Assembly (NCBI RefSeq): GCF_030499575.1
Contig: NZ_JASTLC010000001.1
Span: forward strand, 8,642,001 to 8,706,000
From: Streptomyces sp. DG2A-72
GTDB taxonomy: Bacteria > Actinomycetota > Actinomycetes > Streptomycetales > Streptomycetaceae
DNA length: 64,000 bases
Reading direction: 5' to 3'
In this document: positions 1 to 64,000 of the stretch, one piece after another
Layout: every line of letters begins with the position of its first letter
Position numbering within the stretch: position 1 is the stretch's first letter
The notes under the pieces: generated by a model
What the model was told of the DNA's origin: nothing
The model's input: the letters and a program-made list of their open reading frames with translations, nothing else
Database searches by the model: none
Made by a program: the position numbers and the translations under genes

Positions 1-921
1 TTCGAGAACTGGGCGGCGCCCTTCGTGATCGTCGGCGCGCTCGTGATGCTCGTGTGGATGAGCAACAAGGCCGGCGGTTTCGGCCCGCTGCTCGACCAGC
101 CCTCCAAGCTGGGCTGGGGCGGCGACTTCTGGAAGCTGTTCTGGCCCTCCCTCATGGGCATGATCGGCTTCTGGTCCACCCTGTCGCTGAACATCCCGGA
201 CTTCACTCGCTACGGCAAGAGCCAGAAGGCGCAGATGTGGGGCCAGGCGCTGGGCCTGCCCACCACCATGACGCTGTTCGCGTTCCTGTCGGTGATGGTC
301 ACCTCCGGCTCGCAGGCGGTGTACGGCGAGCCGATCTGGGACCCGGTACAGCTGGCCGCCAAGACGGACAACGTGGTCGGCCTGCTGTTCGCGCTGGTGA
401 CCGTGCTGGTGGCAACGCTGTCCGTGAACGTCGCGGCCAACCTGGTCTCCCCGGCCTTCGACTTCTCCAACATCGCGCCCCGTAAGATCACCTTCCGGGC
501 GGGTGCGCTCGCGACCTGTGTCATCGGCGTGCTGATCTTCCCGTGGAAGCTGTACTCCGACCCGCAGGGCTACATCTTCACCTGGCTCGGCCTGGTGGGC
601 GGGCTGCTCGGCACGGTCGCCGGCATCCTCATCGCCGACTACTGGATCCTGCGCCGCGGCAAGCTCGACCTGCTCGATCTGTACCGCTCGGGCGGCCGCT
701 ACTGGTACGAGGGCGGCTGGAACTGGCGGGCGGTCGTCGCCTTCGTGGTCGGCGGCGTGCTGGCCATCGGCGGCGCCGACTTCGACCCGCTGATCGACGG
801 CCGGCCCATCCCGGCGCTGTCGTCGCTGGCGGACTACGGCTGGGCGGTGGGCCTGGGCACCTCGATGGTGCTGTACCTGGGTCTGATGCTGCTGCGCGGC
901 AGGGAGAAGACCACGGTCTGA
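1..921 (+). CDS. NCS1-family nucleobase/allantoin:cation symporter (5' truncated by window edge)
   Basis: The reading frame is open from the first base, so only the C-terminal 306 residues are present. The NCS1 family imports purines, pyrimidines, allantoin or hydantoins through about 12 membrane helices. Visible here are several hydrophobic helices, the conserved stretch NIPDFTRYGKSQK between two helices, the VNVAANLVSPAFDFSNI segment and an ADYWILRRGKLDL segment typical of the NCS1 C-terminal half. The substrate cannot be assigned without the N-terminus. The gene ends 17 bp from the convergent secreted-protein gene, with a stem-loop between them. The family call is firm; the specificity is open. 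Confidence 0.9.
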   Translation, partial: FENWAAPFVIVGALVMLVWMSNKAGGFGPLLDQPSKLGWGGDFWKLFWPSLMGMIGFWSTLSLNIPDFTRYGKSQKAQMWGQALGLPTTMTLFAFLSVMVTSGSQAVYGEPIWDPVQLAAKTDNVVGLLFALVTVLVATLSVNVAANLVSPAFDFSNIAPRKITFRAGALATCVIGVLIFPWKLYSDPQGYIFTWLGLVGGLLGTVAGILIADYWILRRGKLDLLDLYRSGGRYWYEGGWNWRAVVAFVVGGVLAIGGADFDPLIDGRPIPALSSLADYGWAVGLGTSMVLYLGLMLLRGREKTTV

Positions 922-930
922 CCGGAGCGG

Positions 931-962
931 GAGGACGGTCAGCCCTTCTTCTGGCCGTCCTC
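931..962. terminator. Stem-loop between convergent genes
   Basis: The arms GAGGACGG (931-938) and CCGTCCTC (955-962) are perfect. After one T.G wobble the stem extends by CAG/CTG to an 8-nt loop. It lies just after the permease stop and overlaps the 3' end of the opposing gene, so it could terminate both. There is no U-tract. Confidence 0.45.
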
Positions 963-1604
963 CAGCGTCGCCACCGCGTCCTTGGCGGCTTTGATGGCGC
1001 CCTTGTTGATCTCGTCCGTGCTGGGCGCCTTCTTCGACTCGAAGTTGCTGCCGTTGTAGGTGATGACCACCAGCGCGTTGGACGAGCGGACCACCACCAC
1101 GCCCTCGCGGGTCTGCTGCTTGTCCTGCGTGGTGAGGTTCACCACCGAGTAGCCCGCGTCGCCCAGGCCGGGTACGTCACCGCCGCCGCTGTCGTCCGAG
1201 AGGCGCTGCTTGTACGACTTCTCCGCCGCCTCCTCCGAGTCCATCACCTCGAAGGACACGTCGAGCCAGCGGTAGTCGTAGCCCTTGAGGGCGTTCCAGG
1301 AGCAGGTGCGGCGCACCTTCGAGTCCGTGGACGCGATCTCCTTGCCGGCCGTCTTGGCGCCGGGGACCAGCGACTTGACCGTCTTCACGGGAATGCTCGT
1401 GCACGGGGCGGGCGCGGCGTCGTACGCCTTCGACGCCGCCGCGGTGGCGGGTGCGGTCGGCGACTGGGAGCCGTTGTCCTGGCCGGGCTTGTTCTCGGCG
1501 GCCGGCGTCGAGGGACCGGACGACAGGGCCCAGCCCGACACGGCGAGCACGGCGACCGGGGCCAGACGCGCGGAGAGGGTGAGCGGCAGGGGTAGCGAAC
1601 GCAC
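939..1604 (-). CDS. Secreted protein, DUF3558-like
   Basis: The 221-residue product begins with GTG. An N-terminal hydrophobic stretch ending near ALSSGPS looks like a Sec signal peptide. A low-complexity Ser/Thr/Ala/Pro linker (about residues 30-60) follows, then a globular domain. The domain has two Cys (in APCTSIP and RRTCSWN) that could form a disulfide, as in the actinobacterial DUF3558 family. No lipobox cysteine is present, unlike many family members that are lipoproteins. The function is unknown. It faces the permease gene and is probably monocistronic. Confidence 0.6.
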   Translation of the reverse strand: MRSLPLPLTLSARLAPVAVLAVSGWALSSGPSTPAAENKPGQDNGSQSPTAPATAAASKAYDAAPAPCTSIPVKTVKSLVPGAKTAGKEIASTDSKVRRTCSWNALKGYDYRWLDVSFEVMDSEEAAEKSYKQRLSDDSGGGDVPGLGDAGYSVVNLTTQDKQQTREGVVVVRSSNALVVITYNGSNFESKKAPSTDEINKGAIKAAKDAVATLEDGQKKG

Positions 1605-2163
1605 GGCGCACTTCTCGTGGGGGACGGTGCGGACGGGGTCCGCACTGCGGACGGGACGCCAGTGTCACACGAGTCCCTGTGGGTTGAAAGTGCAACTTCG
1701 CTCCGTGCCTGCGCCGTGACCGCACCTCGTGCGATTGGGGCAACTATGGGCGATTTACTGCACTTTGGTTACGGCATCCTGGCCGTCCACTCCGGGGAGC
1801 CCGCTCCCACACACGCAGCGTCGGCGGACGCAGGCCCGCGGCGACCTGCGCGGTCAGCACTTTGTCGAGCGCCATGTGCATCACGGGGGACTGCGGGCCC
1901 TCGTGGATCAGCTGCCAGTCGTAGTCGGTCCAGTCGGTGGCCTGCGCGAGGGCACGGCGTCCAGCGCCTCGTCGGGTTCGAGGAAGAAATCGCTCGCCAC
2001 GCGCGCGTGCCTCTTGTACTCGCCGTGCACCGATCTGCCTCCCTCATGTCCCTGATCGGCTTTCAACGTGCGGACCTGGGAAAACATTCCGGCGCCGGGC
2101 GGCCGTGCGCCTCGGCCGGTGAGTACCATCGCCGGACGTTCGCCCCGAAGGACGGAGTCCCCC
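1605..2163. other. 559-bp spacer holding a gene remnant
   Basis: There is no intact gene between the secreted-protein start and the gamma-glutamyltransferase start. The left third (about 1680-1790) is less GC-rich than its surroundings and may hold the promoter of the secreted-protein gene. The middle holds the lipoate ligase remnant listed separately. The right end carries the ribosome site of the next gene (GGACGGAG about 7 bp before GTG 2164). Confidence 0.6.
1804..2030 (-). pseudogene. lplA: Remnant of lipoate-protein ligase A
   Basis: Translating the minus strand gives VHGEYK, then (after a lost segment) VASDFFLEPDEALDA. After a second loss and a frame change comes TDWTDYDWQLIHEGPQSPVM, followed by HMALDKVLTAQVAAG and PPTLRVWE. 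In order, these are N-terminal blocks that I recognise from Streptomyces lipoate-protein ligases. The rest of the catalytic domain is absent: after VWE the sequence runs into unrelated DNA. At least two internal deletions, one frameshift and a C-terminal truncation make it non-functional. Recognition is from memory of the family, not from a search. Confidence 0.7.
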
Positions 2164-3975
2164 GTGTTCACCACCCGCCCCACCCTCCAGGGCACCTTCG
2201 GCATGGTGTCGTCCACGCACTGGCTGGCCTCGCAGTCCGCGATGGCCGTGCTGGAGGACGGCGGCAACGCATACGACGCCGCCGTCGCGGGCGCCTTCGT
2301 GCTGCACGTCGTGGAGCCGCATCTCAACGGGCCCGCCGGCGAGGTGCCGATCCTGCTCGCGCCCGCGGACGGTGAGGTACGGGTGCTGTGCGGGCAGGGC
2401 GTCGCCCCCGCCGGTGCGACGGTCGCGCACTACAAGGGGCTCGGCCTGGACCTCGTACCCGGCACGGGACCGCTGGCCGCCGCGGTGCCCGGGGCGTTCG
2501 ACGCCTGGATGCTGCTGCTGCGCGACCACGGCACCAAGTCCCTGGACGACGTCCTGAAGTACGCCATCGGGTACGCCGAACACGGGCACGCGCCCGTGGA
2601 GAACGTCGGCGCCACCGTCGAGACCGTACGGCAGCTGTTTGAGTCGGAGTGGACGTCGTCGGCGGAGCTGTACCTGCCGGGTGGGAAGGCACCCCGGCCC
2701 GGCGCACTGCTGCGCAATCCCGCTCTCGCGGCCACCTGGAAGCGGCTGCTCGCCGAGATCGCCGGGGCCGGGGACCGGGACGCGCGGATCGAGGCGGCGC
2801 GTGAGGTGTGGCGCGGCGGCTTCATCGCCGAGGCGCTGGTACGGCAGTCCGCGCGCCCCACCATGGACACCAGCGGCGAGCGGCACTCCGGCACGCTCAC
2901 CGCCGCCGACCTCGCCGGGTGGTCCGCGGCATACGAGGCGCCGGCGACGTACGACTGGAACGGCTGGACCCTGTGCAAGGCCGGACCCTGGAGCCAAGGG
3001 CCGGTCCTGCTCCAGCAGTTGGCGCTGCTCCCGCACGAACTGCCGCCCTGCGGATCCGCCGACTACGTCCATCTGCTCATCGAGGGCTGCAAGCTCGCCA
3101 TGGCCGACCGGGAGGCCTGGTACGGCGACGCGGCCGACGTGCCGCTCGACGAGCTGCTGTCGGCGGACTACAACGCCGAGCGGCGTGCGCTCGTCGGGGA
3201 CAAGGCCTCGCACGAGCTGCGGCCCGGCAGTCCGGGTGGGCGCACTCCGCGACTCGGTGCGCACGCGCGCGTGGTCGCCCCCGACGTTCCGGGCTTCGAC
3301 CCGATGGGCGCCGGTGAGCCGACCGTCCAGAAGCTCGCGGGCCTGCCCGACGTGGCCTCCGACGGGCACACGCGCGGCGACACCTGCCACCTCGACGTCG
3401 TCGACCGCTGGGGCAACATGGTCGCCGCCACACCCAGCGGCGGCTGGCTGCAGTCCAACCCCGTCGTGCCCGAACTGGGCTTCCCGCTCGGTACCCGGCT
3501 GCAGATGACCTGGCTCGAGGAGGGCCTGCCCGGCTCGCTCACCCCGGGGCGCCGGCCGCGCACCACTCTCACGCCGTCGATCGCGCTGCGCGACGGGGTG
3601 CCGGTCATGGCGTTCGGCACGCCCGGCGGGGACCAGCAGGACCAGTGGCAGCTGCACTTCTTCCTCGCGGTTGCCCTGCGCGCCCAGGTCCGCGGCGGCC
3701 TCGACCTCCAGGGCGCGATCGACGCTCCGAACTGGCACAACGACAGCTTCCCCAGTTCGTTCTACCCGCGCGGCATGCGCCCCGGCAGTGTCACCGTGGA
3801 GTCCAGAACGGACGCGGAGGTCGTCGCGGAGCTGCGGCGGCGCGGACACGACGTGACCGTGGGCGAGCCGTGGTCGGAGGGGCGGCTGTGCGCGGTCGCA
3901 CGGGATCCGGAGAGCGGCATTCTGTCGGCGGCCGCGAATCCGCGGGGGATGCAGGGGTACGCGGTGGGGCGCTGA
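2164..3975 (+). CDS. Gamma-glutamyltransferase family protein
   Basis: The 603-residue protein belongs to the Ntn-hydrolase gamma-glutamyltransferase family, which cleaves gamma-glutamyl bonds of glutathione-like compounds and self-processes at a Thr. The N-terminal block GGNAYDAAVAGAFVLHVVEP matches the family. The GDTCHLDVVD motif places the expected nucleophile at Thr407, and TPGGDQQDQWQ is the C-terminal glycine-rich loop. No signal peptide is seen, so it is probably cytoplasmic. GTG 2164 is chosen because GGACGGAG precedes it and the homology begins there; an upstream in-frame ATG at 2068 would overlap decayed sequence. Its substrate is not evident from the neighbours. Confidence 0.85.
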   Translation: MFTTRPTLQGTFGMVSSTHWLASQSAMAVLEDGGNAYDAAVAGAFVLHVVEPHLNGPAGEVPILLAPADGEVRVLCGQGVAPAGATVAHYKGLGLDLVPGTGPLAAAVPGAFDAWMLLLRDHGTKSLDDVLKYAIGYAEHGHAPVENVGATVETVRQLFESEWTSSAELYLPGGKAPRPGALLRNPALAATWKRLLAEIAGAGDRDARIEAAREVWRGGFIAEALVRQSARPTMDTSGERHSGTLTAADLAGWSAAYEAPATYDWNGWTLCKAGPWSQGPVLLQQLALLPHELPPCGSADYVHLLIEGCKLAMADREAWYGDAADVPLDELLSADYNAERRALVGDKASHELRPGSPGGRTPRLGAHARVVAPDVPGFDPMGAGEPTVQKLAGLPDVASDGHTRGDTCHLDVVDRWGNMVAATPSGGWLQSNPVVPELGFPLGTRLQMTWLEEGLPGSLTPGRRPRTTLTPSIALRDGVPVMAFGTPGGDQQDQWQLHFFLAVALRAQVRGGLDLQGAIDAPNWHNDSFPSSFYPRGMRPGSVTVESRTDAEVVAELRRRGHDVTVGEPWSEGRLCAVARDPESGILSAAANPRGMQGYAVGR

Positions 3976-4062
3976 ACGTCCGAAGAGGGGTGTTCATCCC
4001 CATTCCACCCGCGGTACATGGGGCGGGCGGGGATTGTCAGTGGTGCGTGCTCTCATGGAGGC

Positions 4063-4920
4063 ATGATCGAGCACATCGAAACCATCGACGAGTTTCTCAC
4101 GCGTCACTCCGCCGACGTGGAAGACGCGGTCCGCGAGGCGGCCGCCGCCGAGATCATGCCGCGCTTCCGCCGGCTGGCCGCGCACGAGGTCGACCAGAAG
4201 GCCGGCCCGCACGACCTGGTCACGGACGCCGACCGCAAGGCCGAGCAGTACCTCACCGAGGCACTCGGCAAGCTGCTGCCCGGCTCCGTGGTGGTCGGCG
4301 AGGAAGCGGTGCACGCCAACCCGGCGACGTACGAGGCGATACAGGACGACGCCCCGGTCTGGATCGTCGACCCCGTCGACGGAACACGGCAGTTCGTACA
4401 CGGCGACTCCGGCTTCTGCACCCTGGTCGCGCTCGCCCGGCGCGGAGTGGTGCTCGCCTCCTGGACCTATGCACCGGCGCGCGACCAACTGGCCACGGCA
4501 GTACGGGGTGGTGGCGCCTTCCTCGACGGCGAGCGGCTGCACGCCGGCCCGCCCGCGCCCGGCCGGGACCTCCGCATCGCCACCTCCCACCCGGACTACA
4601 CGACGGACGAGCAGAAGCGCGCGCTGCTCAGCCTGTGGACGGACGGCGTCGCACCGCGCGCCTGTGGCTCGGCGGGACTGGAGTATCTCGCCGTCGCCCG
4701 CGGCGAGTCGGACGCCGTCGCCTTCTCCTGGGAGGCCGCCTGGGATCATGCGGCGGGCCTGCTGCTGGTCGAGGAGGCGGGGGGCGCCCACCTGACGCTC
4801 TCGGGGGAGCCGTTCCGCGTCACGGGCGGGAACGCACTGCCGTTCACCGCGGCACGCGACGAGGCCACGGCTCGCCGGGTCGTGGAGCTGCTGTCCGAGC
4901 CGTACCCGTGGATCCGATGA
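4063..4920 (+). CDS. Inositol monophosphatase family phosphatase
   Basis: The 285-residue protein is a Mg2+-dependent phosphatase of the FIG superfamily (inositol monophosphatase, histidinol phosphatase HisN, CysQ). The metal ligands are visible as VGEEA (Glu80/81), the IVDPVDGT motif (Asp103, Asp106) and the C-terminal WEAAWDHAAG motif, whose Asp is the third-metal ligand. The length is normal. ATG 4063 has a close GGAG; the upstream in-frame ATG at 4018 lacks one. The substrate could be inositol-1-phosphate, histidinol phosphate or PAP, and nothing nearby decides between them. Confidence 0.85.
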   Translation: MIEHIETIDEFLTRHSADVEDAVREAAAAEIMPRFRRLAAHEVDQKAGPHDLVTDADRKAEQYLTEALGKLLPGSVVVGEEAVHANPATYEAIQDDAPVWIVDPVDGTRQFVHGDSGFCTLVALARRGVVLASWTYAPARDQLATAVRGGGAFLDGERLHAGPPAPGRDLRIATSHPDYTTDEQKRALLSLWTDGVAPRACGSAGLEYLAVARGESDAVAFSWEAAWDHAAGLLLVEEAGGAHLTLSGEPFRVTGGNALPFTAARDEATARRVVELLSEPYPWIR

Positions 4921-5043
4921 CGGCGCCCCGACCGGGCTCCGCTCTCCCCGACGCACGCCCGGCCCCACCGCGGCGCGAGGACTGTCAGTGCCCCGGCATA
5001 TCCTGATCCTTCAGTGGCCATCGGCTGACAAAGGAGTCCGAAG

Positions 5044-6462
5044 GTGCCGTCGATGCTCGATGCGGTCGTGGTGGGTGCGGGGCCGAACGGACTGACGGCC
5101 GCCGTGGAGCTGGCCCGGCGCGGCTTCTCCGTGGCCGTCTTCGAGGCCCGCGACACCGTGGGCGGGGGAGCCCGCACCGAGGAGCTGACCCTCCCCGGCT
5201 TCCGCCACGACCCGTGCTCCGCCGCGCACCCCCTCGGCATCAACTCACCGGCGTTCCGAGCCATGCCCCTGGAGCGGCACGGCCTGGAGTGGCTGCACGC
5301 CGAGCTGCCCATGGCGCACCCCTTCACCGACGGCACCGCGGCCGTGCTGTCCCGGTCGGTCGCCGAGACGGCCGCATCGTTCGGGCCACGCGACGCGGGC
5401 ACCTACCGCAGGCTGGTCGAGCCCTTCCTGCCCAGGTGGGACACCCTCGCCCACGACTTCATGTCCCTGCCACTCACCTCGCTGCCCCGGGACCCGGTGA
5501 CCCTCGCCCGCTTCGGCCTCGTCGGCCTGCCCCCGTCGACCTGGCTGACCCGCCGCTTCCGCGACGAGCGCGCGAAGACGCTGTTCGCCGGACTCGTGGC
5601 CCACGTCATGGCCCCGCTGAGCGGCCTCGCCACCGGCGCCATCGGCCTGGTCTTCGCCCTGGCCGCGCACGCCCGCGGCTGGCCGGTGGCCCGCGGCGGC
5701 TCCCAGTCGATCTCCGACGCGCTCACCTCGTATCTGAAGGACCTCGGCGGCACCGTCCACACCGACTACGAGGTCAAGCGCCTCGACGACCTGCCGCCGG
5801 CGCGCGCCTACGTCTTCGACACCTCACCCACCGCCCTGGCCCGTATCGCCGGCTTCGGGCGGTACTACGAGGGCTTTCGCTACGGCCCCGGAGTCTTCAA
5901 GGTCGACTACGCGCTGGACGGCCCGGTGCCGTGGACCGCGCCTAAGGCCCGTGCCGCCGGGACCGTGCAGATCGGCGCGGACAGGGCGGAGATCGGCGCC
6001 GCCCTGCGCGCCGCGTCCCGGGAGGGCCGGGCACCCGACAAACCGTTCATGATCACGGTCCAGCCCAGTGTCATCGACCCCACCCGGGCCCCGGCCGGGA
6101 AGCAGGTCTTCTGGGCGTACGGCCATGTCCCCAGTGGCTGGACCGGCGACCTCACCGACGCCATCGAGCGCCAACTGGAGCGCTTTGCACCGGGATTCCG
6201 CGACCGGGTCCTCGCCCGCGCGACCGCGGGCCCGCCCGAGCTGGCCGCCCGCAACGCCAACTATGTCGGCGGCGACATCGCCTCCGGCGCCGTCTCCGGA
6301 CTCCAGACCCTGCTGCGGCCCAAGCTGTCCCTGTTCCCGTACAGCACCCCCCACCCGGCCGTCTTCATCTGCTCCTCGGCCACCCCGCCCGGACCCGGAG
6401 TGCACGGCATGTCGGGGCACAACGCGGCGAAGGCGGTCTGGAGGAAGCTGAGGCAGACATGA
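5044..6462 (+). CDS. FAD-dependent oxidoreductase, phytoene-desaturase-like
   Basis: The 472-residue protein opens with a dinucleotide-binding fold, [19 protein letters not shown], followed by the acidic end of the second strand ([16 protein letters not shown]). A C-terminal motif [16 protein letters not shown] is typical of the phytoene desaturase/carotenoid oxidoreductase-like NAD(P)/FAD family. AAAGGAG lies 8 bp before GTG 5044; ATG 5053 is an alternative start. No carotenoid genes are adjacent, so this is an orphan oxidoreductase of unknown substrate. It overlaps the following macro-domain gene by 4 bp, so the two are co-transcribed. Confidence 0.8.
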
Positions 6463-6968
6463 CCACCATCACCCTCGTCCAGGGCGACATCACCCGGCAG
6501 ACCGCCGACGCGATCGTCAACGCGGCGAACTCCTCCCTGCTCGGCGGAGGCGGCGTCGACGGCGCCATCCACCGGCGCGGCGGCCCCGCGATCCTCGAGG
6601 AGTGCCGCAAGCTCCGCGCCTCGCGGTACGGCAAGGGCCTGCCCACCGGCCGGGCCGTCGCCACGACGGCGGGCGCACTCGACGCGCACTGGGTGATCCA
6701 CACTGTCGGCCCGGTCTTCAGCCGCACCGACGACCGCTCCGACCTCCTCGCCTCCTGCTACCGGGAAGCGCTACGGGTGGCCGACGAGCTGGGCGCCCGG
6801 ACCGTAGCATTCCCCGCCATTTCCACTGGCGTGTACCGCTGGCCGATGGAGGACGCGGCGCGGATCGCGGTGGAGACGGTGAGGACCACCGAAACGCAGG
6901 TCGAGGAGGTCAGATTCGTCCTCTTCGACGACAGGGCGTACCAGGCATTCGCGGCACAGATCGACTGA
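6459..6968 (+). CDS. Macro domain protein, O-acetyl-ADP-ribose deacetylase family
   Basis: The 169-residue single-domain protein has the macro-domain signatures [36 protein letters not shown] and [12 protein letters not shown]. This is the MacroD/YmdB pattern for hydrolysing O-acetyl-ADP-ribose or removing ADP-ribose from proteins. The length matches the family. Its ATG overlaps the stop of the oxidoreductase (ATGA), so translation is coupled. A hairpin and a genome-repeat-like element follow it. A sirtuin that could generate its substrate lies at 43 kb, though not in the same operon. Confidence 0.9.
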
Positions 6969-6979
6969 CGAACAGCCGG

Positions 6980-6996
6980 GCGCCCCATAGGGGCGC
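6980..6996. terminator. Hairpin between macro-domain gene and meaB
   Basis: GCGCCCC (6980-6986), ATA, GGGGCGC (6990-6996) form a perfect 7-bp stem with a 3-nt loop between two convergent genes. The right arm is also the beginning of the repeat element at 6989-7024. Confidence 0.5.
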
Positions 6997-7024
6997 GGGG
7001 AACTGCGCGACCGGCCCCCACGGC
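6989..7024 (+). repeat. Interspersed element, copy 1 (GGGGCGCGGGGAACTGCGCG family)
   Basis: The 23 bp at 6989-7011 recur exactly at 21404-21426, with related flanks (ccggcccccacggc here, aagccacgacgg in the second copy). I recall this GC-rich word as a common intergenic repeat of Streptomyces genomes, often next to a hairpin as here. This copy sits in the convergent spacer, its usual position. Confidence 0.6.
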
Positions 7025-7027
7025 CTA

Positions 7028-8014
7028 TCACGGCGCTCCCCGCGGAGCGAACGCCTTCAGAATCCGCTCCGCCGCCAGGGTCGCAGTCAACTCCCCGTCC
7101 CGCACCTGCTGTTCGAGACCGGGCGCAAGCGAACGCACCGCCGGATCGGCATGCAGCCGACCGAGCAACTCGTCGCGCACCATGTTCCAGGTCCAGTCGA
7201 CCTGCTGGTCACGGCGCTTGGCGGTGAGGCGGCCGGTGGAGTCAAGAAGGGCGCGGTGCTGTTCGAGGCGCTCCCAGACGGTGTCCAGGCCGGTCGACTC
7301 ACGCGCGCTGCAATGCAACACCGGCGGCGTCCACAACGCGTCCTTGCCATGCATCAGCCGTAGCGCGCCCGACAGTTCACGCGCCGCCGCACGCGCGTCG
7401 CGTTCGTGCGGCCCGTCCGCCTTGTTCACGGCGATGACGTCGGCCAGCTCCAGCACACCCTTCTTGATGCCCTGCAACTGGTCGCCGGTGCGGGCCAGTG
7501 TGAGCAGGAGGAAGGAGTCGACCATGCCCGCCACCGCGGTCTCCGACTGGCCGACGCCGACCGTCTCGACGAGCACCACTTCGTAGCCCGCGGCCTCCAT
7601 CACCACCATCGACTCGCGCGTGGCCTTGGCGACCCCGCCGAGCGTGCCCGCGCTGGGGGAGGGGCGGACGAAGGCCGCGGGGTCCACGGCCAGGCGTTCC
7701 ATCCGGGTCTTGTCGCCGAGGATCGAGCCGCCCGTCCGCGTGGACGACGGGTCGACGGCGAGCACCGCGACCCGGTGACCGAGGGACGTCAGCATCGTGC
7801 CGAACGCGTCGATGAACGTCGACTTCCCCACGCCCGGCACCCCGCTGATCCCGATCCGCCGGGCCCGGCCGCTGTGCGGGAGCAGAGCGGTCAGCAACTC
7901 CTGTGCCAGCGCGCGGTGTTGAGGTCGTGTCGACTCGACGAGCGTGATGGCGCGTGCGACGAGTGCCCGCTTCCCGTCGAGCACGCCCTTCACATACGTG
8001 TCGAGATCGATCAC
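7028..8014 (-). CDS. meaB: Methylmalonyl-CoA mutase-associated GTPase MeaB
   Basis: The 328-residue G3E-family P-loop GTPase protects and reloads the B12 cofactor of methylmalonyl-CoA mutase. The sequence shows the Walker A motif GVPGVGKST after the RRIGISG strand, the switch region [30 protein letters not shown] (G3 region) and the base-specificity motif NKAD. The C-terminal helical part around [16 protein letters not shown] is typical of the ArgK/MeaB group. GTG 8014 overlaps the mutB stop by 4 bp, so it is the last gene of the mutA-mutB-meaB operon. Confidence 0.95.
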
Positions 8015-10173
8015 TGCGGGTGCCCGAGGTCGGCCGACAGTCGCTTCACGAGGTCGTAGGCCGCGTCCGGGATCACCGTCCCGGGCGGGAAGACGGCCGT
8101 CGCGCCCATCTCCAGCAGGGTCGGCACGTCCTGCGGCGGGATCACCCCACCGACGACGATCATGATGTCCTCCCGGCCCTCCGCCGCCAGCTCTTCGCGC
8201 AGCGCCGGTACGAGAGTGAGGTGCCCGGCGGCCAGCGACGAGACGCCCACGATGTGCACATCCGCCTCCACCGCCTGGCGGGCCACCTCGCCGGGCGTCT
8301 GGAACAGCGGGCCGACGTCGACGTCGAAGCCGAGGTTGGCGAAGGCGGTCGCGATCACTTTCTGGCCGCGGTCGTGGCCGTCCTGGCCCATCTTGGCGAC
8401 CAGGATGCGCGGGCGGCGGCCCTCGGCCTCCTCGAAGGAGTCGACGAGGGTGCGGGTGCGGTCGACGGACGGGGAGGAGCCGGCTTCGTTGCGGTACACG
8501 CCGGAGATCGTACGGATCTGGCTCGCGTGCCGCCCGTACACCTTCTCCAGGGCGTCGGAGATCTCCCCGACGGTCGCCTTCGCGCGGGCCGCGTTCACCG
8601 CCAGCTCCAGCAGGTTGCCCTCACCTGCCGCCGCCCGGGTCAGCGCGTCCAGCGCCTCCCGGCAGGCGACGCTGTCGCGCTCCTCGCGCAGTCGCCGCAG
8701 CTTCTCGATCTGCTGGGTGCGCACGGAGGAGTTGTCGACCTTGAGCACGTCGATCTGCTCGTCGGAGTCCACCCGGTACTTGTTCACGCCGATGACCGGC
8801 TGCCGCCCCGAGTCGATACGGGCCTGCGTCCGTGCCGCCGCCTCCTCCACGCGGAGCTTCGGGATGCCCGCATCGATGGCCTGCGCCATGCCGCCCGCCT
8901 GCTCGACCTCCTGGATGTGCTGCCAGGCACGGCGGGCCAGGTCGTAGGTCAGCTTCTCGACGTAGGCGCTGCCGCCCCAGGGGTCGATCACCCGCGTCGT
9001 GCCGGACTCCTGCTGAATCAGCAGCTGCGTGTTGCGGGCGATGCGTGCCGAGAAGTCGGTGGGCAGCGCGAGCGCCTCGTCGAGGGCGTTGGTGTGCAGC
9101 GACTGCGTGTGGCCCTGCGTCGCCGCCATCGCCTCCACGCACGTACGCGTGACGTTGTTGAACACGTCCTGCGCGGTCAGCGACCAGCCCGAGGTCTGCG
9201 AATGGGTGCGCAGGGAAAGGGACTTGGAGTTCTCCGGCTCGAACTGGGACACCAGCTTCGCCCACAGCAGCCGCGCCGCCCGCAGCTTCGCGACCTCCAT
9301 GAAGAAGTTCATGCCGATCGCCCAGAAGAAGGAGAGCCGCGGCGCGAACGCGTCCACGTCCAGGCCCGCTTCCCGCCCGGCCCGGATGTACTCCACACCG
9401 TCGGCGAGCGTGTACGCCAGCTCCAGGTCGGCCGTCGCGCCCGCCTCCTGGATGTGGTAGCCGGAGATGGAGATCGAGTTGTAGCGGGGCATCCGCTGCG
9501 AGGTGAAGGCGAAGATGTCGGAGATGATCCGCATCGACGGCTTGGGCGGATAGATGTAGGTGTTGCGGACCATGAACTCCTTGAGGATGTCGTTCTGGAT
9601 GGTCCCGGCCAACTTCTCGGGCGGTACGCCCTGTTCCTCCGCCGCCACGATGTACAGCGCGAGGATGGGCAGCACGGCGCCGTTCATCGTCATCGACACG
9701 GTCATCTTGTCCAGCGGGATGCCGTCGAACAGCTGCCGCATGTCGTAGATGGAGTCGATGGCCACGCCCGCCATGCCGACGTCGCCGGTCACCCGCGGGT
9801 GGTCGCTGTCGTAGCCGCGGTGCGTCGGCAGGTCGAAGGCGACCGACAGGCCCTTCTGCCCGGCGGCGAGGTTGCGCCGGTAGAAGGCGTTGGACTCCTC
9901 GGCGGTGGAGAAGCCCGCGTACTGGCGGATCGTCCAGGGCTGGTTGACGTACATCGTCGGGTACGGGCCGCGCAGATACGGCGCCATGCCCGGGTAGGTC
10001 TGAAGGAAGTCGAGACCCTCCAGGTCACGGCCGGTGTAGAGCGGCTTGACCGCGATGCCCTCCGGGGTCTCCCAGAACGCGTCGTCGCTCCCCGCGGCCT
10101 TGCGCCACTCGTCGGCGCCGACATCGGTCCTCGGCTCCCCGAGTTCGATCCCGGTGAAGTCGGGGATTCCCAT
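8011..10173 (-). CDS. mutB: Methylmalonyl-CoA mutase large (catalytic) subunit
   Basis: The 720-residue adenosylcobalamin enzyme interconverts (R)-methylmalonyl-CoA and succinyl-CoA. The N-terminal TIM barrel carries [20 protein letters not shown] and the substrate-pocket region [12 protein letters not shown]. The C-terminal B12 domain has the base-off motif GQDGHDRG with the cobalt-ligand His at about residue 600, followed by GVSSLAAGH and [13 protein letters not shown] 10173 is chosen because [12 protein letters not shown] is the conserved start and it overlaps the mutA stop by 1 bp. The frame stays open upstream only as a shadow of mutA. Confidence 0.97.
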
Positions 10174-11972
10174 CAGGACACTCCCATGCGGTCGAGGGTG
10201 GCGGAGAGTACGGCTACGGCGTCGCAGCCCGCGAAGACGTGGTCGTCGACGGGGTACTGCCCGGGCTTGCCCGCGAGGAACACATGCGTGGCGCCCGCTG
10301 TCCTCAGGGCCTGTGCGGTGTCCGCCGCCTGCTCCTCGTACAGCGTGTCGCTGGAGCAGAGGCAGGCCTCGGTGGCGCCGCTCTCCTCGAACGTGCCCTC
10401 CGTGACGGGTTCGATGCCGCCCGCCTGGAAGAGGTTCGCGGCGAAGGTGAGCCGTGCGGTGTGGGCGGCGGCGGGGCCGAGCGCGGCGAGGAAGATCCGC
10501 GGCCGGGTGCCGGTCGCGGCGAGGTGGGCGTCGGAGCGGGCGCGCAGCGCCTCGTACGCCTCGTCGCGGTGGACGCGGGGCAGGCCGCCGGACGGTGCCG
10601 TGGGCGCGGGCGCGCGCTCCACCGGCTTCTCGGCGAGGTGCGGGAACTCGCTGACACCGGTGATGGGTTCGCGCCGCTTGGCGAGCTTCGCGCTGCGCGC
10701 CTGCCAGGTCTCCGCCAGCTTCTCGCCGAGCCGGCCCGAGCGCAGGGCGGCCGCCTGGCCGCCGACCTGCTCCAGCCACTGGAAGAACTCCCAGCCCGCG
10801 TGGGCGAGTTCGTCGGTGAGCCGCTCCACGTACCAGGAGCCGCCCGCCGGGTCGATCACCCGGGCCAGGTGCGACTCCTCGATGAGGATCGTCGAGGTGT
10901 TGCGGGCGATGCGCCGTGCGAACGCGTCCGGCAGGCCGAGCGCGTGGTCGAAGGGCAGCACGGTGACGGAGTCGGCGCCGCCGACCCCGGCGGCCAGCGT
11001 GGCGACCGTGGTGCGCAGCATGTTCACCCACGGGTCGCGGCGCGACATCATCACCGGCGAGGTCACGACGTGCTGCACCTGCCTGCCGGGCCCTCCGCTC
11101 ACCTCGGCGACCCGCGCCCACAGCCGGCGCGCCGCGCGCAGCTTGGCGATGGTCAGGAACTGGTCGGCGGTGGCCGCGTAGCGGAACTCCAGCTGTGCGC
11201 AGGCCTGTTCGACGCTGAGCCCGGCCGCTGTCAGCTCCCGCAGGTAGGCGACTCCGGTCGCGAGCGAGGCGCCCAGCTCCTGCGCGGCCGACCCGCCGGC
11301 CTCGTGGTACGGCAGCGCGTCCACGGTCAGCGCCCGCAGCCCCGGGTACTCCTCGGCGCACCGCCGGGCCAGTGCGGTCGTGGGTGCGAAGTCGAGCTGC
11401 TGACCGCTCCGGGCCTCGTATCCGAGCGGGTCGGCGCCGAGGTCGCCGCGCGCCGCGTCACGGCCGACGCCGCGCTCCTCGTACAGCCGCAGCAGTTCGC
11501 CGGCAGCCTTCTCGGTGTCCCGGCCGGCCTCCAGGACGACGGGCGCCAGATCGAGATAGACGCCTTCGAGTACGTGGCCGAGTGCTGAGACCGGGAAACC
11601 GCCTTCACCGACGACCAGCCAGAGGGAGGTGACACCGTTTTCGAGGTCGGCGAGGACGAGGTCACCCGAGGCCGTCGCGTGCCGCTGCCGTACATCCCAG
11701 CCGCCCTTGGTGTTCCCCTCCGGGCGACCACCCCGTACGAACGGGGCAAAACCTGGGAAACCGGTGTCGGGAGCGGTATCGAGCGCGGTGTACAGGGGCC
11801 GGGTGCGCAGCCCGTCCTCCAGCGCGGTGGCGAGGGCGTCCTCGGCGGCGGCACCCGTGACGTCCCGGCCAGACTTGCGCAGGACGCCCTCCACGAGGCG
11901 TTGCCACTGCTCATGGGTCGCGGCGGGGAACTCGGCGGCCGTCGAGAGCCCGTCATTGGGCAGGACTGTCAT
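10173..11972 (-). CDS. mutA: Methylmalonyl-CoA mutase small subunit
   Basis: The 599-residue subunit pairs with MutB to form the heterodimeric mutase. It has the mutase barrel (FEVGATTALARR-like region, [18 protein letters not shown]) and a C-terminal cobalamin-like fold. The DxHxxG motif is lost there ([12 protein letters not shown] in its place), as expected for the non-catalytic subunit. It is the first gene of the operon mutA-mutB-meaB on the minus strand. The promoter should lie in the 84 bp before the decayed ATPase remnant; no clear operator was seen. Confidence 0.93.
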
Positions 11973-12056
11973 GCTCGGGATGCTAGGCGAGAGCCCCTGA
12001 GCAGGAGCAGAGCCTCAGGCTGTGACCTTGCCCTCGCCGCTTCTGTGACCGGCACC

Positions 12057-12521
12057 TCACCGCTCGACGGCCACCATCGCGGCGAGCTCGCCGGGGGTTC
12101 GATGACCTGCCGCCGTGTCGCTCAACAGCCCGTGCGCACAGAGTACTTGGGCCGCCGCGACACCCCACGGCAGGCGCAGCCCGGCCTGCTGGAGGAGGTC
12201 GGTGCGGGCCGGCATCCCGGCGGCCGGACCGGTGCGTACTCCGGACGGGGTGAGCAGCGCCGTGTCGTCGGCCCAGCGCAGGGCGAGGTCCACGTCGTGC
12301 GTCGCCATCACCACCGTGGTGCCGCCCGCGCGCAGGGCGCCGAGGGTGGCGAGCAGCCGCTCCTGGCCGTCCGGGTCGAGCCCCGCGGTCGGCTCGTCCA
12401 GGATCAGCACCCGGGGCCGCATCGCGACCGCGCCCGCGATCGCCGTCCGCTTGCGCTGCCCGTAGGACAGCAGATGCGTGGGCCGGTCGGCCAGGGCGGC
12501 GATGTCCAGCGCGGCAAGCGC
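12057..12521 (-). pseudogene. C-terminal fragment of cobalt/nickel-type ABC ATPase (CbiO-like)
   Basis: The 154 codons encode a signature motif (LLSYGQRKRTAIAGAVAMRP), Walker B (VLILDEPTAGLDP), the switch His (VVMATHDVDLALRW) and the family tail. Walker A and the whole N-terminal half are missing. The frame runs without a stop directly into S33-peptidase sequence (RVGRMVLDA) on its upstream side. The fragment therefore looks like one end of a deletion that also removed the CbiM/CbiQ partners. It cannot bind ATP on its own. Confidence 0.85.
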
Positions 12522-13102
12522 CGCGTCCAGCACCATCCGTCCGACCCGCTGCGGGAACAGTGCCGCGTAGGCCGCGCCGAGATGACTGCCGCGACACTCC
12601 GAGGAAGCCCGTCCTGGGTTCGCCGAGCGCGGCGCGGATCGCGTCCATGTCGTACGCCGTCTGCTCGGTGGACAGATATGGCAGGACACCGCCCGCGCCC
12701 TTCGCGCAGTCGTCGGCCATGTTTCGCAGCGAGGCGAGGCAGGCCCGTTCCGCCGCCGGGCGCACTGGCACGGGGTCCGTGCCCGGGCTGTCGAACAGGC
12801 CGCCCATGTCACCGCAGTCGACCGGTGAGCTGTGGCCGATGCCGCGCGGGTCGAAGCCGATGTTGACCAGCAGGATGCCACGTCGCTCGGCGGGCGTGCC
12901 GGAGGCGGGGACCCGAGAGACGGCGATGGTGAGGCGCGGTCCCTGCGGGTGGTGCCGGTCGAGCGGGACGCTGATCCGCCCGCACTCGACGCGGTACGTC
13001 CGGTGTCGGCGGTGCGGCCTCGGCGGGAGCGGCGGTGGGGAGCAGCGCGAGGGCGCACAGTATCGCCGCGGAGCGGGTGGAGACGGGCAAAAGGAACCCC
13101 AA
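12522..13102 (-). pseudogene. Degraded S33 peptidase (tripeptidyl-aminopeptidase type)
   Basis: Parts of a secreted alpha/beta-hydrolase survive in three frames. One frame has a signal peptide (STRSAAILCALALLPTAAPA). A second has YRVECGRISVPLDRHHPQ, GILLVN joined directly to IGFDPRGIGHSSPV, and EQTAYDMDAIRAALGEP. The first frame then returns with LGAAYAALFPQRVGRM. The NPGGPGGSG oxyanion region and the Ser elbow (GYSYGTYLG in intact enzymes) are deleted, and the catalytic Asp/His domain is replaced by the ABC ATPase fragment. An intact homologue lies at 59695-61266. The limits are approximate. Confidence 0.85.
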
Positions 13103-13128
13103 GGTGATGTTGTTTTTTCAGATGACAA

Positions 13129-13143
13129 TGAAAATGATTATCG
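13129..13143. promoter_or_regulatory. Zur box (zinc-responsive operator) candidate
   Basis: TGAAAATGATTATCG matches the actinobacterial Zur consensus TGAAAATGATTTTCA, as I recall it, at 13 of 15 positions, in an AT-rich island of otherwise GC-rich DNA. It lies 94 bp before the ATP-grasp start and immediately upstream of the degraded peptidase on the other strand, so it sits in a divergent promoter. If real, it would repress the metallophore operon when zinc is sufficient. Confidence 0.65.
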
Positions 13144-13236
13144 ATAACGTAGCCGAGTCAAGACCCGGCCTCCCTCCCGTCCGAGGGGGTTCCGAGCTGC
13201 CCTGACGTCTGAACCACCCGTCGGAAAAGGGGAGTT

Positions 13237-14493
13237 GTGGCTCATCTGCTGATGGTCGAGAGCTGGGTCGGTTCCATGAGCCGACTGCTGCCGAGAGCGA
13301 TCCGGGAGAGCGGGCACGAGTTCACGTTCCTCACCCGTGACCTGCACCACTACCTCCGGTCGGCGCCGGAGGGCACCGCGCATCCGCTGCTCGGCGCCCG
13401 CCATGTGATCGCCGCCGACACGAACGACGTCGACGCCCTGCTGCCCGAGGTCGAGCGGCTGCACGCGGCGCTCGGCTTCGACGGGGTGCTCACGTCCTGT
13501 GACTACTACCTGCCGACCGTGGCGCGCATCGCCGGACACCTCGGACTGCCCGGCCCGGGCCCCGAGGTGGTGGAGAACGCCTGCCGCAAGGACGCCACCC
13601 GCCGTGTCCTCGCCGACGCGGGCCTGCCGCAGCCGCGCTTCGCCGTCCACGAGGAGTGGGCCGACCTCGCACGGGCTGCCGGGGAGATCGGCTACCCGCT
13701 GGTCGTCAAGCCCGTCGACCTGTGCGCGGGCATGTACGTACGGCAGGTCGACGACGAGGCGCAACTCGCCGCGGCGGTACGAGACTTGGGCGACTTCCCG
13801 GTCAATGCGCGCGGGCAGCGCCGGGCGCCCGTCGTCCTCCTCGAAGAGCTGCTGGACGGCCCCGAGGTGAGCGTCGAGACCGTCTCCCACGCGGGCGCGG
13901 TCCAGGTGGTCGGTGTGACCGACAAGAGCATCGGCGGCGCCCCCGCCTTCATCGAGACCGGCCATATGTTCCCGGCCGCGCTGACGCCCGCCGACACCGA
14001 GGCCGCCGAGCACACCGCGCTCGGCGCCCTGAAGGCCCTCGGGCTGACGGACGGCGTGGTCGCCCACACCGAGATCAAGCTGACCTCCGCCGGTCCCCGC
14101 GTCGTCGAGGTCAACCCACGGCCCGCCGGAAACCGCATCACCGAACTCGTCCGCCACGTCACCGGCATCGACCTCGCCGCCGCCTTCGTAGAGGTCGCCC
14201 TCGGCCGTACACCCGACCTGCGCCGCACGGACACCGGGCTGGCCAGCGCGGCCATCGGCTTCCTCGTCCCGCACACGGCGGGCACGCTGGAGGCGCTGGA
14301 CGGACGTGAACTGCACGACACCACCGGTGTGTTGGAGCTGCAGCTCGCCGAGCCCGGCAAGGCCGTGAAGGCGGCGGGCAGCAACAACGAGTACCTAGGG
14401 CACGTCATGGCCGGCGACGCTGAGGGACCCGGCGCCCGCGACCGCGTCGAGGCGCTGCTGGCCGCGCTGCGGGCGGGGCTGGTGATCCGGTGA
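13237..14493 (+). CDS. ATP-grasp carboxylate-amine ligase
   Basis: The 418-residue ATP-grasp enzyme is of the kind that joins a carboxylate to an amine with ATP (carnosine-synthase/dipeptide-ligase-like). Seen are an N-terminal Rossmann-like part, the central ATP-binding loop (YPLVVKPVDLCAGMYVRQV) and the C-terminal metal-binding stretch EIKLTSAGPRVVEVNPRPAG, with Glu and Asn as Mg ligands. It ends with FLVPHTAGTLEAL and KAVKAAGSNNEYLG, typical of the family. AAAGGGGAG precedes GTG 13237. It is the first gene behind the Zur-like box and its stop overlaps the next start. By inference it condenses amino-acid units of a metal-chelating product. Confidence 0.85.
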   Translation: MAHLLMVESWVGSMSRLLPRAIRESGHEFTFLTRDLHHYLRSAPEGTAHPLLGARHVIAADTNDVDALLPEVERLHAALGFDGVLTSCDYYLPTVARIAGHLGLPGPGPEVVENACRKDATRRVLADAGLPQPRFAVHEEWADLARAAGEIGYPLVVKPVDLCAGMYVRQVDDEAQLAAAVRDLGDFPVNARGQRRAPVVLLEELLDGPEVSVETVSHAGAVQVVGVTDKSIGGAPAFIETGHMFPAALTPADTEAAEHTALGALKALGLTDGVVAHTEIKLTSAGPRVVEVNPRPAGNRITELVRHVTGIDLAAAFVEVALGRTPDLRRTDTGLASAAIGFLVPHTAGTLEALDGRELHDTTGVLELQLAEPGKAVKAAGSNNEYLGHVMAGDAEGPGARDRVEALLAALRAGLVIR

Positions 14494-15659
14494 CCGCGAC
14501 TGAGACGGTGACCGCGACCGACACGGTGACCGCGGCCGACGCGGTGACCGAGACCGGGACGGCGACCGCCACCGAGGCGGTGACGACTGGCGATGCGGGG
14601 ACCGCCACGGGGGCGGCGACCGCCAGCGAGGCGGCGACGACTGGCGATGCGGGGACCGCCACGGGGGCGGCGGTCGCCAGCGAGGCGGTGGCGATCACTG
14701 AGGCGGTGGCGATCACTGAGGCGGTGGCGATCACTGAGGCGGTGGCGATCACTGAGGCGGTGGCGACCACTGAGGCGGTGGCGACCACTGAGGCGGTGGC
14801 GACCACCGAGACGGCGACGATCACCGGGACGGTGACCGCCACCGAGACCATCACGACCGCCTTCGACGACCTCATACGCCGGGTCAGCGCCGGTGACCTC
14901 GGTCCGGACCCGGCCACCCTGCGTATCGCGGTCGCCTTCACCACCTGTCAGGCCGTACGGCACGACGGGCGTGGCACCGGCTACCGCAACGAGGTGCTCA
15001 GCCTGCGTCTCGCGGAGGCCGTCGGCTCGTGCGCGGTCGAACCCGGCGCGCTGCCCGACGGCGCGCTGGACGATTGCGTCGGCGCGGGTGTGGCGCGGCT
15101 GCTGGAGCATCCGCTGCTGCCCGTGCGCGTGGCCGCGCTGGACGCGTATCTGACGCACGTCACCCCGCACGCCCCGGCCAACGGAGCCCGTCCCGTCCCG
15201 CTGCCCGCCGGAACCTCGCTGGAGAAGTCCCGGGCCCGCGCACAGGCCGTCGTCGAGCTGCTCGACCTGCGGCCGGGGGCCACCGTGCTCGTGGTCGGTG
15301 TGGTCAACTCCCTGCTGGAGGCGCTGCGTTCGCGCGGGCTCGGCTATGTGCCCTGCGACCTCAAGGGCGGCGCGACGGAGTGGGGCGAGGAGGTCGTCGG
15401 GGACGCGCTCGCCGCGGCCGACCGCTGTGACGCGCTGCTCGTGTCCGGGATGACCCTGGGCAACGGCACCTTCGAACCGCTGCGGCGGCACGCCCTCCAG
15501 CGCGGCAAGCAGCTGGTGATGTTCGCGCAGACCGGCAGCGCCGTACTGCCCCGTTTCCTCGGGCACGGCGTGAGCGCGGTGTGCGCGGAGCCGTACCCCT
15601 TCTTCTGGCTGGACGGCGGGCCCGGAGTGATCCACCGGTACCGCGGAGGTGGCCGATGA
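14490..15659 (+). CDS. DUF4213/DUF364 putative heavy-metal-chelation protein with repetitive N-terminus
   Basis: The 389-residue product starts at GTG 14490 inside the GTGA overlap. Residues 1-123 are a low-complexity Thr/Ala/Glu tract (AVAITE and AVATTE units) encoded by a minisatellite. The folded protein begins near TTAFDDLIRRVSAGD. The C-terminal half (ATVLVVGVVNSLLEALRSRG, then DALLVSGMTLGNGTFEPL) matches DUF364, annotated as a putative heavy-metal-chelation domain. Usual homologues begin about residue 120, so the real start may be one of several GTG codons within the repeats. The role is unknown; in this operon it could bind or hand over metal, or act in chelator assembly. Confidence 0.7.
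   Translation: MTATETVTATDTVTAADAVTETGTATATEAVTTGDAGTATGAATASEAATTGDAGTATGAAVASEAVAITEAVAITEAVAITEAVAITEAVATTEAVATTEAVATTETATITGTVTATETITTAFDDLIRRVSAGDLGPDPATLRIAVAFTTCQAVRHDGRGTGYRNEVLSLRLAEAVGSCAVEPGALPDGALDDCVGAGVARLLEHPLLPVRVAALDAYLTHVTPHAPANGARPVPLPAGTSLEKSRARAQAVVELLDLRPGATVLVVGVVNSLLEALRSRGLGYVPCDLKGGATEWGEEVVGDALAAADRCDALLVSGMTLGNGTFEPLRRHALQRGKQLVMFAQTGSAVLPRFLGHGVSAVCAEPYPFFWLDGGPGVIHRYRGGGR
14574..14807 (+). repeat. In-frame minisatellite: 2 x 54 bp then 7 x 18 bp
   Basis: Two 54-bp units (14574-14627, 14628-14681) differ at a few bases. Seven 18-bp units follow at 14682, 14700, 14718, 14736, 14754, 14772 and 14790: four GAGGCGGTGGCGATCACT, two with GACCACT and one with GACCACC. 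All unit lengths are multiples of 3, so copy-number change keeps the frame. Related degenerate copies flank the array from 14490 to about 14850. Confidence 0.95.
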
Positions 15660-16735
15660 CCGCCACCGCCGTACGGGTCGTCGCCCGCCCGGAGTTGCTC
15701 GACCTGCTCGGCCGCACCCCGACCGTCCGCATCACCGCCGGTCTGCCCGGACCCCACCCCGGCTTCTGGGCCAAGCTCGAAGGGCTCGCGGCGGGCGGGA
15801 TGAAGGCACGGGCGGCCTTGTCGATGCTGCTCGGCGCCCGCGAGCGCGGCGAACTGCGGCCCGGCGCGCCGGTCGTGGAGTCCACCTCCGGCACGCTCGG
15901 CATCGGCCTCGCGTTCGCCGGGCAGGCGCTCGGCCACCCGGTCGTTCTGGTCGGCGACAGCGAACTGGAGCCGTCCATGCGGCAGTTGCTGCGCGCCCAC
16001 GGGGTCCGGCTGGAGATCGTCGACCGTCCGGCCCCGGTGGGCGGCCGGCAGGCCGCACGCCTCGCGCGGCTGCGCGAACTGCTCGCGATCCTGCCCGACG
16101 CCTACTGGCCGGACCAGTACAACAACCCCGACAACACGACCGGTTACGCCACCCTCGCCGCCGAACTCGCCGCCCAGCTGGACCACTTGGACGTCCTGGT
16201 GTGCAGCGTCGGCACCGGCGGACACAGCGCGGGCATCATCGGCCCACTGCGCCGCCACTGGCCCGCCCTGCGCCTCATCGGCGTCGACGCGACGGGCTCC
16301 ACCATCTTCGGCCAGCCCGCGCGGCCGAGGCTGATGCGCGGCCTGGGCAGCAGCATCCACCCGCGCAACGTCGCCTACGACGCCTTCGACGAGGTCCACT
16401 GGATCGGCCCCGCCGAGGCCGTGGACAGCTGCCGCCGGCTCACCCGGGGCAGCTTCGTCAGCGGCGGCTGGAGCACCGGCGCGGTCGCGCGCGTCGCCGC
16501 CTGGGCGGCCCGCGTCCACCCCGGCGCGGTCGTCGCAACCGTTTTCCCCGACGGTCCGCACCGTTACCTCGGAACCGTTTACGACGACGACTTCACCACC
16601 GCCCACGGCATCGACCCGTCCACCGCGGCCACCCGCCCCGTCGAGATCCCGCACCCCCGCGCCGCCGAGGCCACCGGCTGGGCCCGCTGCACCCGCGTGA
16701 CCGATCCGCTCGACTCCCCGGAAGAAACCCTGTGA
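15656..16735 (+). CDS. PLP-dependent cysteine-synthase-like enzyme
   Basis: The 359-residue fold-type II PLP enzyme is related to cysteine synthase/cystathionine beta-synthase and SbnA. The expected Schiff-base Lys is Lys50 (LEGLAAGGMKARAAL). The phosphate loop is STSGTLGIG where cysteine synthases have STSGNTGIG. A second glycine loop reads CSVGTGGHSAG, and NPDNTTGY is the substrate loop. The altered Asn and the LAAGGMK context suggest a beta-replacement partner other than sulfide. ATG 15656 overlaps the previous stop (ATGA). By inference it builds a C-N bond between a serine-derived unit and an amine, as in diaminopropionate or EDDS-type chelators. Confidence 0.8.
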   Translation: MTATAVRVVARPELLDLLGRTPTVRITAGLPGPHPGFWAKLEGLAAGGMKARAALSMLLGARERGELRPGAPVVESTSGTLGIGLAFAGQALGHPVVLVGDSELEPSMRQLLRAHGVRLEIVDRPAPVGGRQAARLARLRELLAILPDAYWPDQYNNPDNTTGYATLAAELAAQLDHLDVLVCSVGTGGHSAGIIGPLRRHWPALRLIGVDATGSTIFGQPARPRLMRGLGSSIHPRNVAYDAFDEVHWIGPAEAVDSCRRLTRGSFVSGGWSTGAVARVAAWAARVHPGAVVATVFPDGPHRYLGTVYDDDFTTAHGIDPSTAATRPVEIPHPRAAEATGWARCTRVTDPLDSPEETL

Positions 16736-17772
16736 AGGCCACCCTGCGCACCGTACGTCTCGACCTCACCGAGCCGCTGCGCATCTCCCGCTCCACCATG
16801 TCCGCCCGCGACGCCGTATGGCTGACGATCGAAGACGAGGGCCTGTACGGCCATGGAGAGGCCGTCACCAGCGTGTACTACGGCCTCGACGCCGACACCC
16901 TGGGACGGCACTTCGCGGCCGTCGACCTGAACCGCTTCCCCGACCCCGAGAGCGCGTTGGAGGACCTGAGGCAGGGGTGGCCCGTCCCGCCGGCGGTGGC
17001 TGCCGCCGTCGAGGCCGCACTGCTCGACCTGGTCGGCAAGCGCATGGGAAGCCCGGTCCACCGCCTGCTCGGCGCCCCCGCCGCCCCGGTCGCCGCCACC
17101 GCCCGCACCATCGGCATCACCTCCCTCGCGCAGGCCGCCGCCGAGGCCCGCCGTCTCGCCGCGAGCGGCTTCCAGGTCATCAAGGTCAAGGCGGGCACGC
17201 CCGACCCCGAGGACGACATCGAGCGCGTACGGATCATCCGCGACGCCGCGCCAAACGCCCGGCTGCTCCTCGACCCCAACGGCGCCTGGAGCGTCCCGCA
17301 GGCCCGGGCCCTGCTGCCGCGTTACGCGGCCCTCGGCGTCGAAGCCGTCGAGCAGCCCCTCGCGCCGGGCGACCCCGAGGCGTTGGGAAGGCTGGCCGAG
17401 CGCTCACCGCTGCCGATCATCGCCGACGAGGACGCCGTAAGCCTCGAAGACGCCCGCCGTCTCGCGGGACGTGTGCACGGCGTCAACGTCAAGCTCGCCA
17501 AGTGCGGCGGCGTCCACGCGGCCCTGCGCATCGGGGAGTTGATCGAGGGCAGCGGGACCGAGCTGATGCTCGGCTGCCTCACCGCCAGCAGCCTCGGCCT
17601 CGCACCCGCCGTCCACCTGGCCGACCGCGCCCGCTGGGCCGACCTCGACGGACATCTGCTGCTCGCCCACGACCCGTGGACCGGGATCGGCGGCACCGAC
17701 GGCTTCGTACGCGCCCCCGACCTGCCGGGGCTCGGCGTGGAGGAGGTGGCGGCCCGTGAAGACGTGGCATGA
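16732..17772 (+). CDS. Enolase-superfamily enzyme, dipeptide-epimerase-like
   Basis: The 346-residue protein is of the muconate-lactonizing subgroup. The catalytic set is complete: VIKVKAG (KxK base pair), LLDPNGAW, AVEQPLAPG and IIADEDAV (three metal carboxylates) and NVKLAKCGG (second base). Near the C-terminus LGCLTASSLGLAPAVHLA stands where Ala-Glu epimerases read GCMLESSLG, so the substrate-facing Glu is Thr. The tail DLDGHLLLAHDP fits the group. The start GTG 16732 overlaps the previous stop by 4 bp. It probably epimerises an amino-acid or dipeptide-like intermediate; the substrate is unknown. Confidence 0.82.
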   Translation: MKATLRTVRLDLTEPLRISRSTMSARDAVWLTIEDEGLYGHGEAVTSVYYGLDADTLGRHFAAVDLNRFPDPESALEDLRQGWPVPPAVAAAVEAALLDLVGKRMGSPVHRLLGAPAAPVAATARTIGITSLAQAAAEARRLAASGFQVIKVKAGTPDPEDDIERVRIIRDAAPNARLLLDPNGAWSVPQARALLPRYAALGVEAVEQPLAPGDPEALGRLAERSPLPIIADEDAVSLEDARRLAGRVHGVNVKLAKCGGVHAALRIGELIEGSGTELMLGCLTASSLGLAPAVHLADRARWADLDGHLLLAHDPWTGIGGTDGFVRAPDLPGLGVEEVAAREDVA

Positions 17773-18982
17773 GATACGGCAATTCCCGCTCGCCGTACGC
17801 CTGTTGCTGGTGAACCAGCTCGGCGTCAACACCGGTTTCTACCTGCTGATCCCGTACCTGGCCACCCACCTCACCGAGAACCTCGGCATGTCGGCGGCCG
17901 TAGTCGGCATCGTCCTCGGGGTCCGCAACCTCAGCCAGCAGGGCCTGTTCATCATCGGTGGCTCCGCCTCCGATCGGCTCGGCGCGCGGGGCGTGATCAT
18001 CGCCGGGTGTGCGCTGCGGACGGTCGGGTTCGCGCTGTTCGCGCTCGGCGACGGGCTGCCGGTGCTGCTGGCCGCGTCCGTGCTCAGCGGGCTCGCGGGC
18101 GCGCTGTTCAACCCGGCGGTGCGGGCCTATCTCTCGCAGGAGGCGGGGGAGCGCAAGGCGGAGGCGTTCGCGCTCTTCAACGTGTTCGCGACGACCGGCG
18201 CGCTGATCGGCCCACTGCTGGGCAGCGCCCTGCTGCTGGTCGACTTCCGCACGTCCGCGCTCACCGCCGCCGGAATCTTCGCGGCCCTCACCGTGGCCCA
18301 GGCGCTGGTGCTGCCCGCGCGGGAAGTGGAGCCCAGCAAGGGCGGCGTCCTCGCCGACTGGCGTGAAGTCGTCGGCAACCGCGCCTTCCTGGCCTTCGCG
18401 CTCGCCATGGTCGGCATGTTCACCCTGGAGAACCAGCTCTACCTGCTGCTGCCCGAGGGAGCCCGACAAGCCACCGGCTGGGAGGGCGCGGCAGGCCTCG
18501 TCTTCCTCGTCGGAACCGTTTCCAACCTCGCGTTCCAGCTCCGCATCACCCGCTCTCTCAAGTCCCGTGGCAGCAGACCGCGTTGGATCGCGGCCGGACT
18601 CGCCCTCATGGGCCTGGCGTTCGTGCCCCCGGCCTTCGCGACACAGCACACCGGTCTGCTCGCCGCCCTCCCCGTACTCCTCGGCACCCTGCTCCTCTAC
18701 CTCGGCGTCATGATCGCCTCGCCCTTCGTCATGGAGCTGATCCCCGGCTTCGGCCGCCCCGAGCTGACCGGCACCTACTTCGGGATCTTCTACGTCGTCT
18801 CCGGCATCGCTGCCGCCGTCGGCAACACCGTCGTCGGCTGGGCCATGGACACGGGAGACCGGCTTCCGTGGCTGTGCTGCGCCCTCTTCGGGCTGGCCTC
18901 CGCGGGCGGGGTCGCCTGGCTGCACCGGCGGGACGCGCTCCCGGTGATCCCGGTGCCGGTCGCCGAACGGAGCGCCGTATGA
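17756..18982 (+). CDS. MFS transporter, probable exporter
   Basis: The 408-residue protein has about 12 membrane helices and the MFS loop motif between helices 2 and 3 (GGSASDRLGARGVIIAG). Its start GTG 17756 lies 17 bp inside the epimerase gene and its end overlaps the methyltransferase start (ATGA). A drug/metabolite-exporter-like member encoded between the biosynthetic enzymes and the importer genes is best explained as the exporter of the operon's product. Direction and substrate are inferred from position only. Confidence 0.82.
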   Translation: MKTWHEIRQFPLAVRLLLVNQLGVNTGFYLLIPYLATHLTENLGMSAAVVGIVLGVRNLSQQGLFIIGGSASDRLGARGVIIAGCALRTVGFALFALGDGLPVLLAASVLSGLAGALFNPAVRAYLSQEAGERKAEAFALFNVFATTGALIGPLLGSALLLVDFRTSALTAAGIFAALTVAQALVLPAREVEPSKGGVLADWREVVGNRAFLAFALAMVGMFTLENQLYLLLPEGARQATGWEGAAGLVFLVGTVSNLAFQLRITRSLKSRGSRPRWIAAGLALMGLAFVPPAFATQHTGLLAALPVLLGTLLLYLGVMIASPFVMELIPGFGRPELTGTYFGIFYVVSGIAAAVGNTVVGWAMDTGDRLPWLCCALFGLASAGGVAWLHRRDALPVIPVPVAERSAV

Positions 18983-19770
18983 CGAGCGGCAACCTCCTCA
19001 CCGACAACCCCGAGCTGTACGAGGCCCGCTTCCCCGACCCCGACCGGCTCGCCGGACGCTGGGCCGAGGACTGCCTGCGGCGGTACGGCGCCGGGTCCCG
19101 TGTGCTGGACATGGGCTGCGGGACGGGCCGTGACGCCGGCCATCTGCACAAGGCCGGCCGTACGGTCACGGGCGCCGACCTCTCCGAGACGATGCTCGCG
19201 CACGCCCGCGCTCAGCACCCCGGGCCGGCGTATGTCCGGGCCGACCTGCACGGCTTCGACCTGGGCGCGTTCGACGCGGTCGTCTGCCTGGACAGCTCCC
19301 TGCTGTACTGCCACACCAACGACCAGCTCGACGGCTTCCTCGCCTCCTGCCGTCGCGCCCTGACACCCGGCGGGCTGCTCGTGGCGGAGATGCGCAACGG
19401 CGCCTACTTCCTGGGCCGGACCGACCTCCTCGACACGCCCAAGGTCAACGCCTTCATCTGGCAGGGCACCGCCTACCGGTCGACGACGACCCTGACTGTC
19501 GACCGCACCGCCCAACTCCTGCGCCGCATCCGCGTATGGATGTCCGACGACGGCTCCCCGCCCGTCGAGCAGCGCTCCGCCTGGCGGCTGCTGTTCCCGC
19601 TGGAGCTGCGCCACTTCCTGGCCGTCCACGGCTTCGAGGTCCTCGACCTGTACGACGGCCCCGGACCACGCACCGAACCGCCTTGGCGCGAGGGCCAGTT
19701 GCCCGGATCGGCCACGGACGCCGACCGGCTGCATGTCGTAGCGCGCCTGAACCCGCTCACCCACCACTGA
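18979..19770 (+). CDS. SAM-dependent class I methyltransferase
   Basis: The 263-residue protein has motif I VLDMGCGTGRDAG (about residues 43-55), the acidic residue after strand 2 (VTGADLSETML) and the LTPGGLLVAEMRNG strand. A long C-terminal half (about residues 140-260) likely forms the substrate lid. ATG 18979 overlaps the exporter stop. It is probably an N-, O- or C-methyltransferase tailoring the operon's metabolite. No motif points to a specific acceptor. Confidence 0.85.
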   Translation: MTSGNLLTDNPELYEARFPDPDRLAGRWAEDCLRRYGAGSRVLDMGCGTGRDAGHLHKAGRTVTGADLSETMLAHARAQHPGPAYVRADLHGFDLGAFDAVVCLDSSLLYCHTNDQLDGFLASCRRALTPGGLLVAEMRNGAYFLGRTDLLDTPKVNAFIWQGTAYRSTTTLTVDRTAQLLRRIRVWMSDDGSPPVEQRSAWRLLFPLELRHFLAVHGFEVLDLYDGPGPRTEPPWREGQLPGSATDADRLHVVARLNPLTHH

Positions 19771-19780
19771 AGGACATCGC

Positions 19781-21355
19781 ATGTACGACGATCGCTTTCC
19801 CGGTCTGCGCCGCCGCGGCTTCCTCGCCGCCACCGGTGCCGCCTCGCTCGGTGCGCTCGCGCTCACCGGCTGCGGTTCCTCCGACGACAGCTCCGGTACG
19901 GGGGCGGGTGACGGCAAGCCGAAGCAGGGCGGGCGGCTGCGGGCCGCGTTCGCGGGCGGTGGCGCCAGCGAGACCCTGGATCCGCACCTGGCCAACCTGT
20001 TCGCCGACGTCGCCCGCGCCAAGGCCCTCTTCGACAAGCTCGCCGACTACGGTCCCGATCTGTCGGCGCGGCCCCGGCTCGCCGAGAAGTGGGAGTCCGG
20101 CAAGGCCCTCGACAAGTGGTCTGTCACCTTGCGCAAGGCCACCTTCCACGACGGCAAGCCCGTCACCGCGAAGGACGTGCTCTACAGCTACCGCCGGATC
20201 GCCGACCCGAAGCAGGCATTCCGTGCCAAGGCCTCCCTGGAACCCATCGACCTCGACGCCAGCCGCGCCACGAGCGAGACGACCATCGAGTTCGTGCTGA
20301 AGCGGCCGACCGCCGAATTCCCCAACGTCCTGGCCGCGTTCGGCGCGTACATCGTCCCGGACGGTGCGACCGAGTTCGACAAGGAGCCGATCGGCTCCGG
20401 CCCCTTCCGCTTCGTCTCGTTCGCGCCGGGCCGCTCGGCCGTCTTCCGCCGCTACGAGGACTACTGGGAGGGCGCCCCGCACCTCGACGAGCTCGAATTC
20501 GTCGTCGCCAACGAGGAGTCCGCGCGCGTCAACGCGCTCCTCGGTGGCCAGGTCGAGTACGCGCACGAGCTCAACCCCACCACCGGCCGCGCGCACGAGG
20601 GCAAGGGGCAGATCGAGATCGTGCGGTTGCGCAACAGCGCCATGCAGGGCTTCGCGATGAAGACCGACCGGGCGCCCTTCGACGACAAGCGGGTCCGGCA
20701 GGCGTTCTTCCTCATCGCCGACCGGCAGGAACTCGTCGACGGCGCACTGTCCGGGGCGGGCGAGGTCGGCAACGACCTGTTCGGCAAGGGTTACGAGTAC
20801 TACGCCGACGGCCTCCCGCAGCGCGAGCGGGACCTCGACAAGGCGCGTGCCCTGCTGAAGCAGGCGGGCGCGGAGAAGCTGAAGGTCAGCCTCGACACCT
20901 CCGCCGTCGCCGCCGGATTCACCGAGGCCGCCAGCATCTTCCGCGACCAGGCCGCGAAGGCGGGCGTCACCGTCGACGTGAAGATGGGCAGCAAGGACAC
21001 GTACTGGGCCGACATCCTCGACTCCGGCACCCTGTGCTGCTACCGCTCCGGCGCCATGCCCATCGAGGCCCATATCTCGCAGCGGCTGCTCACCGACTCC
21101 AGCACCAATGCCACCAGGTGGCAGCACAAGGACTTCGACGCGCTCTACCAGCAGGCGCAGTCCACGCGGGACAAGACCGAGCGGGCCGCCGTGTACGAGC
21201 GCATGCAGCGTCGGCTGTACTCCGAGGGCGGTTTCCTGATCTGGGGCTTCGCCGACTGGATCCTCGGAACGGCCAAGAACGTCAAGGGCGTCGAGACGAA
21301 CGCCCCCGCCAACTCGCTCGACTGGGCCCGCTTCGACAAGGTCTGGCTGGCGTGA
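19781..21355 (+). CDS. ABC transporter solute-binding lipoprotein, DppA/NikA/opine type
   Basis: The 524-residue SBP_bac_5 protein has a Tat-like leader (LRRRGFLAATG) and lipobox LTGC, with Cys31 as the lipidation site. The mature part shows family landmarks: FHDGKPVTAKDVLYSYRRI, IGSGPFRFV, FDDKRVRQAFFLIADRQ. This group binds oligopeptides, Ni-histidine or opine-type metal complexes outside the membrane. GAAGGA precedes ATG 19781. Its position right after biosynthesis and export genes under a Zur-like box suggests it captures the zinc-loaded metallophore. It is paralogous to the protein at 33232-34785. Confidence 0.9.
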   Translation: MYDDRFPGLRRRGFLAATGAASLGALALTGCGSSDDSSGTGAGDGKPKQGGRLRAAFAGGGASETLDPHLANLFADVARAKALFDKLADYGPDLSARPRLAEKWESGKALDKWSVTLRKATFHDGKPVTAKDVLYSYRRIADPKQAFRAKASLEPIDLDASRATSETTIEFVLKRPTAEFPNVLAAFGAYIVPDGATEFDKEPIGSGPFRFVSFAPGRSAVFRRYEDYWEGAPHLDELEFVVANEESARVNALLGGQVEYAHELNPTTGRAHEGKGQIEIVRLRNSAMQGFAMKTDRAPFDDKRVRQAFFLIADRQELVDGALSGAGEVGNDLFGKGYEYYADGLPQRERDLDKARALLKQAGAEKLKVSLDTSAVAAGFTEAASIFRDQAAKAGVTVDVKMGSKDTYWADILDSGTLCCYRSGAMPIEAHISQRLLTDSSTNATRWQHKDFDALYQQAQSTRDKTERAAVYERMQRRLYSEGGFLIWGFADWILGTAKNVKGVETNAPANSLDWARFDKVWLA

Positions 21356-22410
21356 GGACCAAGCAGGGCGGGCTGAGTCGGTTGCGGTCCGTCAACGCCC
21401 TAAAGGGGCGCGGGGAACTGCGCGACAAGCCACGACGGAGCAGCAGCCGACAGACGGCATCCCGCGGCACATCCTTCGTCGTCCGGCGCCTTATGCTCGG
21501 CGGAGCCCAAACCGTGGCCGTCGTGCTGCTGGTCTTCGCGCTCACCGAGGCGCTGCCGGGCGACGCCGCGGTCGCCCTCGCCGGTGACCAGCCCGACCCG
21601 GCCCGGATCGCCGCCATCCGTGAGGCGATGGACCTGGACCGGCCTGCGTACGAGCGGCTGCTCGACTGGGCATCCGGGCTGCTGCACGGCGACTTCGGCA
21701 CGTCCTTGACCTCCGGGCGGCCGGTCGGGCAGTACATCTCGGACGGCTTCGGGCCCACCCTGCTGCTCGCCGGCCTCACCGTCGCGCTGCTGATCCCGCT
21801 CGGCTTCGGGCTCGGTGTGCTGGCCGCCCGGCACGAGGGGCGGCTCGTCGACCGGCTGGTCAGCTCGGTGACGCTCGCCGTGTATGCGGTTCCCGAATTC
21901 GCCCTCGGCGTCCTCCTGATAACCGTCTTCGCGCTCCAACTGGGCTGGCTGCCGCCGACCGCCGTCGGTTACGGCACCGACCTGCTCGCCCACCCGGCCG
22001 CACTGGTCCTGCCCGTCCTGGTCCTGCTGTCCCGGCCGGTGTGCTCCATCGCCCGCCTCGTCCGCGCCGGCATGGTCGACGCACTGGCCTCCCCGTACGC
22101 GGCCCACGCCCACCGCTACGGCGTACCGGGCGCCCGCATCCGCTACACGCACGCCCTGCCCAACGCGCTCGCCCCGGCCGCGCAGCAACTCGCCCGCACC
22201 ATCGACTGGCTGCTGTGCGGCGTCATCGTCGTGGAGGCCCTGTACGTGATCCCCGGACTCGGCACCGTCCTGCTCAACGCCGTCGCCGAACGCGACGTAC
22301 CGGTGGTGCAGGGACTCGCCGTCGTCTTCGGCGTCCTGACCGTCGTACTGAACCTCGGAGCGGACCTGGTGGCCCATCGGCTGACCCCACGGGCGGGGGT
22401 GGCCGCGTGA
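21352..22410 (+). CDS. ABC transporter permease 1, DppB-like
   Basis: The permease domain is of the DppB/NikB type: EALPGDAAVALAG, ARIAAIREAMDLDRP, GDFGTSLTSGRPVGQ and the EAA-loop region SPYAAHAHRYGVPGARI. From GTG 21352 (4-bp overlap with the binding protein) the product is 352 residues. The first 47 residues are foreign to the family, because the interspersed element at 21404-21438 is read through as coding (ALKGRGELRDKP). Family homology starts at about VVRRLMLGG; ATG 21493 is the other possible start but lacks a ribosome site. Several membrane helices follow. Confidence 0.85.
   Translation: MRTKQGGLSRLRSVNALKGRGELRDKPRRSSSRQTASRGTSFVVRRLMLGGAQTVAVVLLVFALTEALPGDAAVALAGDQPDPARIAAIREAMDLDRPAYERLLDWASGLLHGDFGTSLTSGRPVGQYISDGFGPTLLLAGLTVALLIPLGFGLGVLAARHEGRLVDRLVSSVTLAVYAVPEFALGVLLITVFALQLGWLPPTAVGYGTDLLAHPAALVLPVLVLLSRPVCSIARLVRAGMVDALASPYAAHAHRYGVPGARIRYTHALPNALAPAAQQLARTIDWLLCGVIVVEALYVIPGLGTVLLNAVAERDVPVVQGLAVVFGVLTVVLNLGADLVAHRLTPRAGVAA
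21404..21438 (+). repeat. Interspersed element, copy 2, inside the permease reading frame
   Basis: Positions 21404-21426 are identical to 6989-7011. As in copy 1, a short inverted repeat precedes and overlaps it (CGCCC TAAA GGGGCG, 21396-21410). Here it interrupts an otherwise overlapping operon and is translated in frame if the GTG start is used. Confidence 0.65.
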
Positions 22411-23225
22411 AGGCCCGGCGCTACTTCCTCGGCATCGCGGTCATCGCCGTACCCCTCGTCCTCGCCCTCCTCGGGCCGCTGTTCGCGGGCGAACCGGGCC
22501 CGCGCGCCCCGTCGTTCACGCTCGGCGACGGGCACTGGCTCGGCACCGACTTCGTGGGCCGGGACGTCGGGCAGCAGGTGCTGCACGGCGGACGCCCGGT
22601 CGTCCTGACCGCGCTGGCCGCCACCGCGCTGGCCTATCTGGTCGCGCTGCCGGTCGGGCTCGTCAGCGCGCTCACCCACCGCCGCTGGCTGGAGGAGACG
22701 CTGATGCGGCCGCTGGACGTGCTGCTCGCGGTGCCCTCGCTGCTGCTGATCCTGCTGGTGGCGTCGGTGTTCACGCCGGGGGCGACCGGGCTGGCGCTGC
22801 TGGTCGCGCTGGTCAACGTGCCCGACGCGGCACGCATCGTGCGGGCCGCCGCAGCGGAGGCCGCCGCGCGTCCGGCCGTCGAGGCGCTGCGGATGCAGGG
22901 CGAGACGTGGTGGCGCACGGCTGTCGGATATGTCGGCCGGTCGATGCTGCGCACTCTCGCCGCCGACGCGGGCATCCGGCTCACCGGCGTGCTGTACCTG
23001 GTGGCCACGGCGGCGTTCCTCGGTGTCGGGGTCGCGCCGGACGCGGCGGACTGGGCGGTCATGGTCGACCGCAACCGCACCGGACTGTTCGTGCAGCCCT
23101 GGGCCGTGGTGGTGCCCGCGCTGCTGATCGTCGCGCTGACGATGGGCAGCAACCTGCTCTTCGACGCGGCGCTGGAGAAGCGAGACCTGCCACTGAAGAA
23201 GCGAGAGAAGGAACGATCGTTGTGA
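22407..23225 (+). CDS. ABC transporter permease 2, DppC-like
   Basis: The 272-residue inner-membrane protein has the DppC pattern LGTDFVGRDVGQQVLHGGR, a periplasmic N-terminal segment after helix 1, and an EAA-like loop around VEALRMQGETWWRTAVGYV. GTG 22407 overlaps the permease 1 stop (GTGA) and its own stop overlaps the ATPase start. It forms the translocation pore together with permease 1. Confidence 0.9.
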   Translation: MKARRYFLGIAVIAVPLVLALLGPLFAGEPGPRAPSFTLGDGHWLGTDFVGRDVGQQVLHGGRPVVLTALAATALAYLVALPVGLVSALTHRRWLEETLMRPLDVLLAVPSLLLILLVASVFTPGATGLALLVALVNVPDAARIVRAAAAEAAARPAVEALRMQGETWWRTAVGYVGRSMLRTLAADAGIRLTGVLYLVATAAFLGVGVAPDAADWAVMVDRNRTGLFVQPWAVVVPALLIVALTMGSNLLFDAALEKRDLPLKKREKERSL

Positions 23226-24760
23226 GTGAGAGTGACACTCCCGTCGCCGAGATCCGCGACCTGCGCGTGGAGATCGACGGCCACGCGATCGTGGACGGCG
23301 TGAACCTGCGGGTCCTGCCCGGACGGGTGACGGCTCTGGTCGGCGCCTCCGGAAGCGGCAAGACCACGACGGGGCTCGCGCTGCTCGGGGAGTACCCGCC
23401 CGCGGCCCGCGTCAGCGGCGACGTACGCGTCTCGGGGAACGTCGGCTACGTACCGCAGCACCCCGCCGCCGTCCTCAACCCCGCGCGCCGGGTCTCGGCG
23501 CTGCTGACCGACATCGCCCGCACGCAGGTACGCGACCTGCCGCGTGCTCAGCGCAGGGCTGCCGCCCGCGAACGCGTCCTCCGCGCCCTCTCCGACGCCC
23601 AGCTCCCGGACGCTGAGCCCCTGTTGGGGCGCTACCCACACCAGCTCTCCGGCGGCCAGCAGCAACGCGTCGTCCTCGCGCAGGCCCTCCTGCTCGGCGC
23701 CCGGGTGATCGTCGCGGACGAACCCACCACCGGGCAGGACGCGTTGACCAAGAGCCGGATCGTCGACGAACTGGCGGCGGTCGCGGCACGCGGTATCGCG
23801 GTCGTGCTGCTCAGTCATGACCTGGACGTGGTGCGCACGCTCGCCGACGACGTACTGGTCATGAAGGCGGGCCGGGTGGTGGAGTCGGGCCCGGCCGAAC
23901 GGCTCTGGCTCGCACCCCGGCACGAGTGGACCCGCGGGCTCCTCGACGCCCGGCCCCCGGCCCCGCAGGAGTATCCCGCCGAGGACACGACGGAACCCGT
24001 CCTGCGCGTCCGCGACCTGACCGCCCGCCACGGCAGGAGCGCCGTCCTGCGCACCGGCGGCCTCGCCGTCCACCCCGGTGAGTGCCTGGCCGTCGTCGGC
24101 CGCTCCGGCAGCGGCAAGACCACCCTCGCCCGCTGCCTGGCCGGACTCCACCGCGACCACGACGGCGAGATCGACCTCGACGGCACCCCGCTGCCGCGCA
24201 GCCTCCGCCACCGCGACCGGGCTCAGCTGAGGGCGGTCCAGTACGTCTTCCAGGACGCACGGGCCGCCTTCGACGAGTACCGGCCGGTCCTCGACCAGGT
24301 CGCCCGGACGGCCGTACGCCTGCGCGGCATCGACCCGCGCACGGCCGGGGAGGAGGCCCTGACGACACTCATCGGCCTCGGCCTCGCCCCCGGTCCGGCC
24401 CGGCGCCGCCCGCCGCAGCTGTCCGGCGGCGAGCTCCAGCGCGCGGCCCTGGCCCGGGCGCTGCTCGCGCACCCCCGGGTGCTGATCTGCGACGAGATCA
24501 CCTCGGGCCTGGACACGGTCACCCGGCGCGGCATCCTCGACGTCCTCGAAGGGCTCCTGCGCGACCGCGACGACCTCTCCCTCGTCCTGATCACCCACGA
24601 CCTGGACACCGCACGCCTGGCGCACCGCATCGCCGTACTGGACGCGGGAGAGCTGGTCGAGCAGGGCCCGGCCGACCGGATCCTGACCGCGCCGCAGCAC
24701 CCGTTCACCGTGTCGCTGATGGAGACGACGGCCCGGCTGGAGGCGGGAACAGGGCCCTGA
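23222..24760 (+). CDS. ABC transporter ATPase with two fused nucleotide-binding domains
   Basis: The 512 residues carry two ABC ATPase domains in one chain, replacing the separate DppD/DppF pair. Domain 1 has Walker A GASGSGKT (41-48), signature LSGGQQQRV and VIVADEPTTGQD. Domain 2 has Walker A GRSGSGKT (about 293-300), signature LSGGELQRA and VLICDEITSGLD. GTG 23222 overlaps the preceding stop. It is the last gene of the ten-gene operon. The same fused arrangement occurs in the iron-controlled transporter at 29887-31419. Confidence 0.93.
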   Translation: MSESDTPVAEIRDLRVEIDGHAIVDGVNLRVLPGRVTALVGASGSGKTTTGLALLGEYPPAARVSGDVRVSGNVGYVPQHPAAVLNPARRVSALLTDIARTQVRDLPRAQRRAAARERVLRALSDAQLPDAEPLLGRYPHQLSGGQQQRVVLAQALLLGARVIVADEPTTGQDALTKSRIVDELAAVAARGIAVVLLSHDLDVVRTLADDVLVMKAGRVVESGPAERLWLAPRHEWTRGLLDARPPAPQEYPAEDTTEPVLRVRDLTARHGRSAVLRTGGLAVHPGECLAVVGRSGSGKTTLARCLAGLHRDHDGEIDLDGTPLPRSLRHRDRAQLRAVQYVFQDARAAFDEYRPVLDQVARTAVRLRGIDPRTAGEEALTTLIGLGLAPGPARRRPPQLSGGELQRAALARALLAHPRVLICDEITSGLDTVTRRGILDVLEGLLRDRDDLSLVLITHDLDTARLAHRIAVLDAGELVEQGPADRILTAPQHPFTVSLMETTARLEAGTGP

Positions 24761-24967
24761 CCTCGATGTGCGGCGTCGAAACCCGTTACGCCGGCGCCCG
24801 ACCATTCGAACCCCCTTGCTGTGAGGCCCGACTGATGTCCGATCAGGACCCAACAAAGTCCGACAGGAATGTTGCTTCTGATGCGTTCGGAACCTAGTGA
24901 TATGGACAGGATCCGACGCAAGCACCCAGTGGTGCAGCGCACTGTCGTTCTGAGGAAGGTCTCGGTC

Positions 24968-27900
24968 ATGCCGCACCCGCACGCGCACCAGCACTCCTCG
25001 CCCGCCTCTCCCGCCGAACGGCCGGTCATCAGCCGCCGCCGTCTCCTCGAGTCGTCCGCCGCCGTCCTCGGCGCCCTCGCCCTGTCGTCCACGCCGGCCC
25101 AGGCGTCAACCAGGCGTGCCGCGCCGGACGCCACTGTGGAGTGGAACGGCAACATCGCCCTCTTCCGGCTCGGCACCGAGCCGCCGCACACCACCCTCAT
25201 GCCGTACGCGGACGTGAGACAGGCACTGGCCGCCGACCGCACCCGCTCGCCCTACCGGCAGAGCCTCGACGGCACCTGGAAGTTCGCCTACGCCGACCGC
25301 CCCGACGACCGCGACGCCGACTTCTACCGCACCGACGTCGACGACAAGGACTGGGACACCCTGCCCGTCCCGTCGGTCTGGCAGCTGCACGGTTACGACT
25401 TCCCGATCTACGTCAACATCACCTACCCCTGGTGGGGCGCCAACGGCCTGGGAGAGGAGCCGCAGCCCCCGGCCGCGCCGACCCGCTACAACCCGGTCGG
25501 CCAGTACCGGCGCACCTTCACGGTCCCCAAGGACTGGGCGGGCCGGCGGACCTTCCTGCACTTCGAGGGCGTCAAGTCGGCCCACTACGTGTGGATCAAC
25601 GGCGAACTGGTCGGCTACCACGAGGACTCCTTCACCCCGGCCGAGTACGACATCACCGAGCACCTGAAGCCCGGCACCAACCAGATCGCCGTGGAGGTGT
25701 ACCGCTACTCCGACGGCGACTGGCTGGAGGACCAGGACATGATCCGGCTGAGCGGTATCTTCCGCTCGGTCTACCTGTACTCCACCCCGGCCGTGCACCT
25801 GCGCGACTTCAAGCTGGACACCCCGCTGAGCGACGACTACACGGCCGCCGAGCTGTCGGTGACGGCGAGCGTGCGGGCGTACGGCACTGCGGGCGGCGGC
25901 CGGTACACCGTCGAGACGCAGCTGTACGACGACCGGGGCCACGCCGTCTGGTCCCGGCCTCTGCAACAGACCGTCGATGTCGGCGCGGCGGGCGAGGATG
26001 CGACCGTACAGGCTCAAAAGGCCGTAGCGGCACCGGAGTTGTGGTCGGCGGAGCACCCGAACCTCTACACCGCCGTCCTGCGGCTGCGCGACCGGGCCGG
26101 AAAGGTGATCGAGACCCTTTCCCACCGCGTCGGCTTCCGCGAGTTCGCGCTCAAGGACGGGCTGATGCGCATCAACGGCAAGCCCGTCTCCTTCCGCGGC
26201 ACCAACCGGCACGAGATGCACCCGGCTCGCGGCACCGCGCTCACCCGAGCGGACATGGTGCTGGACATCGAGGTCATCAAGCGGATGAACATGAACACCG
26301 TCCGGACCTCGCACTACCCGGACAACCCGCTCTGGCTCGAACTCGCCGACGAATACGGCCTGTACATCGTCGACGAGACCAACCTCGAAACCCACGGCAT
26401 CCGCGACGAATACCCGGGCAACCACGCCGACTGGAGCGAGGCCTGCGTGGCCCGCGCCCAGAACATGGTCCACCGGGACAAGAACCACGCGTCGGTCGTC
26501 ATCTGGTCGCTCGGCAACGAGGCGGGCGCCGGCAGCACCTTCGTCAACATGCACAACTGGATCCGCTCGTACGACACGACCCGCGTCATCCAGTACGAGG
26601 GCGACGACCGCCCGGGCGTCAGCGACATCCGCTCCGAGATGTACGACAGCCCGGCGCGCGTGGAGGCCCGTGCGAAGGACACCGCCGACACCCGGCCGTA
26701 CGTCATGATCGAGTACTCGCACGCGATGGGGAACTCGAACGGCAACTTCAAGAAGTACTGGGACATCGTCCGCCGTTACGACGTCCTCCAGGGCGGCTGG
26801 ATCTGGGACTTCATGGACCAGGCCGTGTCCTGGCCCACCCCGACGCGCAAGCTGTTCACCGACTCCGGGCCGAAGAAGCTGAAGGGCGAGATCCTCGCGC
26901 CCAGCGGCACCTTCGACCGTGACAAGGGCGTCTATGGCGGAACCGTTTTCGCCCGCGACGCCTCCCTCGACCTCACCGGCTCGCTCACGCTGGAAGCGTG
27001 GATCACCCCGCACGTGACCGGTTACCACCAGCCGATCCTCGCCAAGGGCGACACCCAGTACGCGCTCAAGCAGACCAACAAGAACATCGAGTTCTTCATC
27101 CACGGCGGCGGTCAGTGGATCACGGCCAGTTGGCCGGTACCCGCGGACTGGACCGGTAAGGAGCATCACGTCGTAGGCGTTTTCGACGCCGATGCGGGCA
27201 CCGTCACCCTCTACGTCGACGGCGAGGTGCGGGCCACCCGCACCACCACCCGCAAGCCCAGCAGCAACACCGCGCCGCTCTCACTCGCCACCGACGCCGA
27301 CAACTGGTCCCGCGAGTTCAGCGGCACGATCCGCCGCGCCCGTGTCTACGCCCGCGCCCTCACCGCCGCCGAACTCGCCTCCGGCAGCCGTGGCCCCGGT
27401 GACGAGGGCGTGCGGTTCTGGTTCGACGCGGCCACGGTCGGCTTCACCGAGAAGCGGTCGCCGGAGAAGACCTTCTTCGCGTACGGCGGCGACTGGGGCG
27501 ACAACCCCAACGACGGGAACTTCGTCGCGGACGGCATCGTCACCGCCGACCGGGGCCACACCGGCAAGGCCGCCGAGGTCAAGCAGATCTACCAGGCGAT
27601 CCATGTCACAGCGAGCGGCGGCCCGGGAGCGGTGACGCTCATCAACGAGAACCTCTTCACCAACCTCCGTGAGTTCGACGGCAGTTGGACGCTCATCGGC
27701 GACGGAAAGGTCGTCCAGCGGGGGAAGCTGACCCGCGCGCAGCTGGACGTACCGCCGCTGTCCGAGAAGAAGATCACCGTGCCGGTGCGGCTGCCGGCGA
27801 ACCCGGCGCCGGGCGCGGAGTACTTCCTGCAGCTGTCCTTCACCACCAAGGAAGCCACGAAGTGGGCGAAGGCCGGCTTCGAGGTGGCCAAGCAGCAACT

Positions 27901-28870
27901 GCCCCTGGACGCGGGCAGTCCGGCCGTGACACCGGTGCCGCTGGCGAGGGTGCCCGAGCTGCGTCACCAGGACGGAACCGCTTCCGTAAAGGTGACCGGC
28001 CAGGGCTTCTCGGTCACCGTCGACAAGAGCAGCGGCCTCATCACGTCGTACGAATCCCGGGGCACCCGGCTCATCAGCTCCGGGCCCGTGCCGAACTTCT
28101 GGCGGGCGCCGACCGACAACGACAAGGGCAACGGCCAGCACACCCGCAACCAGACCTGGCGGGACGCGGGCGCGAACCGCAAGGTCACGGACGTCGGTGT
28201 GCGTGAACTGCAGGGCAGGGCCGTCGAGATCAAGGTCAGCGGCACCCTGCCGACGTCGGTCGAGTCGACGTACACCACCACCTACACCGTTTTCGGGAAC
28301 GGCGAGATCAAGGTCGACCACACGCTGCACCCGGGCGCGTCGAGCCTGCCGTACATCCCGGAGGTCGGCACCCTGCTGTTCCTGCCGGGGCGGCTGGACC
28401 GCGTGCACTACTACGGGCGTGGTCCCGAGGAGAACCACTGGGACCGCAACAACGGCACGGACGTGAGCCTGTACTCCGGGACCGTCGACGGGCAGTGGAC
28501 CCCGTACATCCGGCCGCAGGAGAACGGCAACAAGACCGACGTCCGCTGGTTCGCGCTGACCGACCGGCGCGGCAACGGGCTTCTCGTCAGCGGCGAACCC
28601 CTACTGGAGGTCAGTGCCTCGCACTTCACCCCGGAGGACCTGTCGGTCGGCGCGCGCCACGACTACCAGCTCACCCCGCGTGAGGAGGTCGTCCTGCGCG
28701 TGAACCACCGGCAGATGGGAGTGGGCGGCGACAACAGCTGGGGCGCGCACACGCACGACGAGTTCAAGCTGTTCGCCAACCGGGACTACGCGTACACCTA
28801 TCGGCTGCGGCCGATCAGCGACGTGGCCGGGGCGACGGCGGCCTCGCGGCGGCCCACGGCGACCCAGTAG
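24968..28870 (+). CDS. Secreted glycoside hydrolase family 2 beta-galactosidase with LamG domain
   Basis: The 1300-residue protein has a twin-arginine leader (ISRRRLLESSAAVLGALAL, then TPAQAS), so it is exported. The GH2 domains follow in order: sugar-binding jelly roll, immunoglobulin-like, TIM barrel with acid/base Glu518 (LGNEAG) and nucleophile Glu582 (IEYSHAMGNSNG). A concanavalin/LamG domain is inserted at about 650-805 (SLTLEAWITPH, YVDGEVRAT), followed by the beta-galactosidase small-chain domain (YYGRGPEENHWDRN). ATG 24968 has GAGGAAGG 8 bp upstream; earlier ATGs lack this. It is monocistronic and its regulation is not visible. Confidence 0.93.
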   Translation: MPHPHAHQHSSPASPAERPVISRRRLLESSAAVLGALALSSTPAQASTRRAAPDATVEWNGNIALFRLGTEPPHTTLMPYADVRQALAADRTRSPYRQSLDGTWKFAYADRPDDRDADFYRTDVDDKDWDTLPVPSVWQLHGYDFPIYVNITYPWWGANGLGEEPQPPAAPTRYNPVGQYRRTFTVPKDWAGRRTFLHFEGVKSAHYVWINGELVGYHEDSFTPAEYDITEHLKPGTNQIAVEVYRYSDGDWLEDQDMIRLSGIFRSVYLYSTPAVHLRDFKLDTPLSDDYTAAELSVTASVRAYGTAGGGRYTVETQLYDDRGHAVWSRPLQQTVDVGAAGEDATVQAQKAVAAPELWSAEHPNLYTAVLRLRDRAGKVIETLSHRVGFREFALKDGLMRINGKPVSFRGTNRHEMHPARGTALTRADMVLDIEVIKRMNMNTVRTSHYPDNPLWLELADEYGLYIVDETNLETHGIRDEYPGNHADWSEACVARAQNMVHRDKNHASVVIWSLGNEAGAGSTFVNMHNWIRSYDTTRVIQYEGDDRPGVSDIRSEMYDSPARVEARAKDTADTRPYVMIEYSHAMGNSNGNFKKYWDIVRRYDVLQGGWIWDFMDQAVSWPTPTRKLFTDSGPKKLKGEILAPSGTFDRDKGVYGGTVFARDASLDLTGSLTLEAWITPHVTGYHQPILAKGDTQYALKQTNKNIEFFIHGGGQWITASWPVPADWTGKEHHVVGVFDADAGTVTLYVDGEVRATRTTTRKPSSNTAPLSLATDADNWSREFSGTIRRARVYARALTAAELASGSRGPGDEGVRFWFDAATVGFTEKRSPEKTFFAYGGDWGDNPNDGNFVADGIVTADRGHTGKAAEVKQIYQAIHVTASGGPGAVTLINENLFTNLREFDGSWTLIGDGKVVQRGKLTRAQLDVPPLSEKKITVPVRLPANPAPGAEYFLQLSFTTKEATKWAKAGFEVAKQQLPLDAGSPAVTPVPLARVPELRHQDGTASVKVTGQGFSVTVDKSSGLITSYESRGTRLISSGPVPNFWRAPTDNDKGNGQHTRNQTWRDAGANRKVTDVGVRELQGRAVEIKVSGTLPTSVESTYTTTYTVFGNGEIKVDHTLHPGASSLPYIPEVGTLLFLPGRLDRVHYYGRGPEENHWDRNNGTDVSLYSGTVDGQWTPYIRPQENGNKTDVRWFALTDRRGNGLLVSGEPLLEVSASHFTPEDLSVGARHDYQLTPREEVVLRVNHRQMGVGGDNSWGAHTHDEFKLFANRDYAYTYRLRPISDVAGATAASRRPTATQ

Positions 28871-28884
28871 CCGTCGAGCAGCCG

Positions 28885-29856
28885 TCACAACCGGATACGG
28901 GCGGCGACCGGCACATGGTCGCTGCCCGTGTCCGGCAGCGTCCAGATGCGGGTGACCGTCGCGTCCCTGGCCAGGATCTGGTCGATCCTGGCCAGCGGGA
29001 ACGACGCGGGCCAGCTGAAGGCGAGCCCCCTGCGCGGTGCGCTCACGTGTGCGCGCACCGGGTCCAGCCCGCGGTCGTCGACCGTGCTGTTGAGGTCGCC
29101 GAGCAGGATCACGTCCGGCAGCCGCTCCGCGTCCAGTGCCCGGCCGAGCAGGGCCGCGCTCTCGTCCCGGAGTGCGGTGTCGAACCCGGCGCCGAGGCGG
29201 ACGGAGGGGAGGTGCGCGACGTACACCGCGACCTCGCCGGACGGGGTCGCGGCGGTGGCCCGCAGTCCGCGGTTCCAGTCCGTCCCCACGCCGGTCGGCC
29301 TGATGTCGACGGCACGGACGTCGGTGAGCGGGTATCTGGACCACAGGCCGACCGTGCCCACGACGGCGTGGTGCGGGTAGTCGAGCGCCGCCGTGAACTC
29401 CCTTGCGTGGGACGGCGTCACCTCTTCGAGGGCGATCAGGTCGGCGTCGGCCCGCAGCAGGGTGCGGGCGGTTCCGGCCGGGTCCGGGTTGACGTCGCTG
29501 ACGTTGTGCTGCACCGCCGTGAGGTCGTACGCCCCGTCCGACCGGGGGAGCAGCGGCCCGCCGAAGAGAGCCAGCCACGCCACCAGCGGCGGCAGGACCG
29601 CGGTGAGGGCGCCTGGTGACCGCCGCAGCAGCGCCACGCCCGCCAGGACCGGGACGGCCAGACCGAGCCAGGGCAGGAAGGTCTCCAGCAGACTGCCCAG
29701 CCGGCCGACCCGGTTGGGCACGACGGCGTGAAACGTCAGCACACAGGCGACGAGCACACTCGCGACCCACGCGCCGCGCGGTCGGAACCAGGTGCTCAGG
29801 GCCTGCCGCGCAGGGCTCACAGGACTCGCAGGACTCGCAGGACTCTCAGGGCTCAT
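28885..29856 (-). CDS. VanJ-like membrane endonuclease/exonuclease/phosphatase family protein
   Basis: The 323-residue protein has a Ser/Pro repeat start (9-bp tandem repeats), about three membrane helices (residues 30-105) and then an outward-facing EEP domain. EEP motifs are TAVQHNVSDVNPDP, LIALEEVTP, ILLGDLNSTVDD and DTGSDHVPVAARI, with the expected metal-binding Asn/Glu and catalytic Asp/His. This layout is that of Streptomyces VanJ, associated with teicoplanin resistance through lipid-linked cell-wall intermediates. No van cluster is adjacent, so the specific role is uncertain. It is the end of the minus-strand run, 30 bp from the ATPase gene. Confidence 0.75.
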   Translation of the reverse strand: MSPESPASPASPVSPARQALSTWFRPRGAWVASVLVACVLTFHAVVPNRVGRLGSLLETFLPWLGLAVPVLAGVALLRRSPGALTAVLPPLVAWLALFGGPLLPRSDGAYDLTAVQHNVSDVNPDPAGTARTLLRADADLIALEEVTPSHAREFTAALDYPHHAVVGTVGLWSRYPLTDVRAVDIRPTGVGTDWNRGLRATAATPSGEVAVYVAHLPSVRLGAGFDTALRDESAALLGRALDAERLPDVILLGDLNSTVDDRGLDPVRAHVSAPRRGLAFSWPASFPLARIDQILARDATVTRIWTLPDTGSDHVPVAARIRL

Positions 29857-29886
29857 AGGTCTCGTACGACGCCCAGCCCGGCGATC

Positions 29887-31419
29887 TCAGTTCCCCAGCG
29901 GAACTCCCGTCGCCAGCGCCGCCGTCACCGGATGGGACGGGGACGCGAACAGCTGTGCCGTCGGCCCTGACTCGACGGCGTGACCGTCGGACATGACCAC
30001 CAGCCCGTCCGTCCGGTCGGCGACCAGGCGCAGGTCGTGGCTGACCAGGACCAGGGACAGACCGCGGCTCTCCCGCAGTTCCGCCAGCAGGTCCATGACG
30101 GCGACCGCCGTGTCCCCGTCGAGCGCGGAGGTCACCTCGTCGCACATCAGCACGTCCGGGTCGGCCGCCAGGGCGCGGGCGATGGCGGCGCGCTGCCGCT
30201 GGCCCCCGGAGAGTTCGTGGGGGTAGCGATCGGCGAAGGCCGCCGGGAGGCCGACGCTGTCCAGGAGTTCCAGGACCCGGTCGGGCGCCCCGGCCCGGTC
30301 CGCGCGGCCGTGCAGCAGCAGGGGGCGGCGCAGGGTGGCCCCGATGGTGCGGCTCGGGTTGAGCGTGCCCAGCGGGTCCTGCGGGACGAGTTGCAGACGG
30401 CGCCGCTGTTCCCGGGAGCGGCGCCGGGCGGTGGGGCCCAGACGGGTGCCGTCCAGGGTGACGCTGCCCGCGGTGGGGCGGTGCAGGCCGACGAGCGTGC
30501 GCAGCAGCGTGGTCTTGCCGGAGCCGGAGGCCCCGACGACGCCGATGCTGGTTCCGGCCGGGACGGCGAGGTCGATGCCGTGCAGGACGGGCGTACGGCG
30601 GCCCCGGTGCGCGTAGGCCGCGTGCAGGCCGGAGACGGTGAGCACGGCCGGGGCGTCGGACGGCACCGGATCGCGCGGGGTCGCGTCCGGGCGCGGCGGC
30701 TTCGTCGGCCGTGCGCCCGTCAGGTCCACCACGTCGTCCGCGAGCCGGTCGACCAGGCCGGGGTCGTGGCAGGCGAGGGCGACGGCCAGCCGGTGGCTCT
30801 CGGCGAGGTGCCGCAGCAGATCGGCGATCTCGTCGCGCAGCGCCGGATCGAGACCGGCGGTGGGCTCGTCGAGCAGCAGCACGGCAGGGCGGCGGGCCAG
30901 CGCCCGGGCGAGCGCCACCCGGCGCTGCTGACCGCCCGACAGCCCGCCGATCCGTCGGTCCGCCAGCCCGTTCTCCAGGGGCAGCCTGACCTCGGTGAGC
31001 AGCGCCTCGATCGCCTCCTTGCCGCGCTCGACGGCGACTTCGGCGAGCAGGCGGCGCACCTTCATCCGCGGGTTGAGGGCGGAGGCGGGGTCCTGGCCGA
31101 CGTAGGCGAGACGGTGTCGGCGCAGGTCGCGCAGGTCGGGGGCGGACAGGGCGAGGGGGTCGCGGCCGAGGACGGTGACGGTTCCGGCGGTGCGGCGCGC
31201 GCCGGGCGGCAGGGCGCCGGCGACGGCCCGCAGCAGGGTGGTCTTGCCGCAGCCGGAGGGGCCGGTGACGGCGGTGATCCGGCCGGGGCGTATGTCGAGG
31301 CCGGCGGCGTCCAGCAGATGACGGCCGTCGCGGGCGGCGACGGTCAGGCCGCTGACCCGGACCGCGAACTCGCCCTCTTCGTCCGGGACTTCGGGATACC
31401 AGTCGGGCATGTGGTTCAC
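29887..31419 (-). CDS. ABC transporter ATPase with two fused nucleotide-binding domains (iron-controlled operon)
   Basis: The 510-residue tandem ATPase has Walker A GPSGCGKT (53-60), signature LSGGQQRRV and VLLLDEPTAGLDP in domain 1. Domain 2 has GASGSGKT (about 293-300), LSGGQRQRA and VLMCDEVTSALD. GTG 31419 overlaps the permease stop by 4 bp. It is the last gene of the minus-strand importer operon headed by the lipoprotein at 34785. It has the same architecture as the ATPase at 23222-24760, so the two importers are paralogous. Confidence 0.93.
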   Translation of the reverse strand: MNHMPDWYPEVPDEEGEFAVRVSGLTVAARDGRHLLDAAGLDIRPGRITAVTGPSGCGKTTLLRAVAGALPPGARRTAGTVTVLGRDPLALSAPDLRDLRRHRLAYVGQDPASALNPRMKVRRLLAEVAVERGKEAIEALLTEVRLPLENGLADRRIGGLSGGQQRRVALARALARRPAVLLLDEPTAGLDPALRDEIADLLRHLAESHRLAVALACHDPGLVDRLADDVVDLTGARPTKPPRPDATPRDPVPSDAPAVLTVSGLHAAYAHRGRRTPVLHGIDLAVPAGTSIGVVGASGSGKTTLLRTLVGLHRPTAGSVTLDGTRLGPTARRRSREQRRRLQLVPQDPLGTLNPSRTIGATLRRPLLLHGRADRAGAPDRVLELLDSVGLPAAFADRYPHELSGGQRQRAAIARALAADPDVLMCDEVTSALDGDTAVAVMDLLAELRESRGLSLVLVSHDLRLVADRTDGLVVMSDGHAVESGPTAQLFASPSHPVTAALATGVPLGN

Positions 31420-32237
31420 AGCGCGGGCACCGCCTTCCGGCCGGTCTGGGGGACGAGGGCGGCGGCTGCCAGGTTGACGCTCATGGCGAGCAGGCCGATG
31501 CCGATGCTGGGCGCGAGCACGGCCCAGGGGTTGAGCAGGATGCCGCCGGAGTTCTCGCGGATCATCAACGCCCAGTCGGCGGCGGGCGGTTGGGGTCCCA
31601 CCTGGAGGAAACCGGCCGTCGCGACCAGATAGACGGCGGCGACGAACCGCAGCCCGAACAGCGCCAGCAGGGTGGCCCGCAGATTGGGCAGCACCTCCCG
31701 CACGACGAGATACCAGAGCCGTTCACCGCCGACGGTCGCCGCCTCCACATACCCGGACGCGGCCACCGGAGCCGCCGCGCCCGCGACCAGCCGCACCGCG
31801 TAGGGGACGCCCAGCACGACCGACGCGGTGACCACGGCGAGCCGTCCGCCGTTCGGCCAGGACAGCGTGACGAGCAGGATGCCGAGGACGGCGGGCAGCA
31901 GCATCAGCACGTCCGCGACCCGCTCGATGATCCGCCCGACGGCCGGGCGCAGCACGCTGACCGCACCCAGCAGCGCCGCCGCACCGGTGACGAGGACCGC
32001 GACGAGCAGCGAGGTGACGACGAGTTCACGTCCCCCCGCGAGGATCCGGCTCAGCACGTCCCGCCCCAACTGGTCGCCGCCGAGCGGGGCGGCACCGCCG
32101 GGCTCCGCGTACGGGGCGGTGATGGGGGCGTCGATGGCGTGCGGGGCGAGCCAGGGCCCGGCGAGGGCGAGGGCGGTGAGCAGCAGCGCGGGCAGCACGC
32201 GCAGGACGACCGGACGGCGCCAGGCGGTGATGGTCAT
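31416..32237 (-). CDS. ABC transporter permease 2, DppC-like (iron-controlled operon)
   Basis: The 273-residue membrane protein has the DppC-type segment LGGDQLGRDVLSRILAGGRE after helix 1, several further helices, and the EAA-like loop around YVEAATVGGERLWYLVVREV. ATG 32237 overlaps the upstream permease stop (ATGA). It partners the permease encoded at 32234-33247 in the pore. Confidence 0.9.
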   Translation of the reverse strand: MTITAWRRPVVLRVLPALLLTALALAGPWLAPHAIDAPITAPYAEPGGAAPLGGDQLGRDVLSRILAGGRELVVTSLLVAVLVTGAAALLGAVSVLRPAVGRIIERVADVLMLLPAVLGILLVTLSWPNGGRLAVVTASVVLGVPYAVRLVAGAAAPVAASGYVEAATVGGERLWYLVVREVLPNLRATLLALFGLRFVAAVYLVATAGFLQVGPQPPAADWALMIRENSGGILLNPWAVLAPSIGIGLLAMSVNLAAAALVPQTGRKAVPAL

Positions 32238-33247
32238 GTCCGGCCTCCCGAGGCCCAGGCGCGGATGAGGTCGGAGAGCAGCAGCACGCCGGTGATGACG
32301 ACCCCCGTGACGGCGACGACACCCGCGATGACAGGGCTGTCCCGGTCGGCGACAGCTCCGGCCAGGACCGAGCCGATACCGGGGTAGTTGAAGATGGTCT
32401 CCACCACGACCGCACCGCCCAGCAGCATCCCGGTCGAGGTGGCGAGTCCGGCGGCGATGGTGGGCAGCGCCCCGGGCAGCAGGTGATGCGTGAAGACACG
32501 GTGCCGCGGGAGTCCGTCGAGGACGGCGGTCTCGATGTGCGGCGCCTTGGCCTCGTCGGCGAGCGCCGCCCTCACGATCCGGGTGTTCCAGCCGATCTGC
32601 GGGATCGCCAGCGCCAGCACGGGCAGCACGAGCATCTCCCAGGAGGCGGGCGAGCCGTCGGCGTCGGTGAGCGTGACCGCGGGCAGCCAGTCCGTCCACA
32701 GCGCGAACACCAGCACCAGGGCCACCGCGACCACGAACTCGGGCAGCGCGAGGATCCCGGTGGCACTCGCCGACACCGTACGGTCCACCGGGCCCTCGGG
32801 TCTGGCGGCGGCCCAGCAGCCGAGGGCGACCGAGGCCACCAGCGTCACCAGCAGCGCAAGACCGCCGAGCAGCAGCGTGTTGGGGAACGGACGGGAGAGC
32901 AGGTCGGCGACCGACTCGCCCCGCGCGGACGTGCCGAGATCCCCGGTGGGCAGGCCGCTCATCCAGTGCCAGAAGCGCTCCAGGACCGGCTGGTCCAGGC
33001 CCAGCAGCCGACGCCGCTCGGCGATGCCGGCCGCGCTCTCCCCGCGCTCGGAGGTGGCGTCCGCCGCGTTGCCCGGCAACAACTCCACGGCGGCGAAGAC
33101 GAAGGCGAGCAGCAAGGCCAGCAGCAGCGCCCGGCGGGCGAGCACCCCGGCCACCGCCGTGACCGTACGCAACACGGCCGGGGCCGTCCGGGGCTCGCTG
33201 CCCTGGGACGGCCCGCTCCGTGTCGCCGGGATCAGCGAGCCAGCCAT
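32234..33247 (-). CDS. ABC transporter permease 1, DppB-like (iron-controlled operon)
   Basis: The 337-residue protein has DppB features: VELLPGNAADATS after helix 1, RRRLLGLDQPVLERFWHW, GDLGTSARGESVADLL, and membrane helices ending with LLLSDLIRAWAS. ATG 33247 lies 16 bp inside the binding-protein gene, so translation is coupled. It has no inserted repeat at its N-terminus, unlike its counterpart at 21352. Confidence 0.9.
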   Translation of the reverse strand: MAGSLIPATRSGPSQGSEPRTAPAVLRTVTAVAGVLARRALLLALLLAFVFAAVELLPGNAADATSERGESAAGIAERRRLLGLDQPVLERFWHWMSGLPTGDLGTSARGESVADLLSRPFPNTLLLGGLALLVTLVASVALGCWAAARPEGPVDRTVSASATGILALPEFVVAVALVLVFALWTDWLPAVTLTDADGSPASWEMLVLPVLALAIPQIGWNTRIVRAALADEAKAPHIETAVLDGLPRHRVFTHHLLPGALPTIAAGLATSTGMLLGGAVVVETIFNYPGIGSVLAGAVADRDSPVIAGVVAVTGVVITGVLLLSDLIRAWASGGRT

Positions 33248-34785
33248 GCCGTCTCGAGCTGGACGCGCCCATAGCCGGGCAGGGTGGGCAGGTCACGCAC
33301 GGCAGCGGCGGCGAGATCGATGCCGTCGGCCATGCCCCACAGCAGATAGCCGGACTCGTCGAACTCGATCTGCTGAAGCTCGTGCAGCACCTTCGCGCGA
33401 GCGGCCGCGTCCTTGGTTCCCATGGCCTTGCGGTACGAGGCGTCGAACTCGGCGTTCTTCCAGCCCGCCTCGTTCTGCCCCGAGTCGGACACCATGGTCT
33501 TGCTGGCGAAGAACACCACGGAGTCGTTGGTGCCCCAGTACGTGCTGTACAGGTCGCCCTTGAGCCAGGTCTTGTCCCAGAACGTGGCCGACTCCTGCTT
33601 GGTCACCTTCACCTTCACCCCGGCCTCACGGACCTGGGAGGCGAAAAGGGTGGCCGCCTCGGCGAGGCCCGGGATGTCCTCGGTGGTCAGCAGCTCGTAC
33701 GTCTTCGACAGGTCGAACTCCGCCTCCGCCAGCAGGGACTTGGCCTTGGCCAGATCGCGGGTGCGCTGCGGGATGTCCTTGGCGTAGACGGGGTCGCCGG
33801 TGCCGAGGATGTCGTTGGCGACCGTGCCGTAGCCGGACAGCACCTGCTTGACCATGGCCTCACGGTCCACGGCCAGCCGCAGCGCCTCCCGCACCTTCGC
33901 GTCCGCGAACGGGCCGTCGGCGGTACGCATCACGATCGGCATCGCCATGTCGTTGGGCCGCCGGACGATCTGGATGTCCCCCCGGCTCTCGGCCGTACGG
34001 GCCGCCACCGCACCGACGTTGGACGCGACGTCGATCTGCCCGGCCAGCAGAGCGTTCGCCATCGCCTGCGGGCTCTCGAAGATCTTGACCTCGATGGCGT
34101 CGAGGTACACGTCACCGCCGTACCAGTCCTCGTTGCGCACCAGGCGGGCGTTGCCGGAGCGGAACCAGTCCAGCTTGAACGGGCCCGTGCCGGGCGCCTT
34201 GCCGAGGTCCTTCTCCGCGGTGTCCTTCTTCAGGACGAACGTCGTCAGGCGCAGCAGCAGCGGCAGTTCGGCGTTGGCGTAGTCCGACACGAGTACGACG
34301 GTGCCGGTGCCCTCGGCCTTGATGTTCTCCGGCTTGATCCCGGGCAGCCGGGACGCGCCGGAGGGGGTGTTGCGCAGCCGCTTCAGCGACCAGACGACGT
34401 CCTCGGCGGTGACCGGGGAGCCGTCGTGGAACTTCGCACCCTTGGCGATGGTGAACTTCCACGTCTTGAGGTCGTCCGAGGGCTCCCAACGAGCCGCGAG
34501 CCGCGGCACGGTGTTGGGCTTGGTGCCGGGCACGGTGAGCGTGTCGTAGACCAGCGAAATGATCAGGTAGTCGCTCTCGTTGGCCTGTGTGCCGTGCGGA
34601 TCACGGGTGATGGCCGACGCGCGGCCCAGTGCGCCGACCCGCAGGGTGCCACCGGGCCGCGGCTTTTCGTTCGCCTTGTCAGGCGAGTCGGACGAGGTCT
34701 CGTCATTGCCGCCGCAGGCGGCGAGAAGCACGGATGCGCCTATTCCGCCACCGGCAAGCAGCACTTGGCGCCTGTTCAGGTTCAC
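33232..34785 (-). CDS. ABC transporter solute-binding lipoprotein (iron-controlled)
   Basis: The 517-residue SBP_bac_5 protein has leader NRRQVLLAGGGIGASVLLAAC, with a twin Arg and lipobox LAAC (Cys24). Family landmarks are KFHDGSPVTAEDVVWSLKRL, GTGPFKLDW and FADAKVREALRLAVDRE. GTG 34785 is preferred to ATG 34815 because GAGG lies 6 bp before it and the iron box and putative -10 would crowd the ATG. It heads the importer operon and probably binds a ferric metallophore outside the membrane. It could instead bind a peptide, but the iron box argues for metal uptake. Confidence 0.88.
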   Translation of the reverse strand: MNLNRRQVLLAGGGIGASVLLAACGGNDETSSDSPDKANEKPRPGGTLRVGALGRASAITRDPHGTQANESDYLIISLVYDTLTVPGTKPNTVPRLAARWEPSDDLKTWKFTIAKGAKFHDGSPVTAEDVVWSLKRLRNTPSGASRLPGIKPENIKAEGTGTVVLVSDYANAELPLLLRLTTFVLKKDTAEKDLGKAPGTGPFKLDWFRSGNARLVRNEDWYGGDVYLDAIEVKIFESPQAMANALLAGQIDVASNVGAVAARTAESRGDIQIVRRPNDMAMPIVMRTADGPFADAKVREALRLAVDREAMVKQVLSGYGTVANDILGTGDPVYAKDIPQRTRDLAKAKSLLAEAEFDLSKTYELLTTEDIPGLAEAATLFASQVREAGVKVKVTKQESATFWDKTWLKGDLYSTYWGTNDSVVFFASKTMVSDSGQNEAGWKNAEFDASYRKAMGTKDAAARAKVLHELQQIEFDESGYLLWGMADGIDLAAAAVRDLPTLPGYGRVQLETAWLAR

Positions 34786-34820
34786 TTTCGACCTCGTTCC
34801 ACTGGAGTGGGGCATTTTGC

Positions 34821-34839
34821 TTAGGTGTGCCTACCCTAA
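34821..34839. promoter_or_regulatory. Iron box 1 (DmdR/IdeR operator) for the importer operon
   Basis: TTAGGTGTGCCTACCCTAA is a near-perfect 19-bp match to the actinobacterial DtxR-family consensus TTAGGTTAGGCTAACCTAA. On the minus strand it overlaps a candidate -10 (TAGGCA, 34833-34828) spaced 17 bp from a -35 (TTGCCA, 34856-34851). Iron-loaded repressor would block the binding-protein promoter. Confidence 0.9.
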
Positions 34840-34965
34840 GAAGATCCTTTTGGCAACCTGCGTGATGTCGTCGTTACGTGGTTTCGGGGGCGTCAAAGCC
34901 GCGCACAGAAGCACGTCTTGGCGCATGGGAGGTCAATGAGGTGATGCGGGGCACAGGGGCCCTAG

Positions 34966-34984
34966 TTAGGGTTGCCTTACCTAA
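34966..34984. promoter_or_regulatory. Iron box 2 (DmdR/IdeR operator) for the biosynthetic operon
   Basis: TTAGGGTTGCCTTACCTAA matches the same 19-bp consensus. It covers a candidate -35 (TTGCCT, 34972-34977) that is 17 bp from a -10 (TATACG, 34995-35000), so bound repressor would shut the plus-strand operon. The leader to ATG 35103 would be about 100 nt. Confidence 0.9.
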
Positions 34985-35102
34985 ATCGGGTTGGTATACG
35001 TTGCAGGCGCCGCTGCCACAGTCGATTCTCAGGTTGGCGCATCACGAGACCGCACCCCCCGCCCAGAGCCCCACTCCGCACCCTGAAACGGACGTCTCTG
35101 TC

Positions 35103-36092
35103 ATGCCCTTGGGAGCCGCATCCCTGCGTCAGCTCGCCCCGCACGCCGTTGCCGAGCTGACCGAAGCAGCCCAGAAGATCCTTGCCGACTCCGGCGGTTC
35201 GACCGCCCGGCCCGAACTCCTCCGACGCGTTGCCCAGGCCTCGGCCGATCTTGACGAAACGATTCGTCACGCCTGTCGCCCCGTCGACACCGACGACGGT
35301 CTGTTCGTCCTGCGCGGCCTGACCGTCGACGACACCGAGATCGGCCCCACGCCCGCCAGTTGGGCCACCGCCGACGACACGGCCGCCGAGTGGGACGTAC
35401 TCCTGCTGCTCCTCGCCACCGTGATGGGCCGGCCGATCGCCTGGGAGGGGCAGCAGGACGGCCGGTTCGTGCACAACATCGTGCCCGCGCCCGGCCACGA
35501 GCAGGAGCAGACCGGCGCCAGCAGCACCGTGCTGCTCAGCCCGCACACCGAGGACGCCTTCCACCCCGGCCGCGCGCATCTGCTCATGCTCGGCTGCCTG
35601 CGCAACCACGACGCCGTCGCCACCACCGCGGCCTCCGTCCGCAAGGTCCGCCTCGCCGAGGACGACGTCGCCCAACTGTCCCGCCCGGTGCTCCCGATCC
35701 TCCCCGACGACGCCTACACCGAGGCCCAGGGCTTCGCGGGCCCGCCGCCGAAGATCCCCGCCCTGTGGCAGTCCCCGGACGGCCCGACCCTGCGCTACGA
35801 CCCCGCCTACACCCCACTCGACGACGCCCCCGCCGACCACCGCGCCGCCTACGACCGGCTGACCGCCGAACTGGAGCGTGTCTCGGTCGCCGTCAGCCTC
35901 GAACCCGGTGACGTCCTGGTCGTCGACAACGACCTGGTCGTCCACGGCCGCGTCCCGTTCCGAGCCCGCTACGACGGCACCGACCGTTGGCTGAAGCGGG
36001 CCTCGGTACGCGTCCCCGGCCGCCGCAGCCGCCCGCCCGCCGAGGCCGGCGAACACGGCTATGGGCAGGCCGTGTTGGTCGCCGACGTCTGA
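35103..36092 (+). CDS. Fe(II)/2-oxoglutarate-dependent amino-acid dioxygenase (clavaminate synthase-like)
   Basis: The 329-residue protein fits the family that hydroxylates free amino acids (VioC/OrfP arginine, AsnO asparagine, lysine hydroxylases). The facial triad is visible as His148-x-Glu150 (LSPHTEDAFHPGRAHLLMLG) and His281 (DNDLVVHGRVPF), with a downstream Arg (about 295) for 2-oxoglutarate. ATG 35103 is chosen because upstream codons would run through the iron box. It is first in the iron-controlled operon. By inference it installs a hydroxyl on an Asp, Lys, Orn or related side chain that becomes a metal ligand. Confidence 0.85.
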   Translation: MPLGAASLRQLAPHAVAELTEAAQKILADSGGSTARPELLRRVAQASADLDETIRHACRPVDTDDGLFVLRGLTVDDTEIGPTPASWATADDTAAEWDVLLLLLATVMGRPIAWEGQQDGRFVHNIVPAPGHEQEQTGASSTVLLSPHTEDAFHPGRAHLLMLGCLRNHDAVATTAASVRKVRLAEDDVAQLSRPVLPILPDDAYTEAQGFAGPPPKIPALWQSPDGPTLRYDPAYTPLDDAPADHRAAYDRLTAELERVSVAVSLEPGDVLVVDNDLVVHGRVPFRARYDGTDRWLKRASVRVPGRRSRPPAEAGEHGYGQAVLVADV

Positions 36093-36115
36093 TCACCGCC
36101 ACGGAGGGAACAGCA

Positions 36116-37120
36116 GTGACCCAGAACCACATACCCGCACCCGACAAGAGCCTGCGCATCCTCAGCACCAGCGACCTCGCCGGCATCGACATCTCCCTCG
36201 CCGACGTCGTCGACGTGGTCGAGCAGGCCTACCGCACCCTTGCCGACGGCAAGTCGGCCAACCCGCGCAAGCTCACCGTCAAGCCCGAGGACGGCCACTC
36301 CGTCTCGTACGCCATGCTCGGCCGCGACGGTGTGCGGGGCGTCGTCGCGGTCAAGACGTCGTACAAGCACGGCCTGGACAAGGGCCGGGACGAGCAGCAC
36401 TACTACACGACCCTGACCATCTACGACGACACCACCGGCCTGCCGGTCGCGATGATGGACTGCGGCCGCATCGGCTCGCTGCGCACCCCGGCCGTCTCCG
36501 CACTGCTCGCCCGCGAGTGCGCGGCCCTCGGCAGCCGCAGCGCCCTCGTCATCGGCACCGGGACGCAGGGGCGACTGGCCCTGCCCTTCCTGCTCACCAC
36601 GCTGCCGCAGCTGGACCGGCTCATGGTGTACGGCACTCACCCGGAAGGTCTCGCGGCGGTGCGGGAGCGGTTCCACCACTACTTCCCGGAGCGGGAGTTG
36701 GAGGTCGTGGAGGACGTACGGGCCGCGGCTTCCGATGCCGATGTCGTGGTCGCCACCGCGGGCAACCACACCCCGGCCGCCGTGGAGTCCGACGACCTGA
36801 AGCCCGGCGCGCTGTCCATCCTGGTCGGCCACGGCATCGCGCCCTCCACCCTCCAGCGGGCGGATCGCGTCATCGCCACAAGCGAGGCCCAGATGAAGGT
36901 CACCGGCACCGACATGACCGACGCCAACGGCAACTTCCCGCCCGTCGACGCCGAGTTCCCCGAAGTCCTGGCCGGGCGGGCGCGGGGGCGGCACACGCCG
37001 GACGAGCGGATCTTCGCGTACAACAGCGGTCTGGTGGTCACCGACATCGCGCTCGGCCACCGGTTCGCACAGCTCGCCATCGAGCAGGGGCTGGGAACGC
37101 GGGTGTCGGTGTGGCAGTGA
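36116..37120 (+). CDS. Ornithine cyclodeaminase/SbnB-family dehydrogenase
   Basis: The 334-residue member of the mu-crystallin/ornithine cyclodeaminase family shows the N-terminal dimerisation part, the MMDCGRIGSLRTPAVSALLA segment and a Rossmann NAD site (ALVIGTGTQGRLALPFL). In staphyloferrin B synthesis SbnB oxidatively releases 2,3-diaminopropionate from the SbnA product. The SbnA-like gene in the same operon makes that role plausible, though ornithine cyclodeaminase or opine dehydrogenase activity is possible. GGAGGG lies 7 bp before GTG 36116. The next gene overlaps its stop by 4 bp. Confidence 0.82.
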   Translation: MTQNHIPAPDKSLRILSTSDLAGIDISLADVVDVVEQAYRTLADGKSANPRKLTVKPEDGHSVSYAMLGRDGVRGVVAVKTSYKHGLDKGRDEQHYYTTLTIYDDTTGLPVAMMDCGRIGSLRTPAVSALLARECAALGSRSALVIGTGTQGRLALPFLLTTLPQLDRLMVYGTHPEGLAAVRERFHHYFPERELEVVEDVRAAASDADVVVATAGNHTPAAVESDDLKPGALSILVGHGIAPSTLQRADRVIATSEAQMKVTGTDMTDANGNFPPVDAEFPEVLAGRARGRHTPDERIFAYNSGLVVTDIALGHRFAQLAIEQGLGTRVSVWQ

Positions 37121-38457
37121 GCGCCTCTCCTGTGTCCGCATCCCTTTCGTCCGCTCCTCCCTTGCCCGCCCACCCGGACCCCGAGTTGGAGGCGATCCTC
37201 GGCAGCGGACTTCCGCACGAGCTGTCGTACGCCCTCGGCGGTCCGTTCCACCTGCTGCTGCCCGACCGCTTCGACGCCAACGCCGCCGCTTTCCGGGCGG
37301 TGTTGGCGGAGGCGGGCGTCGAGGGGCGCGTGTACTACGCGAAGAAGGCGAACAAGGCGGCGGCGTGGATCGAGCGCTGCGCCCTGACCGGCACGGGCGT
37401 CGATGTGGCCAGCGCCGGTGAGCTGCGGGACGCCCTCGGGTGCGGGGTTCGCGGCGAGGGCATCGTGGTGACCGGGCCCGCCAAGGCCGACGGGCTGCTG
37501 CGGGTCGCCGTGCTCCAGGGGTGCCTGATCGCGGTGGACGCCCTCGACGAACTGGACCGGATCATCGCCCTCGGGCGCCCCGCGCGGGTGCTGCTGCGGC
37601 GGCTTCCCCCTGCCCAGCCGCACAGCCGATTCGGGCTGGACGACGGGGAGTTGGAGACGGCGCTCGTACGGTGCCGGGAAGCAGGCCTGGTGATGGAGGG
37701 CTTCTCCTTCCATCTCTCCGGCTACGACCCGCAGGCTCGGGCCGAACTCGCCGCCGAACTGGTCGACTTGTGCCTCAAGGCACGGACGCTCGGCCTGCGC
37801 GCCGACCGGATCAGCATCGGCGGCGGATTCGCCGTCGACTACACGGACGCCGAGCACTGGGAGCGCTATCTGCGCGAACAGCGGCCCGAGCACTATCACG
37901 CGGGCAAGTCCTTCGCTCCGGCGGACTTCTACCCGTACCACTCGCCGGTGGCCGGTCCCGACGCGCTGCGCGCGGTGCTGGCCTCGGACGGCCTCGCCGG
38001 GCGGCTGCGTGAGGCGGGCGTGCAGCTGCTGCTGGAGCCCGGGCGGGCGTTGCTGGACCGGGCCGGGTGCACGGTGTTCCGCGTCCAAGGGGTGAAGGAT
38101 CGCAGCGGGTACGGCATCGTCACCGTGGACGGCAGCAGTCTCAGCCTGTCCGAGCAGTGGTTCAGCAGTGAGTATCTGCCGGATCCGGTGCTGCTGCCGG
38201 TCGCTGGGGCCTCGGAGCCGTACGCCGCCTGTGTCGGTGGTGCCACCTGTCTGGAGTCCGACATGGTCACCTGGCGCAAGGTGCGCCTGTCTGCTCGCCC
38301 GGCCCTCGGTGACCTGCTGGTGTACCCCAACACCGCCGGATACCAGATGGACTCCAACGAGTCCCCGTTCCATGACCTCCCGCTCCCCCCGAAGGTCGTC
38401 CTCGACACCGCCGGCGATCGCGTCCGCTGGCGGCTCGACCGCCATCCACCCGCCTGA
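37117..38457 (+). CDS. PLP-dependent decarboxylase, ornithine/diaminopimelate family (SbnH-like)
   Basis: The 446-residue fold-type III decarboxylase has an alanine-racemase-like barrel. Lys77 in VYYAKKANK is the Schiff-base Lys, HSRFGLDD and FHLSGYDPQA follow, and ISIGGGFAVDY is the glycine-rich phosphate site. The C-terminal active-site Cys motif is CVGGATCLESDM. SbnH decarboxylates a citryl-diaminopropionate intermediate; DAP and ornithine decarboxylases are relatives. GTG 37117 overlaps the preceding stop. In this operon it probably removes a carboxylate from a diamino-acid intermediate. Confidence 0.83.
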   Translation: MSASPVSASLSSAPPLPAHPDPELEAILGSGLPHELSYALGGPFHLLLPDRFDANAAAFRAVLAEAGVEGRVYYAKKANKAAAWIERCALTGTGVDVASAGELRDALGCGVRGEGIVVTGPAKADGLLRVAVLQGCLIAVDALDELDRIIALGRPARVLLRRLPPAQPHSRFGLDDGELETALVRCREAGLVMEGFSFHLSGYDPQARAELAAELVDLCLKARTLGLRADRISIGGGFAVDYTDAEHWERYLREQRPEHYHAGKSFAPADFYPYHSPVAGPDALRAVLASDGLAGRLREAGVQLLLEPGRALLDRAGCTVFRVQGVKDRSGYGIVTVDGSSLSLSEQWFSSEYLPDPVLLPVAGASEPYAACVGGATCLESDMVTWRKVRLSARPALGDLLVYPNTAGYQMDSNESPFHDLPLPPKVVLDTAGDRVRWRLDRHPPA

Positions 38458-38487
38458 CTCTCCCTACCCGAACTCTGGAGCCATCCG

Positions 38488-39516
38488 ATGGACAAGGCGC
38501 TCTCGCGTCCCGCCGTGGTCAGCCGTGTCTCCGACCTCATCGGCCACACCCCGCTGTTCGAGCTGTGCCGCACCGGCGACGGCAGCCGACTGCTGCTGAA
38601 ACTCGAGCAGTTCAACCCCACCGGCACCGCGAAGATCCGCATGGCACGCCAGATGGTCCTCGACGCCGAGGAACGCGGGCTGCTGGGCCCCGGCGGCCGG
38701 ATCGTCGAGTCCACCTCCGGCAACACCGGCCTCGGTCTCGCCGTGATCGCCGCCGAACGCGGCTACACCTTCACCGCCGTCGTCGACCACCACGCCGCCG
38801 CCGACAAGCTGCGCGGCATGAAGGCGCTGGGCGCCGAACTCGTCTACGTCGCCGACGAGGGCGACGAGGAGCTGGCCACCGCCGCCCGCGAGGAGTTCGC
38901 CGAGAAGCTGGCCGCCGAGAGCGACAACGCCTACTTCACCGAGCAGCACAACAACCCGGCCAACGGCGTGGGCTACTACCCCGTGGCGCATGAACTCGAC
39001 GCCGCCCTGGACGGCCGTATCGACATATTGATAGGCGCCGTAGGGACCGGCGGCGGGCTCTTCGGCACCGGGGGAGAGCTGCGCAGGACCGTGCCCGGGG
39101 TGCGGATCGTCGGGGTCGAGCCCAAGGGGTCGATCGCCTTCGGGCCGCCCGCCCACGACTACTACCAGTCCGGCACCGGCACGCCCGAGGGCGCCACCAT
39201 CGGCGCCATGGTCGACTACGACCTGCTGGACGAGGGCGCGAAGGTCGGCGACGTCGAGGCGTTCGCCACCGCACGGGTCCTCGCCCGTCGCCTCGGGCTG
39301 CTCATCGGCGGCTCCGCGGGCGGGGTGGTGTACGAGGCGCTGACCCGGATGCCCGCGCTCGCCCCCGGCACGACTATGGTCGCCCTGATCAATGACGGCG
39401 GGGAGAAATACATGGACACCGTCTTCAACGACGACTGGATGAACGCCCGCCGGCTCATCGACCCCGACATCGAGCACGAGGTGGACGAGCTGCTCACCAA
39501 ACTTCGCGAGAACTGA
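38488..39516 (+). CDS. PLP-dependent cysteine-synthase family enzyme, SbnA-like
   Basis: The 342-residue fold-type II protein has Lys49 in QFNPTGTAKIRMARQM as Schiff-base Lys, the canonical phosphate loop VESTSGNTGLGLA, and GAVGTGGGLFGTGGELRR as the second loop. SbnA joins O-phosphoserine with glutamate; cysteine synthase uses sulfide. No CysE or sulfur gene is adjacent, and the SbnB-like partner in the operon favours C-N bond formation. GGAG precedes ATG 38488, and the spacer to the decarboxylase is 30 bp. Confidence 0.85.
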   Translation: MDKALSRPAVVSRVSDLIGHTPLFELCRTGDGSRLLLKLEQFNPTGTAKIRMARQMVLDAEERGLLGPGGRIVESTSGNTGLGLAVIAAERGYTFTAVVDHHAAADKLRGMKALGAELVYVADEGDEELATAAREEFAEKLAAESDNAYFTEQHNNPANGVGYYPVAHELDAALDGRIDILIGAVGTGGGLFGTGGELRRTVPGVRIVGVEPKGSIAFGPPAHDYYQSGTGTPEGATIGAMVDYDLLDEGAKVGDVEAFATARVLARRLGLLIGGSAGGVVYEALTRMPALAPGTTMVALINDGGEKYMDTVFNDDWMNARRLIDPDIEHEVDELLTKLREN

Positions 39517-39521
39517 CACCG

Positions 39522-40910
39522 ATGCCGACACAGCTCACCGCTCTGCTGCGCGACAGCCGCGCCCTGGCCGCCCTGGCCGTACCGCTCGCCCTGACCCAGC
39601 TGGCCCAGGTCGCCCTCACCACCACCGACACGGTGATGATGGGCCTGATGGGCACCGAGGCCCTGGCCGGCGGCGGCCTGGCGATGGTCATCTTCAACCA
39701 GCTGCGCACCATGGGCGTCGGCATGGTCACCGCCGTCGGCAACCAGGTCTCCGCGGCCTCCGCCCATGCCGAGGACGAGACGCTCTCGCAGGAGGCGGCC
39801 GAGGAGGTCCGGGACGTCGTACGCGCCGCCCTCGCGCTCGCCACCCTCTCCGGGGTCGTCGGCGCGGTCGTCATCCTGCTGATCGGGCAGGCCGTCGCCT
39901 TCCTCGGCCAGGACCCCGAGGTCGTCGAGACCGCCTGGCCCGTGCTGCTCGCGCTCGCGCCCGGGCTGATCCCCTGCCTGTGGTTCCAGGTGATACGCCA
40001 GTTCACAGTCGGCATGCGCCGCCCCCAGGCCCTGCTGCAGATCACCATCGCGTCCGTCGCCGTCAACGCCGGCCTCAACTGGGCGCTCATCCACGGCACT
40101 TGGATACTGCCCGAGCTGGGCCTGCCCGGCATCGGCATCTCCACGTCCCTGGTGTACGCGCTGACCTGCGTGGCCCTGTACGCCTCCGCCCGCCGCGACC
40201 CGCAGCTCGCCCCGCTGCTGGACTTCCGCATCTGGAAGGCCCGCCCCGCGACCCTGCGCCGCCTGACCGGCCTGGGTGTCCCGATCGCCGCCACCTACGG
40301 CTCCGAGGCCGGGTTCTTCTCCGTCGTCGCCCTGCTGATCGGCACCTTCGGCAGCGCCGCGCTGGCCGCCCACACCGCCGTCAACCAGCTCATCTACATC
40401 GTCTTCCAGATCGCCGTCGGCCTGTCCCACGCCGCGTCCATCAACGTCAGCCGGGAACTCGCCCTCGACCGGGTCGACGCGGCGCAGCGCATCAAGAACA
40501 CGGCGCTGGCGTGCGCGGCGGCGGTGATGGCGTTGGTCGGCGTGCTGTACCTGACCATCCCCGAGCTGGTCCTGCGCCCGTTCCTGGACGCGTCGTCCAA
40601 CGCCGAGGACATCGCCACGAACCTGCTGCTCGTCGCCGCCGTCCTGCAGTTCTTCGACTGCGCGCAGAACATCGGCGTCGGTCTGTTGCGTGGCCTCGAC
40701 GACACCAAGAGCGGCTTCCGTATCACCCTCGTCGGCTACTGGCTGATCGGGCTGCCCGCGGCCTGGATCTTCGGCAGCCTGGCGGGCTGGGACACGGTGG
40801 GTGTCTGGCTGGGGCTGCTGACGGGGCTGGCCGCGACGGCGATCCTGCTGCTACGGCGCTACAGCCGGGCCCTGTCCCTGCGGGTGAGCCGGCAGTCGGC
40901 CGCGGCATAA
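39522..40910 (+). CDS. MATE-family efflux transporter
   Basis: The 462-residue protein has about 12 membrane helices in two homologous halves, with MATE hallmarks such as ALTQLAQVALTTTDTVMMG at the start and TAVNQLIYIVFQIAVGLSHA at the second half. It starts 5 bp after the SbnA-like gene and is the last member of the iron-controlled operon. It is therefore the likely exporter of the product, the role MFS proteins play in staphyloferrin clusters. It could be a drug exporter, but the operon position argues against that. Confidence 0.9.
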   Translation: MPTQLTALLRDSRALAALAVPLALTQLAQVALTTTDTVMMGLMGTEALAGGGLAMVIFNQLRTMGVGMVTAVGNQVSAASAHAEDETLSQEAAEEVRDVVRAALALATLSGVVGAVVILLIGQAVAFLGQDPEVVETAWPVLLALAPGLIPCLWFQVIRQFTVGMRRPQALLQITIASVAVNAGLNWALIHGTWILPELGLPGIGISTSLVYALTCVALYASARRDPQLAPLLDFRIWKARPATLRRLTGLGVPIAATYGSEAGFFSVVALLIGTFGSAALAAHTAVNQLIYIVFQIAVGLSHAASINVSRELALDRVDAAQRIKNTALACAAAVMALVGVLYLTIPELVLRPFLDASSNAEDIATNLLLVAAVLQFFDCAQNIGVGLLRGLDDTKSGFRITLVGYWLIGLPAAWIFGSLAGWDTVGVWLGLLTGLAATAILLLRRYSRALSLRVSRQSAAA

Positions 40911-41011
40911 CGGCATGTGATCCGCCCGGCCCCAGGGCACGCGAGGTCCATGTCGGATTCTCGCCAGCCAGGCGCCGGGCGGTGACCCATGCTGGAGGCT
41001 TGCAGAACGCG

Positions 41012-42484
41012 ATGCACACCGACTGGGAGCGGTGCGTGCGCGCCGTCCAGTCCAAGGACGCGCGTTTCGACGGCTGGTTCTTCACGGCCGTCGTCACCAC
41101 CCGTATCTACTGCCGGCCCAGCTGCCCCGTCGTGCCGCCCAAGCCGGAGAACATGACCTTCTACCCCAGCGCTGCCGCCTGCCAGCAGGCCGGCTTCCGG
41201 GCCTGCAAGCGCTGCCGCCCCGACACCAGCCCCGGCTCACCGGAGTGGAACCAGCGCGCCGACCTCGTGGCCCGCGCGATGCGCCTGATCGCCGACGGTG
41301 TGGTGGACCGCGAGGGCGTCCCCGGCCTCGCCGCCCGCCTCGGCTACAGCACCCGCCAGGTCGAACGCCAGCTCCTGGCCGAACTGGGCGCGGGCCCGCT
41401 CGCCGTGGCCCGCGCCCAACGCGCCCAGACGGCAAGGCTGTTGATCGAGACGACCCCACTGCCGATGGCGGAGATCGCCTTCGCGGCGGGCTTCTCCTCC
41501 ATCCGCACCTTCAACGACACCGTGCGCGAGGTCTTCGCCCTCTCCCCGAGCGAGCTGCGCACCCGCGTGCCCATGTCTCGCGGCGCTCAGGGCACGCCGG
41601 GCGTGCTGACCCTCCGCCTCCCCTTCCGCGCCCCCCTCAACCCCAACAACCTCTTCGGCCACCTCGCGGCCACCGCCGTACCCGGGGTGGAGGAGTGGCG
41701 GGACGGCGCGTACCGCCGGACGCTCAGACTGCCGTACGGCCATGGCATCGTCTCCCTGGCTCCCGAGCCGGACCACATCGCCTGCCGTCTCACCCTCAGT
41801 GACCTGCGTGACCTGCCCGTCGCGATCAGCCGGTGCCGCCGCATGCTGGACCTGGACGCGGACCCGGTCGCGGTGGACGAGCAGCTCCGCGCGGACCCGG
41901 TCCTGACGCCCCTCGTCGACAAGGCTCCCGGCCGCCGTGTCCCGCGCACCGTGGACGAGGCCGAGTTCGCGATCCGCGCGGTCCTCGGCCAACAAGTTTC
42001 CACCGCGGCGGCCCGCACGCACGCGGCCCGCATCGTCACCGCCCACGGCGAGCAGGTGGACGACCCGGAGGGCGGCCTGACTCACCTGTTCCCGTCGCCT
42101 CAGGCACTGGCCGCGTTGGACCCGGAGTCGCTGGCGATGCCGCGCACCCGCCGTACCACCTTCACGACGTTGGTCCGCGAACTCGCCGACGGCAAGCTGC
42201 ACTTGGGCGTGGACAACGAGTGGACGGAAACCCGTTCCCGCCTGCTGTCCCTGCCGGGCTTCGGCCCCTGGACGGTCGACGTCATCGCCATGCGCGCCCT
42301 CGGCGACCCCGACGCGTTCCTCCCCACGGACCTCGGAATCCGCCGCGCGGCCCAGGAGCTGGGCCTGCCTTCCACTCCCGCGGCACTCACGGCACGGGCG
42401 GCGGCCTGGGCGCCGTGGCGGGCGTACGCGGTCCAGTACCTGTGGGCGACCGACAGCCACCCGATCAACTTCCTTCCTGTCTAA
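41012..42484 (+). CDS. alkA: Ada/AlkA fusion: DNA-3-methyladenine glycosylase with regulatory domain
   Basis: In 490 residues, an Ada zinc domain comes first (Cys34, Cys38, Cys65, Cys68 in IYCRPSCPVV and FRACKRCRPD). An AraC-type helix-turn-helix pair follows (LGYSTRQVERQLLAELG, IAFAAGFSSIRTFN), then the AlkA N-terminal domain and an HhH-GPD glycosylase (LPGFGPWTVDVIAMRALG, catalytic Asp in FLPTDLG). It excises alkylated bases and probably senses methyl damage through Cys methylation to activate itself. Start ATG 41012 has GGAGG 13 bp upstream; GTG 40982 is possible. The Ogt gene follows 10 bp later. Confidence 0.93.
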   Translation: MHTDWERCVRAVQSKDARFDGWFFTAVVTTRIYCRPSCPVVPPKPENMTFYPSAAACQQAGFRACKRCRPDTSPGSPEWNQRADLVARAMRLIADGVVDREGVPGLAARLGYSTRQVERQLLAELGAGPLAVARAQRAQTARLLIETTPLPMAEIAFAAGFSSIRTFNDTVREVFALSPSELRTRVPMSRGAQGTPGVLTLRLPFRAPLNPNNLFGHLAATAVPGVEEWRDGAYRRTLRLPYGHGIVSLAPEPDHIACRLTLSDLRDLPVAISRCRRMLDLDADPVAVDEQLRADPVLTPLVDKAPGRRVPRTVDEAEFAIRAVLGQQVSTAAARTHAARIVTAHGEQVDDPEGGLTHLFPSPQALAALDPESLAMPRTRRTTFTTLVRELADGKLHLGVDNEWTETRSRLLSLPGFGPWTVDVIAMRALGDPDAFLPTDLGIRRAAQELGLPSTPAALTARAAAWAPWRAYAVQYLWATDSHPINFLPV

Positions 42485-42494
42485 GGACTTTGCA

Positions 42495-42977
42495 GTGAAG
42501 CAGCACACCGTGATCGACAGCCCGTACGGCCCCCTGACCCTCGTCGCCGACGACGGCACCCTCTGCGGCCTCTACATGACCGGCCAACGCCACCGCCCAC
42601 CGGAGGAGTCCTTCGGTACGCGAGAGGACACCCTGTTCTCCGAAGCCGAGGACCAGCTGAAGGCGTACTTCGCAGGCGAGCTGAAGGAGTTCACCCTCGA
42701 ACTCCGCCTGCACGGCACACCGTTCCAACGCACCGTCTGGGACCAGCTCCGCAAGATCCCCTACGGCGAGACTCGCTCCTACGGCGACCTCGCCGACGCC
42801 CTCGGCAACCCCGGCGCCTCCCGCGCCGTCGGCCTCGCCAACGGCAAGAACCCCATCGGCATCATCGTCCCCTGCCACCGCGTCGTAGGCGCGGGCGGCA
42901 GCCTCACCGGCTACGGCGGCGGCTTGGAACGCAAGCGGCGGCTGCTGGAGTTCGAGGGCGGGGCGGCGCTGTTCTGA
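42495..42977 (+). CDS. ogt: Methylated-DNA-[protein]-cysteine S-methyltransferase
   Basis: The 160-residue protein removes methyl groups from O6-methylguanine by transfer to its own Cys127 in the PCHRV motif (GIIVPCHRVVGAGGSLTGYGGGL). An N-terminal RNase-H-like half and the helix-turn-helix around YGETRSYGDLADALG are present. The start is GTG 42495. It forms an alkylation-repair operon with the Ada/AlkA gene. It converges with the sirtuin gene 15 bp away. Confidence 0.95.
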   Translation: MKQHTVIDSPYGPLTLVADDGTLCGLYMTGQRHRPPEESFGTREDTLFSEAEDQLKAYFAGELKEFTLELRLHGTPFQRTVWDQLRKIPYGETRSYGDLADALGNPGASRAVGLANGKNPIGIIVPCHRVVGAGGSLTGYGGGLERKRRLLEFEGGAALF

Positions 42978-42992
42978 CCACCCAAGCGGCAG

Positions 42993-43721
42993 TCAATCGG
43001 TACCCACCGTGCGCAGCAGCTGTGGCAGTGCTGTGCCGATGGGCTCGCGGATGACGTCGTCGGCGAGTTCGTCGTACGGCGTCGGCTCGGCGTTGACGAT
43101 GACGAGCCGTGCGCCGTGATCGGCGGCGACGCCGGCTAGTCCTGCCGCGGGCTGGACCTGGAGGCTGCTGCCGACGGCGATGAAGACCTGGCAGGCCTTG
43201 GTGATGGCGAGGGCCTCGCCGAGGACGACCGGGTCGAGCCGCTCGCCGAACATGACGGTGGCCGACTTGAGGATGCCGCCGCACTCCAGGCACGGCGGGT
43301 CTTCTTCGCCGGCCTCGACACGGGCGATCGCGTCCTCCATCGGGCCCCGGGCCTGGCACCCGGTGCACACGAAACTGCGCGCGCTGCCATGGAGCTCGAG
43401 CACCTTGCGGGCGGGCATTCCGGCGAGCTGGTGGAGCCCGTCGACGTTCTGCGTGATGACCCTGACCGGCACTCCGGACTTCTCCAGCTCGGCCACGGCC
43501 CGGTGCGCCGCGTTGGGCTCGGCCTTCAGCGTCCGGTTCTTGCGCCGCATCTGCCACGAACGGCGCCGGATCTCCGGGTCGCCCATGTAGTACTCGTACG
43601 TCACGAGCTTCTCGGCCTCCGGATCTCGCCGCCACAGCCCGTTGGGGCCGCGATAGTCAGGGATTCCTGAGTCGGTGGAGATACCGGCGCCACTGAGGAT
43701 GGCGACGAGAGGCTTGGTCAT
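42993..43721 (-). CDS. cobB: Sir2-family NAD-dependent protein deacylase
   Basis: The 242-residue sirtuin has the NAD loop GAGISTDSGIPDYRG, the TQNVDGLHQLAG motif, catalytic His111 (LELHGSARSF) and a zinc site of Cys119, Cys122, Cys144 and Cys147. VGSSLQVQPAAGL and VIVNAEPTPYD complete the Rossmann part. It removes acyl groups from lysines and releases nicotinamide and O-acyl-ADP-ribose. It is monocistronic or the promoter-proximal gene of a short run; no operator was recognised. Confidence 0.95.
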   Translation of the reverse strand: MTKPLVAILSGAGISTDSGIPDYRGPNGLWRRDPEAEKLVTYEYYMGDPEIRRRSWQMRRKNRTLKAEPNAAHRAVAELEKSGVPVRVITQNVDGLHQLAGMPARKVLELHGSARSFVCTGCQARGPMEDAIARVEAGEEDPPCLECGGILKSATVMFGERLDPVVLGEALAITKACQVFIAVGSSLQVQPAAGLAGVAADHGARLVIVNAEPTPYDELADDVIREPIGTALPQLLRTVGTD

Positions 43722-43838
43722 GGCACCGAGAGTAGGACGGGGGCGCCGGTGGCGGCGACCGGGTATCGGGGGCGGTGCGTGAGGTGGACGCGAAATCCCG
43801 GGATGTCGAGGGCTGAGAGCCCGAGCCCGTCCCGTCCG

Positions 43839-44330
43839 TCAGCCCACGCGGTGGCCGTTCTCCAGTTCCGCCGTGCCCGAGCCGTCCGCCAGGACGTCCA
43901 GAGCGGCCAGGACGCGGCGGCCCAGGGAGCCCGGCAGATGGGCGGTGAGTTCCTCGCGGGGGACGAGGCGCCAGGACAGGAGTTCCTCTTCTTGCAGGCG
44001 GATGGACTTCAGGTCGTCCTCGCCGAGGACGCCGCCGTCGTAGAGGTAGGCCACGAGCGGAGGGTGGGCCGTGCCGTGCACCCAGTCCACCGCCAGCAGG
44101 CGGCCGAGTTCGACGTCGAGGCCGATCTCCTCGGCGGTCTCGCGGCGCGCGCCCTGCCGTGGGGTCTCCCCGTCGTCGGACTCGATCGTGCCGCCGGGAA
44201 GCGCCCAGCCCTCACGGTAGTTCGGCTCGACGAGCAGCACCCGGCCCTCGGCGTCGAGGAAGAGAGCGGCGGCCCCGGCGAGGACACGGGGCAGGCCCGC
44301 GATGTACGTGGCGAAGTCTGGAGTGGTCAC
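43839..44330 (-). CDS. Nudix hydrolase
   Basis: The 163-residue Nudix protein has its box visible as ALPGGTIESDDGETPRQGA followed by RRETAEEIG. The REtaEE core is intact; there is a two-residue insertion between the first Gly pair and the conserved GE. The start GTG 44330 (VTTPDF) is chosen because the family fold begins there and the frame upstream is only a shadow of the next gene. The substrate could be ADP-ribose or another nucleoside diphosphate derivative. Confidence 0.85.
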   Translation of the reverse strand: MTTPDFATYIAGLPRVLAGAAALFLDAEGRVLLVEPNYREGWALPGGTIESDDGETPRQGARRETAEEIGLDVELGRLLAVDWVHGTAHPPLVAYLYDGGVLGEDDLKSIRLQEEELLSWRLVPREELTAHLPGSLGRRVLAALDVLADGSGTAELENGHRVG

Positions 44331-44428
44331 GCAGGAAGGGTAACCAGCTGCCCAGCCGCGCCCCGGGCGCAAACCGGGTCGACAGCCTGAAGGCCGGCAC
44401 GGCATACGCGGACGCCGCGCCCTGATCC

Positions 44429-45499
44429 TCACTCGCCGTCGGCCAACTGCACCGTCCGCTCCGCCAGTTCGCTGATCCGTACCCCGTCGAAGCCGAACAC
44501 CGCACTGCGGACCGTGTCCTCCAGCGGCTCCTTCCACTGCTCCGGAATCGCGTCCGCACCGGTCAGCACACCGGCCACCGAACCCGCGGTCGCGCCGTTG
44601 GAGTCGGTGTCCAGGCCGCCGCGGACGGTGAGGGTGATGGTGCGGGTGAAGTCGCCGTCGCCGTACAGGAGCCCGGCGGTGAGCACCGCGGCGTTCGGGA
44701 CGGTGTGGATCCAGCCCAGCCCGGCGGTCTCCTCGGACACGGTGGTGAGCGTGTCCTCCCAGGTCATCCGGGTGTCGTGCAGCGAGACGACACGGCGTAC
44801 GGTGCGGGCCGTGCGGCTGCTCGCCGGGATCACGGCCAGCGCCTCGTCCACGGCGTGCCGCACCGTGGGCGCGGTGAACGCCGCCGCGATCAGCGCGGCC
44901 GCCCACATCGCGCCGTACACGCCGTTGCCGGTGTGGGACAGCACCGCGTCCCGGCGGGCGAGGGAGGCGGCGCGGCGGGGGACGCCGGGGCAGGTCCAGC
45001 CGTAGATGTCGGCGCGGATGAGGGCGCCGATCCACTCCTGGTACGGGTTGTCGACGGTGGCGGTCAGGGGCGGCTTGAGCCCGTTGGCGAGGTTCCGGTA
45101 CGCCGCCCGCTCGGCCGTGAACGTCTGCAGATACGGCATGCGCAGCAGCCACAGGTCGCCGACCTGCTCGGTGCTGAAGCCGAAGCCGTGGGTCTCCAGG
45201 AGGTCGAGGCCGAGGATCGCGTAGTCGACGTCGTCGTCACGGCAGCTGCCGTGGATACGGCCCCGGACGCACTGGCGCCACTCGGGCCGCAGCTCGAAGC
45301 CGTCGCTCTCGTCGACCGGCTCGGGCAGATAGTCGGTGAGGGGCAGGGCGGCGGCCTGCCGCAGATATCGGTCGATACGGTCCCGCGTCCACAGATCGCC
45401 CTGCTCGACCGGCTTGCCGAGCATGTTGCCCGCGATCCGGCCCAGCCAGCCCCCGAGGATGCGGTCCGCGAGCTCGTGCTCAGTGCCCACAGGGGTCAT
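44429..45499 (-). CDS. ADP-ribosylglycohydrolase family protein
   Basis: The 356-residue all-alpha ARH-type protein has the Mg ligands HGSCRDDDVDYAI near residue 90 and GGLDTDSNGATAGSVAG near residue 290. GGWLGRIAGNMLGKP is at the start. The family removes ADP-ribose from proteins or cleaves related glycosides. It is encoded upstream of the Nudix gene on the same strand with 98 bp between, so co-transcription is possible. Confidence 0.88.
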   Translation of the reverse strand: MTPVGTEHELADRILGGWLGRIAGNMLGKPVEQGDLWTRDRIDRYLRQAAALPLTDYLPEPVDESDGFELRPEWRQCVRGRIHGSCRDDDVDYAILGLDLLETHGFGFSTEQVGDLWLLRMPYLQTFTAERAAYRNLANGLKPPLTATVDNPYQEWIGALIRADIYGWTCPGVPRRAASLARRDAVLSHTGNGVYGAMWAAALIAAAFTAPTVRHAVDEALAVIPASSRTARTVRRVVSLHDTRMTWEDTLTTVSEETAGLGWIHTVPNAAVLTAGLLYGDGDFTRTITLTVRGGLDTDSNGATAGSVAGVLTGADAIPEQWKEPLEDTVRSAVFGFDGVRISELAERTVQLADGE

Positions 45500-45678
45500 A
45501 GGACCGGTCTACCCAATTCCGGGCGCGCCCGCTCGGGGTCGGGTGCTCGCACAGCGCGTTCCCAGCGGTGTCCCAGGCTCCGGTCGGGGCATGACGGCGG
45601 GGGGTTCCTCCGGTTAAGGTCACAGCGGCGCGACTGGCCTTGACATGTGCGAGGCCCGTAGAGCAAGGGGATGCAAAG

Positions 45679-46830
45679 GTGGCGAACGCTGCAGGCAGGG
45701 GGACCCAGAGGGTCCTCATCGCCGCGGACAAGTTCAAGGGGTCACTGACGGCCGTCCAGGTCGCCGAGCGGGTGACGGCCGGGCTGCGCAAGGTCGTGCC
45801 GAGCCTCCAGGTCGAGGCGCTGCCGGTCGCCGACGGCGGCGACGGAACGGTCGACGCGGCGGTCGCGGCCGGGTTCGAGCGGCGTGAGCTACGGGTCGCG
45901 GGCCCCCTCGGCAACGAGGTGACGGCCGCGTTCGCGCTGCGCGGTGACACCGCGGTCGTGGAGATGGCCGAGGCCAGCGGGCTGCAGCGGTTGCCGGCCG
46001 GCGTCTTCGCGCCGCTCACGGCATCGACGTACGGCTCCGGCGAGCTGTTGCGGGCCGCGCTGGACGCGGGCGCCCGCACGATCGTGTTCGGCGTCGGCGG
46101 CAGCGCGACCACGGACGGGGGTGCCGGGATGCTGTCCGCGCTCGGCGCGCGCTTCCTGGACGCGGACGGGGAGCCGCTGTCTCCGGGCGGCGGCGGACTG
46201 GCCGACCTGGTGTCGGCCGACCTGTCGGGCCTGGATCCGCGTCTCGGCGAGGTCGAGCTGGTGCTCGCCAGCGATGTCGACAACCCGCTGACCGGGCCGA
46301 AGGGGGCACCGGCGGTGTACGGCCCGCAGAAGGGCGCCTCCCCGGACGACGTACAGACGCTGGACGAGGCCCTCGCGCACTACGCCAAGACCCTGGAGTC
46401 GGCGATCGGCCCGAAGGCGGCCGAGTACGCCGCGTCGCCCGGCGCGGGCGCGGCCGGCGGCATCGGCTACGGCGCGCTGATCGTCGGCGCCCGCTTCCGC
46501 CCCGGCATCGAGGTCATGCTCGACGTCCTCGGCTTCGCACCCGCCCTGGACCGCGCCGACCTGGTGATCACCGGCGAGGGCTCCCTCGACGAGCAGACCC
46601 TGCACGGCAAGGCCCCGGCCGGGGTCGCCGCGGCGGCACGCGCGGAGGGCAAGGAGGTCGTCGCGGTGTGCGGCCGTCTCGCGCTTCCGCCGGAGGCGCT
46701 GGGGCGGGCCGGGATCCGCCGGGCGTATCCGTTGACGGATGTCGAGTCGGATGTGGCGAAGTGCATCGCGGATGCGGGGCCGATTCTGGAGCGGGTGGCT
46801 GAGTCCATCGCGCGGGACTTCCTGACCTGA
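45679..46830 (+). CDS. Glycerate kinase
   Basis: The 383-residue member of the GlxK/GarK family phosphorylates D-glycerate. Conserved blocks are IAADKFKGSLTAVQVAERV, LPVADGGDGTVDA, GVGGSATTDGGAGMLSALG and the C-terminal VITGEGSLDEQTLHGKAPAG. GTG 45679 has AAGGGGA 8 bp upstream; a start 39 bp earlier has none. It is monocistronic, with its own promoter region after the divergent ADP-ribosylglycohydrolase gene, and it ends before a strong terminator. Confidence 0.93.
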   Translation: MANAAGRGTQRVLIAADKFKGSLTAVQVAERVTAGLRKVVPSLQVEALPVADGGDGTVDAAVAAGFERRELRVAGPLGNEVTAAFALRGDTAVVEMAEASGLQRLPAGVFAPLTASTYGSGELLRAALDAGARTIVFGVGGSATTDGGAGMLSALGARFLDADGEPLSPGGGGLADLVSADLSGLDPRLGEVELVLASDVDNPLTGPKGAPAVYGPQKGASPDDVQTLDEALAHYAKTLESAIGPKAAEYAASPGAGAAGGIGYGALIVGARFRPGIEVMLDVLGFAPALDRADLVITGEGSLDEQTLHGKAPAGVAAAARAEGKEVVAVCGRLALPPEALGRAGIRRAYPLTDVESDVAKCIADAGPILERVAESIARDFLT

Positions 46831-46842
46831 CCTCCACGATGA

Positions 46843-46884
46843 ACGTGGAAGGCCCCGGATCCTGGGATCCGGGGCCTTCCACGT
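46843..46884. terminator. Perfect 20-bp inverted repeat, bidirectional terminator
   Basis: The arms 46843-46862 and 46865-46884 are exact complements (ACGTGGAAGGCCCCGGATCC and its reverse) with only TG between. The element lies between the convergent glycerate kinase and pssA genes, so it should terminate both transcripts. Confidence 0.9.
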
Positions 46885-46916
46885 CATACGACCCTCAAGC
46901 AGTCGTCATACCGCCG

Positions 46917-47774
46917 CTAGGGGAGTTGCGCCGCCCGTGCCTCACGCCGGTTGTCGCGGAAGTTGTTCACCCGGCGGGCCGTGGCGAACAGCGGGATCAC
47001 CGCGCCCATGACGAGCTGCAGGGCGCAGCCGGTCTGCAGGAGGAGCTGGCCGCTGGGGGCGTCGAACGCCCAGGCGGTCAGGAGGCCCATGGAGACGACG
47101 ATCCAGGACAGCATCGCCACGGCGAGGCGACCCCGCGGCTTGGGGTACTCGACCCGGCTGACCATCAGCCACGCGGTGCCGAGGATCGCCAGCAGCGTCG
47201 CCACGAAGGGCAGCTCAAGGAGCACGATCGAGACCACCGTCAGCGCCCCGAAGGGGCTCGGCATGCCCTGGAACATGCCGTTCGTCGGTGTCACGCACGA
47301 GAAGCGGGCAAGCCGCAGCACCACCGCCAAGAGCACCACGACCGCTCCGACCGCGGCCACCTTCTGGTACGCGTCGTCCGCGACCATGCCGTAGACCAGG
47401 ACGAAGTACGCCGGGGCCAGGCCGAAGCTGATCAGGTCCGAGAGGTTGTCCAGCTCGGCGCCCATGGGGGAGGAGCGCAGCTTGCGCGCCACCAGGCCGT
47501 CGAACAGGTCGAAGACCGCCGCGCACAGCATCAGGATGACCGCCGTGGCCGCGCTGTTGCGGGCCATGCCGGTTTCCTGGCTGTCGGTGAGGTGCGGGAT
47601 CAGGATGCCGGTGGTGGTGAAGTACACCGCCATGAAGCCGCACGTGGCGTTGCCGAGGGTGAGGGTGTCCGCTATCGAGAGGCGGAGAGAAAGAGGCATC
47701 TCCTCCTCTTCGTCCACCACCTCGTCGGCCTCCGGCACCCAGCCTGCCTGTGTCTCAGGATCAATCACGGTCAA
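46917..47774 (-). CDS. pssA: CDP-diacylglycerol--serine O-phosphatidyltransferase
   Basis: The 285-residue membrane enzyme condenses CDP-diacylglycerol with serine. The CDP-alcohol phosphotransferase motif is complete (DG, then AR in DGLVARKLR, then G, D and D in MGAELDNLSD). About seven to eight helices follow an acidic N-terminus. It overlaps the upstream psd gene by 14 bp. The pair makes phosphatidylserine and then phosphatidylethanolamine. Confidence 0.95.
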   Translation of the reverse strand: MTVIDPETQAGWVPEADEVVDEEEEMPLSLRLSIADTLTLGNATCGFMAVYFTTTGILIPHLTDSQETGMARNSAATAVILMLCAAVFDLFDGLVARKLRSSPMGAELDNLSDLISFGLAPAYFVLVYGMVADDAYQKVAAVGAVVVLLAVVLRLARFSCVTPTNGMFQGMPSPFGALTVVSIVLLELPFVATLLAILGTAWLMVSRVEYPKPRGRLAVAMLSWIVVSMGLLTAWAFDAPSGQLLLQTGCALQLVMGAVIPLFATARRVNNFRDNRREARAAQLP

Positions 47775-48417
47775 TGCGAGTCACCCCAGCCACGGTCTTC
47801 TGCCCGACCTCGACCGAGACCTCCACGCCCTCGGGCAGGTAGATGTCGACACGCGAGCCGAAGCGGATCAGGCCGATCCGGTCACCCTGCTCGACCTTCG
47901 TGCCCTGGGGCACGTACGGCACGATGCGACGGGCGACCGCGCCGGCGATCTGGATCATTTCGATGTCGCCGAGTTCGGTGTCGAAGTGCCAGACTACGCG
48001 CTCGTTGTTCTCGCTCTCCTTGTTGAACGCCGGAACGAACCCGCCGGGGATGTGCTCGACCGACGTCACGGTACCGGCGAGCGGAGCACGGTTGACATGG
48101 ACGTTGAGCGGGCTCATGAAGATCGCGACGCGGGTACGCCCGTCCTTCCACGGCATGATGCTCTGCACCACACCGTCGGCCGGCGAGATGACCCGGCCCG
48201 GGGCGATCTCGCGCTCGGGGTCGCGGAAGAACCACAGCATGCCCGCCGCGAGCGCGGTGGCGGGTACGGCCACGGCCCTGGCGGCGCCGGAGCGGCGCGC
48301 GCGGGCCAGGCTGAGGGCTGCGGTGGCGACGGTCGGGAGAAGCCACGGCGATGCTCCGCGCGCGAGGCGTACGCCTGCCAGGCTGTCGCGTGGTGCAGAG
48401 GTTTGGCTGTGGGGCAT
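47761..48417 (-). CDS. psd: Phosphatidylserine decarboxylase, short type
   Basis: The 218-residue pyruvoyl enzyme self-cleaves at the Gly-Ser of RFGSRVDIYLPEG to create its pyruvoyl group. WFFRDPEREIAPG and ISPADGVVQSI, MSPLNVHVNRAPLAG are family blocks. A hydrophobic segment near residues 25-60 anchors it. ATG 48417 (MPHSQTSAP) is chosen because family homology starts soon after; the frame is open further upstream without a ribosome site. It is the first gene of the psd-pssA operon. Confidence 0.95.
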   Translation of the reverse strand: MPHSQTSAPRDSLAGVRLARGASPWLLPTVATAALSLARARRSGAARAVAVPATALAAGMLWFFRDPEREIAPGRVISPADGVVQSIMPWKDGRTRVAIFMSPLNVHVNRAPLAGTVTSVEHIPGGFVPAFNKESENNERVVWHFDTELGDIEMIQIAGAVARRIVPYVPQGTKVEQGDRIGLIRFGSRVDIYLPEGVEVSVEVGQKTVAGVTRIDRD

Positions 48418-48543
48418 GGATGACCTTCGTAGCGGATGATGCCGCGCTGCGTGAGGGGGACGGCGGCTTTCACGCGATCGTACCGGTCGCGGGCTACAAC
48501 TGGGCAAGCCAGGAAGCCGAGTCGGCGGCCGAAGAGTGTTGAC

Positions 48544-48576
48544 GGGGTGTGATCTCCTTCGCGAAGAAAACACCCC
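48544..48576. other. Inverted repeats between psd and mcd
   Basis: GGGGTGT (48544-48550) and ACACCCC (48570-48576) enclose a 10-bp palindrome CTTCGCGAAG (48557-48566). It lies just past the mcd stop and upstream of psd, so it could end the ccr-to-mcd transcript or serve as an operator of psd. Confidence 0.4.
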
Positions 48577-48588
48577 CAACCCGGACAT

Positions 48589-49794
48589 CTAGCCCTGGAG
48601 TCGATACTCTTCGAGCAGCCTGCGACCGATGATCATTTTCTGGATCTCGGCGGTACCTTCACCGATCAGCAGCATCGGAGCCTCTCGGTAGAGGCGCTCG
48701 ATCTCGTACTCCTTGGAGAAGCCGTAGCCGCCGTGGATCCGGAAGGCGTCCTCCACGACCTCCTTGCAGTACTCGGAGGCGAGGTACTTCGCCATCCCAG
48801 CCTCAAGGTCGTTTCGTTCTCCGGAGTCCTTTTTGCGTGCCGCGTTCACCATCATCGCATGCGCGGCCTCGACCTTGGTAGCCATCTCGGCCAGCTTGAA
48901 CTGGATCGCCTGGTGCTGGGCGATCGGTTTGCCGAAAGTGTGACGCTGCTGGGCGTACTGGACGCCGAGCTCGAAAGCACGCTGAGCGACACCGCAACCA
49001 CGTGCCGCCACGTTGACGCGGCCGACCTCCACGCCGTCCATCATCTGGTAAAAACCCCGGCCGGTCTCGCCGCCGAGCACACGGTTGGCCGGAATCCGCA
49101 GGCCATCCATGATGAGCTCGGTCGTGTCGACGCCCTTGTAGCCCATCTTGTCGATCTTCCCGGGGATGGTCAGGCCGGGGCGGACCTCTCCGAAGCCGGG
49201 CTCCTTCTCGACGAGGAAGGTCGTCATCGACTTGTGGGGGGCGGTGCCCTCAGGGTGTCCTTCGTCACTCTTCACGAGGACGGCGACCAGAGTCGACGTA
49301 CCGCCGTTCGTCAGCCACATCTTCTGGCCGTTCAGGACGTACTCGTCGCCGTCCTTGACCGCCTTCGACGTGATGGCCGACACATCGGAACCCAGCGCCG
49401 GCTCCGACATCGAGAAGGCGCCGCGGATCTCACCGGCCGCCATCCTCGGCAGGAAGTAGTCCCTCTGCTCGTCGGTGCCGTGCTGCTTGAGCATGTACGC
49501 CACGATGAAGTGCGTGTTGATGATGCCGGACACCGACATCCAGCCGCGTGCGATCTCCTCGACACACAGGGCGTACGTCAGAAGGGACTCGCCCAGGCCG
49601 CCGTACTCCTCCGGGATCATCAGGCCGAACAGGCCCAACTCCTTGAGGCCGTCGACGATCTGCTGCGGGTACTCGTCGCGGTGCTCCAGCTCGGTCGCGA
49701 CCGGGATGATCTCCTTGTCCACGAAGTCGCGGACGGTGGACAGGATCTCCTGCTGGATGTCCGTCAGACCGGCGGTCTGGGCGAGTCGCGCCAT
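48589..49794 (-). CDS. mcd: Acyl-CoA dehydrogenase, probable (2S)-methylsuccinyl-CoA dehydrogenase
   Basis: The 401-residue FAD acyl-CoA dehydrogenase fold has an N-terminal helical domain, the AFSMSEPALGSDVSAI and MWLTNGG strands, QRHTFGKPIAQHQAIQFKLA, and the C-terminal base region DAFRIHGGYGFSKEYEIERLYREA. As last gene of an operon with ccr, ecm, mcl and mch it is expected to oxidise methylsuccinyl-CoA to mesaconyl-CoA. On sequence alone it could be another short-chain dehydrogenase. ATG 49794 overlaps the end region of mch closely (2-bp gap). Confidence 0.88.
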   Translation of the reverse strand: MARLAQTAGLTDIQQEILSTVRDFVDKEIIPVATELEHRDEYPQQIVDGLKELGLFGLMIPEEYGGLGESLLTYALCVEEIARGWMSVSGIINTHFIVAYMLKQHGTDEQRDYFLPRMAAGEIRGAFSMSEPALGSDVSAITSKAVKDGDEYVLNGQKMWLTNGGTSTLVAVLVKSDEGHPEGTAPHKSMTTFLVEKEPGFGEVRPGLTIPGKIDKMGYKGVDTTELIMDGLRIPANRVLGGETGRGFYQMMDGVEVGRVNVAARGCGVAQRAFELGVQYAQQRHTFGKPIAQHQAIQFKLAEMATKVEAAHAMMVNAARKKDSGERNDLEAGMAKYLASEYCKEVVEDAFRIHGGYGFSKEYEIERLYREAPMLLIGEGTAEIQKMIIGRRLLEEYRLQG

Positions 49795-49796
49795 GG

Positions 49797-50309
49797 CTAC
49801 TTCTCCTGCTGCTTCAGGTCCGGGCGGCCCGGCTGCTCGCCGCCGCGCTCCTTGATGTACGTCTCGGTCGGCACCATGACCTTGCGGCGGAACACGCAGA
49901 CCAGCGTGCCGTCCTGCTTGTAGCCCTTGGTCTCGACGTGGACGATGCCGCGGTCGTTCTTCGACTTGGACGGCCACTTGTCGAGCACCGTCGTCTGGCC
50001 GTAGATCGTGTCGCCGTGGAAGGTCGGCGCCACGTGCTTGAGCGACTCGATCTCCAGGTTGGCGATCGCCTTGCCGGAGATGTCCGGCACGGACATGCCG
50101 AGCAGGAGGGAGTAGATGTAGTTCCCGACCACCACGTTCTTGCCGAAGTCCGTCGTGTTCTCGGCGTAGTTGGCGTCCATGTGGAGCGGGTGGTGGTTCA
50201 TGGTGAGGAGACAGAACAGGTGGTCGTCGTACTCCGTGACCGTCTTGCCCGGCCAGTGCTTGTACGTCGCCCCGACCTCGAACTCCTCGTAGGTGCGTCC
50301 GAACTGCAT
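49797..50309 (-). CDS. mch: MaoC-like hydratase, probable mesaconyl-CoA hydratase
   Basis: The 170-residue single hot-dog MaoC domain has the hydratase motif with catalytic Asp/His (LLTMNHHPLHMDANYAE) and GNYIYSLLLGMSVPDISG. It would add water to mesaconyl-CoA to give beta-methylmalyl-CoA in the ethylmalonyl-CoA pathway. It has a 5-bp gap to the lyase gene upstream and 2 bp to the dehydrogenase downstream. Assignment to this step rests on the operon; the MaoC fold itself is certain. Confidence 0.87.
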   Translation of the reverse strand: MQFGRTYEEFEVGATYKHWPGKTVTEYDDHLFCLLTMNHHPLHMDANYAENTTDFGKNVVVGNYIYSLLLGMSVPDISGKAIANLEIESLKHVAPTFHGDTIYGQTTVLDKWPSKSKNDRGIVHVETKGYKQDGTLVCVFRRKVMVPTETYIKERGGEQPGRPDLKQQEK

Positions 50310-50314
50310 GGCGC

Positions 50315-51277
50315 TCAGCCCTCCGGAATCTCGAACTTGCTGGTGCGCCGCATGCCGGCCGCGCGGCCCTTGCCGGAGATGACCAGCGCCATCTTGCGGC
50401 TGGCCTCGTCGATCATCTCGTCGCCGAGCATCGCCGAGCCCTTCTTGCCGCCCGCCTCGGACGTGTAGTGGTCGTACGCGTCCAGGATCAGCTCGGCGTG
50501 GTCGTAGTCCTCCTGCGAGGGCGAGAAGATCTCGTTGGACGCCTCGACCTGGCCCGGGTGCAGCACCCACTTGCCGTCGAAGCCGAGGGCGGCGGCGCGC
50601 TGGGCGACCTCGCGGTAGCCGTCGATGTTGCGGATCTGGAGGTAGGGGCCGTCGATCGCCTGGAGGTTGTTGGCGCGGGCGGCCATCAGGATCTTCATCA
50701 GGATGTAGTGGTAGGCGTCCGCCGGGTAGCCGGGCGGCTGCTCGCCCACGACCAGCGACTTCATGTTGATCGACGCCATGAAGTCGGCCGGGCCGAAGAT
50801 GATCGTCTCGACGCGCGGGGAGGCCTGCGCGATCTCGTTGACGTTGTTCAGGCCCTGGGCGTTCTCGATCTGCGCCTCGATGCCGATCTTGCCGACCTCG
50901 AAGCCCATCGTCTTCTCGATCTGCGTCAGCAGCAGGTCCAGGGCGACGATCTGCTGGGCGTCCTGGACCTTCGGCAGCATGATGCAGTCCAGGTTCGGGC
51001 CCGCGCCCTCGACCACCGTCACGACATCGCGGTACGTCCACTCGGTCGTCCAGTCGTTGACGCGCACGACCCTCGTCTTGCCCGTCCAGTCGCCCTCGTT
51101 GAGGAACTTGACGATGGTGTGCCGCGCCTCGGGCTTGGCGAGTGGCGCGCACGCGTCCTCTAGGTCGAGGAATACCTGGTCGGCGGGGAGGCCCTGCGCC
51201 TTCTCCAGGAAGCGCGGGTTCGAGCCCGGTACGGCCAGGCAGGAGCGCCGCGGGCGAAGGCGGTTGACGGTCGTCAT
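50315..51277 (-). CDS. mcl1: HpcH/HpaI aldolase, L-malyl-CoA/beta-methylmalyl-CoA lyase
   Basis: The 320-residue CitE-like TIM barrel has SCLAVPGSNPRFLEKA at the start, the metal-ligand Glu/Asp in VFLDLEDACAP, RVNDWTTEW, IEAQIENAQGLNN (second metal Glu) and the C-terminal KWVLHPGQVEASNEIF. It splits beta-methylmalyl-CoA to glyoxylate and propionyl-CoA, and malyl-CoA to acetyl-CoA. Its stop and start overlap or nearly touch neighbouring pathway genes (4-bp overlap with ecm). Confidence 0.9.
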   Translation of the reverse strand: MTTVNRLRPRRSCLAVPGSNPRFLEKAQGLPADQVFLDLEDACAPLAKPEARHTIVKFLNEGDWTGKTRVVRVNDWTTEWTYRDVVTVVEGAGPNLDCIMLPKVQDAQQIVALDLLLTQIEKTMGFEVGKIGIEAQIENAQGLNNVNEIAQASPRVETIIFGPADFMASINMKSLVVGEQPPGYPADAYHYILMKILMAARANNLQAIDGPYLQIRNIDGYREVAQRAAALGFDGKWVLHPGQVEASNEIFSPSQEDYDHAELILDAYDHYTSEAGGKKGSAMLGDEMIDEASRKMALVISGKGRAAGMRRTSKFEIPEG

Positions 51278-53301
51278 GCGGGGACCTCCAGGGGGTCGAG
51301 CTTGTTCGCTTTCCGGATCTCGTCGACGATGCGGCCGATGATTCCGGTGATGTCGAAGTCCTTCGGGGTGAAGACGGCGGCCACACCCGCCGCCCTCAGC
51401 TGCTCGGCGTCGCCATTGGGGATGATCCCACCGGCGATGACAGGTATCTCTGTGGCACCGGCCACATGGAGGCGTTCCAGCACGTCCGGCACCAGCTGAG
51501 CGTGCGACCCGGAGAGGATCGACAGGCCCACCGCGTGCACGTCCTCGGCGAGGGCGGCGTCCACGATCTGCTCCGGCGTGAGCCGGATGCCCTGGTACAC
51601 CACTTCGAAGCCGGCGTCACGCGCGCGTACGGCGATCTGCTCGGCGCCGTTGGAGTGCCCGTCCAGGCCCGGCTTGCCGACCAGGAAGCGGAGCTTGCCG
51701 ACACCGAGGTCACGGGCGGTCTCGTCCACCCGGCGGCGGACGAGCGCCATCGCGGTGCCCTCCTCGGCGGTCACCGCGACCGGCGCGGAGGACACGCCCG
51801 TCGGTGCCCGGAACTCGCCGAACACCTCGCGCAGGGCCCCGGCCCACTCGCCGGTCGTGACCCCGGCGCGGGCGCACTCCAGGGTGGCCTCCATGAGGTT
51901 GGCGGTGCCCTTCGCGGCCTCCTTCAGCTTCTCCAGCGCCTTGCAGGGGCGCGGGTGGTTGAAGGGCGGCTGGTAGCGGGTGTCACGCCAGTGCGCCAGG
52001 GCGTTCACGACGCGCGCCTCGACAGCGGGGTCGACCGTATGGATCGCGGCGTCGAGGTCGGCCGTGAGCGGGTTCGGTTCGGTCGACTCGTAGATGTTGA
52101 CGCCGACGATCTTCTCCCGGCCGGACTCGATACGAGCACGGCGCTCCGCGTGGGACGCCACGAGCTGCGACTTGAGATAGCCCGACTCGACGGCGGCCAT
52201 CGCGCCGCCCATCTCCTGGATCCGGTCGATCTCCGCGAGGGACTCCTCGACGAGCTTCACGACCTTCGCCTCGATGACGTGCGAGCCCTCGAAGATGTCC
52301 TCGTACTCCAGCAGGTTGCTCTCATGGGCGAGCACCTGCTGGATGCGCAGCGACCACTGCTGGTCCCAGGGGCGGGGCAGACCCAATGCCTCGTTCCAGG
52401 CGGGGAGTTGGACGGCACGCGCGCGTGCGTCCTTCGAGAGGGTCACGGCCAGCATCTCCAGCACGATCCGCTGGACGTTGTTCTCCGGCTGCGCCTCGGT
52501 CAGGCCGAGGGAGTTGACCTGGACGCCGTACCGGAAACGGCGCTGCTTGGGGTTCTCGATGCCGTACCGCTCGCGCGTGATCTCGTCCCAGATCCGGCCG
52601 AACGCCCGCATCTTGCACATCTCCTCGATGAAGCGGACGCCCGCGTTCACGAAGAAGGAGATACGGGCGACGACATCGCCCATGCGTTCCTGCGGCACCT
52701 GGCCGCTGTCGCGCACGGCGTCGAGCACGGCGATGGCGGTGGACATCGCGTACGCGATCTCCTGCACCGGCGTGGCGCCCGCCTCCTGCAGGTGGTAGCT
52801 GCAGATGTTGATCGGGTTCCACTTGGGGATGTGGGAGACCGTGTACGCGATCATGTCCGTCGTCAGGCGGAGCGACGGCCCCGGCGGGAACACATGCGTC
52901 CCCCGCGACAGGTACTCCTTGACGATGTCGTTCTGGGTCGTCCCCTGGAGCTGGGTGATGTCGGCACCCTGCTCCTCCGCGACGACCTGATAGAGCGCCA
53001 GCAGCCACATGGCGGTGGCGTTGATCGTCATCGAGGTGTTCATCTGCTCCAGGGGGATGTCCTGGAACAGCCGGCGCATGTCACCGACGTGCGACACCGG
53101 GACCCCGACCCGGCCGACCTCGCCACGGGCGAGGATGTGGTCCGGGTCGTAGCCGGTCTGCGTCGGCAGGTCGAACGCCACCGACAGACCCGTCTGGCCC
53201 TTGGCGAGGTTGCGCCGGTACAACTCGTTGGACGCCTCGGCGGTGGAGTGACCGGCATAGGTCCGCATGAGCCACGGCCGGTCCTTCTGACGCTCAGTCA
53301 T
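51274..53301 (-). CDS. ecm: Ethylmalonyl-CoA mutase (B12-dependent)
   Basis: The 675-residue acyl-CoA mutase is shorter than MutB. It has the mutase barrel ([34 protein letters not shown]) and a B12 domain with GLDGHSNG (cobalt His about 549), SILSGSH and IAGGIIPNGD. The single-chain form plus position next to ccr identifies Ecm (formerly MeaA) rather than methylmalonyl- or isobutyryl-CoA mutase. It converts ethylmalonyl-CoA to methylsuccinyl-CoA. It starts 9 bp after the ccr stop. Confidence 0.94.
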   Translation of the reverse strand: MTERQKDRPWLMRTYAGHSTAEASNELYRRNLAKGQTGLSVAFDLPTQTGYDPDHILARGEVGRVGVPVSHVGDMRRLFQDIPLEQMNTSMTINATAMWLLALYQVVAEEQGADITQLQGTTQNDIVKEYLSRGTHVFPPGPSLRLTTDMIAYTVSHIPKWNPINICSYHLQEAGATPVQEIAYAMSTAIAVLDAVRDSGQVPQERMGDVVARISFFVNAGVRFIEEMCKMRAFGRIWDEITRERYGIENPKQRRFRYGVQVNSLGLTEAQPENNVQRIVLEMLAVTLSKDARARAVQLPAWNEALGLPRPWDQQWSLRIQQVLAHESNLLEYEDIFEGSHVIEAKVVKLVEESLAEIDRIQEMGGAMAAVESGYLKSQLVASHAERRARIESGREKIVGVNIYESTEPNPLTADLDAAIHTVDPAVEARVVNALAHWRDTRYQPPFNHPRPCKALEKLKEAAKGTANLMEATLECARAGVTTGEWAGALREVFGEFRAPTGVSSAPVAVTAEEGTAMALVRRRVDETARDLGVGKLRFLVGKPGLDGHSNGAEQIAVRARDAGFEVVYQGIRLTPEQIVDAALAEDVHAVGLSILSGSHAQLVPDVLERLHVAGATEIPVIAGGIIPNGDAEQLRAAGVAAVFTPKDFDITGIIGRIVDEIRKANKLDPLEVPA

Positions 53302-53310
53302 GTGCCAACC

Positions 53311-54654
53311 TCAGATGTTGCGGAAGCGGTTGATGGCGTCGACGTGCTGGGCGCGCTTCTCGTGGTCCCGCACGCCCAGGCCCTCCTCGGGCGCCAGGCA
53401 CAGGACGCCGACCTTGCCCTGGTGGAGGTTGCGGTGCACGTCGTAGGCGGCCTGCCCGGTCTCCTCCAGGGAGTAGACCTTCGACAGCGTCGGGTGGATC
53501 TTGCCCTTCGCGATGAGCCGGTTGGCCTCCCAGGCCTCGCGGTAGTTGGCGAAGTGCGAGCCGATGATCCGCTTCAGGGACATCCACAGGTAGCGGTTGT
53601 CGTACTCGTGGTTGTAGCCCGAGGTGGAGGCGCAGGTGACGATCGTGCCGCCCTTGCGGGTGACGTAGACCGAGGCGCCGAAGGTCTCCCGGCCCGGGTG
53701 CTCGAAGACGATGTCGACGTCCTCGCCGCCGGTGAGTTCCCGGATGCGCTTGCCGAACCGCTTCCACTCGCGCGGATCCTGGTTGTGCTCGTCCTTCCAG
53801 AACTTGTAGCCCTCGGCGGTGCGGTCGATGATCGCCTCGGCGCCCATGGCACGGCAGATGTCGGCCTTCTGCTCGCTGGAGACGACACAGATCGGGTTGG
53901 CGCCGCCCGCGAGCGCGAACTGCGTGGCGTAACTGCCGAGTCCGCCGCTCGCGCCCCAGATCAGGACGTTGTCGCCCTGCTTCATGCCGGCCCCGTTGCG
54001 GGAGACCAACTGCCGGTAGGCGGTCGAGTTCACCAGACCCGGAGCGGCGGCCTCCTCCCAGCTGAGGTGGTCCGGCTTGGGCATCAGCTGGTTGGACTTG
54101 ACCAGCGCGATCTCGGCGAGGCCGCCGAAGTTGGTCTCGAAGCCCCAGATGCGCTGCTCGGGGTCGAGCATGGTGTCGTTGTGGCCGTCGGAGGACTCCA
54201 GCTCGACCGACAGACAGTGCGCGACGACCTCGTCACCGGGCTGCCAGGCGTTGACGCCCGGGCCGGTGCGCAGGACGACGCCCGCGAGGTCGGAGCCGAT
54301 GATGTGGTACGGCAGGTCATGGCGCTTGGTGAGCTCGGAGAGCTTGCCGTAGCGCTCCAGGAAACCGAAGGTCGACAGCGGCTCGAAGATCGAGGTCCAC
54401 ACCGAGTTGTAGTTGACCGAGGAGGCCATCACGGCCACCAGGGCCTCACCCGGGCCGAGCTCCGGCACCGGAACGTCGTCCAGGTGGATCGACTTGCGGG
54501 GGTCCTTGTCGCGGGTGGTGAGCCCGGCGAACATCTCCGTCTCGTCCTTGTGCACGGTGATCGCGCGGTACGACTCGGGGAGCGGCAGAGCGGCGAAGTC
54601 GGCCGGAGTCGAGTCCGGCGACTGGATCGCTTCCAGGATGTCCTTCACGGTCAC
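53311..54654 (-). CDS. ccr: Crotonyl-CoA carboxylase/reductase
   Basis: The 447-residue zinc-less medium-chain reductase has a GroES-like N-terminus, SSVNYNSVWTSIFEPLSTF, VLRTGPGVNAWQPGDEV and the NADPH fold LIWGASGGLGSYATQFALAG. VFEHPGRETFGASVYVTRKG is the CCR-specific region. It reductively carboxylates crotonyl-CoA to ethylmalonyl-CoA, the entry step of the pathway and a source of the C4 extender for polyketides. It is the first gene of the five-gene operon. The promoter with a palindromic operator lies about 220-250 bp upstream. Confidence 0.96.
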   Translation of the reverse strand: MTVKDILEAIQSPDSTPADFAALPLPESYRAITVHKDETEMFAGLTTRDKDPRKSIHLDDVPVPELGPGEALVAVMASSVNYNSVWTSIFEPLSTFGFLERYGKLSELTKRHDLPYHIIGSDLAGVVLRTGPGVNAWQPGDEVVAHCLSVELESSDGHNDTMLDPEQRIWGFETNFGGLAEIALVKSNQLMPKPDHLSWEEAAAPGLVNSTAYRQLVSRNGAGMKQGDNVLIWGASGGLGSYATQFALAGGANPICVVSSEQKADICRAMGAEAIIDRTAEGYKFWKDEHNQDPREWKRFGKRIRELTGGEDVDIVFEHPGRETFGASVYVTRKGGTIVTCASTSGYNHEYDNRYLWMSLKRIIGSHFANYREAWEANRLIAKGKIHPTLSKVYSLEETGQAAYDVHRNLHQGKVGVLCLAPEEGLGVRDHEKRAQHVDAINRFRNI

Positions 54655-54879
54655 GGTTTGCCTCCGGCGGTACGCGTCCTGAGGGAGGGACGCTGGGGGT
54701 TACGTCGGTGCTGCTGAGGGTTTTGTTGGTTGCCGTCGGTTCGGCGGTGGTGCTTCGGCAGCGCTTTGTGGCGCGGGAGGTTGCCTGTGACGCAGGCGTC
54801 CGGGCGCGCAGGCCGGAGGGGCTTGCGGGGACAGCCGACGTACGAAGGGTCTCTGCACGCCGGCCGCCCGGACAACTTC

Positions 54880-54908
54880 AACGTATGACACCGCGTGTCA
54901 CCTCGCAA
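54880..54908 (-). promoter_or_regulatory. Candidate ccr promoter with operator palindrome
   Basis: On the minus strand TTGCGA (54908-54903) and TACGTT (54885-54880) are 17 bp apart, a plausible -35/-10 pair. The spacer contains the perfect palindrome TGACAC-CGC-GTGTCA (54886-54900 read on the plus strand), the classical position for repression, for example by the TetR protein encoded just upstream. Confidence 0.6.
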
Positions 54909-55016
54909 GGCACTGAGTGCCAGAAGTTGCTCTCAGGTGAAATCTTTACGTAACAAATGAGCGATGATCGATCGAATGCCCCATGAAATCTGCTCGAAAA
55001 GGGGCTCTGACATGCC

Positions 55017-55043
55017 AAAACGGCCACCCCGTGGGGTGGCCGT
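55017..55043 (-). terminator. Rho-independent-type terminator after tetR
   Basis: ACGGCCACCCC and GGGGTGGCCGT (55020-55030, 55033-55043) form a perfect 11-bp stem with a 2-nt loop. On the minus strand it is followed by TTTTGG, and it lies 20 bp past the tetR stop. It insulates tetR from ccr. Confidence 0.85.
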
Positions 55044-55063
55044 CGTCACGGTGGCGAAGGGGC

Positions 55064-55876
55064 TCAGTGCTCCTTGAGGGCCTGCTCGATGGTGCGCATG
55101 ACTTCGTCCAGCGGTGCGTCCGTGCGGGCGACCGTCACCAGCACCTCGCCCTGCGTGGACACCGTCGCGGCGGCAGGCTTCGTGGTCGTGCTGCGCCCGG
55201 CTCCGATGCCCGTGCCGAACGTCCTCCGTACGATCGCGAAGGCGTGGTCCAGCTGTGCCTCGACGTCGCCCTGGGCTCCGGCCCGCAGCCAGCGCCGCAG
55301 CACATGGTTGTGGGCGGTGACGACGGCGGACGCGGCGACCTCCGCAAGGAGCGGATCGTCGTTGGCGTCGTCGTCGTGCGCGTGCTCGTCGAAGTGGCCC
55401 AGGAGATAGCGGGTGAACAGACGCTCGTAGCGGGCCACCGAGGCGATCTCCGCCTCACGCAGGGTGGGCACCTCGCGCGTGAGCTTGTAGCGGGCGACCG
55501 AGATCTCCGGCCGGGCCGCGTACATCCGCATGACTTCCTTGATGCCGCGGCACACCGTGTCGAGCGGGTGCTCGTGCGCCGGCGCGGCATTGAGGACCGC
55601 CTCGGCACGGATCAACGTGTCGTCGTGGTCGGGGAAGATCGCCTCTTCCTTGGAGCGGAAGTGCCGGAAGAACGTACGGCGGGCGACCCCGGCCCGGGCC
55701 GCGATCTCGTCGACGGTGGTCGCCTCGTACCCCTTGGTCGCGAACAGCTCCATCGCCGCGGCCGCCAGTTCCCGGCGCATCTTGAGCCGCTGGGCCGCGG
55801 CACGGCTGCCCGCGGCACTCTCCGGCGCGTCGGGCGGCGTGGCTGGTGTACGTGAGGACTTGGCGGGCTGGGGCAT
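55064..55876 (-). CDS. TetR-family transcriptional regulator
   Basis: The 270-residue protein has an N-terminal extension rich in Pro/Ala/Ser, then the helix-turn-helix (TTVDEIAARAGVARRTFFRHF) at about residues 50-70. Its all-helical ligand domain has an acidic His/Asp-rich loop (HFDEHAHDDDANDD). It is encoded between ccr and a 3-hydroxyacyl-CoA dehydrogenase, so an acyl-CoA or related ligand is likely and the ethylmalonyl-CoA operon is the probable target. ATG 55876 has no clear ribosome site and may be close to leaderless; an in-frame ATG 17 codons upstream or less is possible. Confidence 0.88.
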   Translation of the reverse strand: MPQPAKSSRTPATPPDAPESAAGSRAAAQRLKMRRELAAAAMELFATKGYEATTVDEIAARAGVARRTFFRHFRSKEEAIFPDHDDTLIRAEAVLNAAPAHEHPLDTVCRGIKEVMRMYAARPEISVARYKLTREVPTLREAEIASVARYERLFTRYLLGHFDEHAHDDDANDDPLLAEVAASAVVTAHNHVLRRWLRAGAQGDVEAQLDHAFAIVRRTFGTGIGAGRSTTTKPAAATVSTQGEVLVTVARTDAPLDEVMRTIEQALKEH

Positions 55877-55895
55877 GACCCGAACGTACTGCATG

Positions 55896-55913
55896 TGCGC
55901 AGCTTGATGCGCA
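55896..55913. promoter_or_regulatory. Paired TGCGCA motif upstream of tetR
   Basis: TGCGCA-gcttga-TGCGCA forms a symmetric site 20 bp before the tetR start, extended by ATG/CAT-like flanks. It is a candidate autoregulatory operator. It differs from the ccr palindrome, so the two are not obviously bound by the same protein. Confidence 0.35.
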
Positions 55914-56036
55914 TGTCCCCGGCTTCTCCCGCCCGCCCGGCCCTGGGTTCCCCCGCCCTGGACGAGCGGGGGAACCGCGGCGGGATCGAGCAGGCCGCCC
56001 CAGTCCTCGGCGTCCCTGAACCAGTCGCCGGGACGA

Positions 56037-57842
56037 TCAACGCCGGGCATATTCGCGGAAGCCGCGGCCCGTCTTGCGGCCGAGGCAGCCCGCGGCCACC
56101 AGGTGCTCCAGGAGCGGCGCCGGGGCAAGGCCCGGGTCGCGGAACTCGCGGTGCAGGACATTCTCGATGGCCAGCGAGACGTCAAGCCCCACGACGTCCA
56201 GCAGCTCGAAGGGGCCCATCGGGTAGCCGCCGCCCAGCTTCATCGCCGCGTCGATGTCGTCAAGAGACGCATAGTGCTCCTGCACCATCTTGATCGCGTT
56301 GTTGAGGTACGGGAAGAGCAAGGCGTTGACGATGAAGCCGGCTCGGTCGCCGCAGTCCACCGCATGCTTCTTGATCTTGACGCAGACCTCGTGAACCGTC
56401 GAGTGGACGTCCTCGGCCGTGAGCACCGTACGGACCACCTCGACCAGCTTCATCGCCGGTGCCGGGTTGAAGAAGTGCATGCCGATCACGTCCTGCGGGC
56501 GCGAGGTCGCGCGGGCGCAGGCAACGACCGGCAGTGAGGAGGTCGTCGTCGCGAGGACCGCGCCCGGCTTGCAGACCTTGTCCAGCGTCGCGAACAGCTG
56601 CTGCTTGATCTCCAGGTCCTCGGCGACCGCCTCCACGGCCAGGTCGACATCGCCGAAGGAGTCGTACGAGCCCGCCGGGGCGATCCGGTCCAGGGTCTGC
56701 GCGGCGGCCTCCGCGGTCATCCGGCCCTTGTCGACAGAGCGCGAAAGCGACTTGCCGATACGGGCCTTGGCGGCCTGTGCCTTCTCCTCGCTGCGGGCGG
56801 CGAGGACGACCTCGTACCCGGCCTTGGCGAAGACCTCGGCGATACCGGACGCCATGGTGCCGGAACCGGCGACACCGACGGAACGGACCGGTCGGCCTGG
56901 GGTGTCCAGGTCGCCGGTCAGCGGGGTGAGCGTGTCGCGCACGACGCTCGCGCTGCCCTCAGCCTCGTAGGTGTAGAAGCCGCGGCCCGACTTGCGGCCG
57001 GTCAGGCCCGCCTCGCTGAGCTGCTTGAGGATCGGGGCGGGGGCGTGCAGGCGGTCGTGGGAGGCGGCGTACATGGCCTCCAGGACCGTACGGGCGGTGT
57101 CGATGCCGATCAGGTCCAGCAGCGTGAGCGGGCCCATCGGCAGTCCGCAGCCGAGCTTCATCGCGGCATCGATGTCCTCGCGGGAGGCGTACTTGGCCTC
57201 GTACATCGCGGCGGCCTGGTTGAGGTAGCCGAACAGCAGCCCGTCCGCGACGAATCCGGGACGGTCGCCGACCGCGACGGGCTCCTTGCCGAGGTCCAGG
57301 GCGAGGTTGGTGACCGCGTCGACGGCGGTGGGCGCGGTCAGCACGGACGAGACGACCTCGACCAGGCGCATCGCCGGGGCCGGGTTGAAGAAGTGCAGGC
57401 CCAGCACGCGCTCCGGGTGGGCCGAGTCGGCGGCCAGCCGGGTGACGGAGAGGGCGTTGGTGCCGGTCGCCAGGATCGTCTCGGGCCGGACGATCCCGTC
57501 GAGTTCACGGAAGATCTGGTGCTTGATCTCGTACGACTCCGGAGCCACCTCGATGACCAGCTCCGCGTCGGCCGCGGACCGCAGATCGGTGGAGGTGCGG
57601 ACGCGGGCCAGGACATCGGCGCGCTCCTGCTCGGTCAGCCGGCCGCGCTCCACCGCGCGGGCGGTCGAGGACTCCAGGGCGGCGACGGACCGGGCGGCCG
57701 CGGCCTCGCTGATGTCGATGCCGACGACCTCGCGGCCGGCCTTGGCGAGGACCTCGGCGATGCCGGTGCCCATCGTGCCGAGGCCGATGACGGCAATGGT
57801 CTTGAGCGGGGACAGAGGGGTGTCGGACAGGGGAGTGGCCAT
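56037..57842 (-). CDS. 3-hydroxyacyl-CoA dehydrogenase with two tandem catalytic modules
   Basis: The 601 residues form two complete copies of the dehydrogenase. Module 1 has VIGLGTMGTGIAEVLAKAG, HFFNPAPAMRLVEVV and the C-terminal dimerisation domain. Module 2 (from about residue 330) has VAGSGTMASGIAEVFAKAG, HFFNPAPAMKLVEVV and KTGRGFREY. The family oxidises or reduces 3-hydroxybutyryl-CoA with NAD(P). Next to ccr it would supply 3-hydroxybutyryl-CoA/acetoacetyl-CoA interconversion upstream of crotonyl-CoA. ATG 57842 (MATPLSDTPLSP) is chosen from family homology. Confidence 0.92.
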   Translation of the reverse strand: MATPLSDTPLSPLKTIAVIGLGTMGTGIAEVLAKAGREVVGIDISEAAAARSVAALESSTARAVERGRLTEQERADVLARVRTSTDLRSAADAELVIEVAPESYEIKHQIFRELDGIVRPETILATGTNALSVTRLAADSAHPERVLGLHFFNPAPAMRLVEVVSSVLTAPTAVDAVTNLALDLGKEPVAVGDRPGFVADGLLFGYLNQAAAMYEAKYASREDIDAAMKLGCGLPMGPLTLLDLIGIDTARTVLEAMYAASHDRLHAPAPILKQLSEAGLTGRKSGRGFYTYEAEGSASVVRDTLTPLTGDLDTPGRPVRSVGVAGSGTMASGIAEVFAKAGYEVVLAARSEEKAQAAKARIGKSLSRSVDKGRMTAEAAAQTLDRIAPAGSYDSFGDVDLAVEAVAEDLEIKQQLFATLDKVCKPGAVLATTTSSLPVVACARATSRPQDVIGMHFFNPAPAMKLVEVVRTVLTAEDVHSTVHEVCVKIKKHAVDCGDRAGFIVNALLFPYLNNAIKMVQEHYASLDDIDAAMKLGGGYPMGPFELLDVVGLDVSLAIENVLHREFRDPGLAPAPLLEHLVAAGCLGRKTGRGFREYARR

Positions 57843-58214
57843 CGCGGGACTCCAGGTGAGGGTGACGACTGGGAGTGCGACCGGGTGCGCCAAGAGGCGC
57901 ACGCCGGTTGCCGGTTGAGGAGTGCGGGTGTTGCCGGGCTGCGAGCGCACACGCCCGGTGCCGTCACCGCGGGCGTGCACACGCCCGGGGAGCGGCGGAT
58001 CGACCGGCCCTGTCCCGGAGCCGGGTCGTACTGAGGTACGCGATGTACCGAACCGACCAGCACTCACGACGGCTGCGTCACCAGGCCGTCATAAGCAAGT
58101 CCGCGAGTGGGTAACTCGCTCGTCTGAGCTTAACCCGTGGGTAACGAGCGCGCCAGCCCCCCGAGTTTGTGATGTAGGTCCCGGCGCGACGGCGGCGCGT
58201 CTACGCTCGGCCTC
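57843..58214. other. 372-bp divergent promoter region
   Basis: No gene is supported. Visible are an inverted repeat GGTAC-gcgat-GTACC (58035-58049) in the likely promoter of the dehydrogenase and two direct repeats GTGGGTAAC (58107-58115, 58137-58145) spaced 30 bp, nearer to the HEAT-repeat gene. Confidence 0.5.
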
Positions 58215-58790
58215 ATGGACGAAGAGTTGCGATCAGTCACGGAGCGCTTACGGCAGGAGTCGGCGGCATCGGCGGCGTACGAGCACCTCGTCGTCACCGA
58301 CGACCACGACGAACTGGCCGGTGTGCTCACCGCGCCCGGACAGCCGCTGTGGGCCAGGGAGTTGGCGGCCTTCCGGCTGGGGCTGGCCGGTGATCGCCGC
58401 GCCTTCGAGGCTCTCGTCCTCCTTCTCAACCACCGCGACCCCCAGCGCTGCGCCTCCGCCGCCCACGCCCTGGCCCGCCTCGGCGACCCCCGCACCGCCC
58501 GGGCGGCAGCCGCCCTCGCCACCAACGAACTCCGCGTCGCCTACGCCCTCCACCCGGTACGCCTCCTCACCGCCCTCCGCGCCCCCGAATCCGTACCCGC
58601 CCTCATCACCACCCTGGAACGACGCCTCCGCCCTCACGACCCCTACCGCAGGGTCGCCCTCGCCTGCGTAGACGGCCTTGGCACCCTCGGCGACCCCCGC
58701 GCGAGACCCGTCCTGAAAGAAGCCCTGGCGCATCCCGCCCTCGCGGAGGCGGCGGTACGGGCGCTGGCACGGATCCCCGAGGAGGGGTGA
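58215..58790 (+). CDS. HEAT-repeat protein
   Basis: The 191-residue alpha-helical protein is made of short repeats of the HEAT/PBS-lyase type: ALARLGDPRTARAA, GLGTLGDPRARPVLKEALAH, PESVPALITTLERRL. No catalytic domain, signal or membrane segment is present. Such proteins are usually binding scaffolds. It stands alone, divergent from the 3-hydroxyacyl-CoA dehydrogenase. The function is unknown. Confidence 0.8.
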   Translation: MDEELRSVTERLRQESAASAAYEHLVVTDDHDELAGVLTAPGQPLWARELAAFRLGLAGDRRAFEALVLLLNHRDPQRCASAAHALARLGDPRTARAAAALATNELRVAYALHPVRLLTALRAPESVPALITTLERRLRPHDPYRRVALACVDGLGTLGDPRARPVLKEALAHPALAEAAVRALARIPEEG

Positions 58791-58794
58791 GCCG

Positions 58795-59225
58795 TCAGCC
58801 CGCAAGCTCCTTCACATACCGCACTTCGGGTACCGCGACACCGGCCACCTCGAAGGGCTCCGCGGAGCCGTCGGTAGAACCGCTGGGCGCGGACGTTGCC
58901 CCGGAGGACCCGGAGGAGCATGCGCCGGTACCCGGCGGCTGTGCATCGGCGTACCGACTCCCGGAGAAGAGCCTGCCCGATGCCGGTGCCGAAGGACTGG
59001 GAGTCCACGTAGAGCGCGTACAACTCGGCGTCCTCGGTGCGGACTTCGCCGTCCCGGTACGGGCCGTGGCAGGCCCAGCCGGTGATCGCAGAACGCGCGA
59101 CGGCGCTCGGCGTCCTCCTCGGCACTCAGACCGTCGAGGTGCGACTGGGGCATCAGTCCTCGGTACGCCGTCTGCCGGCCGCGGATGCGGACCTCCGCCA
59201 CGCGGTCGCAGTCGGCGGGTGTCAT
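58795..59225 (-). pseudogene. GNAT-family acetyltransferase, frameshifted
   Basis: The N-terminal part MTPADCDRVAEVRIRGRQTA and SHLDGLSAEEDAERRRA is in one frame. The acetyl-CoA-binding core (ELYALYVDSQSFGTGIGQAL, RRMLLRVLRGNVRAQRFYRR) is in a second. The tail DGSAEPFEVAGVAVPEVRYV, then KELAG and stop, is in a third. A stretch between the first two (about 20 residues including the usual beta-strand before WACHGPYRDGE) appears deleted. At least two frameshifts make it inactive unless sequencing errors are involved. Confidence 0.8.
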
Positions 59226-59245
59226 CTCTCATAACCGCAGGTCGG

Positions 59246-59644
59246 TCACGCGGGTATCACTGCGAACGCCTCGATCTCCAGCAGGAATTCGGGCCGGACC
59301 AGCGAGGCGACCTGCACGGCGGAGGCGGCCGGGAGGCCGTCGTCGGGTATGTGGGCGGCTCGGGCCGCGCGGATTGCGGGCATGTGGGCCATGTCCGTGA
59401 CGAAATAGGTGAGTTTGACGACGTCGTCGAAGGTCGCGCCGGCGGCGGCCAGGCAGCGGCGGAGGTTCTCGAAGACCTGGAGGGCCTGGGCGGCCGGGTC
59501 GCCTACGCCGACGAGCCTGCCGTCCTCGTCCAGGGCGACCTGGCCGGAGATCGCGACGAAGCGGCCGGTGCCCAGGACGACGTGGCTGTACTGGGTGGCG
59601 GGGGCGACTCCGTCGGGGGCGGGGATCCTGGTCAGCTCGGTCAT
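59246..59644 (-). CDS. RidA/YjgF-family protein
   Basis: The 132-residue single RidA domain has the blocks AISGQVALDEDGRLVG, AQALQVFENLRRCLAAAGATF and, at the C-terminus, VRPEFLLEIEAFAV with the substrate-binding Arg. The family hydrolyses reactive enamine/imine products of PLP enzymes. The Arg is present, so deaminase activity is possible. The start ATG 59644 is chosen over an upstream in-frame codon because the fold begins there. Confidence 0.9.
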   Translation of the reverse strand: MTELTRIPAPDGVAPATQYSHVVLGTGRFVAISGQVALDEDGRLVGVGDPAAQALQVFENLRRCLAAAGATFDDVVKLTYFVTDMAHMPAIRAARAAHIPDDGLPAASAVQVASLVRPEFLLEIEAFAVIPA

Positions 59645-59694
59645 GTGTCCATGGTGGACCATGGGTCTGACAACGCCCGCCCCCGACGGTGCGC

Positions 59695-61266
59695 TCAGCC
59701 GCGGAAGCCGAGCATGCCGTGCAGTGTCGCGCCGCGTGATGCGGTCGACTCCGAGCTCAGCGGCTTCGGATCGGGCAGCGCGGCGCACACCGCGTCGACC
59801 TCACCGCCGCTGCGCGGCACCGTGCCGTCGGTCAGATACGCCGCCAGATGCTTGTCCAGGCATGCGTTGCCGCTCAGCGAGATGCCGTGGTTTCCGCCGC
59901 CCTGCTCGACCACCAGGCTGGAGCCGCGCAGCAACCGGTGGACCCTCACGCCGCCTTCGTACGGGGTGGCCGCGTCGTCGGTCGCCTGGAACAGCAGCAC
60001 CGGCGGCAGCTTGTCGTTGGTGACGTCCACGGGGGCCGGCGAGTCCGTCGGCCAGAACGCGCACGGTGCGTTGTACCAGGCGTTGTTCCAGGTCATGAAC
60101 GGCGCCTTCGCGTACACCGCCCAGTTGTCCTTGCGCCACTGGCTCCAATCGCGCGGCCAGTTGGCGTCACGGCACTGCACCGACGCGTAGATGCTGTAGC
60201 CGTTGTCCCCCGCGGGGTCGATGGCCGCGAAGTTCTCGTACGCCTCGACCAGCGGGTCGGCGTTCTTGTCGTTCACGTAGGCCGCGAACGCCTCTGCCAG
60301 ATAGGGCCAGTAGCCGTTGAAGTAGCCGCCCGGAAGGAAGGTGTCCTCCAACTCGGAGGCGCCCACCTTCCCGTCGGCCGGCTTCTTGGCCAGCGCCGCC
60401 CGCATCGCGTACCACTTGGCCTCGATCCTGGCCGGGTCGGTGCCGAGCTTGTACGTCGAGTCGTACTTGGCGACCCACGCCATGAAGGCGCGGTGACGGT
60501 CGTTGAAGGCGTAGTCCTGGTCGAGGTTGTTGTCGTACCAGACGCCCGTGGGGTCGACGATCGAGTCCAGGACCAGACGCCGTACGCGCTCCGGGTAGAA
60601 CTTGCCGTAGACCGCGCCCAGATAGGTGCCGTACGAGTAGCCGAAGTAGTTGATCTGCTTGGCGCCCAGGGCCCGCCGGATCGCGTCCATGTCCTGCACG
60701 GCGCTGACCGTGTTGATGTACGGCAGCACATCCGCGTACTTCTGGCCGCAGGCCTTGGCGAAGGACTTGGCGCGGACGAGGTTTGCCTTCTCGATCGCCG
60801 GTGAGCTGGGCACGGAGTCCGGTCGCACCGGGTTGAAGTAGCCGGGCGAGCAGTCGAGGGCGGGCTTGCTCTCGCCCACCCCGCGCGGGTCGAAGCCTAT
60901 GACGTCGTACTGGGCCGAGACCGCCTTGGGCAGTGCGGAGGCGACGAATCCGGCGAGCGTCAGACCACTGCCGCCGGGGCCGCCGGGGTTGACCAGCAGC
61001 GGGCCCTGGTACTTCTTCGCGGTGTGCGGGACACGGGACAGGGCGAGGGTGATCTGCCGCCCGTGCGGGTTCGCATGGTCGAGCGGCACCTTGAGGGACG
61101 CGCACTGGAGCGTCGGATAGTCGGTGGTGCCGCATTTCTTCCAGGTGAGTTTCGCGGCGAGTGCGGTGTCCGCGGTCCGCGGGGCGCTCGCGTCGGCGGG
61201 GACGGCCGTGACGGTCCCGGCCACCACGACGGCGGCGCCGCACAGCACGGCTGCGCGTTTTCTCAT
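59695..61266 (-). CDS. Secreted S33-family tripeptidyl aminopeptidase/alpha-beta hydrolase
   Basis: The 523-residue protein has a signal peptide (residues 1-27, ending AVPADAS). NPGGPGGSG (93-101) is the oxyanion/Gly-rich loop, the nucleophile Ser211 lies in GYSYGTYLG, and the catalytic Asp is near LLFQATDDAATP with His in GGGNHGIS. The C-terminal cap extends to residue 523. This is the SlpD/SlpE/TAP type that trims N-terminal tripeptides outside the cell. It is intact, unlike the broken homologue at 12.5-13.1 kb. Confidence 0.93.
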   Translation of the reverse strand: MRKRAAVLCGAAVVVAGTVTAVPADASAPRTADTALAAKLTWKKCGTTDYPTLQCASLKVPLDHANPHGRQITLALSRVPHTAKKYQGPLLVNPGGPGGSGLTLAGFVASALPKAVSAQYDVIGFDPRGVGESKPALDCSPGYFNPVRPDSVPSSPAIEKANLVRAKSFAKACGQKYADVLPYINTVSAVQDMDAIRRALGAKQINYFGYSYGTYLGAVYGKFYPERVRRLVLDSIVDPTGVWYDNNLDQDYAFNDRHRAFMAWVAKYDSTYKLGTDPARIEAKWYAMRAALAKKPADGKVGASELEDTFLPGGYFNGYWPYLAEAFAAYVNDKNADPLVEAYENFAAIDPAGDNGYSIYASVQCRDANWPRDWSQWRKDNWAVYAKAPFMTWNNAWYNAPCAFWPTDSPAPVDVTNDKLPPVLLFQATDDAATPYEGGVRVHRLLRGSSLVVEQGGGNHGISLSGNACLDKHLAAYLTDGTVPRSGGEVDAVCAALPDPKPLSSESTASRGATLHGMLGFRG

Positions 61267-61350
61267 GGAGTCCTCCCAGGACGGAGGGGTTTCGGACCGC
61301 GAGGGTCACGGTCCACGCCGCATCGTCCCGGAAAGCGCCCCCGGAAGAAC

Positions 61351-61400
61351 GCGTTCTGGCAAGACTCGACCCAATCGGGTCGCGAGAAGCGCCAGAACGC
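61351..61400. terminator. Long two-tier hairpin between radical SAM and peptidase genes
   Basis: The outer arms GCGTTCTGGC (61351-61360) and GCCAGAACGC (61391-61400) are perfect. An inner stem CGACCC/GGGTCG (61367-61372, 61377-61382) closes a small loop. It starts 3 bp past the radical SAM stop on the minus strand and lies in the 5' region of the peptidase gene, so it may be terminator, leader structure or both. Confidence 0.6.
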
Positions 61401-61402
61401 TC

Positions 61403-62440
61403 CTAAATCAGCGAAAGTTGGGTCGGTTCGGACAGATTCGGTCCTACGGGCTCAGGTTCCCGGATCCGTCGCGGCATGCCCCCGTGCGCGGGGCCGATGC
61501 CGTACTCCTGGGCCAGTTCATGGACCTGACGGGTGATCCGGCGCTGGTACCACTTCGGCGCATACGCGCCGGCCGCGTACAGCCGCTCGTAACGACGCAC
61601 CAGATACGGGTGGTGCCGGCCCAGCCAGGTCATGAACCACTCGCGTGCGCCGGGGCGCAGATGCAGCACCAGCGGCGTGACCGAGGTGGCCCCGGCGGCC
61701 GCGATCGCCCGTACGGTCGCCCGGAGCCGGTCCGGACGGTCGCTCAGGAACGGAAGCACCGGCGCCATCAGGACCCCGCACCCGATGCCGTGCTCGCCCA
61801 GGGTCCGTACGACGTCCAGCCGGCGCTCCGGCGCGGGCGTGCCCGGCTCGACGGTGCGCCACAGCTCGGGGTCGGTGAAGCCGACCGAGACGGAGATGCC
61901 GACGTCCGTCACCCGGGACGCCTGCTTGAGCAGTTCGAGGTCGCGCAGGATCAGCGTGCCCTTGGTCAGGATCGAGAAGGGGTTCGCGTGGTCGCGCAGG
62001 GCGGTGAGGATGCCCGGCATCAGGCCGTACCGTCCCTCGGCGCGCTGATAGCAGTCGACGTTCGTGCCCATCGCGATGTGCTCGCCCTGCCAGCGGCGTG
62101 AGCCGAGCTGACGGCGCAGCAGCTCAGGGGCGTTCACCTTGACCACGATCTGGGAGTCGAAGTCGATCCCGGTGTCGAGGTCGAGATAGGTGTGCGTCTT
62201 GCGGGCGAAGCAGTACACGCACGCGTGCGTGCAGCCCCGATAGGGGTTGACCGTCCAGTCGAAGGACATGCGGGAGACCCCCGGCACCCGGTTGATGATC
62301 GAGCGGGCCCGCACCTCGTGGAAGGTGATCCCGCGGAACTCGGGCGTGTCGAAGGTGCGGGTGACCACAGAGTCCGCGCCGAACAGCGCGGCGTCGGTCT
62401 GGCTGCCGCCGGACTTCACTGTGAGGTTCTCCCAGCGCAT
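61403..62440 (-). CDS. Radical SAM protein, Rv2578c family
   Basis: The 345-residue radical SAM enzyme has a cluster motif with Cys70, Cys74 and Cys77 (RGCTHACVYCFARKTH), the GTNVDCYQRAEGRYGLMPGI segment and SVSVGFTDPELWRTVEPG. It resembles the Rv2578c/SplB-like group, related to spore photoproduct lyase. The reaction is unknown, though a DNA-repair-related role is suggested by the family and by the SOS-like box upstream. ATG 62440 (MRWENLTVKS) is the start of family homology; the frame upstream runs into the promoter. Confidence 0.87.
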   Translation of the reverse strand: MRWENLTVKSGGSQTDAALFGADSVVTRTFDTPEFRGITFHEVRARSIINRVPGVSRMSFDWTVNPYRGCTHACVYCFARKTHTYLDLDTGIDFDSQIVVKVNAPELLRRQLGSRRWQGEHIAMGTNVDCYQRAEGRYGLMPGILTALRDHANPFSILTKGTLILRDLELLKQASRVTDVGISVSVGFTDPELWRTVEPGTPAPERRLDVVRTLGEHGIGCGVLMAPVLPFLSDRPDRLRATVRAIAAAGATSVTPLVLHLRPGAREWFMTWLGRHHPYLVRRYERLYAAGAYAPKWYQRRITRQVHELAQEYGIGPAHGGMPRRIREPEPVGPNLSEPTQLSLI

Positions 62441-62468
62441 GACGCCTCCTCGGTAGCGGTGCGTCCCG

Positions 62469-62488
62469 ATTGAAACACGTGTTCGAAT
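62469..62488. promoter_or_regulatory. SOS/LexA-like box
   Basis: TTGAAACACGTGTTCGAA (62470-62487) resembles the actinobacterial LexA consensus TCGAAC-N4-GTTCGA. The right half GTTCGA is perfect and the left differs at two positions. It lies about 30 bp upstream of the radical SAM ATG. Confidence 0.5.
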
Positions 62489-62609
62489 TATCGGGCAAGG
62501 GCAGTTTCTGATCGCTTCGGACGCCCGGGGGCACCCCGATTTGGGCAGCCGGGGAGCGGGGTGGTTGGCTTGCCCCCGCCCCCGAAAAACCAGGTCCTGG
62601 AGGAAGTCA

Positions 62610-63053
62610 ATGGCGCAGGTCGAGGCCACTACGGAGCGGATCGTCGCGGCGGACGCGGAGAAGGTGTTCGACGCCCTCGCCGACTACAGCGGCACCCGCG
62701 CGAAGCTGCTGCCCGAGCACTTCAGCGAGTACGAGGTGCGCGAGGGCGGCGACGGCGAGGGCACCCTCGTGCACTGGAAGCTCCAGGCCACCAGCAAGCG
62801 GGTGCGCGACTGCCTCCTGGAGGTCAGCGAGCCCACCGACGGCGAGCTCGTCGAGAAGGACCACAACTCCACGATGGTCACCACCTGGCGGGTCACCCCG
62901 GCCGGCGAGGGCAACTCCCGGGTCGTCGTGCACACCACCTGGAAGGGTGCCGGCGGTATCGGCGGCTTCTTCGAGAAGACCTTCGCACCCAAGGGCCTCG
63001 GCCGGATCTACGACGCGGTGCTCGCCAAGCTCGCCACCGAGGTCGAGAAGTAG
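62610..63053 (+). CDS. SRPBCC-family (START-like) protein
   Basis: The 147-residue helix-grip protein of the polyketide-cyclase/START-like superfamily has TERIVAADAEKVFDALADYS at the start, central strands (LVHWKLQATSKRVRD) and the long C-terminal helix FFEKTFAPKGLGRIYDAVLA. The ligand is unknown. GGAGGA lies 5 bp before ATG 62610. Its last 12 bases (GTCGAGAAGTAG) are duplicated just downstream, giving a second, redundant stop. Confidence 0.85.
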   Translation: MAQVEATTERIVAADAEKVFDALADYSGTRAKLLPEHFSEYEVREGGDGEGTLVHWKLQATSKRVRDCLLEVSEPTDGELVEKDHNSTMVTTWRVTPAGEGNSRVVVHTTWKGAGGIGGFFEKTFAPKGLGRIYDAVLAKLATEVEK

Positions 63054-63178
63054 CTGAAAGTCGAGAAGTAGTTCAAGACGCAGGCCTGTAAAGGCCGTTG
63101 GCGTCTCACCGGTTCGAGTGGAACTCCTGACCGGCCGGCATGATGCCGTAACTCGTCGCGCTTGCTCGTAGTTGTCGA

Positions 63179-63200
63179 TTTACGCAGGGATTTGCGTAAA
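63179..63200. promoter_or_regulatory. Palindromic operator upstream of MFS gene
   Basis: The arms TTTACGCA (63179-63186) and TGCGTAAA (63193-63200) are perfect with a 6-bp spacer (gggatt), 33 bp before the MFS start. It is AT-rich compared with its surroundings, as expected for a TetR- or MarR-family repressor site. The regulator is not in the visible window and may be beyond the right edge. Confidence 0.7.
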
Positions 63201-63232
63201 AGCGTGCAGCAGCGCGACGAGGGGAGCGGTAC

Positions 63233-64000
63233 GTGGGCGGGACGAGTCTGGTGCAGGACGAACCGGCCCTGGCACCCCCGCAGACGCCCGCGCCGCCACC
63301 GCCTCAGGCGGTCGAACTCAGCCCCCGCCGTGTGCGGTTGGTCTTCCTCGGGCTGCTGCTGGCCCTGCTGCTGGCCGCCCTGGAGCAGATGATCGTCGCC
63401 ACCGCGCTCCCGAAGATCGTCGGTGAGCTGCACGGCCTGGACAAGATGTCCTGGGCGATCACCGCCTATCTGCTCACCTCCACCGTCGGACTGCCGATCT
63501 ACGGCAAGCTGGGCGACCTCCTCGGCCGCAAGAGCGTCTTCCAGTTCGCGATCGTCGTCTTCGTCGTCGGCTCCGCACTCGCGGGCCGGGCCGGGACCAT
63601 GGATCAGCTGATCGCCTACCGCGCCGTCCAGGGCGTCGGCGCGGGCGGGCTCATGATCGGCGTCCAGGCGATCATCGCCGACATCGTGCCGCCCCGGCAG
63701 CGCGGCCGCTTCATGGGCCTGATCGGCGCCGCGTTCGGCCTCGCCTCCGTCGCCGGACCGCTGCTGGGCGGCTACTTCACCGACCATCTCTCCTGGCGCT
63801 GGTGCTTCTACATCAACGTGCCCTTCGGACTGGTCACGCTGGTCGTCGTCGCCGTCGTACTGAAACTGCCGAAGCCCCAGGCCAAGCCCCGGCTCGACAT
63901 CCTCGGCTCGCTGCTGCTCGCCACCGCCTCCACCTGCCTTGTGCTGCTGACCAGTTGGGGCGGCACCGAGTACGCCTGGGACTCCCGGGTCATCCTCGGC
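63233..64000 (+). CDS. MFS drug exporter, DHA2/EmrB family (3' truncated by window edge)
   Basis: The first 256 residues are visible. A Pro-rich cytoplasmic start ([18 protein letters not shown]) is followed by helix 1 with [17 protein letters not shown] (the DHA2 motif D1-like), loop motif [14 protein letters not shown], motif C-like [18 protein letters not shown] and [13 protein letters not shown], diagnostic for the 14-helix family. GAGGGGAG lies 7 bp before GTG 63233. A palindrome upstream suggests local repressor control. It probably exports a drug or metabolite. Confidence 0.93.

Follow-up and report, generated by a model that had tools for sequence, protein, structure and literature searches.

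Small metallophores that serve zinc include staphylopine and pseudopaline. The [S,S]-EDDS pathway is NRPS-free and employs a cysteine-synthase-type PLP enzyme. Control by Zur is described for the [S,S]-EDDS zincophore of Amycolatopsis japonicum (PMC9252823, PMC6103462), and coelibactin of S. coelicolor is presented as a Zur-controlled zincophore candidate (PMC5472717) and as a non-ribosomal peptide (PMC3430247). The ten-gene operon analyzed here had been called unrecognised in a sequence-only reading, and this fits the literature matches listed, which cover few subscription papers and in which no published route with its enzyme set was found. We propose that the operon probably encodes a zincophore system that is repressed by Zur and needs no NRPS. 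Direct evidence covers the order of the genes, the box, the conservation of both, the protein families and the active-site residues; from these we infer the product, its zinc binding and the response to zinc.

The operon consists of ten co-directional genes on the + strand (13237-24760 of the window, the whole 64-kb stretch of DNA that was analyzed) behind a Zur-type box. Seven of the nine junctions are 4-bp overlaps (1/2, 2/3, 3/4, 5/6, 7/8, 8/9 and 9/10), and the others are one 17-bp overlap (4/5) and one 10-bp gap (6/7), exactly the arrangement that the sequence-only reading had described. The gene families that it had named were likewise matched by profile scans of the ten genes. The features are as follows:

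13122..13127, + strand: -35-like ATGACA, weak, 17 bp ahead of the -10-like hexamer
13129..13143, + strand: Zur-type box TGAAAATGATTATCG, agreeing with the S. coelicolor Zur motif at 10 of its 11 specified bases
13145..13150, + strand: -10-like TAACGT, one base past the box, with conserved TAnnGT columns
13237..14493, + strand: gene 1, ATP-grasp enzyme of the L-amino-acid ligase type (PF13535, PF18603 LAL_C2)
14490..15659, + strand: gene 2, DUF4213/DUF364 protein (PF04016 profile match)
15656..16735, + strand: gene 3, SbnA/cysteine-synthase-like PLP enzyme (PALP, 170 bits, scored on the longer ORF 15581-16735)
16732..17772, + strand: gene 4, enolase superfamily, dipeptide-epimerase type (DgcA / Ala-Glu epimerase-like; NF042940)
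17756..18982, + strand: gene 5, MFS exporter candidate (PF07690, 119 bits)
18979..19770, + strand: gene 6, class I SAM methyltransferase (PF13649/PF08241, matched on the longer ORF 18583-19770)
19781..21355, + strand: gene 7, family-5 solute-binding protein, SBP_bac_5 (PF00496, 264 bits)
21352..22410, + strand: gene 8, DppB/NikB-type permease (PF00528; Opp2B/NikB models)
22407..23225, + strand: gene 9, DppC/NikC-type permease (Opp2C/NikC models)
23222..24760, + strand: gene 10, fused double ABC ATPase, DppD-DppF (NikD/NikE models)

At the level of gene family, the putative make-export-import architecture is confirmed. The best PDB match of gene 1 is the L-amino acid ligase BL00235, and its ATP-grasp residues are nearly invariant in the alignment of relatives. 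Gene 2 shows the enolase-N plus Rossmann-like fold of PF04016 behind an opening repetitive TEAV-type stretch of about 120 aa. Gene 4 scores 218 bits with the DgcA model NF042940 (cut-off 400) and 138 with PRK15129 (cut-off 343). Its KxK motif, metal-binding D/E/D, second Lys and DxD ammonium motif, which we take to be the signature of dipeptide epimerases, are each kept in 76-78 of 78 rows. The PDB relatives of gene 7 include Lmo0135, AgaA, NikA and DppA, and importer relatives of this type bind many peptides and opines. In gene 10, the first half matches NikD best and the second half NikE. Among the NCBIfam matches listed, no protein of the operon reaches the cut-off of an equivalog model. 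Family scans of the ten genes found no NRPS or NIS (IucA/IucC) synthetase, in line with the absence claimed beforehand, and no peptidase family.

The experimental S. coelicolor Zur motif is reported as tGaNNatSatNNtCa (PMC5472717). With both strands scanned, 13129-13143 is the sole place in the window at no more than one mismatch to this motif, counted on both strands because it is near-palindromic; the one mismatch is the final base, G instead of the published A. The Zur-like box of the sequence-only reading therefore stood. Of the 101 distinct upstream regions, 90 contain a box at no more than one mismatch from TGAAAAYGATTRTCG, and the best candidate within 400 bp in relative L056 carries four mismatches. 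Over 100 distinct contexts, the TAnnGT columns are kept at 99, 97, 88 and 98%. In 64 of these, counted on the variants listed, the box is preceded by ATGACA, CTGACA or GTGACA; the remainder have other letters. A promoter scan reported no + strand promoter at the box, nor the -35-like ATGACA.

Searching the 10.6-Mb genome for TGAAAAYGATTTTCA with up to two mismatches gave 13 matches (11 places), against none for the pattern read backwards, and the box is therefore more than a chance occurrence. Two motif sites precede the ZnuA gene, and the highest-scoring FUR gene lies some 3 kb downstream of them; a further site precedes an ABC-3 permease gene and another lies between the L31 and S14 genes. 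Because the box is conserved, shares its motif with classical Zur genes of the same genome and sits on the putative promoter, the predicted Zur control of the operon is well supported by sequence.

The search for conservation across actinomycetes that the sequence-only reading had suggested identified 26 genomes out of 150, this one included, with a match to the gene-4 protein at E<=1e-60; all 26 carriers belong to one genus out of 44 sampled. Genes 1-4 are in order in all 25 other carriers. Matches to all ten proteins (tblastn) were obtained in 22 of these 25; in L038, L052 and L056 the importer genes next to the block are partly or wholly missing. In relative L057 the matches to genes 1, 4 and 7 are shortened. 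Of 80 fetched loci from species-level genomes (79 titled Streptomyces), 74 have the full set of ten genes in colinear order, and the remaining six are incomplete because contig edges cut them.

The best PDB match of gene 3 by sequence is SbnA (5d87), and its score with the SbnA equivalog TIGR03945 is 242 bits (cut-off 350). The PLP Lys and the equivalents of SbnA Arg132 and Tyr152 are present in 81 of 81 rows. In all 81 rows, too, Gly stands at the position of SbnA Ser185, and Thr takes the place of the Asn in TSGN. Arg132, Tyr152 and Ser185 are presumably donor-pocket residues. With these two replacements, gene 3 may not catalyze the SbnA reaction. In the same window, 5 kb downstream of the operon, lies a cluster similar to the one for the EDHA siderophore; its SBP, fused ATPase and PALP are 34, 38 and 35% identical, respectively, to those of the operon. 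It also holds a TauD hydroxylase, an OCD, a decarboxylase and iron-box-like sites. The EDDS-like chemistry put forward earlier is linked to the operon indirectly: the PALP is SbnA-like and keeps some donor-pocket residues, with one changed, and a related PALP and importer are found nearby.

DUF364 is a family with solved structures, yet its reaction was not found in the literature searched; a role in siderophore-type synthesis and metal chelation has been proposed from structure and gene context (PMC2954201). Within the phylum sample, each of the seven DUF364 matches from the same genus has a PALP nearby. At 10.16 Mb of the same genome, a second cluster behind a Zur-type box combines PALP, DUF364, an MFS exporter, a FecCD importer and a SAM-dependent transferase, the last perhaps fed by methionine salvage. 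It is tempting, at slightly under even chances, to regard the SbnA-like PLP enzyme plus DUF364 as the core of an unrecognised NRPS-free class of actinomycete zincophores, with DUF364 as a chelator-building enzyme. In this genome the core would serve in no fewer than two Zur-boxed clusters, accompanied in the operon by the ligase, epimerase, methyltransferase and Dpp-type importer and in the 10.16-Mb cluster by the SAM-dependent transferase and FecCD importer.

In the proposed mechanism, zinc-loaded Zur would sit over the promoter, and zinc shortage would free one ten-gene transcript. Judging from its conserved residues, gene 3 may couple a serine-derived 2-aminoacrylate unit, for which O-phospho-L-serine is the most likely donor, to a second amino acid through the latter's amine, so that an N-(2-amino-2-carboxyethyl) amino acid results. 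The ATP-grasp ligase would attach another amino acid through an amide bond, the epimerase would invert one center of the resulting pseudo-dipeptide and the methyltransferase would cap it. DUF364 might act on the chelator in a condensation or in a finishing reaction, which is the least certain assignment. The MFS protein would export the chelator, and the SBP/permease/fused-ATPase importer would return its metal complex to the cell.

We favor a zincophore system because the box is conserved at the promoter and its motif occurs at znuA, the ABC-3 permease and L31/S14; because the block is colinear and its catalytic residues are conserved; and because of the second Zur-boxed cluster, the DUF364-PALP proximity, the EDHA-like neighbor and the published proposal on DUF364. 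A metallophore chiefly for cobalt, nickel or copper, or a broad chelator for which Zur is merely the switch, is unlikely. The SBP and permeases do reach their highest scores with transporter models named for nickel, though under the cut-offs of these models, and staphylopine is a broad-spectrum metallophore that also serves zinc. However, znuA and the ribosomal-protein Zur targets carry the same motif, and transporter names aside, no pointer to another metal was seen.

The ligase, dipeptide-epimerase-type enzyme and MFS protein would also fit a small modified dipeptide that acts as an antimetabolite or signal; zinc shortage would induce it, but it would play no part in zinc uptake, and the importer would recycle it. 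This appears improbable given the four-gene importer inside the block in the 74 complete loci, the related importer of the EDHA-like cluster and the occurrence of DUF364 in the second Zur-boxed cluster. We give very little credence to Zur-induced peptide scavenging or salvage, for example of cell-wall peptides, with no chelator synthesis. The dipeptide-type importer and epimerase recall muropeptide use, and a divergent TAP-like alpha/beta hydrolase lies upstream of the operon in 34 of 80 loci, with a remnant of its gene in the window. But the remaining 46 loci gave no hydrolase match (some end too soon to tell), family scans of the ten genes showed no peptidase, and the ligase, PLP synthase, methyltransferase and exporter indicate synthesis.

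If the operon is a zincophore system, it would represent a new zinc-chelator pathway in a genus widely exploited for drug discovery. The pathway, found in no fewer than 80 species-level genomes, would dispense with enzymes of the NRPS, NIS, opine and EDDS/EDHA kinds and would provide a concrete, testable role for a long-uncharacterized family, DUF364. Aminopolycarboxylates are under study as potential metallo-beta-lactamase inhibitors (PMC10792612).

Compared with known systems, the operon shares with EDHA, a Streptomyces aminopolycarboxylate siderophore, a related PLP enzyme and a peptide/nickel-type importer, whereas the iron-box-like sites, TauD hydroxylase, OCD and decarboxylase of the EDHA-like cluster are missing. 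Neither of the two PF02423 matches in the genome (9.05 Mb and window 36185-37054) falls in the operon, and with family scans no ornithine-cyclodeaminase-like enzyme or PLP decarboxylase was found among the ten genes. These two functions also set it apart from [S,S]-EDDS, with which it shares Zur control (predicted here) and a cysteine-synthase-type PLP enzyme without NRPS, and to which it adds the ATP-grasp ligase, epimerase, DUF364 and methyltransferase. From the SbnA/SbnB 2,3-diaminopropionate pathway (staphyloferrin B) comes the solved structure nearest to gene 3, but gene 3 stays under the SbnA cut-off and the operon has no SbnB. Like staphylopine and pseudopaline it has a family-5 SBP importer (CntA/C/D/F models match below cut-off), whereas scans of the ten genes showed no nicotianamine-synthase-like or opine dehydrogenase family. 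Coelibactin is likewise a Zur-controlled Streptomyces zincophore candidate, but is NRPS-made. In its enzyme set, the operon is distinct from the EDDS/EDHA, opine, SbnA/B, NRPS and NIS systems.

The sequence-only reading had described ten genes in a fixed order with specified junctions, preceded by a Zur-like box. The gene coordinates bear this out, and the box is present at 13129-13143. It agrees at 10 of 11 specified bases with the 15-bp S. coelicolor Zur motif obtained from ChIP, tGaNNatSatNNtCa (PMC5472717), and a scan of the window found it to be the sole site with at most one mismatch to this motif. Because the promoter scan called no + strand promoter at the operon, a -35 element ahead of the box is only suggested.

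The operon is conserved within one genus. The gene-4 protein (epimerase-type enolase) was matched at E ≤ 1e-60 in 26 of the 150 genomes searched, its own included, and all 26 belong to a single genus out of 44 searched. Genes 1-4 were in order in all 25 other genomes, and 22 of these had matches to all ten genes. One same-genus genome has the very same upstream DNA as the named Streptomyces cyaneochromogenes record, so the window comes from a Streptomyces. In the 80 named loci fetched for comparison (the best 80 of 420; 79 titled Streptomyces and one "Actinobacteria bacterium"), the ten genes were complete and colinear in 74, while the remaining 6 break off at contig ends.

The box is conserved as well. 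Of 101 distinct upstream regions, 72 have a best site without any mismatch to TGAAAAYGATTRTCG, 18 have one with a single mismatch, 6 with two, 4 with three and 1 with four; the distance from this site to gene 1 was 104-110 bp in 76 of 105 regions (four being duplicates). These loci are related to one another and the counts are therefore not independent. Nevertheless, across 100 distinct contexts 12 of the 15 box columns were conserved at 93-100% and the other three at 75-85%, whereas most outer columns of both flanks reached only 29-74%, the exceptions being a few columns adjoining the box and a TAnnGT hexamer that follows it after one base. That the box columns stand above their flanks points to selection.

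On the other side of the box, a divergent gene for a TAP-like alpha/beta hydrolase survives as a remnant (window 11983-13128, minus strand; 163 residues matched). The three relatives examined have this gene as a long open frame, and the operon would have the Zur-type box in common with its promoter region. Within the operon, an 18-bp tandem repeat array (14488-14848) encodes a TEAV-rich N-terminal stretch of ~120 aa in the DUF364 protein, absent from all 22 other rows of the alignment.

Scanning the whole 10.6-Mb genome for TGAAAAYGATTTTCA with up to two mismatches gave 13 matches in 11 places, and the reversed pattern, used as control, gave none.

Places of the Zur-type motif in the genome (C1 and C3 are contigs)
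Two places: ahead of a ZnuA gene; the FUR-family gene that scores best lies ~3 kb downstream
One place: ahead of an ABC-3 permease gene
One place: between the L31 and S14 ribosomal protein genes
One place: the box of the ten-gene operon
Two places: ahead of a second DUF364 cluster at 10.16 Mb (C1:10158000-10177900)
C1:7513785: directly ahead of another importer (family-5 SBP, permease, ATPase; C1:7506000-7525900)
C1:6938788: variant TGAAAACGATTATCG, ahead of a small secreted-looking protein with no Pfam match
One place: near another FUR gene
One place: on contig C3

The ZnuA, ABC-3 permease and L31/S14 places are classical Zur targets; a list of S. coelicolor targets for comparison appears in PMC6103462. 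The variant at C1:6938788 is the one found at the operon. A gene for a cysteine-synthase-type PLP enzyme (PALP) lies ~3 kb from the ABC-3 permease box (in C1:8534000-8552900), adjoined by a gene that looks decarboxylase-like by eye.

Two other clusters of this genome add support to the reading of the operon as a zincophore system. In the one at 10.16 Mb, the DUF364 protein shares 43% identity with that of the operon and the PALP 29% with gene 3. This cluster also encodes a protein resembling SAM transferases, which NCBIfam names "putative methyltransferase", along with an MFS protein, a FecCD permease, an ATPase and Peripla_BP_2. Next to it are genes for a PNP-family phosphorylase and for a HAD hydrolase, and two more that look by eye like MtnB and MtnD; together the four resemble a methionine-salvage-type set. 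Both loci have a common frame of PALP, DUF364, exporter and importer, but their tailoring enzymes and importers are not alike. The 10.16-Mb cluster is possibly a second zincophore system, perhaps with SAM-derived aminocarboxypropyl units in its product. Among the 120 matches listed, relatives of its DUF364 protein occur in many Streptomyces and also in Amycolatopsis and Saccharopolyspora. In a phylum-wide sample of 396 genomes, a PALP lay within ~1.5 kb of the DUF364 gene in all seven same-genus matches, and the one distant match had no PALP within that distance. A third, distant DUF364-family match in the operon's own genome (C1:5185052) is barely above the family cut-off.

A divergent cluster 5 kb downstream of the operon (window 29887-40910) carries iron-box-like TTAGG...CCTAA repeats. 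It encodes a TauD protein whose closest relatives are arginine/enduracididine hydroxylases, ornithine-cyclodeaminase-like and diaminopimelate-decarboxylase-like enzymes, a PALP, a MATE exporter and, for import, a family-5 SBP, permease and fused ATPase. In gene make-up the cluster is like the Streptomyces EDHA siderophore clusters, for which see PMC8914351 (citing Spohn 2018). Identity to the operon's counterparts is 34% for its SBP, 38% for its fused ATPase and 35% for its PALP; the operon's type of importer thus accompanies an aminopolycarboxylate-type cluster nearby.

For the operon itself, the gene order, the box and their conservation are established, as are the protein families and the active-site residues. 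As a mechanism, zinc-loaded Zur would repress the operon; activated serine and other amino acids would be joined into a product that may be epimerised and methylated and then finished by DUF364. The product would be exported and its zinc complex re-imported. Family scans of the ten genes detected no opine, NRPS or NIS enzymes, and no match listed from the open-licence literature is, by its title or the start of its abstract, an account of this operon. The nearest systems in kind are those of EDDS, which is Zur-controlled, and EDHA. The operon differs from both in that it does without their cyclodeaminase and decarboxylase and has four other enzymes beyond theirs.
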